Origin: Paragonimus westermani
Taxonomy: Eukaryota > Platyhelminthes > Trematoda > Plagiorchiida > Troglotrematidae
Reading direction: 5' to 3'
Length of the DNA stretch: 64,000 nt
Assembly: GCA_008508345.1 (NCBI GenBank)
Contig: QNGE01003259.1
Coordinates: 15,089-79,088, forward strand
The notes under the pieces are model-generated. The model searched no databases. It was given only the letters and a program-made list of their open reading frames with translations, and had not been told where the DNA came from. A program made the position numbers and the translations under genes. Positions 1 to 64,000 of this stretch are shown piece after piece (position 1 is the stretch's first letter; each line of letters starts with the position of its first letter).

Positions 1-1560
1 CGCGAAATAGCGTCTAACATTACTTGTGCCGATTGAAAGTTGTCAAACAGCAACACCTTGTCGTCAGCATAATCAAGATCGGTCAGTCTTTCACCAGGTA
101 GGAGGTCCACGCCGGCATCTGGTGAGTGCCGGAGACAATCCTCCATTATTTCGTCTATGACGAAATTAAACAAAAATGGTGAGAGCGGACAGCCTTGACG
201 TACGCCACTCATGGTGCTGAAACTGTCAGACAGTTCATCGTAAACCCTAACCTGAGCTGAGGTATGGGAATAGAGTGCCGGCAGTATGTTCACATACTTA
301 GTCGGTACACCTCTGCGTTGGACCGAATCCAAGAGTGTAGGTCGATCCACTGAATCGAACGCACCTTTATTGTCGAGAAATACAACAACAACGTGGCGCA
401 CTATTGTGCTTTGTGCCGAAATGCGAAACTCTACGAATGGAATGCGTGAGCCACGCATAATTGCAATAGTCCCTTAGCCCGTCGCTCCTGAACATCGAGC
501 ATATCGCCTAGTTGCTTCTTCTCATGAGTAAGACGACCAGCTCCTGCGTTCTTATAACCGTCAATCAATAATGTTTGAGTGTTTGGTTTGTCGCAGAATA
601 CTAAGGAGCATCGTAATAGTTCTTCTTGACAGCATCGGAATTGTCGTCTGTTGGAGCATATACGATTGTGGCAAATGAATAACCTCTTTATGGTCTGGCG
701 GCCGATTGTGGCCGAACTGTCTAACGTCCCACAGTCCACCGTTCAGTGGAATCCAGTCGGTCAAATTCTGCTGTGCCTCATGGCTTAGTGAAATCCCCAG
801 CTCAACTTGATTGCTTGTTTGGGCTTTGGCGTCACGACGGACCCTGATATTGGACAACTCATCCACAACATTATGCAGGGGTGGATTCAAATGGACGGCA
901 ACACTGATATCGTAGGGCCTGTATCGGAGATGTGGCGCACAACCAGTTCCGGATTCGAGTGCTGGTTAAAGTAGCCTGCTGCCCGCTCATCCTAGATTAC
1001 AGAGGGCGCAAAAATCCACCAGTTGTTTTGGTATGACGGAAGAAATTTGGAGCAGGAAAGAAACTTAAGATAATCGGGCTTATCTGTCAGAGCAGCGAGA
1101 ACTTCTGGTCCTTCCCGACCATTCATGGTTCAAAAGGTACTGATTTGAGGTACCTCACATCGAGTCTGTTACTCAAATGTCTAGTGTGTGAGACAACAGG
1201 ATATGGGGTTTTCTTGAGCAATCTTTCCTGGAGCCAGATTCCAGAGTCTAACTCCCACGGCAATGTGGGGTTTGTCTGCGCTCACGCAACAGTGAGTAAA
1301 GCATTATTGTGTAGTTTTGGTTACTAGTACGTCTTGTGACCACATAAGGTTTTTGAATCATGCCGAAAGCATTTCGACCGTTTTGAGCAGTACTTTGGCG
1401 ACCGTGATTAATCAAAGTTCTCCTTTCTGACGTTCTTCCCTAAACGGAAGACAGCAGTATTGCAACTATGAAAAGTTATGCCGCATGTTGATTTCACGTC
1501 TTTGTTTATGTTCTCCTACGCTGTGACATGTAACCCCGTATATGTAACTGCTTTTTGTAC
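1..1560 (-). mobile_element. LINE (EEP-type non-LTR retrotransposon) copy, decayed
   Basis: Read on the minus strand, about 890 down to 480 resembles part of an endonuclease/exonuclease/phosphatase (EEP) domain, with a segment like 'LTDWIPLNGGLW'. From about 430 down to 1 is reverse transcriptase: a VDR block, then 'VRQGCPLSPFLFNFVIDE', then the catalytic box '[12 protein letters not shown]'. Most of the region between the two domains is missing, so the copy is internally deleted as well as frameshifted. The segment from about 900 to 1560 resembles the 5' region of the LINE at 61550-63570, for example the 'cggaagacag' block near 1446 and 63550. The RT end runs off the left edge. It is closely related to the plus-strand LINE at 5049-8458 in the RT region. 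It cannot encode an active protein. Confidence 0.85.
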
Positions 1561-2884
1561 AGCTGTTCGTTTTTGGTCCGGCTGACAGTTGTGTGTGGTA
1601 GGATGGAAGTCCTAGTCACTATAGCTCTCCAGATCGACACGGTGTACATTCTTGGCCACCACATTACGATAGGCCGGGAATGATTTCTTTTATCGTGTCC
1701 TTTGCATACCACCTCTTTATCGGGACACTTTGAACACGGATGGCGATGGTACGTACAATAAGATCTGTACTTGTAGTCACCGATACTTTTCCCTCAGGAG
1801 GTTGAAGTAGACAACGGAAGTCGGAGATTCCCTCGAAGTTTTGTATTGAATCGGAGTGGCCAATGGGTCCTTATTGAATGTGATGGGATTGCTGAAAACC
1901 TTATCGAAAGACCGAAACTGTTTGGAAACATATCGTAGATCCGGTGGCCTATTTTCCAAAACCTGTTGAGGTCTGCTTTTAAGCTTTATTCCTCCTATGA
2001 ACGCTCCTCGGATTGGCCATTTTCTTTTTATCAGCAATGGTAGACTCAAGTTTGCATTTGTTTGCTAGTGTCTGAAGAGACCTCTCGAACTTCTGTCCAT
2101 CCTGTTGTTTGTTTGTTACTAGAGAACGACGTGCAAGACTTTTGTTCGCGAATTTTACATGCGTTCTTCAAAGTTTCGAAGTGCATTTCAAACCAGACAG
2201 GAACGTGTTTGGCGGGAGTGTTACGCTTTTTGGGTTCATGCGTTTCCACTGTTATCGTTATCCTAAAGATGCCGCACAGTTTAGCTCAATGTCAAAATTT
2301 TCCGTTTGCAAGAAGTGTTCTGTTTTGAAACTTGCATCCTCATCACCGCCACCAAGCAAGCTTGTACTTGAATTTCAAAGAGTTATCCACGAATCAAAGT
2401 TGATCAGTCTGACAACTGCAGTATGTTAGTTGAAGCGCAGGAGACGGAAACATGATAAAGCTATCCGTTGATGGTGTGTTTATGAACAGTCTGTCACACA
2501 TAACCTTATCAAAAATTACATTTCATACCTTATCTGCAGGCCCCTTGCTTCGTCGATTATTTTCCACGCCCTGTTCGTCAGCAACACTATGAATTTAACC
2601 TCAGAACCCACGCATATTATATAACCACAGCTATCCGTTCTTGAATTTGGTTCAGATCACATTGGTTTCTCCATCGAATTGCTGGTAAGTAAGTGAGAAT
2701 TTCGGCTTGTGGATACTGAATACGTTCCAGTACACTCCAGTCAGCCCCTCTCGACTGCGTTGACCATTGTTAGATTGACCACATTTGGCATGATTAAATT
2801 ATTATGTGCAAACGCTCAGCCACATTCGCCTCCGAGTAATTCTCAGATTGCCCGACCGCCTCAAGGGGAGACACTGCAGACATC
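1561..2884. other. No gene recognised
   Basis: Only short overlapping ORFs are present (the longest, 106 codons at 2109-2429 +, overlaps others on both strands). None has recognisable domains. No repeat seen elsewhere in the window was identified here. Confidence 0.5.
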
Positions 2885-3065
2885 TTGTTAGCTCCAAGAC
2901 TGCGAGTTCATGGTCGCCTTGTGAAAATCTATTTGAAGTTCCGACCCTGGCTATGGCACGCATATGCACTACTGACAAGCTCTAAGAGAAGGGAAGTCGA
3001 ATCTGGTTTTTCTTTTCGAAAGTGACTGACGCGAAGGCTTATGAGAATGTGGCAGCCGAGGAATA
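2885..3065 (+). mobile_element. tRNA-derived hammerhead SINE, diverged copy
   Basis: This is the same family as the SINE at 25894-26090. Shared blocks are the weak B-box-like stretch near 2937, 'gcactactgac', 'agctctaagaga' and 'cttttcgaaag'. The hammerhead core is damaged: the first box reads CTGACAA instead of CTGACGA, and the GAAA box is altered. Confidence 0.65.
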
Positions 3066-4218
3066 TCCTGCGTCGTATTCAATTCTTTACTCCATTTAAG
3101 CCTGGTATAGCACAGCCGTCTGCGAAATCTGGGCTCTGTGAGTGCCGTTCAGGCAACGTGCATCTAGATACATTTTTCCAGCACGTCTCAGTTTTGTCGT
3201 TTAGTGGGTACCGTTGAGTTTTGAGTGTTCTACATAATTTATTTTTGTTAAATGGGATGCGCTGAGTGTCATACGAACATCTTCCATTGATCAACGTTCG
3301 CAAGAGCAACCAGATGTCGGGTGTTTATATTTCTTCTCAGTTTTTAGCGTGGTAGTGGTGTATCGTAAGTCTCATTCATTCAGGTCACTCGGAGAGTCGT
3401 TCTTCGAAGTTTGTCTATTTCCCAGCACGGATGAACCTTGAGCAGTTGGCTTGTGAAAAAGCTACTCAGTTTGAGGTTTTATATCGGAAAGATCTCGAGT
3501 GATTTTTATGAAATCTCTTCTCCCTTCTAAACGTAACTTGTAGTTCCCGTACAGGTGGTTTTCACTTATTTACTCACGGGCAGAGGGCCGCTGTTGAAGG
3601 AAATGCTGTAAGATGCAACATTATCAATATTTTGTAGGAATGGCTTATCATTATACCGATGGTTAGATTTTGGTGTGGAGCGGCAAAATGGAGGCGAGCA
3701 GCGGGGGTTTGAGTTTCTTAAATTGACAGTCCTTTAAAATCAATATACAAATATTCGTACAGTGGAATGCTTTATCGTAATGCGGCCTACTAACCGGGGG
3801 CTTAAATTTTGCGCTTGCGTAACTGTGGCCAATCAAGGATTTCTCTCCCCATAAAGAACTGGAGAATTTTTTCGAACGCGCAGACCAAATCTTTCGAATG
3901 ACACTAGAATAACACAAGGACTGCATTTCTATGTTGGGTTGACTACCGAGGAGAGCTTCAACTTCGAATACTTGCAGTAAAACTCAGTGAGCTTCAGCGC
4001 TCGAGATGATTGGCGTACTCTAACGGACTCCACAAGTTTGCTATTGTGGTAAAGTGGACTCAGTAGAATGAGAAAGCACTGCAGAACACTTAACCATACT
4101 GAATTTTAGGTGCTTCCAAAAACCAGAAATGATGAGAGTTTACTCCAAACTACTGAAAATGTGTGGAACTCGTTTGCCGTATAACGCTGTGATCTGTTTT
4201 CCCTGTCGTTTGTTTCAG
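3066..4218. other. Upstream region of the asparaginyl-tRNA synthetase gene; no exon identified
   Basis: The first coding exon, 5' UTR and promoter of the synthetase gene must lie here or further upstream, because exon 4219-4472 opens mid-codon. I could not pick out a short ATG exon with a supporting donor site. A pyrimidine-rich tract ending in AG at 4217-4218 is the acceptor. The ORFs here are short and unrecognised. Confidence 0.5.
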
Positions 4219-4472
4219 GTGGAACACAGGTGTATACATCAGAAAAGCGAGGTTGTGATAAAACCGGTGACGGATCTGCGGAAGCGCCGTTAAAGACAGT
4301 GCTTCAAGCGCTTATTCACCTAAATGGAAAAGTCGAAGCCGATACGCGAATCTGGGTTGATGGGACGGGCGATGAGAAGTGGGATAAAGTTTCCAAGACA
4401 AAACTAAGGAGAACCATGAAACTTTATGCCGCAGAGATGAAAAAAATAGAAAAGGAGAAAGCCGCACAATCG
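4219..4472 (+). CDS. NARS1: NARS exon: N-terminal extension
   Basis: The acceptor AG is at 4217-4218 and the donor is GTGGGT at 4473. The first two bases complete a split codon; the next 84 codons read [11 protein letters not shown]... to ...IEKEKAAQS. '[16 protein letters not shown]' matches the conserved N-terminal module of animal cytosolic AsnRS, and the basic helix that follows ([14 protein letters not shown]) is typical of the extension. An open frame continues to 4910, but that is intron read-through. Confidence 0.92.
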
Positions 4473-7400
4473 GTGGGTCAAGTTGCTCGTTCTACTGTCT
4501 TTTTGAACTTGCATTTCCAACATGTCACTGTAATTTTGCGATCTCGCGCAACCAAACTTCCATTTTTTACAACTTCAGATGGGTCTATGCTGTTTATGCA
4601 AGTTTCATGTTTCCGTGTACTATACTTCCAGCACATTCCGATCACTGGGAAAGCCGACGCTGTGGGATGCGGATACCTGACTTACATCGCGTTTGCGGCG
4701 TTAGAAGGAGAACAGTCTGTGGAGATTTCCGACCCCAAAGACTATTGCGCCTATCAGGATGCTAGAATAATCAGTCAGCAGTTGTGTAGCGATATTATTT
4801 TACCCCTTGTATGGAGGCGGTGTACTGTTTTAGCTTTGTTTCCATGTAACGTCACATCTGTTTTCAGATTAGCCATGGGCACTGTCGCCAACACGTTCAT
4901 TTTGCTGTAGGCATCCTCACAACCTGCAGCGTGAGTGCCACTGTTTGAGGCACTTGATAGGAGTGATGGTATTGCTGGGGCCAACATTAGGGTCAGTGCA
5001 TAACGAGCCGATCAATACCGGTCTATCTCCGTTACAACCTGACTGGATCGTGACGCGGTATGACGGCCTGCACATCTCAGCGACCTATTAAACCAAAGTG
5101 GACTGTGTAGTCACTACACAGACAGTCACCCATACCAGACAGGCTAATGGGCAAAGTTCTGAGGAATCGCAGTCTCCTAGTCCTCTAGGTTGGGGGTTGA
5201 AAGAAGGTTGGCACCTTTTTTCTGAAAAAGTATCAATTCTGGTACACTGCTACTCACCCGCTGCCTTGCCGTACAGGCTTTTGAACAAGACTGTTTGAAA
5301 ACCCTACTCGTTCTCCTTTCTAGGTCTGGGCTTGCTGACAGTGTCTCAGCCCAAATACAACCATGAATACTCACAACAGCAACAATTCCATACTGCACCG
5401 GCGCTCTCCCAGTATACACTGGGTGGCCCTAATTGCTGCATATAACAGGCTGAATAGGCGAGAACATGTTATTGCTGACCCCTCCCCCATTGTCTTACCA
5501 AGTTTAGCTCTCAGACCTCTCCCAACCCCCATTTCTGCTAACTACTTTGCAAGTCCGACAACAGATATAACTAATCATGATAACACTGTGCCAGTAAGTC
5601 TCATCTCTTACAACTCAGCCTGAGACCTCCCTCGTCCTTTGCTTAGACCTAGAATGCGATTTAATATAGGTGCTTTCAACGTTTGCACTCTAAAACAGAT
5701 ATCTCACCAATCCGCTCTCACACGAAAGTTAGGCTCGTTGAATGTCGCTGTCTGCTGCATTTTGCAGACTAGAATGCAGGACAGTAGTCAGTGTATGGAA
5801 CTAACGGCACCCACATTGTCTATCGGATGCTGGTTATACACTTCGGACAGCTATACGACCGCCGTTACTGGTCAGGCTTTGGTAGTTGTAGTTCCCAGCA
5901 CTGTGACCGCAATCCCACTAGTAGGTTGGATTCCTATTAACAGTAGATTTTGTGTCGTGCGCTTGACAGGTTTTCTTGAAACCAACTTTAGGCGCAAAAC
6001 CTTCACAAAATCTCTTCATTGTGCCTGCTCATGCTTCAACAGAATGTAGTGACATCAGCGTCAAGGTCGCCTTTTATTCAACTTTGGCCGCTCTTCTTCG
6101 GTCGACACGTGGTACTGATATAGTCACCCTGCTCGGAGATGTGAACGTCCAGGTCGACCGTTCTGGTGAAGCCAAGTTTGGTTTAGGTGGCACGTTTGGG
6201 ATAGCACAACATCGGTCGGATAATGGCGGGCGACTGTTGCAGCTATGCGCTAAACATAAGCTATTTTTAGCTAGCACTAGTTTTAGATATCGTGCGAATC
6301 AGACCTGCCCTCAGATAGACCACACAGCTGTTAGTTATAGGTGGCGGGGTTTCATTCAGGGCTGCCGTTCTTACTAGATTATTACTTAGGTTCAGATCAT
6401 GCGTTGGTACGTTGCCATTTCGTCCTTACTTTTGCTGGGCAACGAACCCACCGTCAGCAGCGAATGGCTGTTGCGAAACTGGCCATACCGTCCGTACCAA
6501 GCCCGCTTAGATAGACGGCTTTATAGTTCTCACTCCGAAAATCTAAATGATTGTTGGATCGAGATCTCACAGACCATCCGTGAAGTAGACACGGCAATTT
6601 GCGGCACGGGGGTTTGTGGTTCGAACAAACATTGGATCTCGTCGAAATCTCTGGAGTTGTTAGAAGCCAGACGGATAATTCCTTTTGACAGTCCACATAA
6701 CAAGTTTCGGAGAAATATCCGTAGGAAGCTGAAACGCAGCCTAAGGGCTAATCTTGAGGCTTGGTTAATGGAAAAAGTTAAGGAAATGGAGACCATCTTT
6801 GCTTCAGGGAATATCGGTAAACTCTTCAGGCTTATCCGTGATGCTGGACCTAGGCAACCGTCTGTCAGTGAATCTATCAGCTCGATAGGTGGTACTCATC
6901 TACAGTAAACCCAGAAGGTTAGGGTGGTGGAAGGAACACTTTAGCTGGCTTCCTGCTTCTACTTTGTTACCGCCACAAACCTGTAGTATAACACTTTGGT
7001 CGGTAGGTTTGGCACCATCCACTGAGACTGAGGTCCGCAATTGTATTTCACTTTTCAACCTTAATAGGTCCGCCCGTCCAGATAATCTCGTGCCAGACCT
7101 CATCAAAGGAGGTGAGGAGGCGTTAGTAGGGGCTTTCATGCAGTTGTTTCAACTTGTGTGGACGATGGAGACAATCCTTCCTTATTAAGGTCACTCAATA
7201 ATAGTTCCCGTACTCAAGAAAGGTATCAAGAGCTCTTACGAATACCACAAAGGAATTAGGTTGACTTCAGTCATTACTAGGGTTCTGGCACCCATTATAC
7301 TTCATCGACACACTGTAGCCTGGGAAGAAACATCAGGCAGGGGCAAGCAGGGTTTCTCCCTGGGCGATGATGTATAGATCACATTTTTACTCTTCGTCAA

Positions 7401-10400
7401 ATTCTAGAGCAGCGTCATGTGTACCGCCAGCCAAAAATGGCCATATTTCTTGACTATAAAGGAACGTATGATTCGGTGGATCGATCTGCAGAGTCGTTTA
7501 AACGCAGGGGTGTACCTATCAAGTATGTGAGCATACTGTCGGCACTTTATTCCACTATTTTAACTCAGGTTAGGGTTTTCGGTGAACTGTCTGACAGTTT
7601 CAACACCATGGGCGCCGTACGTTAAGGCTGTTCTACCCACTTTCACCATGTTTGTTAAGTTTTGTCATGGACGAAATAAAGGTGGACTGTCTGCGGCACT
7701 TACAAGATGCCGGCGTAGACCTGTTACCTGGTTGAAGGCTGACTGATTTCGATTATGCTGACGACAAAGTATTGTTGATTCACAACTTTCAAGCAGCACA
7801 AACAGTGCCAGAGGCTATTTCACGTTCTGTTAAACACTTCTGGATGCGATTTGTGGCTTCGAAGTGCAAAGTGCTTCAGCAAGACTGTTGTGTTTTCGTG
7901 GATTTAATGTTGCACAAGAAATTCTTGGAGGTTATTGACCAGTTTGTGTACCTGGGAAGCTGCATCAGCGGTGGTGGAGGTGTAGGAAATGAAATAGGAG
8001 TGTGTATCTTCAAGGCTAGGACATTATTTGCCGATCTGGAGCACCTCTGGAGATATCTCTCTGAGGATCAAAGCTGGCGCATATAGGGTGGTAGTGTATT
8101 ACTGTGTTAATTCACGGCAGTGAAATAGCCGTTCAGAGTAGTGGGCATGAACCGTCTTCAGGTGTTTGACGACCAGTATCTGTGTTGGGTCGCTCGTATC
8201 GGGTAGCACCAACTAGTAATCAACGAGCATGTTAGGAAGCGGGTATTTGGTAGTGATTGTCGAACGAACTCTTGTGTAATCCTTACATTTGCGCAGACTT
8301 AAATGGTTAGATTACATACTAGCGATGCCAGCTAATAGTCTACCACATCGAGCACTTTTTGCCGACGCTGCGACCAACTGGTGGAAGGTTCGAGGTGGAC
8401 AAATGATGACTTGGCATAAGGAGATGAGGCCGTTCACGAAAGGGTTAGTCACTGTAGGNCACGTTGAGGTATTCGGCAGAGCGTTCGAAAACTCGCACCT
8501 CTGGCTTGACAATCCACCACAATAAGACTTGAGAAGCAGTCCGAGAAAATTGAATGTGTTCCTTAGCAAGCAGGACACTTCAGATGGGAAAATGACAAGA
8601 GCTGTTATCAGAGAAGACCTTGTTATCCCTCATACCCTAGCATGCTTTTCATCAGCATCGTCAGCAAACTTCCGGTTCAATCGCCATCGAGATAAAGATT
8701 CGTTCGCACCCCTGACTAGCTCAATTCTGCATCGATGTGTAGTGTAATTGTAATAGACATTTGGAAACAGGGTCTTAGTCACGTGGTTTACACTTAACTT
8801 ATACGTACTCTAGATCGTGTAGGCGTGTCCCCAGAATTATAACGCTTTGTTGATATCAGCCAACACATTCATCTCCCTTAACTTCCATCAGTCCTATTTT
8901 AAAAGAACGCGTTGGAGAGGCGTTTGATCTGTTATCAGGAAGATCTTAGCGCTGTTGTTTTCGCAAGCCTCTTTGATATACAACGAAGTCGCCCGTAAGA
9001 GAACGGGGCGAATTTCCCTCATTGTCCACCAGGTCGTCGCAGGTCACATTTAAGTGGTTGGAGTTGCACGCGAAGTGAAGGTGACCAACAGACGATTATG
9101 CGACGCTTCCAGCATACGATCAAATAGAAAGCAGAAGTGAGATAATGGAGCAGGTGAGGGGAAAAGGTAGTTGGAAAACTGCGTACCCGGCGAACCCTGG
9201 AACAGGTGTATCAAGGCTGTTCAGCTCAATTGGTCAGTACACGGAAGGTGCCGAAGGGACAGAACACCTCCCTTTCACTGTAGAACCACAGGTAGTGCGA
9301 ACACCGCCTAAAACAAAATCAACTAGCCACTTATTGAGCTCAGGCAAACCTAGAATGGTTGCACCCTTAGCCATTGTGCAATAACTAAATGAATTCATAG
9401 TCAACTTGAGTTGTATGGACAGATTGTTAACTACAGTGCCCTCTTCGTAAGTGCGAATGGCAGGAAATTCATTGCTGCTTTCTCGCATTACACGAAGGCT
9501 TTCTTAACATCAATAAGGTCTGTCTTTAGTTTCCGTGCATTGAGTTCACTGGTGCAAAGGATACGTCACGCTGGACAACAACGTCGGCTGGCTCAACTTC
9601 CCTGATCCCTGTCGCTGCGTCAACTAACTGTGCTGGACCAGATGCGTTTTATTCACTCGTCCTTATCCATTTCACCATTTTTATCCGTTGTCTACTCTCT
9701 GAATGTCAGAATCATTACATTTCTTTTTACGATTGAAGCAGGTCACATTTCACGTCAAACCATCTGGGTTGCTTCTCATCTCACAAACCTGTCGATGGCT
9801 AGCACGTCAACGCCACAGTCTTCTAGATTGGTCAAACTCTCAAGAGTTCCATTTTGTGTCCCGGCTACGTAGGAAATAGTTGGTAAAACCATGTCCGCCT
9901 CTTAACTTGGAGAAAAATGGGATGGTTCAACGCGGTATCAGTTGGGGATACATTCGGGGTGCTTCCTTTTGTTTTCCAATCCGCATCACAGGGCTTCTCT
10001 ACTTCTCCAGAGGGCGTACATACATGGAAGTCATCAACAAAATATTCCACGCTTGCGCTACTGCGTCTGTTAAGGTGAAAATGTTTCCGAATCGGTTACG
10101 ATGCCAAATAGGGTTCGCTGGTTTGCAGACCACTCCTAACCAAAGATGTCAGTAAAAGCGCTGAGGGTCATCGTGGGTTGTGAAGTTTCTCAAAGACGTG
10201 GCAACAGTGAAAGATGGTGCCGGGATGGGTTTTTCGGTACAAGGAGAAATTTGCAATGAATTTCACATGTCTCAGAACTGCTTTCTGAATTTTTTTCATT
10301 GCTAGGGAATCCCATTTTTTGGGTAAAAAAACGCCTCTTCTCTCCAAAAAACAATTTTATCCAATCAGAATGAACAGAAATTCCAGAAACCTGCCTGACC

Positions 10401-13400
10401 TTTACTTCTGCCGTGCTCATTAGTCACTCAGTCACTTTATCTGCTAGTTTTAGTAACTGTTCTTCAGTCTTCTGATCTGAGTGTTTGTGAGTCACCGTGC
10501 ACCGTATAAATATCCTGTATTTTTCTACTTGTCGCGCACTTTTTTTGGAACGGAACAAAGTGGCTTTTTGCATTCGTTTTATTATTTGAATCGAGAGCAA
10601 TCTGCGAGGGCAGTCGCCTTATTCCTGGGATTGAAGTTTTTCTTGTTTCAGGACAAATCGAATTTTATCAAGCGCGCATTCCTAGTATGTGTCCGATCCA
10701 ACTGTAAGGTACTTGACAGTTGAGGGATCGTTCCGACTCTCTGTTATCTTCACGAACTTTAAAGTCATGGTTGCCATTCATCACAATTACCATTGGTAAT
10801 TGATTGAAAAATTCACATACTTATTCAGTCACGTATTTTATCTCTGAGGTAGATTTGCCATATTGGCCAGTACTTTCCCTTGTAAGGAATGCCCTCTATC
10901 AGTAACGCTGGACATTCCCGTGGCTGTTCTTTTCATAATGAGAACACCATATCGATGATATACTGATTATACAGTGTGGCTGTTTGCATTGGGCTAATTA
11001 TAACATTGGTAAGTGGCATGCTGTCTGAACACATATAGTATGGGTTTCTCATGGTTCGCTCGAGGTAGAGACAGAATTATTATTCGTCTTGCGTATACGA
11101 AACTATGGACGAATGTCGGTAACCCTATTATATGTCAAGTTGAACACTGTTCGGTTGGACAACGTCCTAGACAATCATCGTGCTCCAATGACGGTGGCGT
11201 TCCGCGAGAAAACATCCATGTATTCTGAGCATATTGTGTTATCAACACAAATGAAATGGCGGAGTTTTGCCTGAGAGAAGGTTAACATCACCTGTAAATG
11301 TTTCCTACTAGCTGGTTGTAAAACGTCGCCATTGTCTAGTTGTTAAAAAATGGTATGAGTAACCAAATTTTTCAACTCACCACATATAGTCGAAAACCGC
11401 TTCTTGGTATTCTTGGTACCTTGGCGCCCTGATGCCTGAATGTATGAGCTGCGATGAATTTTCTACATTTTTATTCATTATACAAAACCCAAGTACAGTG
11501 GCACTAATAGATGCATAGTACAAATAGTTGGAAATCCCCATTGAAGTGAAAAACAAGGTTTCAGTGGACGGGCTGTCTTCTGTAAATTCTGCTCTGTAGC
11601 TGGCATAATTACCGAAATGTAGGTGACGCTTAGATTGTAACTGATAAAAAAGAAATGGAAAGAATAATGTGATTGAATGGACACTCAGCACTACCCCTCT
11701 GTGGTTAGGGACGCAGACAAAGTGGGTTGGCAGTGCGAATCGAGCTGAGTCAGCGAGACGAAAACAAATGGTTAACAGGTCGGTGGCCGTGTTTTGTCAA
11801 AAAGCGCCAGGGTTTGAACGAACTGTTTTTGATCACACAGATTCGGATGACGTAATCGGATTGTCACCGCTTCGGTGTTGTGTCCGCAAAAGAGGTTTGG
11901 CCAGCAAGTTGGTTTATTGCTCAAACTTCCGTACAGGTCAGGTCAAAAACTGAACCACAAACGCGTGCACTCATTTGCACGACAGACATGCACTCACATA
12001 CATTGGGTGACGGTACGTTGTCATTCGCCTCGGTGAAGGTTCTCACACAGCATGTACACACTGTTCCGATAGTCTCTTCTTGTCCGTCGTGTTCGGTGCT
12101 TTTCCTTTTGTTCCTGAATGTCGCCTGTGGGTAATACACTACTTGTGAGTAGTATACTACTCACAGCGAAATTGCCTGTTATACAACACCGGCTACTGAC
12201 AAGATACAGTATTCGACCGCTTGGAACAAAGTGTCAGGGGCCCGATGGGCGGTGCGCAGCGTTCTGTGTGTCTATGTGCCGATTACAACGGATCGAGTGG
12301 GTCAGGATTGATGAATTGATGTCCCCTTCCTTGTCCCAGAGCAAATTTCGGTGGAGCAGTGTCCGCCGCCTTTTCAGGCAAGTGCTTAATGGTGCGACCT
12401 GTGTGTACTGAACCACAGAAACAGTCAAGGCAATAGATCTAGCAGGAGGCCAGAGTAGCTGGCGCGTTATCTTTCAATTTCAATGCTATCACCCATTTTG
12501 CGTTGCTGGTGGTATCGGTAGCGGTGGATATTCATCATCTTGCCATTTTGAGCCGCTTCATTGACACTCAGGTCATCTGGAACGCCTCTGACAATGATAA
12601 GGTCATTCAAATGAGCGAAAACCGTGTTTGAAACCGTTTTACTCATATTACTTCAAGCCCGCAGGAGGGTGTTCACGTGCTGTATCAGACAGCTGCCCTG
12701 TGATGCGACCAACGTACGATATCCGACACGAGTGAGCAAACGAGTGCACACAAAGGCTGGTTATACGGCGTGGAATTTATCTTTTGGTTTCATCATAGCA
12801 GTAGTTGCAGGGGAACCCATATAATTGGGCAGCAAGACAACTGGTCCTGTCTAACTTTTTGAGCCTTTCCTTAACAACTTCATCCATAGGATCTCTCGAA
12901 CGGAAGATTGGTAAAAGCAAACTTTTCATTCCTTCACTTAGGCTTCACCCCAATCACCGACATCCCATTCCAAGTAAAACGCGTCGGGCAACCCTTCTGC
13001 ATGAACATTTCTCGCGGAAACTTTAGCTCGGCTCGTAAATTGTCATTGATAAATATCTTTATTGCCCTTCCTGACAGAAGTCGCATGAGGTTTCCTCTTC
13101 AATTTAACAAGATTAAATTGTCGAGGTGAATTCATTGTACACCCTAAATCTGCACACTCTTCGGTGGAATGAACCATCTGCTCCTTACTATGCCGACATC
13201 CATGGAGAATACTTGGTATTGCATCTAGGTTACTTTTTGTTCTTCTGACAGATCGCCCGGGCTGAAACTGAAGCTTCCCTAGCGGAGGCTGCAGCGATCA
13301 AGATATCTCTCGATCCAAAACTACCTCCAGCCGTACTATGCAAGATTCGAGAACTGCCTTCTCATTTTGGTCAACGTGTACGCGTATACGGTTGGGCGCA

Positions 13401-16400
13401 CCGAATTCGACGTCAAGGTCGCACCTTGATGTTTGTTGTGCTACGTGATGGAACCGGATTTTTACAGTGTGTTTTCACAGAAGATTTGGTGAGTTCAAAC
13501 CTCGTTGGCTTCTGTTTAGATTACGAGAACATTGGATATGATTTGCTGTTGTTTGAATTTAGCTTGTGTGTGTGTGAATTTAGTGTGCTAATATTACTAG
13601 CACTCGCGTCTGCATGCTTGCGTTTTCTCCAAACCGATCCTCATTATAATTGAACATAAAGTTACTCTCAAGTGTCGCTTTAACCATGCGTGTAGAAGCT
13701 TATAGGCACATCGTCGTATCAACTATTGCGGTCGCGACACTGCAAGAACTGGTTTGTCTAGATGGCTCAAGGGGCATCTGACTATACCTTAGTGTAAACA
13801 CCGTAGATGATGTTACCCACAGCGACGATGTGAGCACATCGTTCAGAGACGTTTTTCCAAATTTTGCCAGACCACCAAGGGTATCGTTTACTGTTCATTG
13901 GTTCACTTCTTTGTATGAGTACTGTTGAATATCGTGTTATATTAGGTATCATTTTCTACAAATCGTTGTGCTTGACTTTTTGGCTGTTCACCTATTTTTT
14001 AGTGTCGCACAGTTGACGCGGTTTGCCTAAGCCCAGAGTCTACTCTTGTGGTTTATGGAGTGCTGACACAAGTTCCTGCAGGGAAGGCTGCTCCGGGCGG
14101 TATGGAATTGCAAGCTGATTATTGGGAATTGATTGGCAAGGCGCCTGCTGGCGGTATTGATCACGTACTGAACGTTGAAAGTGATGTAGATGTGTTGTTG
14201 GATAACCGACATTTGGTGATACGTGGCGAGAACGTAAGTATTTCTGGTTTTAATGTCTACACCTTTAATATGCTATTTGTTGACCTCAAAACGAGTTTTC
14301 TATTTTTATATTATGGTTCCTGGGTCCTTCGATCCTTTTAATGCTGTACGTGGTATGTGACTGAGCAACTAGAACGGTTGTCTGTCCATATATTGGCCTA
14401 TCTTTTGCATGTAATTCCTTTAAAGGTTGTTTTGTGGCTACCGCGCAGTACTGATTTCACTCCATGTAGGCACGTTTAGTGTTTATTTTCAAAGTGGAAC
14501 TTTCCAATGAACGGATCCCGGAACTATCTCACATGGTGGTTCGGGAATAAAGTTGGCAGCCTTTTCGCAAACCACTTCGTAGGAAGTGTGTTTCACAGGT
14601 TAGTAGAGGTTGCTATATGACACTCGTTGTTGGATTGATCAGTATCACGCAGGTTGATATTTGAGGTACAGTTGTAAGCACTGCAAATCTCTACCGTTTC
14701 TTGAGCTATTGTTCCCGTACGGGTAGATTTGCACTCCTACTTTAAGCATACGGATCATAAAACAACCGTAACTAGGTTTTGTTACTGCATACAGATTTAG
14801 GTGGTGGTTTCTCTGGCACAGTATGGCAGCGATTCTTTGGAGGACGGTTTCATTTAGTGACAGCTTGATTGGAATGCACTAATTTGTCGTAAGAAGAGCT
14901 GTTCATGTTTCCTCTTTGATTAAAGTGTGTCCGGTCCTAATTCCCGCCTGCATTTTTACAGAATTCAAAAGTACTACGAGCCGTGAGCGTCATTTCCCAG
15001 GCATTCCGCGCTCACTATCTGGATCGTGGCTACGTTGAAGTAAGTTTGTGCTTCTTGTAGAGAGTTATGCGCGCACCGAACTATGAAGTCGACTGTCCTC
15101 GTTAATCAAGGACAATTTTTTTACGACATATACGCATCACCCGTCCTCTGTGAAACGGTTGAGAAGTTTACATTCTATTAGCTCCTGTCTGGAATTTTTA
15201 ATCACGAACCTAGACATCTAATCACACATGATCATACATAATACAACTCATCACTCAACGTCCAACCGTATATACTTTGTCAAAACCAACAACTCAATAA
15301 GACGGTACGCAACCGTTTTCTCTCAGGGTTACCTTAGTTCGCTATATGATGTCTGTCAGCGCACTTGACAATTCGACAAACGGCTATCCAGTTCATGTTC
15401 TATCTGTATATCTCACCGATTGTTGTATATCATGTTGGTCTAGGCTCCCCAACTATTCTCCGACTTGTCGCCAGCAACATGAGATGCTGCACTCATCTTT
15501 CCACTCGTTTCTTTTTGTTTGTTTCAGGTCCTTCCACCCACTTTCGTACAAACTCAAGTTGAGGGAGGCGCCACTCTGTTTTCCCTCAACTATTTTGGCG
15601 AGACTGCCTACATGTCGCAATCTTCTCAGCTTTACTTAGAAACCTGCATACCCGCACTAGGTGACGTCTACTGCATCACACGCAGTTACCGTGCAGAAAA
15701 AGTATGTATCCTTCCGTCCGCATCCCTCTGTATCCCGCGTGAATGGTCCTTTTACAACTGAAATGCCTATTTCTTTGTTTCTTCCTAGAGTCGAACTCGT
15801 CGTCATCTTTCCGAGTATAATCACGTCGAAGCAGAATGTCCGTTCATTGACTTCAACGATCTGTTGGATCGCATCGAAGATTTGGTGGTCGATGTTACCA
15901 CCCGCGTGATGCAGCTAGGCGGTAACCTAATCAGAGAAATCAACCCGGTGAGACATTTTCCTGCTGTGCTTCATCAAGATATACTTGCTGGCTTCTACAC
16001 TCTGTAACTGTATTGTTTAACCTGCTGATATTTCTTCTTTTACGTTCAATCAGTTCATTTCATATTTGCTCACATAACCACTGTTGTCTCTCTGGTAGGA
16101 TTTCGTGCCTCCTAAAAGCCCATTCAAACGTATGCGATACGAGGAAGCGATCAAACTACTGAATAATCTTGGGATCACCAAAGAAGACCTTACTCCGTTC
16201 GAGTTTGGGGATGATATTCCTGAGGCACCCGAGCGCCGACTGGTTGATACGATAGGAGAGATGGTGTTATTAACTCATTTCCCGGCTGGTATGAAAGCGT
16301 TCTATATGCAAAAGACTGCTGAAGATCGCCGTCTTACAGATTCCGTAAGTTTCCCGTGTTACACAACTGTAGTCTTACTTTGAGATAGCCCGGTTCGAAG

Positions 16401-19400
16401 TTAACACTCTTCGCCCTGGTTTCAGTTATCTCACATACTCTTAGCTGTGTCCGACCGACCGACTATATATTTCAATTGGCTGCGAGCAAAGAATTTCTTT
16501 TTGCGAGAATTCTTGGACTGGTTAACCTTCTTATTGCTTCTAACTTTATTTTGCAAACGTTGCTGGCATCTGTGATGTGATTTGTTGAAGTGACCATTTT
16601 CAAAGCCTCGGTTACATAAGAACGATAATTCCGTTTTATCTTTACCCTAACAGGTTGATCTGCTCGCTCCAGGTGTGGGTGAGATTGTCGGTGGCTCGAT
16701 GCGCATGACCGATCTTGACGAACTGCTCGCCGGTTACAAATCCGAAGGCATTGATCCAACCCCTTATTATTGGTACACCGACCAGGTTTGTCTTTTTTAA
16801 CTGTACGATTGCTTCATCGCGCAGCACTGTATCTTTTTAGTGGCCTGGACTTCCAGGATCTTTTACACATTCATCGCTCAGTACAGCTAAACCTCAGTAA
16901 ACCCGCCACTTTTTGATTCGCTTAATCAGAGTCCATTAATGGTCGTTAAGTGAGACTCCAGTTATAGCGCCTCACCGCTATATTCATCATTATTGCGGCA
17001 CACAGCCCAGAAAGACATGCAAACCAACCTCGCTAATAGACCCACTGGGTGGACATCTTGTGCCCTTTTCGAACACGTCAAAAAATAAATCATTTTGCCG
17101 GGTAGCCCCCTCCAAGCGATTTGTCTTCGAGCATGCAGTAGGTACTCTTTTGCTGCACTAATGCTGCTCACGCGTAAGAGGAGTGGACCTGTCAGCCGAC
17201 CGTAATGTTCGAAGGCTAACATATTGCCCCGTTGATCAACCAAATTTTTGTTCATCACCAAGTGATGATTGTAGCCTAGGATGAGTGGTCGAACCTTTTG
17301 GCACCTCAGCAGGATAGTAGACTCTAACTGATGAATCTTCCTTCAGTTCGCCGTTTGTTGCGCCACCCTTTTCGTACTGCTGTTCCTTGTACGTACAATT
17401 ACTCGTTCTAGTTATGGTATACAAACTTCTCACGAGTGTTGTGCGTGAACGAATGATAGTCGGCTCGTGTTCGACTTCATCTGCGTAAAAAAGGTATTGA
17501 AAATAAGACTAGAAATCTCAAAGTTAAATTCGGCTGAATATACAACGGACGACCTCCGTGTTAGGCGTATTTGTAAATATTTGGATCAAACTCAACTACC
17601 GGTGGTATTTTTACAAGTGTTAGTAAGCACAGTTATTGCAACTTCTCTGGTGAGCCTTTGCCTACCTGCTGGCGCGGACACTGGTTGCGTGCAGATGAAC
17701 TCACGCATTTTGGCTATGCTGGCTCGGTACAAACGGCCTTGACTTCTCGTTGTCCCGCTTGTTTGCATTCATAGAGTCCTATCGGCACCCCCCGCGCACC
17801 TCATATGGTCGGTCGGTAAGACCAGTGTCACCAGTTGCCACATTTTAGCACGGCCGATTTGTCATCGACAAGCTCAGAATCATCGACTGGGATCTCTAAG
17901 AAACCCATGGACAGCATCTTGAATAACACTAGCCGATCGAATTCAGACGTTCACTTCTTACACTTAGGTTAGCTAAGGGACAGTTATTTGTGCATGGGCA
18001 AAAGAAATGACGGGTCATTCAACTGTCCACTGTTAGATTTGTCTGGATATCCGTGTTGTAAAACACCTTGCCATTTTCAGACGTTCATTGTCAAAGATTA
18101 AGGTGGTTTCGAACTAGCAAAAGCAGATTCCTTTCTTCGATGTGTCCTTGTGAGCGAAATAGGACTAAGAAGTGGTCGTGATTTCATTCGGTGTTGTTTG
18201 GTGTCACGATGAGACTGAACCTTGACGTGGCGTGACGGCTTGCGCATCTCCATGACCTTTTGGGCTAAACTGGACAGAGTTACTCATACCAGGCAGGCCA
18301 ACAGGTAGAGGTCTGACGAACCACAGTCACCTGGTCCTCCAGGTTGGGGGTTTGAAGATGGTTGGCATCTCTTCCTGAAAAACGTACCATTTCTGGTACA
18401 CCACCACCCACTCGCTGTCTTGCGGTACAAGCTTTTGAGCCAAAGGCTTTGGTTGAGAACCCTAATCGTTCTCCTGTCTAGGTCTGGACGTCCTGGCAGT
18501 ATATCAGCCCACACACGACCATGAATCCTCACATCATTAATTCTATACTTCATCGGCCGTCTCACAGTATAACCCTAACCGGGTCGCCCTATCTTCTGCA
18601 TACACCAGGGTGGATAGGCGAAAACATGCTGCTGGTGACCTCTCCCGATTCCCAATTCTGGTAACTTCTCTACCGGTCCCACAGCAGATATAATTAATCA
18701 CAGCAACATTTTGCCGATAAGTCCCAGCTCTCGCCACTCAGTCCCAGACCTCCCTCGTCTAGGTCAAGGTCCAATTAACGTCAAGAAACAGGGTAGGTTG
18801 AATGCAGAGGGGTGAATAATTAGGGGAGTTGGGTTGGGTCGTATTTTCACATGATTGTAGTTCAAAAATTTGATACACTGGGTCACGAAATCCGAACACG
18901 ACCGAAGTTTGCTCGCAGAATGGCGGTTCCACTCAGCTCTGGTTCTCAATCTAACTAGTTACTGGGTCGAAAGACCTCGGACCCAACATTTATCAGGCTT
19001 AGGGCGCGACACCAATCCCAAGGGACCATTACACGATTAAAGCCCTTCTCCATGACTTCCACTCCAACATTGAAGAGCGCGTTCGGACACGACTCATACC
19101 TTATTCGATCCAACTGTTTATGTTTTCTGGTTATGGTCAGTTGGGTTGTTCCTCAGAATGTTCCGTCAAGCCAGTACATGGTGCCAAATGAACTTTTTTT
19201 CACAAGTGGTCTCACTTAGACCGACTCGGCGGTCAGCACAACTATGTATCTGCTGTTTCTAGATTAAAAGGCTTGCTCTGTCTCTTTCGATTTTACGACC
19301 AAGTGATCTTGGTCGCTGAAAGCTTTTGGTTGTTGCGGCTCCTCTAAAGCATTTATCTGGTCCGTTGAACTGGGAGTATATCCTTCGGTCCGTTACCAGT

Positions 19401-20491
19401 GCGCATAACCAGAGTGCGCTGTTTCGTTTGGAAATTGTGTTGGTCAAATTCAACACTGGAAAACCGTTGAGTTTTACGGTACAAAAATCTACGCGAACAA
19501 CTTTTCACCGTGTACACCACACCAAATCGTTTCCTTCTCTATCTCCCTAGCCGCTAATCACAAGCACTTTGAGAATATTCCCTGGACATCGCTGTTGTCT
19601 GTGTTAATATCCACTGGAAACTGACGGGTTGTACTGACTGATCAGAGAAAGTTATATTTTCACATTTCCTATCTCCGAACCCGTCTCAACATTCTTTTCA
19701 TTGGCGCCGTTTAGCCGAATCTGAGGATTTGTGTTATTACCGGAGTGTTACTGTATAAATGTTTGGTACAAGATGATTGGAGCGTGGTCCAGGAATGCCG
19801 ACTGATTGTTTGCCACGTCGGGCATTCTGTGTTGAAGCCTCAACCATTTAACGCAAAGTGCAATGTGGCGGAACCAAGATGTGACTCAGATATACTTTCT
19901 GTACTAGGTTGACGATTTTGAACTACGTTTGAGTCCTGAGCTGCAATCCAATGATTCTCATTTTTCCGACCGCTCACGTCAAGGCAGAAATTTATAAATA
20001 TAATTTAATGATTTTCATGCTGTTGCCTTCTGGGTCTGCAGGAAATGAGGACTCAACAAAAGGGAACATTGAAAACTGTGAGGAGGCTGTTTCGTATCAT
20101 CTTACTCCCACTTGCAACTGGGTTGTTTTTTGCCAGGTGTAGGCACCTTGGTCTTGAGTGTTGTGGATCGTAGGCAGGTATTGCTTATAGGAGTTAAGTC
20201 ACGCTTCTATTTTCCGTTAACTCGACTTTTCTCCTCTCATAATCATGTAACAGTTGGGAATTAGTGGTAACTATCGATGTGCCGTTGTTACTGCGGTTTT
20301 TCCGGTTTAACTGGAATGGTCGGATGACTTAACTGATCACCTGTTTTCCATTTCTGCAGCGCACGTTTGGAACTTGCCCTCACGGTGGTTACGGTCTGGG
20401 TTTCGAACGCTTCTGCACCTGGATTTTGGGCAAATACCATATTCGAGATGTGTGTCTCTACCCACGTTTCACATCGCGCTGCAAACCCTGA
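4219..20491 (+). CDS. NARS1: Cytosolic asparaginyl-tRNA synthetase (spliced, nine exons seen, 5' exon missing)
   Basis: The enzyme charges tRNA-Asn with asparagine in the cytosol using ATP; it is a class IIb synthetase. The exons are 4219-4472, 13252-13488, 14003-14233, 14962-15039, 15528-15701, 15789-15947, 16099-16344, 16654-16785 and 20360-20491. They join in frame to about 546 residues ending in TGA, close to the usual animal length of about 550. In order they encode the eukaryote-specific N-terminal extension, the OB-fold anticodon-binding domain, then the catalytic domain with motif 1 ([15 protein letters not shown]), motif 2 ([16 protein letters not shown]) and motif 3 ([10 protein letters not shown]). 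All eight introns between these exons are GT-AG and phase 0; the upstream intron ends with two bases of a split codon. No frameshift or stop is seen in any exon. Two introns carry retroelement insertions. Only the start exon is missing, and its position is unknown. Identity is very secure. Confidence 0.96.
4473..5048 (+). other. Intron sequence, no gene
   Basis: First part of the 8.8 kb NARS intron. Beyond read-through of the exon frame I see nothing in it. Confidence 0.6.
5049..8458 (+). mobile_element. LINE (EEP-type non-LTR retrotransposon), nearly full span but decayed
   Basis: The 5' region (5049-5630) aligns with the starts of the copies at 18221 and 58001. EEP endonuclease remains follow at 5639-6440: an opening '[11 protein letters not shown]', the catalytic '[10 protein letters not shown]' and '[13 protein letters not shown]'. 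A linker with basic helices is at 6440-6900 ([19 protein letters not shown]). Reverse transcriptase runs from about 7030 to 8090: '[15 protein letters not shown]', '[14 protein letters not shown]', then 'DYADDKVLL' in a shifted frame. The C-terminal '[26 protein letters not shown]' lies at 8293-8370. Multiple stops and frameshifts make it inactive. It sits inside a NARS intron in the same orientation as the gene. It ends at an N (8459) next to a MITE arm. Confidence 0.9.
8460..8521 (+). repeat. Single arm of the 46.0 kb MITE
   Basis: 'gaggtattcggc' and 'gcgttcgaaaactcgcacct' ending 'gacaatccaccaca' match the right inverted repeat of the element at 46026-46163, with a few differences. The left arm is absent. 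An N at 8459 marks the junction with the LINE. Confidence 0.75.
8522..9233. other. Intron sequence, no gene
   Basis: No coding signal was recognised. It may include the 3' continuation of the possible R2-like fragment read on the minus strand from 9660. Confidence 0.4.
9234..9660 (-). pseudogene. Possible R2-like reverse transcriptase fragment
   Basis: On the minus strand one frame reads '[17 protein letters not shown]', which resembles the RT block containing the first catalytic aspartate (…DVKKAFD…) of site-specific R2/R4-type elements. Further down, '[17 protein letters not shown]' could be a damaged GxPLSPxLFNxxVD block. The frames are broken and the catalytic DD box was not found. It could instead be chance similarity. 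Confidence 0.35.
9661..13251 (+). other. Remainder of the large NARS intron, no gene recognised
   Basis: The ORFs are short and overlapping, with no recognisable domain. A Cys-rich stretch on the minus strand near 12040-12100 ([13 protein letters not shown]) is suggestive of a zinc finger but too weak to call. A 22-bp perfect palindrome is at 12144-12165. Confidence 0.5.
12144..12165. repeat. 22-bp perfect palindrome
   Basis: 'tgtgagtagta' is followed immediately by its exact reverse complement, so the 22 bases read the same on both strands. It lies in the NARS intron. No function can be assigned. Confidence 0.8.
13252..13488 (+). CDS. NARS1: NARS exon: linker and anticodon-binding OB fold
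   Basis: The acceptor follows 'ttcttctgacag' and the donor is GTGAGT. The 79 codons are phase 0 at both ends. The first third is an Ala/Glu-rich helix ([14 protein letters not shown]). Then comes the OB-fold beta barrel: '[17 protein letters not shown]' and '[17 protein letters not shown]'. These are hallmark AsnRS/AspRS sequences that recognise the tRNA anticodon. Confidence 0.95.
14003..14233 (+). CDS. NARS1: NARS exon: end of OB fold and hinge
   Basis: The acceptor is 'ctattttttag' and the donor GTAAGT; 77 codons, phase 0. '[14 protein letters not shown]', '[21 protein letters not shown]' and '[15 protein letters not shown]' match the end of the anticodon-binding domain and the hinge leading to the catalytic core. 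Confidence 0.95.
14962..15039 (+). CDS. NARS1: NARS exon: motif 1 helix
   Basis: The acceptor is 'catttttacag' and the donor GTAAGT; 26 codons, phase 0. '[26 protein letters not shown]' is the long helix and first part of class II motif 1, which forms the dimer interface. Confidence 0.95.
15528..15701 (+). CDS. NARS1: NARS exon: motif 1 end and start of motif 2
   Basis: The acceptor is 'tgtttgtttcag' and the donor GTATGT; 58 codons, phase 0. It starts with the conserved proline strand of motif 1 ([18 protein letters not shown]) and ends in 'SYRAEK' of motif 2. '[16 protein letters not shown]' is the typical Asn/Asp synthetase flipping-loop region. Confidence 0.96.
15789..15947 (+). CDS. NARS1: NARS exon: motif 2 and following helices
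   Basis: The acceptor is 'tttcttcctag' and the donor GTGAGA; 53 codons, phase 0. '[19 protein letters not shown]' finishes motif 2, which binds ATP and the acceptor end. Helices ending 'IREINP' follow. Confidence 0.96.
16099..16344 (+). CDS. NARS1: NARS exon: insertion region and catalytic strands
   Basis: The acceptor is 'ctctggtag' and the donor GTAAGT; 82 codons, phase 0. '[16 protein letters not shown]', '[18 protein letters not shown]' and '[11 protein letters not shown]' match the substrate-binding part of the AsnRS core. Confidence 0.95.
16654..16785 (+). CDS. NARS1: NARS exon: active-site strands before motif 3
   Basis: The acceptor is 'taccctaacag' and the donor GTTTGT; 44 codons, phase 0. 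'[12 protein letters not shown]' and '[13 protein letters not shown]' are highly conserved core sequences. Confidence 0.96.
16786..18220 (+). other. Last NARS intron, first part; no gene
   Basis: Short ORFs on both strands, none recognised. No clear repeat seen before the LINE fragment at 18221. Confidence 0.5.
18221..18776 (+). mobile_element. LINE 5'-end fragment
   Basis: It starts at the same point as the LINE copies at 5049 and 58001 (ttgacgtggcgtgacggcttg) and shares the following ~550 bases. Shared blocks include 'ccaggttgggggtt', 'tggtacaccacc' and 'cagacctccctcgtc'. The alignment stops just before the EEP domain would begin. The sequence then passes directly into the 107-bp repeat at 18769, giving a short 5'-end-plus-tail derivative with no coding capacity. 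It lies in the last NARS intron. Confidence 0.85.
18769..18880 (+). repeat. Repeat arm, inverted partner at 21128-21256
   Basis: 'aggtcaaggtccaattaacg', 'ggttgaatgcagaggggtga' and 'caaaaatttgatacac' recur in reverse complement at 21128-21256. It directly abuts the LINE 5' fragment, so it may be the LINE's own 3' tail or an unrelated insertion. Confidence 0.8.
18881..20359 (+). other. Last NARS intron, remainder; no gene
   Basis: No recognisable coding or repeat signal. The acceptor for the final exon is 'tttctgcag' at 20351-20359. Confidence 0.5.
20360..20491 (+). CDS. NARS1: NARS final exon: motif 3 and stop
   Basis: The acceptor is 'tttctgcag'; 43 codons plus TGA at 20489-20491. '[16 protein letters not shown]' is class II motif 3 with the ATP-contacting arginine. 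The tail '[17 protein letters not shown]' matches the usual AsnRS C terminus. Confidence 0.97.
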
Positions 20492-20571
20492 TTTTCATTG
20501 AGTTAGGTTTCTTTTTCTGTCCAAGTGTGTTTATTCTTTGAGGGCGCCTTTCGTTTTCCTGTTGTGGTACC

Positions 20572-20577
20572 AATAAA
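20572..20577 (+). terminator. Polyadenylation signal AATAAA for NARS
   Basis: A canonical AATAAA lies about 80 bases after the NARS stop codon, consistent with a short 3' UTR. The cleavage site itself is not visible. Confidence 0.7.
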
Positions 20578-21127
20578 AGCTGGATTACTGTTTCAACTTC
20601 TGTCACTTTTATGTTGGTCTTGACCGAGAAATTCGTTCACACTGACGTGAACTCATTCACGGTTATTGTGGACTGTTTCTGTCTAGGTTTCGGGTCCCTG
20701 TCTGTGTCAAATGTGTTGTCTGATGGGTTACGTAGCAGCACAAAATTGGTTGCGTTTTTTCAGTATATTTACTCTGCTGTTCCTTCTTTAACTACAAACA
20801 GTGCAACTCCTCCCATTCACAGTTTCACTGTGGCCAATGGAAATGCAGTACTGACGTGCATAATGTACACTTTCTGGGTGTTAGTATTATACCATTCAAC
20901 GAAGATGTCTGACGGAACGTGTCTATAGGCAATTGGTGTAGTTCTTAAATCAAATTCAGATCTTGATATCGTAATACGATCGAACGACTCCGCATAACGG
21001 TTGACTCAGCAGCTTCGATCGTCAGATCATTCACAATAAACCAGTCGCAACGTACTGCCGATCATACTGACTACGTTTAAACGTGTTGCGCGCTTCTTCT
21101 GATTTGTCCGCAACATCAAAATTGAGC
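20578..21127. other. No gene recognised
   Basis: One 105-codon frame (20611-20928 +) has no recognisable domain and is probably chance. Confidence 0.5.
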
Positions 21128-21256
21128 ATGATGGGTGTATCAAATTTTTAAACTACAATCATGAAAAAGTACGACCCAACTTAATTTCCTTAACTATTCA
21201 CCCCTCTGCATTCAACCTACCCTGTTTCTGGACGTTAATTGGACCTTGACCTAGAC
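21128..21256 (-). repeat. Inverted partner of the 18769-18880 repeat
   Basis: The reverse complement matches 18769-18880 over about 107 bases with scattered substitutions, including an insertion-free core from the 'caaggtccaattaacg' block to the 'tttgatacac' block. On its own strand it extends a little further upstream, into a 'gacaaaacaaaatcg' stretch that the other copy lacks. Confidence 0.8.
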
Positions 21257-21884
21257 GATTTTGTTTTGTCACGTCAATTTGATGGTTGTGCGAATAGCCA
21301 GTTGTCGGTCATTGTACTTTACTTGAGTGATGCGTGCACCCCCTTTTTGGAGCTCGGCTCATCTCCATTGTTTTGAACCTGTTGACTGCTCGGAAGAGCC
21401 CTTCTGGCCCGTTCAGCAGCAAGTTGTAACCCCTTCCCCGGGAACGATATGTTGATCGGAACTGTTGAGTACTGTACGATCTTCCACGAAGACGTTGATT
21501 AACGCGTAGCGATAAACCAATGATCCCAAATATTCAGAACAAGATTGGATCGTAATGCCACGCTTTCACGGCCTGTATTCGTACTGAAAATCAAAATCAA
21601 GTAAGCTTTTGCCCTTTTAATCTACGCCAAGTTTCCGTCCTGGCTGAGCTTACCTCGGGATAATTGGTCTATCACTACGCGTTGCTCAACATCTTCGTGG
21701 AAGATCGTACATTGGGCACTCCCAGTAATCTTGCCGGCACAGTCATGCACTGAAATTCCAACAATAATCAGCTAGTTTTTCGCCCACTAGTTATGTTCAT
21801 AAAGTAAGATAAACCACATCAAAATTAAAACGAGTATAGCGAACGGTGAAGACAGTATTCGCGGGTGAATATCGTGGCTGCATA
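21257..21884. other. No gene recognised
   Basis: I see no coding frame, RNA gene or repeat shared with the rest of the window. Confidence 0.5.
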
Positions 21885-22015
21885 TTTGTGACCTACTTTC
21901 ATTTGATCACAGCGTTGACACTAACAGGCTCTGCTGCTAACCTCTTCTGAAGAGAAATACTAGGGTTCTGTTTTTATTATAGCTCTTCTGTGGTGCACAT
22001 CTTTGCCACAAAGAG
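21885..22015 (-). mobile_element. tRNA-derived hammerhead SINE, diverged copy
   Basis: 'atttgatcacagcgtt' matches the minus-strand tail of the family (compare 25849-25865), and the body resembles the ribozyme region in reverse complement. The core boxes are badly mutated. Confidence 0.55.
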
Positions 22016-22779
22016 GGTTTTCACCGTAGCCACTTTTTGAATTAACGGTCGTGTCGACCACTGTGCCAGTAATCATGATAGGCCTGACCGAATCAGCATG
22101 TGCAAATACAGCTAAATCTGCATATTGTTACACCCTGATTGGCCATTTTCTGCTCTAAAAGTCGTCAGTCCTCACGATATATTTGCGACTAAAACTTCTA
22201 ACATTTCACCTTCTTTATGTTGTCAATCTTGGATGCAAATCCGTCGGGCTCTCTGAGTCTGAGTCCACGCTAGGTCTCATTTGTCTGCAAACAACGAGAG
22301 TCTCCTTTCCTTTTGGTATCCCAGGCGGAATGGGTGATAATTTCTTCTAACCGGTGAAGTTTGTAAAAGGTGAAGTACCTTTTAATCCTCCATGACAAAC
22401 GGTGAATTTTGGATGAGGGAACATCAGATGTTTTGTAAGTGTGACAACGTGAGTGTGAGTGGTAAATTTGGGGGCACCTAACACTGCCTATGATGGTGGA
22501 CGTCGGCCATAGCATCATATGTGTTCCAATCATGCTCAAAAGCATACCATAATGCTGGGCTCAGAGGATTACCGGTCGCCATTCCACTAATTTGTCTTTA
22601 GAAAACCCCTTAAAAACCGAAGTGGTTATTGTCTACGCAGAAGTACAAGTCGTTGAATTTGTGAGGCCACTTTCTGTTGGAGGGTGAAATCATGGTTCTC
22701 GACTTGGAACGTTTGTAGATGAAAAGCCAACATTGGTAGCATTAATCTCATACGAACTTGTTGGTTTATCCCCCTAAGT
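22016..22779. other. No gene recognised
   Basis: It could contain decayed pol sequence belonging to the integrase relic that follows, but no motif is clear. Confidence 0.4.
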
Positions 22780-23400
22780 TTGCACCGGTTGAAGAGGATT
22801 CTCCATGCGATGAGGAATAAACAGTTGACGGGTGAGATTGAAAGTGCCCGTAAGTGGTCTGGTAAGCTTGTTTTACGCGGAGTTGTCAGCAGAATAGCGT
22901 GCGGCGTTTTTGGTGTACATGCCTTGTCAAATTGGCGACCACTTTTCAAATCATACCGTACTCCAAGGATGAGAGCCCCCTTCAACGAATGGAACTGTGT
23001 TGATACGCAAAGTGATCAATAGGCCATGGTGAAAACTTGCCGCAAACATTCCAGCAGAACAGCAAGGGCTTTCTGATTGTGGTTGACTATTTTAGTAAAC
23101 ACTGGACTCGATGACCTGCACACGACAAAATGTGTGACTGACACTTACGCGCCGGTTCCTAGGACATGGGGTACCGGAAGAGGCTGTCTCATAAAATCCA
23201 GCGGTTCACAAGCTTGGAGGTGGGAATTTAACCAGCTGGTTAGCTAATACTGCAGCCAGTCGAACGATATAGCTGACGCAACCGCGAAAGAAGCTGAGAA
23301 CCTCATCTACGCTAAAGGAGTCAAGGAACATTCTTACCTCACGCTTCTAGGGAACTATAATACGGCAACAGCAGACCCGTACCTCAGTCGGGTTTGTCGG
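22780..23400 (+). pseudogene. Gypsy-type integrase relic
   Basis: 'MRNKQLTGEIESARK' and the segment up to 'YRTPRMRAPFNEWNCVD' resemble the zinc-binding region and the start of the catalytic core of Ty3/Gypsy integrases. 'GFLIVVDYFSKHWT' contains the first catalytic aspartate (VVDYFSK). After stops and a frame change, 'LTRRFLGHGVPEEAVS' and 'QSNDIADATAKEAENLIY' follow; the latter resembles the PQSNGxxERxNRTL block, with the catalytic Glu position changed. At least three stops interrupt it. It does not match the complete Gypsy element at 32.8-37.3 kb closely, so it is probably from another lineage. Confidence 0.6.
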
Positions 23401-25220
23401 TTGTTCAGTCGTAAGTGGAAAACCTTTATACTCCCAACGAAAGGTTCGCTGTACCCACTGACATTCGACAGAAGAACCATGAGAGCAGTTACCTAAATGT
23501 TTGCCTAACCAATAGTGGTTTTGTGACGGCAAGTAGGAACATTGGCAAGAATTCAAACTGGAGTACGATATTCAACTTATACTCATATTGAACGGAGATT
23601 AATGACAAGGTTTAGTGATAGGTGGTATTGGAAGAAACATCCTCTGAATGGAAGATATGGGTGACCGTAGAAACCCCATCAACATAGAAAGAAGTCGAAG
23701 AAAAGTGAAGCGTAGAAAGATCTATGTGACCAGAAGTGTCAAATGGGAAACCGAGACGATGAGAGCAACGATGAACCGTAAATTGTGTCGTACAGGAAAT
23801 CCCTGTATCGGAAACAGAAAGATGTAATAGAAGGCACTCACAACTGCCTCAGTGAAGCGAAGGTTCATCCCTTCTATTCTGTGGACGTTTTGTTCACATT
23901 TCCATGCTCACCAGTCAGTTCACTCTGCTCCATGTGACTTGGCCTGTGCATGTTTATAAATGCAAGCAAGGAGTGCGCTCATTCTCGTCAGTATACTCGC
24001 TTGTATTGTTAACTTGCGGGCAGAATTTTTGACTGATTCTGGGTTGACTTTTGCATCAACTTCAAGTCGCTATTTTACGGTGCCGCGCAGGGTCCTTAGA
24101 GGATATCTTCAGTCGCAATGCGAAGGCAAAGGGAGAGAAATTTTACGTGATGAGACCTTAAAGTGTGGCGCTTACTCTGAGGATCTTAGTATTTAATCAT
24201 TGTGCGTTATACCAGAGGAACCAGTCAGAAGTCTACGTTCGGGAACAACGACGGATCGTTTGTTTTTCAGAATCGTTGGAAAAGTGGATCATTTGATCCC
24301 AGCTTATTCTGGGACCAACAATGTTAACCAGTGTGTACATACAACGGACAAGGAAAAACAAATACACCATTCTGTCACTCTTAGAAAGCCGATCAACTCC
24401 TGCAATAGGACACTGTCGTTCATTCCAAACACTCTATTTTGATAACGACATTAACAGAACAAACTGTTGTTCTGAAAGGTACGTCATCAGCTGTATACCG
24501 AGCTTTTCACATTTGAACCGAATGACACCAAGAATTGATTGGTGTTTCCTGCTACTACATTACAGCTTGACATATAGGCTGAATCATGTGAATTGTCTGC
24601 GACATTTTTGGTTCACTGCAGTTCGAAGTGAACGGCGTGGGAACAAGCGTGGCTGCCACAAGTTAACTGATGAGAGAATTTCTTGTAGCTCATCAACGAG
24701 GTCTGTCAAAATATCAGCAGAATTGGCTATACCCGTAGCCGCCTATGTGCGGTTCGCTTTTGCGGACATTTTTTCTCCCATATCTGCTTGCGAACGACGA
24801 TATCTAATCTTTACGGGCGTGGAGGGCATACCCTCTGTTTCAGCAACTGAGGTGGGGCGTGATCACCTAATTCAACGTGGTTGGCTGGGCTGTAAAACAA
24901 CTTTGACTTCCCAGTAAGCCATATGACCTCCTCCAGAAGTGTGCATAGGGGATCAGAAGAAGCATATTTAATGTTCCCGACCCCCACTGCTACATCAAAA
25001 GGCATGGGCTGCACGACAGAACTATTTAGCTTTCACAGAAGTTGCCTGCGAAGTACTGAATGCTGCTTCCGTATTGTGAGGCCGCAGTATGGGGTTACAC
25101 GCGATAGACCTAGGGAGACAATATATTTTACTGCTTTTCTCTGGCGTGCTGTCAAGCATATTAACTGATTCCATGAGGTAATTTGGCGTAAGTAGTCGTC
25201 GATGCAGGGAGAAGAAATGT
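23401..25220. other. No gene recognised
   Basis: The first few hundred bases may continue the Gypsy relic. A 198-codon open frame at 24321-24917 (+) has no recognisable domain, no signal peptide or repeats, and a composition like translated non-coding DNA. I leave it unassigned. Confidence 0.4.
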
Positions 25221-25456
25221 GATGTGTTGACATTTCGTTTACTTTCATCAGTCAAAAACGCAAAACATGTAGACATATAGAGATAGACGGGGTAGGGATA
25301 CGCACACGTTCATACCAAGTATCGTCAACACCACGACAACTCGATGAGTTGCTTCAACCTGATGAGTTGCTTCAACGGGTGCGGCTGGTGAGTCCTCATC
25401 CGTACAGCTTCGCCAAAGGCCAGCATTTACGGATTCGGACTGCGTGAAAATATTTT
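25221..25456 (+). repeat. 236-bp repeat, left member of an inverted pair
   Basis: It matches 27435-27671 in reverse complement almost end to end, from 'gatgtgttgacatttcg' to 'aaaatatttt'. Conserved blocks include 'gacggggtagggatacgcac' and 'cagcttcgccaaaggccagc'. This copy has a small tandem duplication ('gatgagttgcttcaac' twice at about 25344-25377) and lacks a short stretch after 'acatgtag'. Family unknown. Confidence 0.85.
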
Positions 25457-25830
25457 CATTATTTCAAGTGGGTCGAATTGGCGACCTGTTGAATTGTTCG
25501 GCACTCGATAATGCGGGATTTCAAGCAGCGGATTCATCGGTTCAAAACTGTAATTTCGCCTGCTGTTGTAACCACTTCGGGACGTGTATTTACACTCTCC
25601 CGAAGCAGTTATCGATCGGTTCTGCCTATGTAAACCCCAGTGCGACTAAAACTCAACTAGTAGACAACGTGAGACAAGCTCTGTTCACGATCGTGTAGAA
25701 CGCGTCCTTTGGTAGTTCGAACCAAGGGTAATTGTGCAGCTGCATACGTCAGAATAAAGAGAGATTCGGTTTGTGTCTGATGTCGTTTGCTAGATGATCC
25801 AGTTTGAATTGCAGAAATAGAAAGATATCT

Positions 25831-26090
25831 TCAAGTTGACCATCACTCACATTTGATCGCAGCGTTCGCATTCAGATAGACTTTCCAGCCAGNATGATTG
25901 GAATGTCCGGAGTTCAAATCCCGGCCGTGGCAAGGATATGCACTACTGACGAGCTCTAATGAGAGCGAAACTCGAGTCTAGTGCTTCTTTTCGAAAGAGG
26001 CTGGCTGGAAAGTCTATGTGAATGCGAACGCTGCGATCAAATGTGAGTGATGGTCAACTTGAAAATAAACCAAATTCCCGACTACTCATC
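25831..26090 (+). mobile_element. Palindromic (inverted) hammerhead SINE insertion
   Basis: 25833-25892 is a minus-strand copy of the SINE 3' part, and 25894-26090 is a plus-strand SINE body and tail. The arms 25833-25892 and 26001-26060 are reverse complements over 60 bases with one mismatch. The plus body has a Pol III B-box-like GTTCAAATCC at 25912-25921, a complete hammerhead at 25940-25984, and the family tail ending 'ccgactactcat'. The tRNA-like A box present in the 54.6 kb copy is lost at the N (25893). The whole structure is flanked by 'agaaagatatct' at 25819-25830 and 26091-26102, a 12-bp target-site duplication. Known relatives of this design are tRNA-derived SINEs such as schistosome Sm-alpha, which also carry hammerheads. 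Confidence 0.85.
25940..25984 (+). ncRNA. Hammerhead ribozyme, type I, complete core
   Basis: Every consensus element is present. Stem I is GCACTA (25940-25945) with TAGTGC (25979-25984). Box 1 is CTGACGA (25946-25952). Stem II is GCTCT (25953-25957) with AGAGC (25962-25966), capped by AATG. Box 2 is GAAA (25967-25970). Stem III comes from the self-complementary ACTCGAGT (25970-25977). The cleavage triplet is GTC, with scission predicted after C25978. All core residues known to be needed for hammerhead catalysis are intact. Because stem III is tiny and palindromic, the RNA might cleave better as a dimer; this is inferred from other animal hammerheads. Confidence 0.93.
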
Positions 26091-26102
26091 AGAAAGATAT
26101 CT

Positions 26103-26708
26103 TTCCTAGGAGCTGTTTGAACTAGCTCATTGCATTTGTTCGTCATGCTGTGAGTTTACTGATCTTTCCGAACTTCCATTTGCCAGTAACGTTTTTCTTA
26201 GCATCTCTTGTTCTGTCTGAAACTTATCCGAGATGCAAACATGCCAGGCCGTATGAAATGAGATCTTAATCAGACCACCAAACCGGAGTACTGTGTATAT
26301 TACCCGCTCCATGTTGATCGGGTTCGCCACCCAGTCTGGGGCCGTGGCGACTCCCAGTGTCGGTGAATAGAGACGTTTTGGTGAGCTTCCGGCTAATGGA
26401 GCTAAATGGAGTGAGTGCTGTTTGACCGATTTGCCTGTGAAGTAAGTGTATTTAATGACGCGCGGCAGTGAGAGCCGTAAGAAAGTTGTCTTGCTAATGA
26501 CGCCTTACTTTCGCTTATACTTCGGTTGTTTGTTCGCAACGTCTAGGCACCTTGATTCTCAATGTTTCAACATAGACTTCGCTGTTTATAGCAGTTATGT
26601 CTTTCCAGTCTCATTCTTTTTTTCTCCTGTCTTCCTGTACAGAGTTTGTTTTATACTCGTGGTTGTAGGGTAGCCGGGCATCAGTGAGGACCATTGACTT
26701 ACTACTGT
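26103..26708. other. No gene recognised
   Basis: This is part of the 2 kb interval between the inverted 236-bp repeats. Only short frames are seen. Confidence 0.5.
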
Positions 26709-27182
26709 TCAGATTGATGATGGAAATATGATCGTGCAACAGCAGCACCTGGAGTTAACTCGCTGTTTGCTTTTCTCAGCAATGTTATGTTTAATCATCT
26801 TTTCCCCACACTTTCGTTGTTCTTCCAATTTGACTTTTATTTTCATCATGACAACATCACAGCTGTTATCCAGCTTTGCAATGATCGGATACCGCCTTTT
26901 TATGAATTCTTTAATGGCGTGACGGGATTCCTGTTCGGGACAACACTGATGATGAATGAGTGCTGATATAAATAGGTTAAAAGGATGCAGTAATGGTGTA
27001 TACAAGCAGCCCTTCTCATCGGTATTATTGGGCGACAGATTCATCAGATGATCATATGTGTAATCAATTTGAACTTGAATTTCCAATGTTAGTCTTTGAA
27101 CGGTATTTTGAACTTCAACCCAAGGAGTTGGACGTGTGGCTCTGTCTTTGGGAGCTGAGGTATCCAGAGATCGTGCGCACAC
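26709..27182 (-). CDS. Hypothetical 157-codon open frame
   Basis: It starts at an ATG and runs 157 codons. I do not recognise it. It has a cluster of Cys at the C-terminal end (SRCCCCTII), a Lys/Glu-rich stretch (KIKVKLEEQRKCGEKMIK) that could form a helix, and no obvious signal peptide or membrane span. It lies between the two inverted 236-bp repeats, so it might be the cargo of a composite element. It may equally be a chance frame in AT-rich DNA. Confidence 0.2.
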   Translation of the reverse strand: MCARSLDTSAPKDRATRPTPWVEVQNTVQRLTLEIQVQIDYTYDHLMNLSPNNTDEKGCLYTPLLHPFNLFISALIHHQCCPEQESRHAIKEFIKRRYPIIAKLDNSCDVVMMKIKVKLEEQRKCGEKMIKHNIAEKSKQRVNSRCCCCTIIFPSSI

Positions 27183-27434
27183 TCTAAACCGTCGCCATTA
27201 CGTACACTCTCTGAGGACTAATTCTTACCTTCGTGTTGCAAACGGTTTCTCTGAAAACTTTTCAAATCTGACACGACATAAAGATGACAATGCATTTAGA
27301 GTCTCAGGCAAGTGAAGATGAGTTTCTACAAAGCTCTTTAGTTCTCTCTACAGAGTAAAAATATACTGACTTGTTAACCTCACTAGTTTGATGTGTCTTA
27401 CCAATTTGCCCTCAATTGACCGACTTCACTCATT

Positions 27435-27671
27435 AAAATATTTTTACGCAGTCCGAATCCGTAAATGCTGGCCTTTGGCGAAGCTGTACGGATGAGAACT
27501 CACCAGTCGCACCAATTGAAGCAACTCACCAGGTTGTCGTGGTGTTGATGACGATACCTGGTATGAGCGTGTGCGTATCCCTACCCCGTCTATCTCTATA
27601 TGTCTTTTGTATAAATAGACTACATGTTTTGCGTTTTTGACTGATGAAAGTAAACGAAATGTCAACACATC
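27435..27671 (-). repeat. 236-bp repeat, right member of an inverted pair
   Basis: Reverse complement of 25221-25456. The pair encloses about 2 kb. No target duplication could be seen next to the outer ends. Confidence 0.85.
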
Positions 27672-28895
27672 GCAACGTGTATTCCTTCCGCGCGGGTGAA
27701 ATCGTCAGACGGAAATCAGCACTCTAACTGGTTATGTTTAGTTGCCAGTAGTTAACGAACCACACCACCGGTTTTTTAGTTGTCACTTCTCATCCATCTT
27801 TCACACCCGGCAAATCTCGACCAAATGTGCTATAGGAGCCGCAGATGCTGAAATTTATAGGTGTCAACCATTTACACATTCCTATGAACTCCAGCGGATC
27901 TGAGGCAAATTGAACAACTAATTCATACATGATTTAATACATATAAATTAAATTTTCTAACTGAATTAACAAACGCTGTCCGCTTATTACCCAAACGCTC
28001 ATGAACGATACAAGTTTCTGTCCAACAAAATTTCATTCGACGATTGTTCACAACGGTAAACTACTATATATATGTATATCTATGTATACAAAATAGACAG
28101 TTAAAGCTAAATCGGCGTCTACAAACAAAATTGAGATGGTGTGAATTTTATCCAATGCCAAATTTCGCATGTAACCGTTTATGGTTTTATTATCCTTTAT
28201 AACCGTAACAACCTGATGAGATTTTATCGAAAACGTATTTTCGCTACACTTTATGTTCTATAAAATAGACTAGAATGAATGGAATGCTTCAGCTTATAGA
28301 CCACCGCATTCAAAATGAGGTTTACAGCCGAAGGTTGGAGCGAACCACATCAGAGACTAGTTTCCGCACTCGAAATGTGGGGCGAAGTTGAGTGTTGAAC
28401 GATAGCTGGTTTGACTAACAAACGCTTCAACTTACGACGTGAAACAAGCGATGGGGCGCAGAAAATCCCGTTCGTTGTCGCGTTGTCACGTTAATGCAAA
28501 AACTATGTATTCAAGTCCATTTCAGAAAGCGTGTATACTAACACAAAAATAAGGGATGATAAAGGTAACGACTAGCTGTAAGCATCATTTCAATAATGCA
28601 TACGAAATTTTATCGACAGGAGTAAAACTTTCTTAATATGAAAGTTGAAAATTTCCTATGACCTCTGTTCCGGTTATAACGAATTTCGGAATAGGGCGGG
28701 TAATTTACAAACAAAATTGGCGATAGAATGCCATGCAAACATTACTTTTTGCTTAACGTGATGCAATTTCTTATTTGTCTCTGTTCGAACAAAGGTGTTA
28801 CTTTCTGGTACAATGACAAGCGGTCCGATGTAGGTTCCACTTGTATCAACAGTGACGGAGGGAGAGAGAGAGGGAATTTCTCAGAATTAGATCAT
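27672..28895. other. AT-rich region without a gene
   Basis: It contains a TA-rich stretch near 28060-28090 and a short GA run near 28857-28872. No coding, tRNA or family-level repeat is recognised. Confidence 0.55.
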
Positions 28896-29091
28896 ATGGT
28901 TAAGCTTGAATAAAACAATGAGAAGACGCAATCCATGTGATGTTCTCCGGAGTAACATTTCGTACATTCTGATCACACATGGACATGTAACTAATTTTAA
29001 ACGAATCAAAATTCCACAGATCGGAAGTCATGGCTTAAGGGATTAAACAAACAGACACCAAAAATGAAAATCACAATTGTGGGACTGCTGA

Positions 29092-29565
29092 CTACCAGGG
29101 TAGCTGCAGTGTCAACACAAATTGTTTTTGAACACACAGGGGGGGACTGTGACGTTTAATGGCCAAGGCCTGAGCAAACTGGAGTATGCGTTTCCAGTTG
29201 CTCCGAAAGATCACCGAGAACGCGTCAGAAACTTTGACCATGTGTCCTGTTTGTATTATGTGCATTGCGACGGAAGATGCGGGGTGCCGTCCGTTGGCAT
29301 CTATACAGGCTCCTGGCGTTTCTAATTGCGTCTCCAGCCATTTGGGCACATGCTCCTTGATACGAACAGCTAGTTGTCGGTATGTCCTCCCTATGTAGCT
29401 CATACTGCAGCTACATGAGCATTTGTATAGACAGTGAGATGTGACAGACGTACATTGTTTGTTCGTAACCGGGGCGACTGTTAGAGTTCTAGTTCGTTTT
29501 ATTACGCACAGTTTTGCAGCGTTATGAATCTTGGATACAGCCGCTGTTAGACGCTTCCTCGTCAT
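29092..29565 (-). CDS. GIY-YIG endonuclease domain of the Penelope-like element
   Basis: 157 codons in the same frame as the RT, beyond its TAG. A Cys-rich lead-in (CLYKCSCSCSM) precedes 'SYIGRTYRQLAVRIKEH', which holds the GIY-YIG core with its catalytic Arg. 'HIIQTGHMVKVSDAF' and 'RILQFAQALAIKRHSPPLC' follow. This nicking domain is typical of the Penelope C terminus. It ends in a normal stop. Confidence 0.9.
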   Translation of the reverse strand: MTRKRLTAAVSKIHNAAKLCVIKRTRTLTVAPVTNKQCTSVTSHCLYKCSCSCSMSYIGRTYRQLAVRIKEHVPKWLETQLETPGACIDANGRHPASSVAMHIIQTGHMVKVSDAFSVIFRSNWKRILQFAQALAIKRHSPPLCVQKQFVLTLQLPW

Positions 29566-29655
29566 TGTTGACCAGCTGTCCCATAGAAACGGGAGTTCTA
29601 AATATACCTTCCTCTTCGGTACCGTCGCTTCTACGGTTGGGATGACGGCTTCGCT

Positions 29656-30807
29656 CTACTTCTTAATAAACCCCAGAGGGTACCCGTTGACCTGCAGAGT
29701 GTCTGTCAGTAAGTCTAACTCTAGTTGTAGGTTGTCTTCCGTGCAAATCCTCCGTGCTCTATGGACTAGACTTCTCTCATGCTGCACCGGACAGAAGCTT
29801 TCGAAATGCATGTACTGTCCAGTCCCGGTAGGTTTCCTGTAGACGGATCTCCCTACTGTGCCATCTTGTCTTCGAGTGACTAGAATGTCCAGGTACGGAA
29901 GGCAGTCATTCGCTTCGTTCTCTCTTGTCAGTTTTAGGTTCGATTCACTGGAGCTGTCAAAGATGACCAGAATATCATCTACGTAGCGTCTGTACAGCAC
30001 TGGTTTTGACAGGCTTCTGCATAGTGTGGATTCTACTTTGGCCATGAAGAAATCCGCTAGAAGTGGACCCAACGGACTGCTCATTGCAACCCCATCCACT
30101 TGTCGGAAACTATGCGTTTGAAAGTTGAACCTTACATTATGTGTGCATAGGAGTAATAAAGATTTCAGTTCGACAATCGGGATAGGAAAAGGAGTACTGC
30201 TACTTACAATGAATTCGCAAATGCTATCAACTGTTTCATGAAGCGGAAGATTAGTAAACAGGAATGTCACGTCAAATGAACACATCAGTTTATTTCGGAC
30301 ATTTAAGCCATCTATACAGTTAACAAGTTCAAAACTGTCCTTTAGACTGTACTTACTGAACTGTCTTCTGACTGGTTGCAGCAAATCAGCTAGCCAACGG
30401 GCTAATTTATGCTGCGGTGCGTTACACATGGACATAATAGGCCGAGGTGGGACATTGGGTTTGTGGGTTTTGGGCAGTCCGTACATATGCGGTGTGCGTG
30501 TGCCGACTGGCTTCATCAGCCTGCATTGATTAACAGACATGACGCCATTTTTCCTCAACCCTTCCAGCCTGCGGCAGATTTCCTTTACGACTTCTTGGAC
30601 GTTATCAGGATTATCATCCGCCTGAAATTTCTGACTATAATTAAGAATTTCAAACATTTTGTCCACGTACTCCGCTTTATCCATCAGCACAACCCCTGAG
30701 CCTTTGTCTGGACTTAACACCATCAAGTTCTCATTTTGTCTTATTTCTCTCAGGCTTTGGAAGTGTGCCGGTGTTAGTAAGTTCTTCATGGCCCAAGTAG
30801 AATCCAC
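29656..30807 (-). CDS. Penelope-like reverse transcriptase (interrupted by one stop)
   Basis: 383 codons. The RT blocks run in order: 'LSPDKGSGVVLMDKAEY' (aa ~31-47), 'MYGLPKTHKPNVPPRPIMS', 'CSFDVTFLFTNLPLHET' with the first catalytic Asp, 'GVAMSSPLGPLLADFFMA', and the catalytic 'YRRYVDDILVIF'. 'DCLPYLDILVTRR' follows. The frame meets a TAG at 29656-29658, after which the same frame continues into the GIY-YIG domain, so one stop separates the two domains. The plus-strand copy has a Tyr codon at that point. The start ATG given here lies at the copy junction and is probably not the native start. The RT would copy RNA at target DNA or chromosome ends. Confidence 0.9.
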   Translation of the reverse strand: MDSTWAMKNLLTPAHFQSLREIRQNENLMVLSPDKGSGVVLMDKAEYVDKMFEILNYSQKFQADDNPDNVQEVVKEICRRLEGLRKNGVMSVNQCRLMKPVGTRTPHMYGLPKTHKPNVPPRPIMSMCNAPQHKLARWLADLLQPVRRQFSKYSLKDSFELVNCIDGLNVRNKLMCSFDVTFLFTNLPLHETVDSICEFIVSSSTPFPIPIVELKSLLLLCTHNVRFNFQTHSFRQVDGVAMSSPLGPLLADFFMAKVESTLCRSLSKPVLYRRYVDDILVIFDSSSESNLKLTRENEANDCLPYLDILVTRRQDGTVGRSVYRKPTGTGQYMHFESFCPVQHERSLVHRARRICTEDNLQLELDLLTDTLQVNGYPLGFIKK

Positions 30808-31985
30808 ACTATGCGAAAGCCTGTCAAAACCAGTGCTGTAAAGACGCTACGTAGATGATATTCTGGCCATCTTTGACAGCTCCAGTGAATCGGATGCGTT
30901 ATTCTTGAAGTTGAATCAGGCTCACCCGAACCTAAAACTCACAAGAGAGAACGAAGCGAATGACTGCCTTCCGTACCTGGACATTCTAGTCACTCGAAGA
31001 CAAGATGACACAGTAGGGAGATCCGTCTACAGGAAACCTACCTGGACTGGACAGTACATGCATTTCGAAAGCTCCTGTCCGGTGCAACATAAGAGAAGTC
31101 TAGTCAGGACGCTTTTCCATAGAGTACGGAGGATTTGCACGGATGACAACCTACAACTAAAGTTAGGTTCACTGACAGACACTCTGCAGGTCAACTGGTA
31201 TTCTCTGGGGTTTATTAAAAAGTACAGCAAAGCCGTCATCCCAACCGTAGAAGTGACGACGGTACCGAAGAGGACGGTGTATTTAGAACTCCCGTTTCTT
31301 GGGGACAGCTGGTCAACAATGACGAGGAAGCGTCTAACAGCGGCTGTATCCAGGACTTATAACGCTGCAAAACTGTGCGTAATACAACGAACTAGAACTC
31401 TACCAGTCGCCCCGGTTACGAACAAACAGTGTACGTCTGTCACATCTCACTGTCTATACAAATACTCATGTAGCTGCAGTATGAGCTACATAGGGAGGAC
31501 AAACCGACAACTAGCTGTTCGTATCAAGGAGCATGTACCCAAATGGTTGGAGACGCAATTAGAAACGCCAGGAGCCTGTATAGATGCCAATGGACGGCAC
31601 CCCGCATCTTCCGTCGCAAAGCACATAATACAAACAGGACACATAGTCAAAGTTTCTGACGCGTTCTCGGTGATCTTTCGGAGCAACCGGAAACGCATAC
31701 TCCAGTTTGCTGAGGCTTTGGTCATTAAACGTCACAGTCCCCCCCTGTGTGTTCAAAAACAATTTGTGTTGACACTGCGGCTACCCTGGTAGTCAGCAGT
31801 CCCACAATTGTGATTTTCATTTTTGGTGTCTGTTTGTTTAATCCCTTAAGCCATGACTTCCGCTCTGTGGAATTTTGACTCGTTTAAAATTAGTTACATG
31901 TCCATGTGTGATCAGAATGTACGAAATGTTACTCCGGAGAACATCACATGAATTGCGTCTTCTCATTGTTTTATTCAAGTTCATA
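30781..31985 (+). mobile_element. Penelope-like element, plus-strand copy, 5'-truncated
   Basis: It opens inside the RT at 'MAQVESTLCESLSK' and continues through the YVDD box, the GIY-YIG domain and the 3' non-coding part. It is the inverted counterpart of 28896-30056. The junction with the minus copy is within a few bases of 30781. Differences include a TAA at 30839-30841 just before the YVDD box and a 33-base insertion after 'DSSSESD'. Confidence 0.92.
30905..31792 (+). CDS. Penelope-like RT C-terminus plus GIY-YIG domain
   Basis: 295 codons running from just after the YVDD box ('NDCLPYLDILVTRRQDD') through the thumb/linker ('GFIKKYSKAVIPT', where the minus copy has a stop) to the GIY-YIG domain ('SYIGRTNRQLAVRIKEH', 'CIDANGRHPASSVAKHI') and the end 'FVLTLRLPW'. 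In the last 157 residues it differs from the minus copy at about a dozen positions. It has no intact RT core, so it is not functional. Confidence 0.88.
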   Translation: MKLNQAHPNLKLTRENEANDCLPYLDILVTRRQDDTVGRSVYRKPTWTGQYMHFESSCPVQHKRSLVRTLFHRVRRICTDDNLQLKLGSLTDTLQVNWYSLGFIKKYSKAVIPTVEVTTVPKRTVYLELPFLGDSWSTMTRKRLTAAVSRTYNAAKLCVIQRTRTLPVAPVTNKQCTSVTSHCLYKYSCSCSMSYIGRTNRQLAVRIKEHVPKWLETQLETPGACIDANGRHPASSVAKHIIQTGHIVKVSDAFSVIFRSNRKRILQFAEALVIKRHSPPLCVQKQFVLTLRLPW

Positions 31986-32340
31986 AAGGGAACAAACTGT
32001 TTCATATGGTTAAGCGTCATGGTTAACGTACATATGGTAGACGCATTAACATCTGACCCGTACAGTTTTAGTGCAATGGACAACTGTGCAACCACTGGGA
32101 ATTTAGGTAAGGGGCGTTAAGCTACACCACACAATCCTAACGAATGATAAATATAACATTTCCTGTTTTCTGTGTTCGCCTAATGCAAATAAAACCTGCA
32201 AAAAACGTGCGCTAGCCGTAATTTGTGACATTCCGAAAGTGCATTAAGAGAAAACAAAAAAGCGAAGTTCAGTGAGTAGATTTTTCATATTTTTAGCAGG
32301 ACACCTAACTTGGCCCATTAATGTGCTTTGATAGATTGTA
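31986..32340. other. No gene recognised
   Basis: Flank of the Penelope-like pair. No motif seen. Confidence 0.5.
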
Positions 32341-32733
32341 ATGCTGATGCACAGCACCACTTTTGTGAGTGGGTGGAACACCCGATTGGCCGACAAGTTA
32401 GTCATTTATCTACACATTTTCGACAGTGACGAGGATGTATATCAGTGCGTCGTTGACAATAACAGTGTAGAATCATTTTTGTCACTGTCCGATTTTAAGC
32501 GGATATACTCTGAGCCTGTCGCTAAGCATAAATATCCGACAACTTTAAGAAATACTTGCTTTTCCTTACCTATTTTTCGATATACTGGTATTCGTTTTCT
32601 GCATGAAAGGATAGTGGACCGGTTTTTGTTTATGTTAATAGAGTCTGTTTCACCGACGCTTGGCTCAAAGGATCCTCGAAGAATGGGTGGGAACATCACG
32701 TTACTTACTGACGGGAATGAGACAAACATTTGA
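32341..32733 (+). CDS. Hypothetical 130-codon open frame beside the Gypsy element
   Basis: It starts with ATG, ends at a stop 25 bases before the left LTR, and has no recognisable domain. The composition is mixed rather than low complexity (HIFDSDEDVYQCVVDNN, PTTLRNTCFSLPIFRYTG). It might be host coding sequence or chance. Confidence is low. Confidence 0.2.
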   Translation: MLMHSTTFVSGWNTRLADKLVIYLHIFDSDEDVYQCVVDNNSVESFLSLSDFKRIYSEPVAKHKYPTTLRNTCFSLPIFRYTGIRFLHERIVDRFLFMLIESVSPTLGSKDPRRMGGNITLLTDGNETNI

Positions 32734-32757
32734 GAATTACATATATGCAGCACGAAG

Positions 32758-33063
32758 TGTTGGGAATTCAGAAGGCAGGCGACACAAAGGTTGTTCTATT
32801 GGAGAAACCAGTACACTAATCAAGCCTCTCAACAGGACTAAGAACAAAAACACTCATTTGCACACCGCACTTTTCTGACGATGCTCCAGTCGTTTTGGTC
32901 ACCATGTCTCAGTTTCGTCATGTGGCTAAAGTTAATGAATGTCATTCTGCCTTCCAATGATCCTTCCCATATGTCTTCCGTATTTATCCCGCGATCATAT
33001 CGATCCATGCGGCTACTGAATAGTGGTGTGAGTAGTATGGTGCGACCGTCTATCCTCACTACA
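32758..33063 (-). repeat. Gypsy 3' LTR
   Basis: 306 bp, TG...CA. The outer end is next to the gaag duplication. The inner end abuts the purine tract at 33064-33075. Confidence 0.92.
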
Positions 33064-33075
33064 CTTCTACCCCGC
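33064..33075 (-). promoter_or_regulatory. Polypurine tract of the Gypsy element
   Basis: On the minus strand GCGGGGTAGAAG stands directly before the 3' LTR (TGTAGTG...). This is the usual position for plus-strand priming. Confidence 0.75.
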
Positions 33076-33972
33076 AAAGATTGTTCCAGTCGTAAATAAA
33101 GGCGTTCAGATTCCCTTCGTTCTCTCGACGAGCTGCCTGCCGGCCTCGGTGCTGTTGACACACCTGGTGGGCATTTTCTTCTGATCGCAGTGTCGTACCA
33201 ATTACAAGGTTGGCTTCCGTGCACTCGATTTTGATTTTTCTCATTCTTTATCAGATTCACTGGGCCACGACGTTCAGCTACCACATATGGTCTCCTCCAC
33301 TTTGCCAGGAACTTCCTTGATCCGGGTCCTGTTGCCCCCGCGCTCCGCAGGTCTCGGTAGTTAACCTTAGATCCAGGTTCAAACGCAGTCCTCCGACCGA
33401 TAACATCGCAGTTGATTGCTCCTTAGAAGCTTCTTGTGTGTTTTTCAAGTTTCGATTGACCGATCTCCGAGCTTCCGATAATGCACGCGTGCTCATCCGT
33501 CGGTCTCCCCATAAACCAACCCCCTGATCGACTGGCAAGCGTCGCACGCGCCCATACATTAGCTCGAATGGTGACTTTTTTGTTGTCCCTTGCGGCGAAC
33601 AGCGGTGGGGCAACAGAATCAACGGTAACGTTCCTTCCCAGCTCCCCCCTACCGCAGTCAACCATTCCTTGATTGTGCGACTGTTCTTCTCCGTCAGTCC
33701 GTTTGATTGAGGATGATATGGAGTTGTGCGTATTTTCTTTATTCCCAAACGCTCCAAACAGTTCCGAAACTCCTCACTTTCGAAGCACGGGCCTTGATCA
33801 GTCAATATGCTTCGTGGTATTCCGTGATCCGCTACGATGTGCTCCATCACCACCCTGCACACCGTGCTTGCGCGCTGATCGGGTATGGCGGCTGCTTCGA
33901 TCCACCTTGTGAAGTGTTACGTCGTGACTACGATATATTGATTTCCGGACTTCGTTACTGAAAAGGGGCTCA
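33076..33972 (-). pseudogene. Gypsy integrase, catalytic core and C-terminus, frame-broken
   Basis: The core continues from the gag-pol frame after a one-base shift near 33975-33980. 'TKSGNQYIVVTT' is followed by a TAA at 33917-33919. 'HIVADHGIPRSILTDQGPCF' holds the second catalytic Asp, and 'YHPQSNGLTEKNSRTIKEWL' holds the Glu. After a frame change near 33440, 'KFLAKWRRPYVVAERRGPVN' resembles the GPY/F C-terminal module. It would insert the cDNA; as it stands it is broken. Confidence 0.88.
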
Positions 33973-36900
33973 TCACATCCACCGCCACAGTTCTCCAATT
34001 TTACTGACCGGAATTGGTTGTGTGGGATACTCACTGGGGTGGTTAGTGCTCTTCACTAACTGACATTGCTGGCACGCCCGCACATGATCGTTAACATCAT
34101 TCTCCATTCCTGGCCAGTATGCCCTTTGTTTCAGCATTTCGTAGGTTCGAGGACAACCCGTATGAGCCAACTGATGACATTCTTTCACAATTGCCTCCAT
34201 CAACTCCGCCGGTATGACCGGGACGTTTATTCCATCCCGCAATTCGCGCATCAAAATTCCGGCACTATTCAGCTGCAAATCGGACCAGTGCATTCTGAAA
34301 GCTTTCAATTCCGGATTCCCATCGTCTTCTGGCGGTTGTTCTCCCAACAAGAGTTGGTCAATCACCGTCCGGATCGTCGTATCCATTCTCTGTGCTGCTT
34401 GTAACTTCCCGGGGTCACTCTCCAGTTCAATACTGTTAACTCCGACCACGTCCTTGTGGACCTCATCGAAGTGTTGCGTTCGGGAAAGCAAATCGGGCAC
34501 ACAGTTCTCTTTCCCGGACAAGTGGCGAATTGTGAAGTCGTACTCCTGTAGTCGTAATGCCCAACGAGCCAGCCTTCCTCGAGGGTCCTTCGCCGATTTA
34601 ATCCACTCCAGCGGTTTGTGGTCAGTCTCCACATGGAACTGTCGGCCGAGCAAGTACGGCCTCCATTTTTCCAAGGCCCATACGATTGCCAAACATTCTT
34701 TCTCTGTCGTTGAATAGTTTCGTTCAGCAGGACTCAGTACCCGACTGGCGTATTCCACCACACCGTCCTCCTGCTTCAGTACCGCTCCAATTCCTACATC
34801 ACTCGCATCCGTTGAGACAATGAAGCTCTGTCCAGTCACTGGCAATTTCAGAGTCAGCTGTCCTTCTTTCATCAAGCGTTGGATCTCGACGAACGCTTGG
34901 TTGGCTTTCTGTGACCAATGAAATTGGCAATCCTTCCTCAGAATTTCGTATAACGGACTCGCGAGGTCATGGAAGTTTTTGATGAAGCGGCTGTAGAACC
35001 CGACGCGACCGAGAAACTGTCTCAGCGTCCTCTTCGATGTTGGCACCGGAATAGCCTCGATTGTCAGCAGTTTCTCGGGCAGTGGCTGGACCTCCCCCTG
35101 ACCGACCTTGTGACCGAGCAGTGTTACCGTTTGCTTCGCCAGTTGAGACTTTGAACTATTGATCCGGAGGCCGGCTGTCTCAATCTTCTGTAGCACTGCT
35201 GAAACGTGTACTGCATGTTCTGTCTCATTTGTGCTGTAAATGACGATATCGTCTCCATAGACAACAGTGTTGCTCACTCCGTCCAACACCTTCAGCATCA
35301 GTCGTCTGAACGTGAACGGAGCGCCTGAGAGTCCGAACGGCATCCGCTTGAAGCGGTATTGCTTTTCACCCACTGTGAATGCTGTCTTATCTCGGTCCGA
35401 TTGTTTGATTGGGACCTGCCAATATCCGGACCGTAAGTCCAACACTGTAAACACCCTGGCGTTCTGCAGCTTGTCAAAAATCTCCGCCACCGACGGGACT
35501 GCTACCACTTTATTGATCGTTATCTCGTTCAGCCGCCTGAAATCGACACAGAATCGAAATTTACCGTTAGGCTTCTTTACCAACAAGACAGGAGAGTTGA
35601 ACGGGCTATCGGCCTCCTCGATGATTTCTTCCTTCAGCATGTCCTTCACTTGTCGTTCAACTTCCGGCTGCAAATGCACTGGAATTCTTCGGGGTCCGAA
35701 TGGCCGAAATCGCTTTGATTCGATGGGGATTTCATGTTCAACCCAGTCACAATAGCCATACGGGTCCTGATCCGTAGTGAACAATCCCTGAAACTTGCGT
35801 ATCACTTTGTTCAGCAACTGATTGTCACAAGTTGGCATTGCTCTGGGTACGTTCACTTCAATTTGTCCAAGCTGGGTTTTGCGCTTTCCCACCAGTGGAA
35901 CCACCCCATACTTCGTTACCAGTTTATCATGCTTCAAATCAATCACGGCTTCAACGCGGTCAAGAAAATCCGCCCCCAAGATAGTCTGACGTGCGTCGGG
36001 GGCAATGACGAACGGTTGGTTGACTACCTGACCATCGATTCGAACACCATATTCTGCCAGGCCATCAACTTTGAGGGCAAACCCACCGACCGTTCGGACA
36101 ACCATCGCACACGGCCGCACAGTCTTTCCCGGCCTCGGCCCAATCAACGAAATCGCGGCCCCAGTGTCAATCAAACAGTACTCCAATTTACCATCGACTT
36201 CTAACCTAGCCTGAACCGCTGTCTTATCAACCGCCCCTATCACCGGATCCCCATTCCCAAACAAAAAACAATCGACAAATCGTTTATTAGCGTACGACCT
36301 TTTCTTGCCGAGTGGGCAAAACCTTCGCCAGTGTCCACGTCTTCCACATCCGTAACAAACGTCGCGACGGCTCTCCTCCTTTTTCACTTTCAAAGCCGCC
36401 ACTTCCTCAGTCAACTTTTCCACCGCGCTTCGAAGGTCATTCAGTTCACTCGGTCCGTTTGCCTCCACCTCGTTGACTGTCGCAGCATTTTCTGCTAGCA
36501 ATTGTCGAGCTGCATCGGCCAACTGTTCCAGCGTCATGGGCTGTGTGATGACAGCGACCCTGAGTTGATCCCGGACTGTTGGTGGCATTCCGTCCAAGAA
36601 CTGTGCCATCAGCAGTCGTTGTTCTGAGTCCTGGTCCAAATGCGGCAGGGCTCTTGACAACGCTGCCCGCAGGGACATGGCGTAGACCAGAGCATCGCCT
36701 CCTGGTCCAAGCCGGGCGCCCTTGAACCGCCTCATCGCCTCCTGGCAGTCGGCGGGGCTGTCGAACCCGGCGATCAGCGCCTCCTTCGCGGCGGCCCACT
36801 CCAGCTTCGCAGGGCCCCTTCGCGCCGCATCCAACACCGCCTTCGCCCTGCCCTTGAGCAGCATCCGCAGGGCCGCCAGCTTCGCCCGGTCCGCCTTCAC

Positions 36901-36987
36901 TCCGACCGCCTCCGCCACATCCTCGAAGTCCTCCAGGAAACTCCGAACATCCCCGTCCTCAAACGGCTGTGACCACGGGCTCTTCAT
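33973..36987 (-). CDS. Gypsy gag-pol polyprotein (gag, protease, RT, RNase H, integrase N-terminus)
   Basis: About 1004 codons if started at the ATG 36985-36987. An earlier ATG at 37047 lies inside the LTR, so I prefer the inner one. The order is: a GC-rich gag/capsid; a zinc knuckle CYGCGRRGHWRRFC near 36356; protease CLIDTGAAISLIG near 36170; RT with FCVDFRRLN and catalytic YGDDIVIYS near 35255; RNase H STDASDVGIGAVL near 34800; and the integrase zinc domain (HTGCP...CQQCQLVKS) near 34070-34180. Gag and pol share one frame, so no frameshift signal is needed. It stops at TGA 33973-33975, at a frameshift in the integrase core. Compare the family: the length through RNase H is normal. Confidence 0.95.
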   Translation of the reverse strand: MKSPWSQPFEDGDVRSFLEDFEDVAEAVGVKADRAKLAALRMLLKGRAKAVLDAARRGPAKLEWAAAKEALIAGFDSPADCQEAMRRFKGARLGPGGDALVYAMSLRAALSRALPHLDQDSEQRLLMAQFLDGMPPTVRDQLRVAVITQPMTLEQLADAARQLLAENAATVNEVEANGPSELNDLRSAVEKLTEEVAALKVKKEESRRDVCYGCGRRGHWRRFCPLGKKRSYANKRFVDCFLFGNGDPVIGAVDKTAVQARLEVDGKLEYCLIDTGAAISLIGPRPGKTVRPCAMVVRTVGGFALKVDGLAEYGVRIDGQVVNQPFVIAPDARQTILGADFLDRVEAVIDLKHDKLVTKYGVVPLVGKRKTQLGQIEVNVPRAMPTCDNQLLNKVIRKFQGLFTTDQDPYGYCDWVEHEIPIESKRFRPFGPRRIPVHLQPEVERQVKDMLKEEIIEEADSPFNSPVLLVKKPNGKFRFCVDFRRLNEITINKVVAVPSVAEIFDKLQNARVFTVLDLRSGYWQVPIKQSDRDKTAFTVGEKQYRFKRMPFGLSGAPFTFRRLMLKVLDGVSNTVVYGDDIVIYSTNETEHAVHVSAVLQKIETAGLRINSSKSQLAKQTVTLLGHKVGQGEVQPLPEKLLTIEAIPVPTSKRTLRQFLGRVGFYSRFIKNFHDLASPLYEILRKDCQFHWSQKANQAFVEIQRLMKEGQLTLKLPVTGQSFIVSTDASDVGIGAVLKQEDGVVEYASRVLSPAERNYSTTEKECLAIVWALEKWRPYLLGRQFHVETDHKPLEWIKSAKDPRGRLARWALRLQEYDFTIRHLSGKENCVPDLLSRTQHFDEVHKDVVGVNSIELESDPGKLQAAQRMDTTIRTVIDQLLLGEQPPEDDGNPELKAFRMHWSDLQLNSAGILMRELRDGINVPVIPAELMEAIVKECHQLAHTGCPRTYEMLKQRAYWPGMENDVNDHVRACQQCQLVKSTNHPSEYPTQPIPVSKIGELWRWM

Positions 36988-36998
36988 CCTTGTATCCT

Positions 36999-37011
36999 GG
37001 TCACGGAACCA
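36999..37011 (-). promoter_or_regulatory. Putative tRNA primer-binding site
   Basis: On the minus strand, two bases after the 5' LTR, TGGTTCCGTGACC would pair with a tRNA whose 3' end reads GGTCACGGAACCA. I cannot assign the tRNA species. Confidence 0.6.
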
Positions 37012-37013
37012 AT

Positions 37014-37319
37014 TGTTGTGAATCCAGAAGGCGGACGACACAAACATTGTTCTATTGGAGAAACCAGTACACTACTCAAGCCTCTCAACAGGACTAAGAA
37101 CAAAAACACTCATTTGCACACCGCACTTTTCTGACGATGCTCCAGTCGTTTTAGTCACCATGTCTCAGTTCCGTCATGTGGCGGAAGTTAATGAATGTCA
37201 TTCTGCCTTCCAATGATCCTTCCCATATGTCTCCCGTATTTATCCCGGGATCATATCGATCCATGCGGCTACTGAATAGTGGTGTGAGTAGTATGGTGCG
37301 ACCGTCTATCCTCACTACA
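37014..37319 (-). repeat. Gypsy 5' LTR
   Basis: 306 bp, TG...CA, equal in length to the other LTR with about 13 substitutions and no gaps. It would carry the element promoter; no TATA motif is obvious. Confidence 0.92.
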
Positions 37320-37323
37320 GAAG

Positions 37324-39019
37324 GTGCGACCAGTTAACCTCGACTTGAGAGACGATCGGACATTTTTGGAACGACTCATTCTCACTTATGGACTGCACGA
37401 TCCGTTCAAGACGTCCTCCAAAGTTGTATCCCATTAGATCTGTTAACTCTTAGGGACTCTGCGACTTGGACACCGCTAAGTGTAACTCCCCTGAGGACCA
37501 TCAGAAATTTCTCGAGATATATGGCGAATAGCGTATGACTGCGTAAAACTGTTTTTTGCAACACCCCATGAAAGAATCTTAGAACATTCTCAGTCGTTCC
37601 CACAGTTCGAATTATTTTCGAATGTCATTTGTTCACAAGCTCCTCTTGACATTAGTCCTCATTAACTATAAACACCCCTTTCAAACAATTCACTACCCTT
37701 TGAACTTAATGCTTGCTGCAAATTTCAAATTTCTTAATTCGGTACTTCTTGGAGTCCTATTTCGTCAGGAAGTTGTGCCAGCTTATGTTTCTTTCCAGTT
37801 GCACCCACGAATACCAGGACTAGGGATGTCTTTCATGTTAACAGTGGTCCACAACGTAACGGTTTACTAAGTACAAGTTCGTTGGGGAGAACAGAAGAGA
37901 AACATAATGGAAAAACGAAACAGTGGTGCTTCGGGAAACAAGAAAGGAGTTTCAACAAACTTATCAATAATGGCTCCTTGCTGCAATATAATACAAAAAT
38001 TAGTGCACACTGGTCTATCTGTTACGCAGTCGCTTGACGATACTAAACGGATCTTTCACCCAATTTATTTTTAGCTCAGCTGTGATAACGTTTCAACAGT
38101 CCACGGTAGCTTCGTGATATCCTTACTTTCCCGAAACCAATTATTTGGAATATTATGGTAGTCAGCTTGAACACCTTTTGAAAGTCAAATTATCTGATTA
38201 CCGTAACCTGCTTGAACCCTGTAACTCTTCTGGTGCATTTGTTCACTTTGTTGTTAATGACAATCTAGTGAGATACGCTTGCATTTACTGAGATTATTCG
38301 GTAACTCGTTGTTAATCACTACAACTTGGTGATCCCGATGTAGTCAACTTCTCACCCTTTTCCGTCTTCATGAGTCAACGAACTAGTAGTATATCCACGC
38401 TGTTTGTTTTCATTTCCCAGTGTTTTTTCAGTCACCACAAATATTAACGTGCTCACCGCCTCATTAATTTTGCATGTTAAAAAGCATCCCCCGTGACCAT
38501 GTCCGGCTATGACGATTTAGCTGACCGCATCCGTGGATATTAAACTGCCTGAATTCGGAATCAGTAATCCTGTTCTCTGGTTTGGACAAGTTGATGCTCT
38601 CTTTTGAACGAGACGCATGAATTCGTAACCCATGACTCATACGCAGTTCACTCCATACCTTCCGAGATCGCTTAAGAGGTCTCAGATCTAATCGGCAATA
38701 TACCTGAAGACTGACCATACGATAATCTGATGGACGCCTCAAGTAACTGAGCGGGTGTTTCTGAACAACGGAGCTGGATCAAATGTTTTTTGAAATGGAG
38801 CTGGATGACAGCAAGCCACCCCAGCTCCTGCGACACACGAAACAGCTTCTTGTGGGTAGAAAGATAGATGCCACCACCGTGAGGTTTTAGCTACCTGCAG
38901 TAGTGTTGCGCTTATAAAGGAGCTGCAGAATCAACTGACAAAGTGTTGAACGTTTAATATAACACCCAATTAACATCTACATTTAGCCAACCACACGGTG
39001 ACCTGAGACATCAGGTGGA
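37324..39019. other. No gene recognised
   Basis: Short frames only. A weak hammerhead-like remnant is listed separately at 38085-38122. The last few hundred bases could be the gag part of the Gypsy relic that follows, but I cannot show it. Confidence 0.5.
38085..38122 (-). other. Weak hammerhead-like remnant
   Basis: The minus strand reads ATCACGAAGCTACC ... TGTTGAAACGTTA, parallel to the 52.3 kb motif CTGACGAAGGCTACC ... GGTTGAAACGTA. The first core box has several mismatches and stem I pairing is poor. Confidence 0.3.
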
Positions 39020-41770
39020 GTGTTTGACCAAACAGGTCCACTCATTGGTTTGCAGCCTGCACCTTCGTTGCACAGACCAGGTAGCCGATGTCGAATTCCG
39101 ACGGCACTAACACACAACGACCATGGTTATTTTTGGTATCACCGTACGTTTTGTCACCGAGTAAAGAAGTGCAATCAGCTTTATACGTTCACTACCTCAC
39201 CGACAGAACAGGGAAACTCAGTGACTGGCTAGTGATGGCGACTACTGTGCTTGGTGTCCCGGCTAAATATCGCTTCTTCTGCCTGCCTGACAGACCCACA
39301 TTCTTCAACTTCTTTAGTGAGGCCGGTGCTGAGGTAGGCGTAATTTCGCGAGCAGCAGGTGACCGTTAACGTTGTTGGCCTATTTCTCCTCAAAGGTTGC
39401 CAACGGAACATCGATACAAACATACGGTCGATGTTCACTCACCCTTAACCTCGGACTACAACGTCAGTTCCGCTGGTTTTTCAGACCACAATTTTGGGTG
39501 CTGACTTCCTATCTCACTTTGGTCTCCTGGTTGATATTCGGCGTCACACACTTTCAAATAGATAAGGGCAAATTAACCAACATGAATTCCATCAGAATCC
39601 GTGGGGCGGTACCCAGACCCTCAAGGTATTCTCAGGTGATTCCACAGTAGCCTCAGTTCACAAATCTGTCGCAACACCTGCATTCTTTAAAACACGACGT
39701 GACACACTGTTGTGACTAAAGGGTAATCAGTGAACTTTCTGCACAGATGTCTTCCTCCCGAAAAGTTTAAAATTGCTAAAGCAGAATTTGACCAAGTGAT
39801 TTTGTTCACCTATCCGACAGCGCATGGTCTTCCCTCTTGCAGTCGGTCTCTATACTAGTACTCAGCGATTGGAGACCATGCAGTGATTTTCGAGTTCGCA
39901 AGAATGCTACCGGACCGTTACTCAATTCCCCACATCAATGACTTCTCTTTGACCCTACATTCTAAGCGCGCTTTCTCCAAAATCGACTTGGTGCGTGCGT
40001 ACTACCGAATTCCAGTCGCGAAAGAAAACATTCCTAAGATTGCGCTTACAACTCCATTCAGCTTGTATGAGCTCCTTCGAATGACTTTTGGCCTCTGTAA
40101 TGCAGTTCAAACATTCCAGCGTTTTGTGGACTGAGTTGTACAGGATCTGGACTTTGTCTTTGTTCACGTTGAGGACGTTTTGGTTGCCAGTCCCCTCAAA
40201 GAACATGAAACACACCTTCGCATTGTGTTGGAGCATTTGAATTATTGCGGGGTCTCTACCAATTTAACAGAATGATTTTTCGGCGTCTCTCCCTTGAATT
40301 CCCCGTAGGCTTCATAGAGACAGGTGGTATCAAAACTTTAGAAAACAGGATGCAATCACTGCAAGAATATCCCATTTCTGACTCTAATAAGAAGCTTCAG
40401 AGTTTCATTGGAATTGTTGACCATTACCGTCGTTTAATTCCTTACCGATCGCAACTTATGTTACTATTAACCCATCTGCTCCGCGGTTCTAAAAAAACGC
40501 TAGTTTCAGTTCTGAGGAGCTACAAACCTTCAGCGACGTGAAGAGAGCACTCAATGACCCAACAATTCTAGCTCAGAGCCGACTGGTGCGTCCAATCATA
40601 CTGTCGATGCAGTGTTTCAGCAATGTGTCCGGGAAGGCGTCAGTTCTCCGAAAATAAGGCGCGTCAAAAACTATGAAGTGCATCTGCGTGTACCTTCATA
40701 GTTGGCACGGTCATGCGCCACTTCGTCCTTCAACCCTTGTGCCAAATCTCTGACAACACACCTACGCGCCTCGCTGCTCACACAAGCTCACATCTCGCCT
40801 ACATGCATCACTATCCTGTTTGGCTTTTGATTTGGTTCACCTTTCAGTTAGTCATCTGATTGGTCACAAACCCTTTAAATATGATCTGATTTGTGACCGT
40901 GTTGTCCTCGGATTGAGTGACTCAAATGAGCTCTTCCCGGAGGCCGATCATCTCTCTCTGTTCATGAGTGAGCCTCAGGTGGTTGGGTTGGCCGGGAAGT
41001 TTTCGAACTAGTCGTGCATATTAGGTAGTCCGTTGTTCGTTACGGTTGACTGTCGTTCCCTTATACGCGTTTCACCAACCGTTATCCCGTTATCTGTTTA
41101 CGTGCTCGTAGGCCAGTGAGCCAGTTACAACACAGTTTCAGTGGTTTCATTTATTTCCCAGAAGCTAACGCTCGTGAAAGCGACTTATGCCACATTTGAT
41201 CGTGAACTGCTCGTCCTCATTTTGTTCATTAGATATTTCCTATATTCGTTGAAAGGAATCAACATCACTGTGTTAACGGAGAATAAACCTTTAATCTACG
41301 TCCTTAACGCTAGTCAAGATAAATATTCCCATTGCGAAACTGGACAACTTGTTTTTATAGTGCAACTCACAACGGAGACCCGATCCATCGAGAGAAACTG
41401 GAATATGGTTGTTGAAGAGGTCCCAAGACTACATGTTAACGCGCTTTCTGGACCGCATAACATAAGCCTCAAGAAAACTGCTGAAACTCACGTATTAGAT
41501 CCTGAAATCTCGTCAATTTGCATCTCACCTTCCCATCGTCCCCTTACCTCCTTATCTTCTTCCGAACTCACTGCTCTGTGTGATACTTTCGGAGGCATTC
41601 CACTTTCCACGTGCTACCTCTCTCTCTCTTCGTCAACCCATTTTTCTACATTTACGATGTTTATCTCACCCTGGATTCCATGCCACACTCGAACTGATTT
41701 CTGCCCGTTACGTTTGGCCCGGTGTGAACAAAGATTTACGCTTATAGCACACCAAAGAATAAAAAATTAC
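39020..41770 (+). mobile_element. CsRn1-like Gypsy relic
   Basis: Protease remains 'FFSEAGAEVGVIS' (from a DTGAEVS-type site, Asp lost) and 'LTLNLGLQRQFRW' are near 39310-39480. RT follows with 'DRYSIPHINDFSLTLHSKRAFSKIDLVRAYYRIPV' (39916-40020), 'LRMTFGLCNAVQTFQRF' and a damaged catalytic box 'VFVHVEDVLVASP' after a TGA at 40132. RNase H is at 41141-41460 ('YATFDRELLVLILFIRYF', 'LTENKPLIYVL'). A trace of integrase ('RTDFCPLRLARCEQRF') is near 41690. 40560-41110 is disrupted. These sequences resemble the CsRn1 clade described from trematodes more than the element at 32.8-37.3 kb. LTRs were not found. Confidence 0.85.
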
Positions 41771-42099
41771 AATTAAACAGCCTGCATGAAACCGTCCACA
41801 TAGTCTGTTGAGTAACCCACTCGTGGTGTTTGCTTTTGCGGCCATTGGGAAACTGTTGGGAAGCAGGTTAAAGTCACTTAATGCTCGCGTGTGTTTGTAT
41901 CCAATTTTTCGTCTTCTACAATCTGTGCATCCCGAAAAACGGTGGTGTATCACTTTACATTCAGCCGAGTTAAACGAGGGGCGGCTGTTTGCGGTGCAGC
42001 TGTATATGTGTAAACCACTCCCATTCAGTCAGACTAAACACTACGTGACAAATTCTGACGTCAGCCGCATATAAAAGTAACGAAGAATGAACGACCTGT
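41771..42099. other. No gene recognised
   Basis: Spacer between two retroelement relics. Confidence 0.5.
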
Positions 42100-43420
42100 T
42101 AGATTTTGAGCAAAAACTATAAGCAAATAAGAGCACAGGTTCCGTCATGGAACCTTATGGTATACCGCTGGTCACAGTACCACCAGTCTGAAAAAGTCCC
42201 CGTCTACCTTGACACTAAAGCGGCGATCTTGGATGTAATCGTTGAGCCACCGGAGTGGAGGATTTTGTAGCTCATAACTTCAAAGCTTTCTGTAGGTCGT
42301 TGAATATTCCTTTCGAAGAGGAACAATATCAATCGGTTTATCCATAGCAACTGCGTTTGTCTAATCTTCCCGAGCAGCGGATGAATGGGTGACACGTGAG
42401 AATCCATTTCGTCGACTTTCGGACACCAAGTTAAATCGAGTGAAACGCTTAGGCAACTGGTTGCCAATCAAGCTCTCCGTAACCGCTGAAGCAAAGTTAC
42501 AGTTGGAATGTGATTGGCGAGCTCACGGCGATCACCCTCTTTGAAGGTGAATGGCACTGTATACACCTTCCATGCTTTGGGAAGCTCGTTATTTCAAAAG
42601 AATCGGCTGGAAAGCATACCTGGATGCTGCTTTGACACACTTCCTCAATACTACAGAAGAGAAGGGCTCAAAACAGGGAGATATGTTTTCACAAAGCGGT
42701 GGCAATTTTGTAACACAACGTACGCTATGAACGCAAATGCCCACAGGACATCCCCAATGCTGGCACTAGACATGTGTGCTGACTCTGAAGCTAGTAGCAA
42801 ACACACTCAGATACTGCTTGTCAAGAGCGTTGGCAGCTTCTCCTGCCGAGACAGTCATTTCACCTGTGTGACGCAAGTGTGAGATTGTGGGACGGCTCTT
42901 TGCTACGAACACAACAGTGCTGAAATGACACTAAGCTTGTTGACAAGCTCCAACCGGTGTTAACGTTTGTCCAGCCTCATAAATATTTCCGGATGCTCAA
43001 CTCTAAAGTTGGCTTTGGCTCCTAGGTCATTAAAGTTGCCTGCGAGTAATGGATACACTGAGGTATCAGATCAAAATATCGCCATGCTTTTCAGTCAGGG
43101 GTATTTAATCCATTTTGCGAAATTCCCTTCTAAGTTTTGGGTTAGAGGAAATATATCCGCACCACTAACTAATTCGAATACGATGTCTACGTTGTCACTA
43201 AGCCCAAGAGTGGCATTAATTTGTGAGTCATTAATCATATGCTCTCCCCTGGTTAGAACAAAATCTAACCACACACTTGGATCTACTTCAAGTCCACTGA
43301 GTCTCCGTATTTTCTCCTTCCTGGAAGGCTGGTCGAGGTCTGCCATTTCGTCAATTGTGCCGCCGTCTTTATATAGGAAGACGGGTGCATCTTGGTTTAT
43401 CTTTGTGGACTTGAAGTGAA
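42100..43420 (-). mobile_element. CR1-like LINE relic
   Basis: On the minus strand the end of an EEP domain is at 43346-43180 ('VDPSVWLDFVLTRGEHMI', 'LGLSDNVDIVFEL'). The RT then follows in broken frames from about 42470 to 42120: 'LNDYIQDRRFSVKVDGD' and a 'VTSGIP' block ahead of where the catalytic box would be. The 'WLNDYL-x-V..G...VTSGIPQGS' layout is that of CR1/jockey-type elements, different from the LINE at 5049. Many stops. Confidence 0.75.
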
Positions 43421-44099
43421 TGTTGACGCACTACTGGAGACTTCACGTTTGCGCTGAGTCAACTCTACGTTTGCGGTATCATAGATAACTTAGGAAAACT
43501 CGAACTAGTTTTTTAAGAGTGATCTAGTAGGAACTTGGTACCACCCGTAAGCTGTTAGTGAATGGTAGGCCAAGCCAATAAGGTCTAGTCAGCGGCGTTC
43601 TGCGTCGAAATCGAAATCCGAAAAGTCTAGGTGTTGGAGTGGATATCAAATTAGAAGATCTAGGTAACCTGTTTATACCTGTCACTTAGAGGTCACAAGG
43701 CCCGGAGTTAGTTACCACAAACTTCCACAGGTTTCAACCATGGGACGCATTAGTACGATAACCCATGGCATCAAGTCGATACTGTGAATAATGAGACACC
43801 TACGTCATCTATCTTGATTTACAAAATCATAGGCCCTACATAAAGTACTGGTAACCTTCAAAAGATGAACTGGCTGATGGTGAAGATACCGAATTGGAGA
43901 CCTTGGGAATCTGCTATTTTAGTGCGTATAACCAAGATTTATTCGGGGATGGACTTAAGTAGGTCAAGAGGTACAGCATCTCAGCTAAGGCAATAGAAAC
44001 TGACTATGGTTAGCCGTGAAAATTGACTCGGAATTGCCGGAAACAACATAATGAGCGAGCGAATTCCAGGCCTCACAAAGAACACGGTCGAGATTTGCT
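43421..44099. other. No gene recognised
   Basis: I see nothing identifiable here. Confidence 0.5.
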
Positions 44100-45510
44100 A
44101 AGTCGTAACTGATAGCACCAACGAGTCTTGGACAGAAACATGCAACCAAGTGTGAAGCAGGAAGACATTCACGCGGTGAATAAAAAGCTTGCTTTTATCG
44201 CTTTACTAGAACCAATCAAATTGCAATTGACCCCATTCACTTCAAGAGATACTTTTGACGTCATCAACGCAGGTGATTCAGTGAATATCAAGGTTTCCTT
44301 AGATGTAACCTCCCTATTCACAAACGTGCTGTTAAGAGAAACTTGGTTATTTGTGTGTTTAAACTGAAACCAGACAACTCAAGATCGGCATTCCCCTTGC
44401 CAAACTAAGAGATATTATTATTCTGCGTCTCAAACAGTCAGTTTTAATTTGATTGAAAGCTTCATAAACAGTGTAATGGTTTAGCCATGGGCTCATCGTT
44501 AGGTCGGTTGCTGGCAGATATATTTGTGGCCAAACTAGAGATCAGTGTACTACGTCACTTCTTCGGTAAGTTTTGTCTTCATAAGCGCTACGTAGGCCAT
44601 ATATTTTGCTTACTGAACGAAAAGATGATACACGGTTTGTAATAACTGACTTCAGTCGTGCGAACCCCGACGTCGTACTCATCACCAAATTAGAGATGAA
44701 CAACCAATTACCATTTCTAAATATTGTCTTGCATTGTAGAACAGATGGGTCAATTCAAAAGGCAGTACATAAGAAATACTACGTGGGCTGACCAGTAGAT
44801 GCATCTCCTCAGCTTTGTTCCGCTGAAGTATAGGCGGAATTTGGTTTGCTGCTTAACAAACAGAGCCCAAAGAATATGCAAGACAGACACCTTCTAGGTT
44901 GAACTCCTGCACGTTTGAGATGTTCTAAGCCAAATTGAATATCCCTAGCCATTCTTGGACAGAAACATGCGAACCAAAGTGAAGCGTGAATTTGTTCAGG
45001 CGGTAGATGAAAAGCCTGTTTTTATAACTGTACCGTACAAGGGTGAAGTTACTGGTGAGATTATCACCTCCCGAATTTCTAATGTGATTGAGAGCAGCAG
45101 GACTCATCTTATCGTTCAATACCTGCCCTGTACTGGTGCCACACCTCAAAGATAGAGTGCCTAGATTTTCATCGTCCTTTTGTGTTTATTCTCTCGCCTC
45201 TTGTCACACCGGTTACGTTGAGCGAACCACAAGATGGCTATCGGGACTGATTCGTGGGCAACTCCCGAAGTGGCTTCAAAACGTTTCGACAAAGCTCATT
45301 TACATTGCGATCGGTCTTCATTTGCTTGACACTGGCCATCAAATTGAGCCGGATGAAGCCTTCTAAGTCATTTAAAAGGTCCGTCAAGCCCACTGCAAAG
45401 CTGTCAGAGTGCGATTGTTATCAACGGCCGTGGCTTTGGTCATCAAATCGATATATAAGGGCTCAAAAACGGTTTGTACAAACCCTACATCATCCTTGGC
45501 TAAAGTGAGC
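44100..45510 (+). mobile_element. Penelope-like relic, scrambled
   Basis: 44128-44215 matches 44955-45040 ('DRNMRTKVKREFVQAVDEKP'), a segment that belongs between RT and GIY-YIG. RT pieces follow it: 'VSLDVTSLFTNVLLRET' near 44297, a YVG version of the catalytic box near 44590, then 'LEMNNQLPFLNIVL'. After the second linker copy comes the GIY-YIG remnant 'CVYSLASCHTGYVERTTRWLSGLI' (45178-45250) and 'LLDTGHQIEPDEAF'. Stops and frameshifts are frequent. It is a different lineage from the 29-32 kb pair. Confidence 0.8.
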
Positions 45511-46021
45511 AAGCAAGAACCACTTGATCTCGACGAATGCATGTCTCACGGCAGCCACTAGTGACAGTTCACACATTCACTAACACTTCCAATCCCCTCC
45601 AGCAGACTGTGATTCACCCGACTTCTGTTTTCAATGACCCATTTGGATTGCTCTAATTTTTTATATGGAAAACGTATGTATCGTGTGTAATTGTACATGC
45701 CTGATAAGAATGATCGAAAACAGCCGCTCGCACAATTGGTATTTTATGAATTCTATGGGAATGTGGAAATGGTTGTTAGTGTTGAGCGTTTTTATCCAGC
45801 TATATATACTTGAACTGTGACTACCGGAAATTCCGTAGAGTTGGAGGCTTATGCTATCAACTGCATTCGATTATTGTAGAAGACACTGTATGTTTGGCTA
45901 AAACTAACTTCAGCGAAGCAAAAGAGAAAACACAAGTGAACATGTCATGATACGAACATGAGCTATTCCTCTCCATGTCCCGTACGGCCATTTATGCAGA
46001 CGAATCAAACAATTGCCAATG
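45511..46021. other. No gene recognised
   Basis: It may contain the 3' non-coding part of the Penelope-like relic. No motif is clear. Confidence 0.5.
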
Positions 46022-46025
46022 ATTA

Positions 46026-46163
46026 TGTGGTGGATTGTCAGGTCGAAGGTGCGAGTTTTCGAACGCTCGGCCGNGCGGCAGGTTTTCGAACATACCTCCC
46101 CCACTTTGAGGTATTCGGCCGAGCGTTCGAAAACTCGCACCTTCGACCTGACAATCCACCACA
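46026..46163. mobile_element. MITE with perfect 48-bp terminal inverted repeats
   Basis: 46026-46073 (tgtggtggattgtcaggtcg...) is the exact reverse complement of 46116-46163, with a short centre between. 'atta' at 46022-46025 and 46164-46167 is a 4-bp target duplication. One N lies at 46074 next to the left arm. One arm recurs at 8460-8521. There is no coding capacity. The superfamily is unknown. Confidence 0.85.
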
Positions 46164-46167
46164 ATTA

Positions 46168-48240
46168 GTGTCACAGTTAATGCGTGCACGACGGTAGGCA
46201 AGCTTCATACCAGCTGTTCAACCTAGGCCATTCAACCGTGCCTTGAGCTGTGTACGCAAGCACCCTGAAGCTGCTGAGTTCAGAAAGAACTTCTAAGGTC
46301 TTAACCCATGTAGGTCATCCATATCAGGCTCTTCCGCGGGCTCTATTCAAGAATAACGAACCCCCGTTCATTCATTCTGTTCCCCGTGGCTTGCTAAATT
46401 GAGAGACAGACATTCAATCCCGTCACTGAGAAATTCCCTCGCAACGTGTACATCGTCTACTGATCACTCAGTCTGATTTCAGTTGAGCACTACTGGTGAT
46501 GTGTATTGAGTCCATCAGTTCGCCCGAATTGCATGGGACGCAATATCGCGAGCAACAACCTGGATTGCCAACCGGATGTTGACAGATTGATTGATTCTTC
46601 ATCCCCTCTCAGTCAATCGAACACTGTGTCCTTCACTGGCCGACAGTAGTTCCGTCCCTGTACATGTCCGCAGCCACTGATTCAGTTGATAGCTATTCAT
46701 CCGTATTCCTTGTTTAGGCCCAGTCTAACCTTTGTGGGTAGTTGACGCACTCTTGTTCAACGAAATGTTTAGGTTTGTTGTTTGTATCACCCGTCATCAA
46801 CAGTTCGGCCACATATAACAAATATGTTCCTGCTCCATTATTAGTTGACTGCTGGACTAGTGTCATGTCTGGCTAGCGGGTAGTATGTTTCAGTTCCATA
46901 CTAGGAGGCGTAAAACGGTAGGGGAACAGGTCTCGTGTTATAGTTTTGTGCGCTTGTTTAAGTCATAAAAATTAGCGGTTATCAATAGTAGACCGTCACC
47001 CTAGAGTTAATATCATTCGAAGGATTTCCGATATTTATGGGTTACCTGCATGACCAGTATTTTGCCGCCAGTCAAAACTTATTTGTGCCAGGAAACGGAG
47101 TAAAAGTTCACCAGCGCTCATCAGTTCTAACCGCAGTTTCATCTCAAAGTTGGTGAACAATAACACGGAATTCAGTTACTTTGTGAACACATGAATTACT
47201 CTCCAAAACTTCGTTCATTTGCCTTAAAGACATGTAGTATTTAGATATTTGGGTTGACAGTGCCCAAGTACAGTTCACTGTACACCAGTTTGGGCCAGCA
47301 GAACATGCTGCGTATTATAAGTGTACTTTGCTAAAGAACCCGAACAAATGTTTCGTTCCCGATAGTGTGAATATTTTAGTCCAGTTTGACTGAACGCATG
47401 TCACTGCTGAACTCTGGTTCTTATGGTCCACGACTGGGTAGACAACAGTGGATGTTTTCCAGTTTTCTTTCTTGGGCGTGATACACTTCGACTATCAGAT
47501 TTCACCAGTTACCAAGGGAGAAAATCGATACTTGTGTGAAGAACCAAACCCACGTTAAGTGTGAAAATTAGTACATACAGGTCACCGCAGCAAGTTAAAC
47601 GTGGCAAGTTTTTACAGAATGAAGCAAGAAGCCATGCCAGATGTTCCAGATAGGATATTTCTGAGCTTCTGGTGTGGTTTTGTAGCGCAGATATTCTGCA
47701 GTTGTATGGTTTCTACATTATCAAAGCTGTCACGCTGCTTATGAGTAAGTGTAAAATTATGCCTGGCGCTCTCAGTATCAGTGCGCTTCCATCGAAGTCC
47801 ACCGACATTACACAACTCGATGACATGCGTTCATCAAAGCCCCTAGTACAGACTATGCTCAGGTCGCCAAATCGATAGCCAGGCAAGCACGTACTCACTA
47901 ATATCTTAGCCTAATCAATTCTGACCCGTTTTGTTAGTTCCAGACGGTTTAGCATGCACATTAGTAGGGTGGCAGATTTCACAGGTTAGATGAGAACCAA
48001 CTGCGAAAAATTTCGGATTTGGCTGGAGTTGAAACACAAATTTCACACTGGGACTCAGTTATTTACCCCACCCGCTGTGTCATACGGAATCCACCAAATG
48101 ACCCAAGGGATTCGCTGCCCAAGCAGAATCCCTCAGTTAGTGTGCTGGAATTCAACAGCGCCGATGTCGATCACAAGAATTGCATTACTTATAAGTAATG
48201 TGGAACACTGTACAATTCAGATGAGACTGAGTTTCTGAGC
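46168..48240. other. No gene recognised
   Basis: About 2 kb with only short, unrecognised frames and no repeat that I could match elsewhere in the window. Confidence 0.5.
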
Positions 48241-48247
48241 TCCCAGT

Positions 48248-48335
48248 GTGGCATCTTAGCTTACCTGGTAGAAGGCCAGCCGCGTCTGAGCGAGTTATTT
48301 TTGCAGCTGGTTCGAATCCAGCCGAAACCCGGATA
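48248..48335 (+). other. tRNA-like sequence (SINE head or tRNA pseudogene)
   Basis: An A-box-like TAGCTTACCTGG is at 48257-48268, and a perfect B box GGTTCGAATCC at 48309-48319. The T arm folds as GCTGG-TTCGAAT-CCAGC. The acceptor stem and a normal anticodon arm do not form, so this is not a working tRNA gene. It does not match the hammerhead SINE beyond the promoter boxes. Confidence 0.6.
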
Positions 48336-50114
48336 GTTTGCAACCAGGCCTTACCTAAACCTTCAGTACTCTCGGTGCACAATTAAAGCAAGGCATACGA
48401 CTCTTGTATCGGACCGGCACATAATATTGTGCGATAAATTTCAGTGGTTATATGTAAGCCAGTGCCCATATGCGTCGGCAAATCAACGTTGAAAAAGATA
48501 TTCAGTAAATCGGAGCTGGATTGCCAAATAAAAACAACCAGGATTGCTATGACGTGTTCTACTAAACCGGAATAGTCGAACAGATTCACGCACATACAGC
48601 ACGAGCATAGAGCCTCGAAATTCACGATGATTCATGTAAAACTGGAAAAATAACCACAGTCTGTGCAAGACTCAGGGAGAATGGAAGATTTCTGTGGGAA
48701 CGAACTGTTACACTCGCAGTAGGACGTGTGTGAATGAAGTCCGCCGAGATGCGAGAATAAATATGCAACGAATACACAGGAGAGTCCATAGAAAACACTA
48801 CCAACATAAATGTATTAGTTGGAAAAATGATCAGCGGGGAATCAAAAAACAATAACACGGGTGGGCGTCATGTGATCACAGACGAAAGAGATAAACAAAC
48901 ACAGAGGGTTGGAATGCAGCAATCGGAGCGCCCGGTTGCGAAGTGCACAGAATGACAGACCAGTTTAAATAGCGACTACCAACGATTGATGCCGAAAATT
49001 CGGACACGATAAAACTGAGGAAGTTTTGGTAGAAGAGCCAGAAATACGAGCGATGAGGCGTTGATCAAGCAGTGTACTGGATCGTACTCAGTATAGAAAC
49101 TAGCCAAAAGGAATCTGTACGAGAAAGTAGGGAGAAAATCAGCAAGCTGGTGGAGATTAAACGTACGCAACTCGGTTCAACCTGAAGACATTTGAACATT
49201 GATAGTCTAAAGCATAACGAATGGGGCTATTGAGTGACAAAAGGATGACAAATCATGATTACGTTGAACAACTGCACAGACCACAGTACAGAAACACACT
49301 GAATTTCCGTAAATTCGCAACCTAACGACATCGTCAGTTACGTGCGAATTAACGAGGAACTACTTGTTTTCCAAAATTAGGGTGGAATGCTGCTCAGAGG
49401 CGACAGACATGAAAACATGATTAGCACAGATAGTTCATTGGCTATGACGCTAAGAGCACTTCATTAGTGAACGAATCACGATTGTTGTTGATATTATTAC
49501 ACATAAAACTTTCAGTCATCAAAACTACAACGCGACACTCGACATGTGAAAATTGCTAGCTAGTTATATCTGCGTGACGCCACGGCTGAGACCCTGTTAA
49601 GCGGCCAAAGTGCGATGCCACCTCACACTATCCACGCGCGATCAGCACCGCACCATTCTCACTTCACTGTACGCGTAGTCACTCCAAGTAACCTCTGTTA
49701 ACCCAACAACCGGCGAGCCTACCTATTTCAATGCCACAAAAATCCGCGAATACGACGAGTCAAATTTGCACAGAACTAATGCATGCGCGTCCACAATACA
49801 AGGTAAGGTATTTCCACAGAGTGGGTAAAAATCACTCTGTAGGGTATGTCAGTGATAAAGTCAACTATTATCATCATCATCATCCTAAACAGCAACACAC
49901 CAGTCTCTCGCTGATGTCTAACTGTCATACAACCATGAGGAAACAGCAAGTCCGGCTCAGAGAAAAAAGAAAGAAAGACAAAAATGGAGAAGAGGAGAAC
50001 TGAGTGAGAAAATAGCTACGTCTATATTCAGACATCCAGCATCAAGGTGCTCACACCAGACAAATAGCCAGGTTGAAAATCAACTAACGGATCAGCAGAC
50101 ACAATTCACATAAT
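48336..50114. other. No gene recognised
   Basis: Short frames only. A (TCA)n run lies near 49868-49886. Confidence 0.5.
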
Positions 50115-50290
50115 GTAGTGACTGTTGACACATCAAGATTCCAGTCCAGATGAGAATATGCACTGATGGGCCCTGCTAAGAGAGAAACTCGAGTTTAATG
50201 CCTTCTTTGGACGTGGACTAACCGAAAACCCCATTTGAGTGCGAAGGCTGTGATCAGATGTGGATTGTGTCCAACTTAAAGTAATCTAAG
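50115..50290 (+). mobile_element. Hammerhead SINE, diverged copy
   Basis: 'atatgcactgatgg', 'gagagaaactcgagtt' and 'gcgaaggctgtgatcagatg' match the family in order. The ribozyme is damaged: CTGATGG in box 1, and GTT instead of GTC at the cleavage site. Confidence 0.7.
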
Positions 50291-50470
50291 CCACTGAACC
50301 TCTGCTAATGAGTCAGGCCATGTTCAATCGGTTTAATGAAGACAGTAAATTCGACCTAATTGAGAATCACTGATCATGGGGTTATCGATTAGATTGCAGA
50401 ATGTTTTTGCTTATTCACAAGGTTGTGGTTGCGCGTTTTGATCACTATTCGGTAGTACCTAACACGAATT

Positions 50471-50640
50471 TGCTAACCTAGTGGTTAACACGCTGGTCTT
50501 ACAGGCAGGAGGGCCGGGGTGCAAATTCCAGTGCGGGCGAGGATATGAGCTATTGATGAGTTGTGATAAAAGTGAACGGATTTCGCGGGATTCGGATTTT
50601 CCGAAAGCAAACAGTTTTTCGTTCCCAAGGAAAGCGGACA
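50471..50640 (+). mobile_element. Hammerhead SINE, diverged copy with tRNA-like head
   Basis: An A-box-like TGCTAACCTAGTGG is at 50471-50484, and a B-box-like stretch (gtgcaaattcc) is at 50519. 'gaggatatgagctattgatga' then aligns with the SINE ribozyme region. Core boxes are mutated. Confidence 0.6.
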
Positions 50641-52285
50641 AAGTGGGTTAAAACGTATACACCCACTACACAGTATTGCGTTAGGCTATTCTCACAAGAC
50701 TGTCTCTGACACAACTACAAACCAGGAGGGAACTAATGCATCGGTTAGCACGCAACCAGGAATCAACCAGATACTGAAGGCACCGCAAAGCTGGACGTTT
50801 GTATGAAGTGTTGAAGGAAATGGAACCTGTATTACTGGATATCGTAGTAACAACTAATGGAGAAAAATCGGTATAAAAGTGGACGTCAACAGAAGAATTC
50901 ATCCAGCATCAGGAGATATCAGCCATACAATGACTAAGTTGTTCCAATTCCTCTTGTTAACGCATTCGAGGGCATGCGAAGGTCACTTGGCTGCAATAAT
51001 GGGTTAACAAAAATGTCACCAACCTAATTTGGCAAGCCGATCTAGATCTGCTTGATCTTCTACTCGGTTTCCAATCAACTTTATCACGCGCACATCGCTT
51101 ACGTGTATGAGTTAATTGTTTGCAGTTTGAAGTAGAACGCGAGCAACATACAAGAAGAAAAACATGCAAAGCGATGTTAAGTATCCGGGAACAAACAGCA
51201 AAAGATGACATTATGACGTGAAAAAAACGAGCACACCTAATGACTAGTGATGCAGCACAATGTCACTGACGAACCGTCACACGGAATCCTACATCATTCA
51301 ACGAGGCTGAATATAACGAAGAAACAAAGTTGAACACAGTTCGGCACAGTATTCGTCCAAGAAAGAGCACACTCGTCGGAGTTCTCTAACAAGCTACGAC
51401 ATACCATACATTAAGCAAATCTACTGAGGAAGCACATCTATGGGAGCGGCGTACGAAACACTTCGAAACTTGAAAATGGCCCAGTCCGTCCAATGGGAAG
51501 TCAGTAGGGCAGTTTTGCTGGACTAAACCAACCAGCCTGCTGCTTATATGTCGGCTGTAAAGCACAGCAGTGAAGTACATCGGATGCGAACAATCTTCAC
51601 ATGTCGCACTAGCATGCTAAAATCTATTATACATCGGACTAAGATCTGCTCACCAGTAAGTTGATTCCATGTGCCATGCCAAATGACCGCTGAGACGTGT
51701 GAACGATGCGCTTCCGGGGTTGCATCTTGCAAAAATGAGTGTGCAGATGACGTACAGAATTTCGTTCTGGAACTCGAGCACCTGGTTGTATTGGCTCAGG
51801 TGATGTAGTTACAATGTTAACCAAAGATCGCCCAATCGGAAAACGGAGAGTAAAACATGTTTGGCCAACTCCTGGGAGTAACGGTGAGACTGCTAAAGGA
51901 CTTCCCACTGACTACAATCTTGTCTTTCATACTGCCCTTAACCTGGTCCTGAACAGAGAACAGCAGTCACAATGTCTCCCAGCTCTCCAACAGTTCTGGG
52001 ATTTGAACAACCATTATTTGGCTAACGTCTACAGGTGAGCAGCAAGACAGCAACCCACCCAGCGGGCGACCAGACTGCTGTAGGGCGTCTGTTGAGTGGT
52101 GTATTGCCCATACCGACCATTTTTGTTTACGCTGACCTGTAATGGTCCAATGTTACAGGACGGTTTCGCAATCGGCACAGCTACCAAACGAAGGTCATTC
52201 AACAGCACACTATATTCAAAGCAGTTTCGCATACCTTATGGCACTCGGAATCGTTTGGATGAGATCACAGCAGTAACCATGAGCA
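50641..52285. other. No gene recognised
   Basis: Several short frames on both strands; none shows a domain. Confidence 0.5.
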
Positions 52286-52337
52286 CATGTTATTGATAAA
52301 CAGATTGAGAGTTACACAAAGTTATGAGCAAGTTATA

Positions 52338-52382
52338 ATACTCTACGTTTCAACCACCTTGGGTAGCCTTCGTCAGGAATGC
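52338..52382 (-). ncRNA. Minimal hammerhead-like motif
   Basis: On the minus strand: stem I GCATTC with GAGTAT (four good pairs including one wobble next to the core), box 1 CTGACGA (52376-52370), an 18-base stem II region that pairs with several wobbles (GGCTACC with GGTGGTT), GAAA (52351-52348), then CGTA. Stem III can only be the palindromic ACGT, so any activity would probably need a dimer. The cleavage triplet would be GTA. Confidence 0.65.
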
Positions 52383-52387
52383 TGTCA

Positions 52388-52432
52388 ACACTCCTGAAAA
52401 ATGCCATCCGAGGTGGTTGAGACGTAGAGTAT
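52388..52432 (+). ncRNA. Hammerhead-like motif, decayed partner
   Basis: It has the same spacing as the minus-strand motif: ACACTC with GAGTAT for stem I, CTGAAAA in place of CTGACGA, an 18-base stem II region, GAGA in place of GAAA, then CGTA. Two core changes should abolish cleavage. Confidence 0.55.
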
Positions 52433-52482
52433 TACAACTTGCTCATAACTGTGTTATTCTCAATCTGTTTATTAATAACATG

Positions 52483-54436
52483 CTAAACCCAACATCCAAA
52501 CTGTTTGACTTCATTCGTACTAAATTTGGTGCGGGTATCTTATAAATGAGCACGACTTTTGTAACAATCTTGACAAAGGAAGGTTGTCTTAACAATGTGC
52601 TGAAATAACATCGGCCGGATTCCACTGAATCGCCTCTCAAGAGAAAACGCAGTCACCGATGAAACAAATTCACTTACTCAAGGTCGGATCGATGTTGCCG
52701 ATTTGAGGTAGTGGTCAGGCTTGTGTACTGCACCGACCTACAGGGCTATGGTGATTGAGACCAATGAAATCCAGTTACACTCCTAGGGTTGTACGTCGTA
52801 CTATTGACCGCGTAAGGGTGTTTAAATAACGAAGCACGATCTTATAGGCACACAGTGGAACTAGCTTTGTGATTGCGACACTATCTTCAGAAAAGAGGGT
52901 TGGTAAGGGTAAAATCAAACAAAACACATCGGGGCAGCCCAACGGCTGATCGTGACCATATGCATACTGTCCAATGCGGTTGAAGAACTTTCGGTGTAAT
53001 TCAGAAGCTTTATATATATTCGAATACATCCACTACACACAACAGTGGCCCGAATTGGACAAAACTGTCTTATTCATCGCGCCCTCCGGCTGGTCTCTCA
53101 ATACCAACACAGTTAGAGGCTCCGGGTAGGGTCGTCCAAGAAAATCCTACTTCCTGCTGCCTTTCACAGGTCCGACCTTCGAATCAAAGACTCGCGGTGA
53201 AGTTCCCTAATTCAACTCCGCCCGTGGCACAAAAGGCTGAGAAGCTACAGGAGGTATTGTTTCTCTGTCAGACCCAACGAGAGCATATGAAACAACTTTA
53301 AAAAAATGACGGTTAAACCGTCCGGATCCCAACGGTGGAGTGATCCAAACGAGCATTGGGTAGAAATTTCAGGAACCGCGCAGACCGTTTGTAAAGAGGT
53401 CTATTCCAAAGGAGCACCACGGATGCGGCAGTAGATTTCCACAGGACTTTCCAACGAACGCTGATTGGTTATACAGACTCTGAAAACGACAAGGACCACC
53501 GAGCTACGAGCCAAAGAAATTGAGAAGACACTTTTATCAAGGAACAGTCGAGTGTTATTTTCAGCGATTCGTGGTTTCACAGTCTTCGTTAGTTGGCGAT
53601 AAGTGGACACAGGTTGTGAAAGCCTTGACTATCCCACTGAGCTGGCTACGAGATTCGCGATCACCCACAACGGGTGTAGGAAACAATCTCAAACACGTCA
53701 TTGTCGTGATCAGCAACAAACCTACATCTACAAGGTTATCGGCTTTTCCTTCTCTTCCCGTAACCTTCAATTGTTTTCTACACTTCTCTATACGATTGCA
53801 TTTATTTATTACTCCCCCTCTTCGTGGGCCACTGTCAGGACCAACGGCAGCCAAACCATAGTGTTCACGGGTTCGGCGCAAAGTTGAACATAATGATGAG
53901 TATAGAAGGCGTTTGTTGCTGGGAGGGAACACCGCATTATACGCACCGCAAAAAGATTTACATATTAAACAACACTTAACCTCGTAACGCATTTATTGCA
54001 CACTGCTGTAAACTTAGAATTTGCCAGCCGTGTTACCATCGACTGCTTTATCGACAGAACGAATATGCATACGTCTACCTTAAACAAAACAACTGTTGTG
54101 GTTGTCAAGCATAAAAATGGGTCAGATTTAAGTTACATACACGCAAATTAAAGAAAGACCTACAAAACGATAGGAACCACGATCAAAAATTTTTTCGTGG
54201 GAGAGAACTGTTCACCGTCATCAAATTGTTCCCACTGTGTTAGTGCCCGAGCTTCTCCTTGATCCAATGTTTCATACGGGCTTCCCTTTTCCCAGTGAAG
54301 CAATAAATACAGTACCTGTTGGATGAGGCGAGAAGGGCAAAGCGACAAAAAGTGACTGATAAGTAACAGTGACACGGATTACAATGACAATAATAACAAA
54401 CAACATATATAAAATATGTGATGATAAAAAGTTGAA
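52483..54436. other. No gene recognised
   Basis: Overlapping frames at 53520-53992 on both strands cancel each other as evidence. Near 53812-53830 a pyrimidine-rich run reads as a purine tract on the minus strand and could be an LTR-element trace, but no LTR pair was found. Confidence 0.45.
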
Positions 54437-54540
54437 CACCATCCACATTTGATCGCAGCTGTCGCATTCAGACAGACTTTCCAGCCAGCCTCTTTCGAAA
54501 AGAAGCACTAGACTCAAGTTTCGCTCGCATTACTGGGCGA
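54437..54540 (-). mobile_element. Hammerhead SINE, minus-strand partial copy
   Basis: 'catttgatcgcag', 'agactttccagccagcctct' and 'aagcactagactcaagtttc' match the reverse complement of 25970-26050. The GAAA box, stem III and GTC are present in reverse complement; box 1 is lost. Confidence 0.8.
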
Positions 54541-54610
54541 TCTGATCATTGCTCACTAGCAAATGTGGCTGAGCATTCACATATGATGATTAAGTTGTGC
54601 CTAATGTGAG

Positions 54611-54777
54611 GTCAATAGTGCAGTGGTCAACATGGATGTCTCATGAAAGCGTGACCACAGTTCAAATCCCGGTTGTGGCAGGGATATGCACTACTGGTGA
54701 GCTCTAATGACAGCGGAGGCTGCGATCAAATGCGACAGACACGCAACCTAAAATTAACCAAATTCCCGACTACTCAT
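54611..54777 (+). mobile_element. tRNA-derived hammerhead SINE, internally deleted, with full Pol III boxes
   Basis: A box TAGTGCAGTGG (54616-54626) and B box GTTCAAATCC (54660-54669) are spaced as in tRNA genes. 'gatatgcactactggtgagc' follows, so box 1 is CTGGTGA with one core change. The GAAA box to the stem-rich tail is deleted (about 70 bases), and the family 3' end 'aattcccgactactcat' closes it. This copy shows the head that the 25.9 kb copy has lost. It forms an inverted pair with 54437-54540. Confidence 0.85.
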
Positions 54778-55599
54778 CCGTAACATAAAATATTCGTCAG
54801 AATCAACGTAACTCAATTCGTGGCTTTTGTACCGCCGAACGTTCACCGCCGCGCAACTTACTAAGACGGGTAAGCTCTATAGGATCAGGCTTATCAAATC
54901 AGATGGCAGCCTGAGCTTTCACTGTACGACTGAAAGCCAGCGTGGTTACCACTGTTTATTTCTGATACACGCGGCAGCAATTCACATGAATTAATTGTAA
55001 GATCGAAGTTCACAACAAACGACACCCAGAGAATGCCTGTGTGATAGGCAACAACATAAACAATAACAAACCATAAGCACTTATTACAATGCTTTCAGTT
55101 CGACGAAATTGAGGTAGCTGGGATCATTTCCGTCTTAGTTTGAAATAATCCAGTAAGCTTGTATTACATAAACAGTTGAGGATGCTGTTTACACAGTCCG
55201 CACCACCAGCTATCCTACCCAGAAAAGACACGTTTGACTCGAGATAGTGCGCACAAATGTTGGCCCACGATTGCCATTAACCAACTAGCATCTTGATGTT
55301 GGGCACCAGCTTAACGGCGTGAAACAACACGATAAGGATGGCTCATTTATAGCGAATTTGTCGCAACCATCCGGACCCGGATCATACAGTTGTACGTGCT
55401 GAATTCGTTCTGTAACTTGTTCGGAGGTCAAACGCCTATAAATACAAGATAATTAATCGGTCTTCTACGAAGAGGGAACGCTTACCAGTACTGACATAAA
55501 CAACACCTCAAACTAGTAAGGTGAGAGAACCTAACGAACAATGGGAACAAGTCACGTTCACTAAGAAAGCTTACCGCAAAGAAGTGTGTTTCTACTCAG
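54778..55599. other. No gene recognised
   Basis: I see nothing identifiable here. Confidence 0.5.
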
Positions 55600-57060
55600 T
55601 TGTGCAATCCGGAAAACATTAAGCTGCTAAACACATCAGTGAACCATAAGAACAAACATTGCCCAATTTCACCCGACTCTGAACACGACGACGACCGTCG
55701 AGGACTGAAACGCAGGCTGTCTGAAAAAAAAACACGAGCATCCTTTGGTAGAACTATCGAATGGATGAGGCAGGTTTGTGTATCTGGGAATATCAGGATG
55801 TTTTCCTTGATTCGCGGTTGTGTTGATCGAGTAGAGGTGACCATAGATAAAGATGGTTGGCATGTCACCAATCAATCACGCCGACTGAACAGGTGGGATG
55901 AACATGTTGGAGATAAAACCTACAGGAACAGGCAGATAATCGGGTGTGAATGTGAATGCGTTCTAGACTACCTTCCTACCTACCCAGATGTGGTCTCGGA
56001 ACACAAGTTTTGGAGGCATAACAAGGCTTTAGGTTCAGGTCTTCAAATCTTCTATTTTTAAAGGTGGTAGAGCAAGATCAACAGCACATCGTACAAAACC
56101 CTTTCAGAAGGTTTGGAAAACTGAAGAAGTACCTGGCGATAAGTGTCTATCGACAGTTATTATGATTTTCAAAATGGGGCTATCAGTTTACTTGACAACC
56201 GAGGATGTATCAGTCTCGTCTCCAATTCGTTCAAGTAAACCCAGCGGCATTGTATTAAGTCGGCTCACCAAACCCACAGGAAGCCGTGAACAGGTAGGAT
56301 TTCAGTCCGGTCGATGGTGCAGTGACCACAGGTTTATGTTGTGAGGAGTGTTACGGTCACACTTACACAATGACGACGATCGTACTGTTTCTGGACCTAA
56401 AACCTGACCTTAGTTTGGTTGGCCATAGATCTATCTGGTACTACTACTTTCGTCAAGGGAATCCACGGAAATATGTTAATCTACTGAGACCATCGTATAT
56501 CCACTATGCACGAAAGGCGAGGGCTTACGGGAACGGACTGGAACAAACATCACTTTTACTGGTGTTGGCCATAAATGTCTTATTCTCTCCTCCTGTTCAG
56601 GTTTGTCATGGCGTGGTGATAGGTGGGCAAACTACGGATCCTCAGGATTTACACCGTCTCACATCTCTACTGTTCACCTATTATCCGACAACCTTTCTTT
56701 CTTCAATATCACATGCAAGGTTTCCGGTCTTGATGAGCAGTTGACTGAAGGGAGAGTTTTTTGTAAGATGTCAAGCGATGGGATCTCAGAAGTTCGCTGA
56801 TGCAAAAAAAGCCGACTGGCAACCAACTTCGAGGCCCCATGAGCCGAACCGAACCAAACTCAGTCATAGAGTCGATTCGCATGTGGCTTGCGCTTGGCGG
56901 CGTTTACCTCAACCAATATACCGCGCAGCCATCATAACACCGCAACCACTGAGTCACAACGTCCACCCGGAAAATGTGTGCCACAGTTACGGGCACTGTT
57001 CGTTAGGAAGCGATTTCCTCAGCGAAACATCCAATCACCAAAATAAACCGTGGTCAGAGT
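55600..57060 (+). mobile_element. LINE fragment (linker and reverse transcriptase), decayed
   Basis: A basic linker 'RGLKRRLSEKKTRASFGR' and 'SGNIRMFSLIRG' lead to RT blocks: 'TIDKDGWHVTNQSRRLNRW' (55840-55900), 'TIVLFLDLKPDLSLVGHRS' near 56370, 'GNPRKYVNLLRPSY', and in another frame 'HLLSDNLSFFNITC' just after where the catalytic box should be. The EEP domain is missing. It belongs to the same broad EEP-RT group as the 5049 copy but to a different family. Stops throughout. Confidence 0.8.
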
Positions 57061-58000
57061 GACGCGAGAGAGATACAGGCATCAATCTAACGCTCAATCC
57101 AGTGATCGCTCACAAAACCACTCAAGTTGTCTTTCGATAATTTCAGTGCCAAAAGTTCTAAAAACTGACTTTGTCAGATTCGGCATTCCCGTTGCTGTAA
57201 ACCCAGTAAGTTAGAAGGTTGCGATGAGCACAAGCGAGGACTTGCAAGAGCAGATATCCAGAAGATAATTTATACATACTCATATTATTTATTGAGCTGC
57301 AGAAGTTCATGAGTAGAGGGATGTCAAGATCCTCAGAATCACAAGAATTTTCAGATGTGGCATCGAGAAATGCCACACTCAGATATTTCCTACTCCGTGA
57401 AGACTAAGCGGTAGCGCGGAGTACATCCGTTGCGACTTGGGTGCACCTAAATATCACAATACTCAACGAACTAAGCGAGTCCTTGAGAATGCGCATCGCA
57501 GCATCAACATTTCGGTTAAAAGAACAAGTCTCCATCTATCTTAGATAGCCGGAGGTCACAAGATCAAAAACTGTGTATGACAAGCACACTGTACCCTCGT
57601 TAAAGTGGTCTTAACCCCCCACCGCTGAAATCATCGGGGAGAAACTCACCTCTTGAATTGACCTTCCACTTACAGAGGGTTACAGAAACAGATAATGCGC
57701 ACCAACATGTGCTCAGGGATCATCCAGCGGAACTGGTGTACAAATAAACTCCCAAGAGTGTACGTGCATGCATACTGAGGCAAATGTAACGAAGACCTAC
57801 CACTTCAGTGGGCATTTTCTGAGGCAAGCAGAGAGTGAACGGAACCTGGGTATTGTTGCAACATCGCCCAGGACACAAGACAATGTTGTATGCGGCCCGA
57901 GATTGAATAACAGTCGGAAACCTAAAAGATAGTATTTGCCAGACGTTCGTTCGGCAATGCAGTCATTAACCCTGTCAGAATGTACCAAGCGATACTCGAG
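57061..58000. other. No gene recognised
   Basis: Spacer between two LINE copies. A 72-codon minus frame at 57158-57376 has no domain. Confidence 0.5.
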
Positions 58001-59957
58001 CTTGACGCGGTGTGACGGCTTGCGCACTTCGGCGACCTATTGGGGTAAAGTGGACGGTGTGTTCACTACACTGGCATAATCATCCATACCAGACAGGCAG
58101 AGGTCTGACAAACCAGTCTCCTGGTCATCTAGGGTGGGGATTGGATGAAGGTTGGTACCTTTATTCCGGAAGAAGTACCAGTTCTGGTACTCTGCCACTC
58201 ACCTACTGCCTTGTGGTACAGGCTCGTGAGTCAAAGACTTTAGTTGAGAACTCTACTCTTTCTCCTGTCCAGATCTGGGAGTGCTAACAGTGTCTCAGCT
58301 CGCATACAACCGTGAATACTCAAAACACCAGTAGTTCCATACTGCACTGATCGTCTCGCAGTGTAAACCGGATCAACCCTATCTGCTGCATATAGCAGAG
58401 TGGACAAGCGAAAACACATTGCTGTTTCCCCCTTCCCACTATTCTAGCACATTCAGCTTCCAGTTTCTTCTCGACCCCCACTTCCTGTAATTACTTTGCA
58501 GGTCCCATAGCAGACGAAGATAATCATAATAACACTGTGTCGGTGAGTCGCCTCTCTTACTCTTCAGCCTCAGACCTCCCTCGTCCCTTGCTTACATCTG
58601 AAATACGAATTAATACAGGTGCATTCAACATTTGTACTTTAAACAGACAGGTCAACAGACCGCTGTTGCGCGAACATTTGACTCACTGAATGTCGATGTC
58701 CGCTGCATCTCGAAGGCTAGAATCCAGGGCAGTTGTCATCGTACGGAACTGACAACACGTGCACTGTCCACCCGATACTGCCTATACAGGTTTAGGACAG
58801 CATTAGATTGCTCAGACGGTGGCGAGCGGTTGTTACAACTGTGCGCGACGCATAGGCTATTTTTAGCTAGCACTAGATTTAGACATTGTGCGCATTACTG
58901 TTACACTCGGCGTCTACCATAATCGAATCAGACCTGGTCTCATAGCTGGTAGTTATAGGTGACGGAGTCGTGCTTATTGGAGCATATTTGGATTCAGGGT
59001 AGGCGTTGGCATTTCGTGCTTTTGTTGGGCAACCACTCTATCAACGGCAACAGCTGACTGCTGAAAAAGTGGCTACGTCGAGGTAAACCATGAGTACCAA
59101 ACTGGAAATCAAACACAGTTCTCACCTCGAAGATCCTAACAACTGCTGGATCCAAGTCTCACAAGCCACTAATGAATCAGGTACTGCAGTACGCAGCACG
59201 GGGGTTCGCGCATTGAACAAACAGTGGACCTCACAGAAACGTCTCGGATTGTCAGATGGCAGAGAGAACGTTCCTCCGGATAGTTCATGTAAAGAGTCTA
59301 GAAGAGATATCCGTAGGAAGCTGAGGCGTAGCCTGAAGGCTGATCGTCAGGTTTTGATAATGAAAAAGTTAACGAAATGGAAACCGCTTTTGTTTTGTGG
59401 AACATTCGCACTCTTCAAGCTGATCTGTTATACTTGTCTAAGGCGACCTTTTATCAGTGAAGCTATCAGTGAGGCAGATGACATACTTATCTACAATGAG
59501 TCTCTGACCGCCAGCTTACACCCTATTGGCGAAAAAAATTGTAATGAAATACCCTGGTCGGTAGCCTGAGGACAACCTATTAATAACGTTGTCCGCAATT
59601 GCATTTCGGCTTTCAAACGTAACAGGACCGTTGATCCTGATGATGCCGTGCCGGTACTTTTCAAAGGTAGGAAGGCATCGATAGAGATCTTGGCTGAACT
59701 TTTACAACTCGTGTGGACGACCTAGAACATTGCGTTGTGTGGGGGTCACTCGATTATACTTCCCGTATTAAAGAAAGGAATTAGGTCTTGTGAAAACCAT
59801 AGGAGGATTAGCGTGACTCCAGCCATTGGCAAATATCTCGCATCCATCATACTTTGTCTAATCACTGCAGCTCGAGAGGCAGACATCAGGGAAGAACAGA
59901 CAGCGTTTCGTCCTGGAAGACGTACTGACGTTGTCAAACAAGTAAATGCGTCGGGAT
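58001..59957 (+). mobile_element. LINE, 5' end to mid reverse transcriptase, decayed
   Basis: The start aligns with 5049 and 18221. EEP remains from 58610 ('NTGAFNICTL') carry an internal deletion joining to 'GGERLLQLCATHRLFLAST'. The linker is at 59090-59380 ('DIRRKLRRSLKADRQ'). RT begins near 59590 ('PVLKKGIRSCENHRRISV', 'REEQTAFRPGRR') and breaks off at about 59957, before the catalytic box. Confidence 0.87.
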
Positions 59958-60149
59958 GAGCCTATTCTACCAGTCATCGTGTTCGTCTGTCAGTCTACCT
60001 TCGCTCGATTTTTGTTCCAGTGCCAATGACGCTGACATAGTGACTGTCTATATCTACGTACAGATTAAACGAATCCTACGGACAGAGAGATTCCAGTACA
60101 AACCACTCCCATTTCATTTCTGCCCGTGCGACCACCTTCGCAAGACCCA
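59958..60149. other. Junction spacer
   Basis: Short segment between the LINE break and the Penelope-like relic. Nothing recognised. Confidence 0.5.
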
Positions 60150-61040
60150 TGTTGACCTCGTGACCTGTGTCTGCGTAGTTTTGCCACAATTGTGATCTAG
60201 AGTCGGCACGTCCCACCGTTAATGTGTTCGAGCACGTGTGCACAGCTGTTTGCCTATCTCTTCCACATACTGTTGGTCACATCCGAGACAGGGGTCGCGT
60301 ATACTACGCCAAACTGTTCATGTGGTTCTACTCGACCCTTAGCGTTCAGCATAGCTGAACGGAGTTCTTAGTTTGGCTGGTGTGATATACGGACGTCAAG
60401 TGGTCATAAAATCCCGTGTGCTGCTTCAGATGTGCCACAAATATACGGCAATGTCCTTCACATTTCGGGTTCTGTATGTCCAGTTCTTATGGACTTTTTG
60501 ATAGATGTCTATGAAACTACTGGAACAACCATTGGAAGTGAACAGTCTGAACGTGTGTCTCTGTTCCTGTATTCCGAGTCTGACTGAGCTAAACGGCGTA
60601 TCTACATGTCAAAACAATGTTTTCATGCAGCTTTTAGGTTAACAGGCTGGATTGCTACTGTCGAACCATCAGTTGTCGGTTTGCCATTGACAGTAGTTTC
60701 CAGGTTTCCATTAAGTCTTCTCATAACCGCTACATCAAGGAACGCCAGGCCTGAGTTTTTTCTCGGCTTAAAAAGGTTATTCTACCTATCATCGTGTTCA
60801 AGCAACTGGAACTGATCAAACTGAATCCGAGGTAAAACAACAAACGTGTCATCCACTCATCGAAGCCAAATACCACTGTGATTATCAGCGTCATGGCGGT
60901 CTTGAGCCTGACCCGAAGGTACTGTGGCTCGGGCTGCCGCTCAAACCAACGGTGATAAGGAGTATTCAAAGCGAAAACATTGACAGAAAGGTTGAAAATT
61001 AACAAAATCAGACTGAGCGGAAGAACTAAACATGGCATGG
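60150..61040 (-). mobile_element. Penelope-like relic, second GIY-YIG type
   Basis: On the minus strand the RT catalytic box reads 'VDDTFVVLPRI' near 60860-60820 after a stop in the Tyr position. It is followed by 'SGLAFLDVAVMRR' and 'NLETTVNGKPTTD' (about 60770-60680), then, after broken linker, 'DPCLGCDQQYVEEIGKQLCTRARTH' near 60290-60220. The last resembles a CxxC ... YVGETGRxLxxRxxEH GIY-YIG core, a different variant from SYIGRT in the 29-32 kb pair. Stops and shifts are frequent. Confidence 0.7.
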
Positions 61041-61549
61041 AGGCAAGTATGTCATTGGTTGCGGCACACTACCACCTCGGATAGCGTTCCTAAACAGTGA
61101 GGATCCCACACGGATCTCACCCAGATAGACAACACCTACCTACTTAACTCAATGGAACAATCACGGCCCTTACATTTTTTGACCACGTTGTTGTTTCATC
61201 ACCACGCGGTTTCACGTAACTGTTGGTGGTCTCAGTTTATTATGCCCGGTATGCCAAACGATCAAATGGAATACGGAGTATGTGACCCAACCACCGCAAG
61301 CTGTGTTGTGAGTAGCTGACCAAATGGTCGTGCGGCCAGACGGCTGTGTTGCACATGCGAACAGTTCACTTAATGTGCACTAACTGGTGGAGACAACGAT
61401 GGCCAAACACAGTAAGTCTGTAGACATCTTGGCATCAAACAGGCCATGTTTCTTAACCACAGAGTAAAACAGAACGCACACAAGCAATATACACCAGTCA
61501 TTTCAACGACAACCGAACAGTGCCACAGATGACACAGAGTGGCAAAGGC
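61041..61549. other. No gene recognised
   Basis: It may hold the 3' end of the LINE that follows on the minus strand, but no motif is clear. Confidence 0.45.
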
Positions 61550-63570
61550 AACTCATGCCTTGGCTGTCCTCGCTGATACCTTACCAGTAAAATTACAAGC
61601 TGACGAGATAGTGGTACCCACGTATGTGAAACTGTCCAATCTCAAATGGGTTGCATGCGATAAAGAAGTTAGAAGTGGAAGTGCGCCAGCCTTGGTGCAG
61701 CACTTCGCACCCTGAACGTACAAAGGGCGTTCCACACAACGCGGCCCGGTCACTCACTTTGTGCAGCATGGTCAACGTCTTCGGCGGAGGGTCTAAGTAG
61801 GACAATATTATCGACATACTCCACGTCGGTCAAACCAGCGGCTAGCTCAACACCAACTCCACTGGATTTCTCAAGCGCACCCACCAGAATATTGTACATG
61901 TGAAAACTGACCTTAATAAACTCACACACTTCCCCGGTACTACCTCGTGGAGAAGGCATTTAAGAGAACGCCACGCGCAAGTGAATCGAAACCAAAGCCA
62001 GGTAGGATCAAGCGACGCTTGTTCATGAGGTCTATCGACGTGACAGAAATCTAGTCCTGTTGCAGTTGCAAACCTCCTTCGAAACACACCTCTTAACAAC
62101 AAACCTTTATAGCTGTTGGCATTTGTTTCCAGTGTCTGTCAGATTTCCCCACCTGAAACGAACTGGGCACTTTGTTCACCGTAGCGTTCTTTATAGTCTC
62201 CTCGCTGGAATGCCAGTTAAGCATCTTGCATTTTGGTTGTATGACCCCTGGGCAAATGACAACACAAAATGGGCGCGTACGACAGCATGATCCGAGTCCA
62301 AGTGGTTGCTCCAAAATGCACGGCGGTTCTTAACAGGGTGGCGCCACCTGCAAGTGACCAACTTGCGGTCAAGTTGTGTACATGGTTCAGAAGCACAGGA
62401 AGGTCTTCGTATAACACAAAACCTCTTCTTGTGCTGACAAGCGGCATTCGAATTATAGAGACCGTGAGATGTGTGCAGCGGTAGCAGTCTTGTGCCAATC
62501 AGCGCATTGTGCCCGGACACCAAACACACTCGCCAGCCGCTACTCGTCTGGAGGAAATCGACCAACCTGAACGTTAGAATCATTGGCTAGTATGATGTCA
62601 GTCTGGTTCAGAGGGTCAACGAAGGGACCGTAAAACGCAACTTTTTTAACATCTGAACAGCCGCCCGTTGAAGCATACGTCGATATAACGAATATACAGT
62701 GCCTTTCTGATTCACGTTAACAGACTTTAACCCATACATTGAGTTTGACAGCACATAAGGGACTGGTTACTGGGATCCAATCGAGGAAACATCGCTGTTG
62801 TGGAATTCAGTGCGATTCCCACTTCAAACTGACCATGAGATTTAGCTTTGGTGTCAACAGAATAGAGAAGCGCTTAATTCAACGGTAACTTAGAGTTGGG
62901 CTCGAGTGAATAACGGTGCTAGAACCGTAGACTCGCGTCCCCGATACACAGCGCGCATCAGGTTCAAGACTTGGGAGAATTTGGCAGAACAGCTTGTGGA
63001 CCAACTTGTGGGACAGTGTGGACTGTGAAAGCGCCGATTTTTCTCAGTTGTTCTGGTCCTAAAAAACAATTGTCGCCCGAATGCACACGAAAGGCAGAAA
63101 ACATGTGGGATAAAAGGGGAGAAAGTCGTGATGGGTGAATAATATCACTGTCAGGAGGACGATAGCTTTTGATACTTGCCGGTCTTTCATGTCCCAGGAG
63201 AAGGTTGACTTGAGGGCCCCCACGCTGAGTCTCTGACTCAAAAGTCTGGCTTGCGGAGAAACAGAATACATTGTTTTCTTGAAGGACCCTACCTGCAGCC
63301 AATGACTCAAATGTCTGACCTAATTGGCAATGAGGGGCTAATCCAGACCGGTGGCGTAGTCAGTAATATATTGGTGTCTGATTCTGAACGCTGCTACTGC
63401 ACGTGAATGTGTTCGAAGCCACAACAAACCACTGAATGATGCCGAATATTGTTCGGCCGCAGTGAGCAGTGCGAAGTCCGCCACGATCAAAGTCAGCGAT
63501 CAAAGTAGTCTGTGTGAGGATGTCTTTTCTAATCCCTTTCTTCCCGAGACGGAAGACAGTCATATGGTAT
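61550..63570 (-). mobile_element. LINE (EEP-type), minus strand, decayed
   Basis: From right to left: a 5' region (63570-62600) that aligns with 900-1560; an EEP end 'SDHAVVRAHFVLSF' near 62300; RT blocks in mixed frames including 'GVGVELAAGLTDVEYVDNIVLLRPS' (61870-61790), where the catalytic ADD has become VDN; and the post-RT strand 'SFTYVGTTISSACNFTGKVSARTAKA' (61640-61560). It is internally shortened and inactive. Confidence 0.83.
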
Positions 63571-64000
63571 CACAGCTACTTCCAGAGGCTTATCACCAAG
63601 GATGAGCAGAGATGAAGAGTCCTGCCAATACACAAAGGGGTGAATTACTGAGGCACTCATCGGTGCATGACTGTGATGGTTAACCAACCCCAGATGAGCC
63701 CTAGTATTCCAGACGCTGAAGTTTACTTGTCCAGTTTGATACTTTGAAGGACAGAGCTGATGGGATTGAGGCAGGCACCGTTCCCTACGTCAATCAGTAC
63801 TTTGTCCCCCCTCTCCTCTAATAGACTGTCTTGTCATCTCTGCCTGATTATTTTCGTACGGCTCAACCATATGGCATTACTCAAGTGTCCAACTGGGTAA
63901 TTCATCACTCTTCATCATCTTTGGGAAATACATCACTTAACTTTTTACCACATCCTGTTACCCAAGGTTACACTAACATTTGTCTGTCTTGTTCAAATGT
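63571..64000. other. No gene recognised
   Basis: Window edge. Nothing identifiable seen. Confidence 0.5.

Follow-up and report, generated by a model that had tools for sequence, protein, structure and literature searches.

The stretch of DNA analyzed here (the window) comprises 64,000 nucleotides of a Paragonimus westermani contig (QNGE01003259.1). At 25.9 kb, it contains a copy of a tRNA-headed SINE with a hammerhead motif, to which an inverted piece of the SINE tail is joined head-to-head, and about 3 kb away from this insert lies a Penelope-like element (Table 1). The insert is itself enclosed by an element of ~2.45 kb (25218–27674) with inverted terminal arms of ~240 nt (25218–25459 and 27432–27674), the flanks of which share no word longer than 6 bp. 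Elsewhere, an open Ty3/gypsy frame of ~1031 aa with RT, RNase H and integrase zinc-binding matches occupies 33973–37071 on the minus strand; a protein-guided scan of genome contigs with this frame gave 151 pattern matches and 0 relatives. An open frame at 4185–4907 matches the Asparaginyl-tRNA synthetase N-terminal domain (Pfam, 7.1e-13). A 103-nt fragment of 28S rRNA (21558–21660, minus strand; Rfam, 96.4 bits) is located between 55-nt inverted arms (21473–21711), one of which it overlaps by a few bases, and a long hairpin at 52286–52482 yields Rfam matches to MIR2934 and mir-1890 below gathering, which probably reflect the hairpin. Published work is cited by PMC identifier and from excerpts of the papers concerned.

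Table 1. Positions of the SINE copies, the compound insert and the Penelope-like element in the window.
Feature	Position	Strand	Basis or remark
Decayed copy, 2.9 kb	2891..3087	+	core CTGACAA, A15.1 to G in alignment
Decayed copy, 21.9 kb	21844..22081	-	4 core changes in alignment
Left direct repeat AGAAAGATATCTT, candidate target-site duplication	25819..25831		exact, 13 bp
Inverted arm	25832..25892	-	60/61 identical to reverse complement of 26001-26061
Single N at inverted junction, possible assembly join	25893..25893		sequence
tRNA-like head, 3' part, with B box 25912-25920 (read from sequence)	25894..25939	+	alignment with 54.6 kb copy
Complete type I hammerhead ribozyme (by sequence)	25940..25984	+	sequence, Rfam HH9, strict descriptor
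Palindromic minimal stem III, ACTCGAGT	25970..25977	+	folding: monomer 2 bp + tetraloop, dimer 8 bp
SINE tail to end point of inverted arm	25985..26061	+	alignment
29-nt 3' extension, sense arm only	26062..26090	+	13 A, 9 C, 6 T, 1 G
Right direct repeat AGAAAGATATCTT, candidate target-site duplication	26091..26103		exact, 13 bp
Direct repeats TCATATGGTTAAG of Penelope-like insert	28892..28904 and 32002..32014		13 bp, 14 bp counting next C
Penelope-like element, head-to-head	28905..32001		inverted arm 28905 to ~30781, sense arm ~30782 to 32001; RVT_1 match
Decayed copy, 50.1 kb	50118..50326	+	GAAA and ACTCGAGT retained; core CTGATGG, C17 to T
Decayed copy, 50.5 kb	50455..50640	+	A-box-like and B-box-like head by eye, outside the strict pattern
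Inverted arm, 54.5 kb	54413..54535	-	profile; 3' hammerhead half + tail without extension
Sense copy, 54.6 kb	54597..54799 (element end ~54778)	+	profile; head, 5' hammerhead half with broken core, deletion, tail + extension
Pol III A box + B box of 54.6 kb copy	54616..54668	+	strict box pattern

The Hammerhead Motif and Its Folding

Type I hammerheads are recognized by a core consisting of CUGANGA and GAAA, by an NUH cleavage site and by three helices, all of which are found at 25.9 kb together with an open stem I. The same core definition is given in PMC8490949. Every motif position that the original prediction had claimed for this hammerhead was recovered at its coordinates: stem I comprises 6 bp (GCACTA at 25940–25945 with TAGTGC at 25979–25984) and stem II comprises 5 bp (GCTCT at 25953–25957 with AGAGC at 25962–25966) closed by the loop AATG, while CTGACGA occupies 25946–25952, GAAA 25967–25970 and C17 position 25978, so that cleavage is predicted between C25978 and T25979. 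In E-value mode, Rfam returns Hammerhead_HH9 at 25928–26001 with 35.3 bits (E 3.5e-5), below the gathering score of 52; one lower-scoring match of the clan is omitted by the search tool. A strict descriptor (intact core, at least 4 pairs in stem I, at least 3 in stem II and at least 2 in stem III), applied to both strands, identifies one hammerhead in the window vs. 3 matches in 200 first-order Markov windows; a looser descriptor with the same core gives 30 matches per 200 random windows. Judged by its sequence, the motif is a complete type I hammerhead with an intact core.

Stem III had been described as self-complementary, and indeed it forms an 8-nt palindrome. In the monomer, the hammerhead with a 2-bp stem III has −8.8 kcal/mol, i.e., 4.9 above the MFE of −13.7, whereas the co-fold MFE of two 45-nt copies is a double hammerhead in which stems I and II are formed and stem III spans 8 bp (−34.1). 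In the 74-nt context, the MFE (−17.4) is likewise not the hammerhead, and the best hammerhead-constrained fold (−13.8) has stems I and II without stem III. The MFE structure of the single motif contains stems I and II but not the whole hammerhead fold, with z-scores of −0.13 (74 nt) and −1.64 (45 nt). Based on the co-fold MFE of the 45-nt motif, a double hammerhead dimer is thus predicted to be favored. Pairing of a palindromic stem III in a dimer has been described for other repeat hammerheads (PMC3088659), and many animal type I hammerheads, including those of Penelope elements, combine a weak helix III with dimeric cleavage (PMC7761336). Since hammerheads of schistosome W elements, with an extremely short stem III, were cleaved in vitro as single-motif transcripts (three according to PMC8490949), the dimer may help rather than be required.

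A tRNA-Headed Repeat Family

Six other, decayed copies of the repeat had been proposed (2.9, 21.9, 50.1, 50.5, 54.5, and 54.6 kb), and a profile of the seven copies recovers all of them: the 64-kb window contains seven family members with E-values from 3e-48 to 9e-32, which are inflated because the copies are themselves the profile seeds. The profile adds an inverted piece that was missing from the original prediction (25892–25824, E 8e-16) and two weak matches (25963–25911 on the minus strand, E 0.015; 48324–48371, E 0.77); the reversed window, searched as a control, gave no match better than E 1.1. With 25700–26300 as the only query, BLAST finds five of the six other copies (E 2e-36 to 1e-8), missing the one at 50.5 kb, and the identity of the 25.9 kb region to other copies is 70–90%; the arm at 54.5 kb matches over 54429–54532 vs. 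26060–25957 (90.4%). Exact patterns for the hammerhead, the joint of head and hammerhead, and the tail end have 0 matches in viral contigs, and the joint pattern has 0 matches in a collection of genome contigs.

The A and B box patterns of Pol III promoters formed the basis of a strict box search, in which the pair claimed for the 54.6 kb copy turned out to be the only one in the window (19 pairs were found in 200 random windows). The A box is absent from the 25.9 kb copy, and ARAGORN reports no tRNA gene in the window. The copies bear out the suggested layout of tRNA-like head, hammerhead and unique tail by alignment, profile and box pair. The features of a tRNA-derived SINE are present insofar as seven dispersed copies occur in the window, a clear direct repeat flanks one of the two loci examined, and the A and B boxes are found in one copy (54.6 kb). 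The likeness to Sm-alpha, which had also been pointed out, is apt, as Sm-alpha and Sj-alpha have been termed hammerhead-encoding SINE-like retrotransposons (PMC2770079). The sequence therefore supports the reading of the 25.9 kb element as a member of a SINE family that had a tRNA head, carried a hammerhead, and is of the same kind as Sm-alpha/Sj-alpha.

The further claim that the ribozyme is a feature of the family holds for the shared position and the partial motifs, but not for the whole core, which is present in only one of the seven copies of the window; the status as a family feature is hence deduced from position and partial motifs. Compared to the 25.9 kb copy, the 12 core positions show two changes at 2.9 kb, four at 21.9 kb, two at 50.1 kb (one being C17 to T, with which NUH is still satisfied), two at 50.5 kb, and three plus two gaps at 54.6 kb; the 54.5 kb copy has the 3' core half only, unchanged. 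Identity to the 25.9 kb copy amounts to 51/64 cells in the core, 257/378 in the tail and 112/168 in the head, which is suggestive at most, and these values as well as the pair counts depend on the MAFFT alignment of decayed copies. Covariation was rejected as support: the 78 pair cells examined outside the 25.9 kb copy, i.e., in the other six, comprise 19 gaps, 29 retained pairs, 9 that are changed yet still paired (2 on both sides), and 21 broken ones.

The hammerhead might thus be an inert fossil, preserved by chance and lacking cleavage or a role today. The two to four changes in 12 core positions in each of the five other copies that include the 5' part of the core, the lack of covariation, and a single-motif MFE that is not the hammerhead fold would all agree with this. 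However, the core of the 25.9 kb copy is intact, and this copy is probably a later insert than the others, since its arms are 60/61 identical compared to the 10–30% divergence of the BLAST matches to other copies; we therefore consider a mere fossil unlikely.

The Compound Insert at 25.9 kb

The head-to-head compound structure, which the original prediction did not contain, has the order AGAAAGATATCTT (25819–25831), inverted tail arm, N, sense copy (25894–26090) and AGAAAGATATCTT (26091–26103). This layout, with its arms, direct repeats and extension, is read directly from the DNA. The 13-bp repeats abut both outer ends of the insert, while the longest match in 199,662 random abutting pairs is 10 bp, and when two 66-nt stretches were drawn at random 20,000 times, with close pairs left out, 3 draws had any 13-mer in common. 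A 19-nt stretch of the extension also ends the sense copy at 54.6 kb and, with up to 3 mismatches, is found in the window only in these two SINE sense copies. At 54.4–54.8 kb, the inverted arm stops at the equivalent of 26060 without the extension, and the sense copy reaches 26090, i.e., the extension is present in both sense arms with a readable end and in neither of the two inverted arms (25.9 and 54.5/54.6 kb). A clean duplication was not found at 54.4–54.8 kb, where the longest shared word is 9 bp, AT-rich, and not abutting, and no inverted tail arm adjoins the copies at 2.9, 21.9, 50.1, and 50.5 kb.

The main weakness of reading the 25.9 kb structure as an insertion is the N at its inverted junction. 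The three Ns of the window are located at 8459, 25893, and 46074; the latter two border inverted-repeat arms and the first lies at the edge of the repeat that also occurs at 46.1 kb, which suggests assembly joins at hairpins. Because N25893 falls exactly on the inverted junction and N46074 adjoins an arm of an inverted repeat with 100% identity, the junction may represent such a join, and the whole inverted structure could be an assembly artefact at a scaffold join. An artefact would, however, hardly yield an exact 13-bp repeat abutting both outer ends, together with an arm that is 29 nt shorter at its 3' end, and is accordingly regarded as improbable.

Stretches beside two SINE copies, 2759–2853 and 54535–54631, match each other in inverted orientation at 72%, with the A-box region included in one of them, and may reflect a 5' inversion. 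A tail-like origin of the SINE 5' flanks at 54.5 and 2.8 kb was considered and dropped, as no score exceeded the best shuffle (in the most favorable cases, the score was reached by 14 and 16 out of 500 shuffles).

Mobilization by a LINE would offer a more conventional explanation: the element would be an ordinary Sm-alpha-like SINE, and its inverted arm the product of a one-off 5' inversion (twin priming) or of a template switch at the A-rich GAAAATAAA. LINE fragments, which we take to be RTE-like, are present in the window (open reading frames at 5624–6049, 6390–6908, and 59087–59569), the left direct repeat ends in TATCTT, which resembles the cDNA TATTTT at the arm start in 5/6 positions (a similarity that twin priming would exploit), and the 2.9 kb copy may hold a true 5' inversion (2759–2853 vs. 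54631–54535). Yet twin priming inverts the 5' part of an element without duplicating its 3' tail, whereas the same 61-nt tail is found in both arms at 25.9 kb. Moreover, a second locus has the same inverted-arm end, and within the window the 19-nt tail-end piece, at up to 3 mismatches, is confined to two SINE sense copies. Taken together, a LINE origin of the structure appears rather unlikely.

The Penelope-Like Element

The arms of the Penelope-like element (28905–29991 vs. 30842–31979) are identical in 1,043 of 1,138 columns, further arm pairs extend to 30782, and one arm has 22 additional nucleotides (31980–32001). The element therefore has the same build as the SINE insert at 25.9 kb, namely inverted arms, direct repeats and a one-arm extra. 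Five other inverted-repeat structures in the window, a grouping of our own from 14 arm pairs, have no word of more than 6 bp in common between their flanks, as searched over ~60 nt on each side. The divergence between the arms is 8% in the Penelope-like element vs. 1 in 61 in the SINE, a difference that has no explanation if each was inserted in a single event and the two are similarly old.

A GIY-YIG motif presumably belongs to the Penelope-like element; no GIY-YIG domain was detected by Pfam (even at E 10), by NCBIfam, or by a PDB sequence search of one piece. The predicted structure of the C-terminal piece has a pLDDT of 32.8 and is unusable, and a protein-guided scan of viral contigs with a Penelope-like piece gave 3 pattern matches and 0 relatives. 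Near the 3' end, both arms contain a hammerhead-like motif (core at 31908 on the plus and 28976 on the minus strand) with GTGATCA, in which C3/G8 are exchanged, and GAAA; stem I has 5 and 8 bp, stem III 5 bp, and stem II only 1 bp. This motif is uncertain, because 41 such matches occur in 200 random windows and its MFE structure is not a hammerhead (z 0.22).

Mobilization of the SINE

With its head-to-head arms and the 13-bp direct repeats on either side, the compound insert points to mobilization of the Penelope type rather than the LINE type. The marks of the former, a head-to-head inverted arm, a target-site duplication (TSD) and an optional tail of ~30 bp on one arm, are all present at 25.9 kb, and arms and tail, without a clean TSD, also at 54.5/54.6 kb. 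In a rotifer, Penelope elements carry an inverted pLTR; three cases have a TSD (8, 9, and 10 bp), others have none, an optional 31-bp tail occurs on one inverted pLTR, head-to-head is the commonest arrangement, and pLTRs have moved unrelated sequence in trans (PMC3846280). Inverted pLTRs and short 3' extensions have also been termed peculiarities of Penelope elements, on which retrozymes may rely (PMC8969392). A Penelope-like protein was shown to cut and extend both strands and to start at internal RNA sites, the interval between which makes up the tail; the hammerhead in that system is dispensable for insertion in vitro and cleaves only with protein present (PMC11167929).

Our preferred explanation, to which we assign a probability of roughly 0.6, is that a tRNA-headed SINE with a minimal, dimer-favoring hammerhead and a unique tail is moved in trans by a Penelope-like element via two-strand priming. 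What we infer is transcription by Pol III, cleavage of the RNA, the steps of integration and a Penelope partner, and these could be connected in the following way. The SINE would be transcribed by Pol III from the A and B boxes in its head, and the RNA would be cleaved after C25978, with the highest efficiency if two RNAs or two tandem units pair via the palindromic stem III. The Penelope-like enzyme would cut both target strands ~13 bp apart and prime reverse transcription on both, close to the 3' end of the RNA, at 26061 on one and at 26090 on the other, whereupon the two cDNAs would be joined. The outcome would be two head-to-head arms, one of them with the 29-nt extension, and a 13-bp TSD. 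The scars of the SINE fit such two-strand target-primed reverse transcription; as an alternative, the authors of PMC3846280 favor self-priming on an antisense template for inverted structures over two-strand priming.

The SINE tail has no significant similarity to the 3' region of the Penelope-like element in four comparisons (in the sense direction, 169/1000 shuffles reach the same score); for this one candidate partner, a shared recognition sequence was thus not found in the 3' region. The distance from the cleavage site to the inferred start of reverse transcription is 83 nt in the SINE and 85–92 nt in an anole element (PMC11167929), an observation on which we put no weight.

Alternatively, the element could be a metazoan non-LTR retrozyme, in which tandem hammerhead repeats give rise to self-cleaved units, circular RNA and, finally, reverse transcription. 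The type I hammerhead, the weak helix III, the predicted dimer preference, the small size and a TSD of more than 4 bp are shared with retrozymes (PMC7229834; PMC7761336). Tandem units bounded by hammerheads are absent from the window, however, and its only array has an 18-nt period (12126–12161). In addition, the copies lie scattered, and their tRNA-like head with Pol III boxes is not listed as a retrozyme feature in the excerpts of PMC7229834 and PMC7761336. A retrozyme is thus very unlikely.

A bolder extension of Penelope-type mobilization would be that the palindromic stem III is a dimerization device. SINE RNA would pair as a double hammerhead and be loaded on a dimeric Penelope-like enzyme, offering two templates for both target strands and thereby leading to head-to-head integrations; the ribozyme would be kept mainly for template pairing, with cleavage then releasing the pair, and hammerhead SINEs would generally be Penelope-dependent. 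We regard this as speculative and very unlikely.

Relation to Known Elements and Implications

Stem III of Sm-alpha may be longer than the 2-bp palindromic form, but according to PMC8490949, an extremely short stem III is found in all hammerhead candidates, including variants of W36.2, its Sm-alpha family. Sm-alpha of Schistosoma mansoni and Sj-alpha of S. japonicum share the tRNA-related head, the type I hammerhead and dispersed short copies with the SINE, while inverted-arm insertion and two-site 3' ends are not mentioned in the excerpts of the two papers, the comparison being one of descriptions and not of sequences (PMC2770079; PMC8490949). tRNA-headed hammerhead SINEs as such are therefore already known (PMC2770079). 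The W elements of schistosomes resemble the SINE in their minimal type I hammerhead with a very short stem III; unlike the SINE, they are satellite-like families, again as compared by description, and a W-element hammerhead with CUGANAA, a change that is also present in the 2.9 kb SINE copy, showed no cleavage in vitro (PMC8490949).

Penelope-like elements have in common with the SINE the inverted arm, the optional one-arm tail of ~30 bp, the TSD, and a minimal hammerhead upstream of the start of reverse transcription (PMC7761336; PMC11167929; PMC3846280). They differ from the SINE, which has no reading frame, possesses a tRNA-like head, and has no significant sequence in common with the 3' region of the element in the window. 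Metazoan non-LTR retrozymes are, like the SINE, small and non-autonomous with a type I hammerhead (PMC7229834), whereas the SINE has a tRNA-like promoter head and no tandem repeats in the window. Penelope elements have been proposed as a strong candidate for the mover of retrozymes, on the grounds that the two co-exist, that both are found in tandem and that type I hammerheads are common to them (PMC7229834; also PMC7761336; PMC8969392). In a search of the open-license PMC literature, hammerhead SINEs with scars of the Penelope type were not encountered, although such a finding may be in print.

Both hammerhead SINEs and retrozymes occur widely among animals, and Penelope-like elements are likely candidates for their mover on the grounds of co-occurrence and of the type I hammerheads found in both (PMC7761336; PMC7229834; PMC8969392). 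Insertion scars provide another kind of evidence on what moves hammerhead elements, and the head-to-head insertion of the best SINE copy hints at the machinery that mobilizes ribozyme elements. Should inverted arm, 13-bp duplication and optional tail be found again across copies, junction counts in genomes that contain both kinds of elements could decide on the mover.
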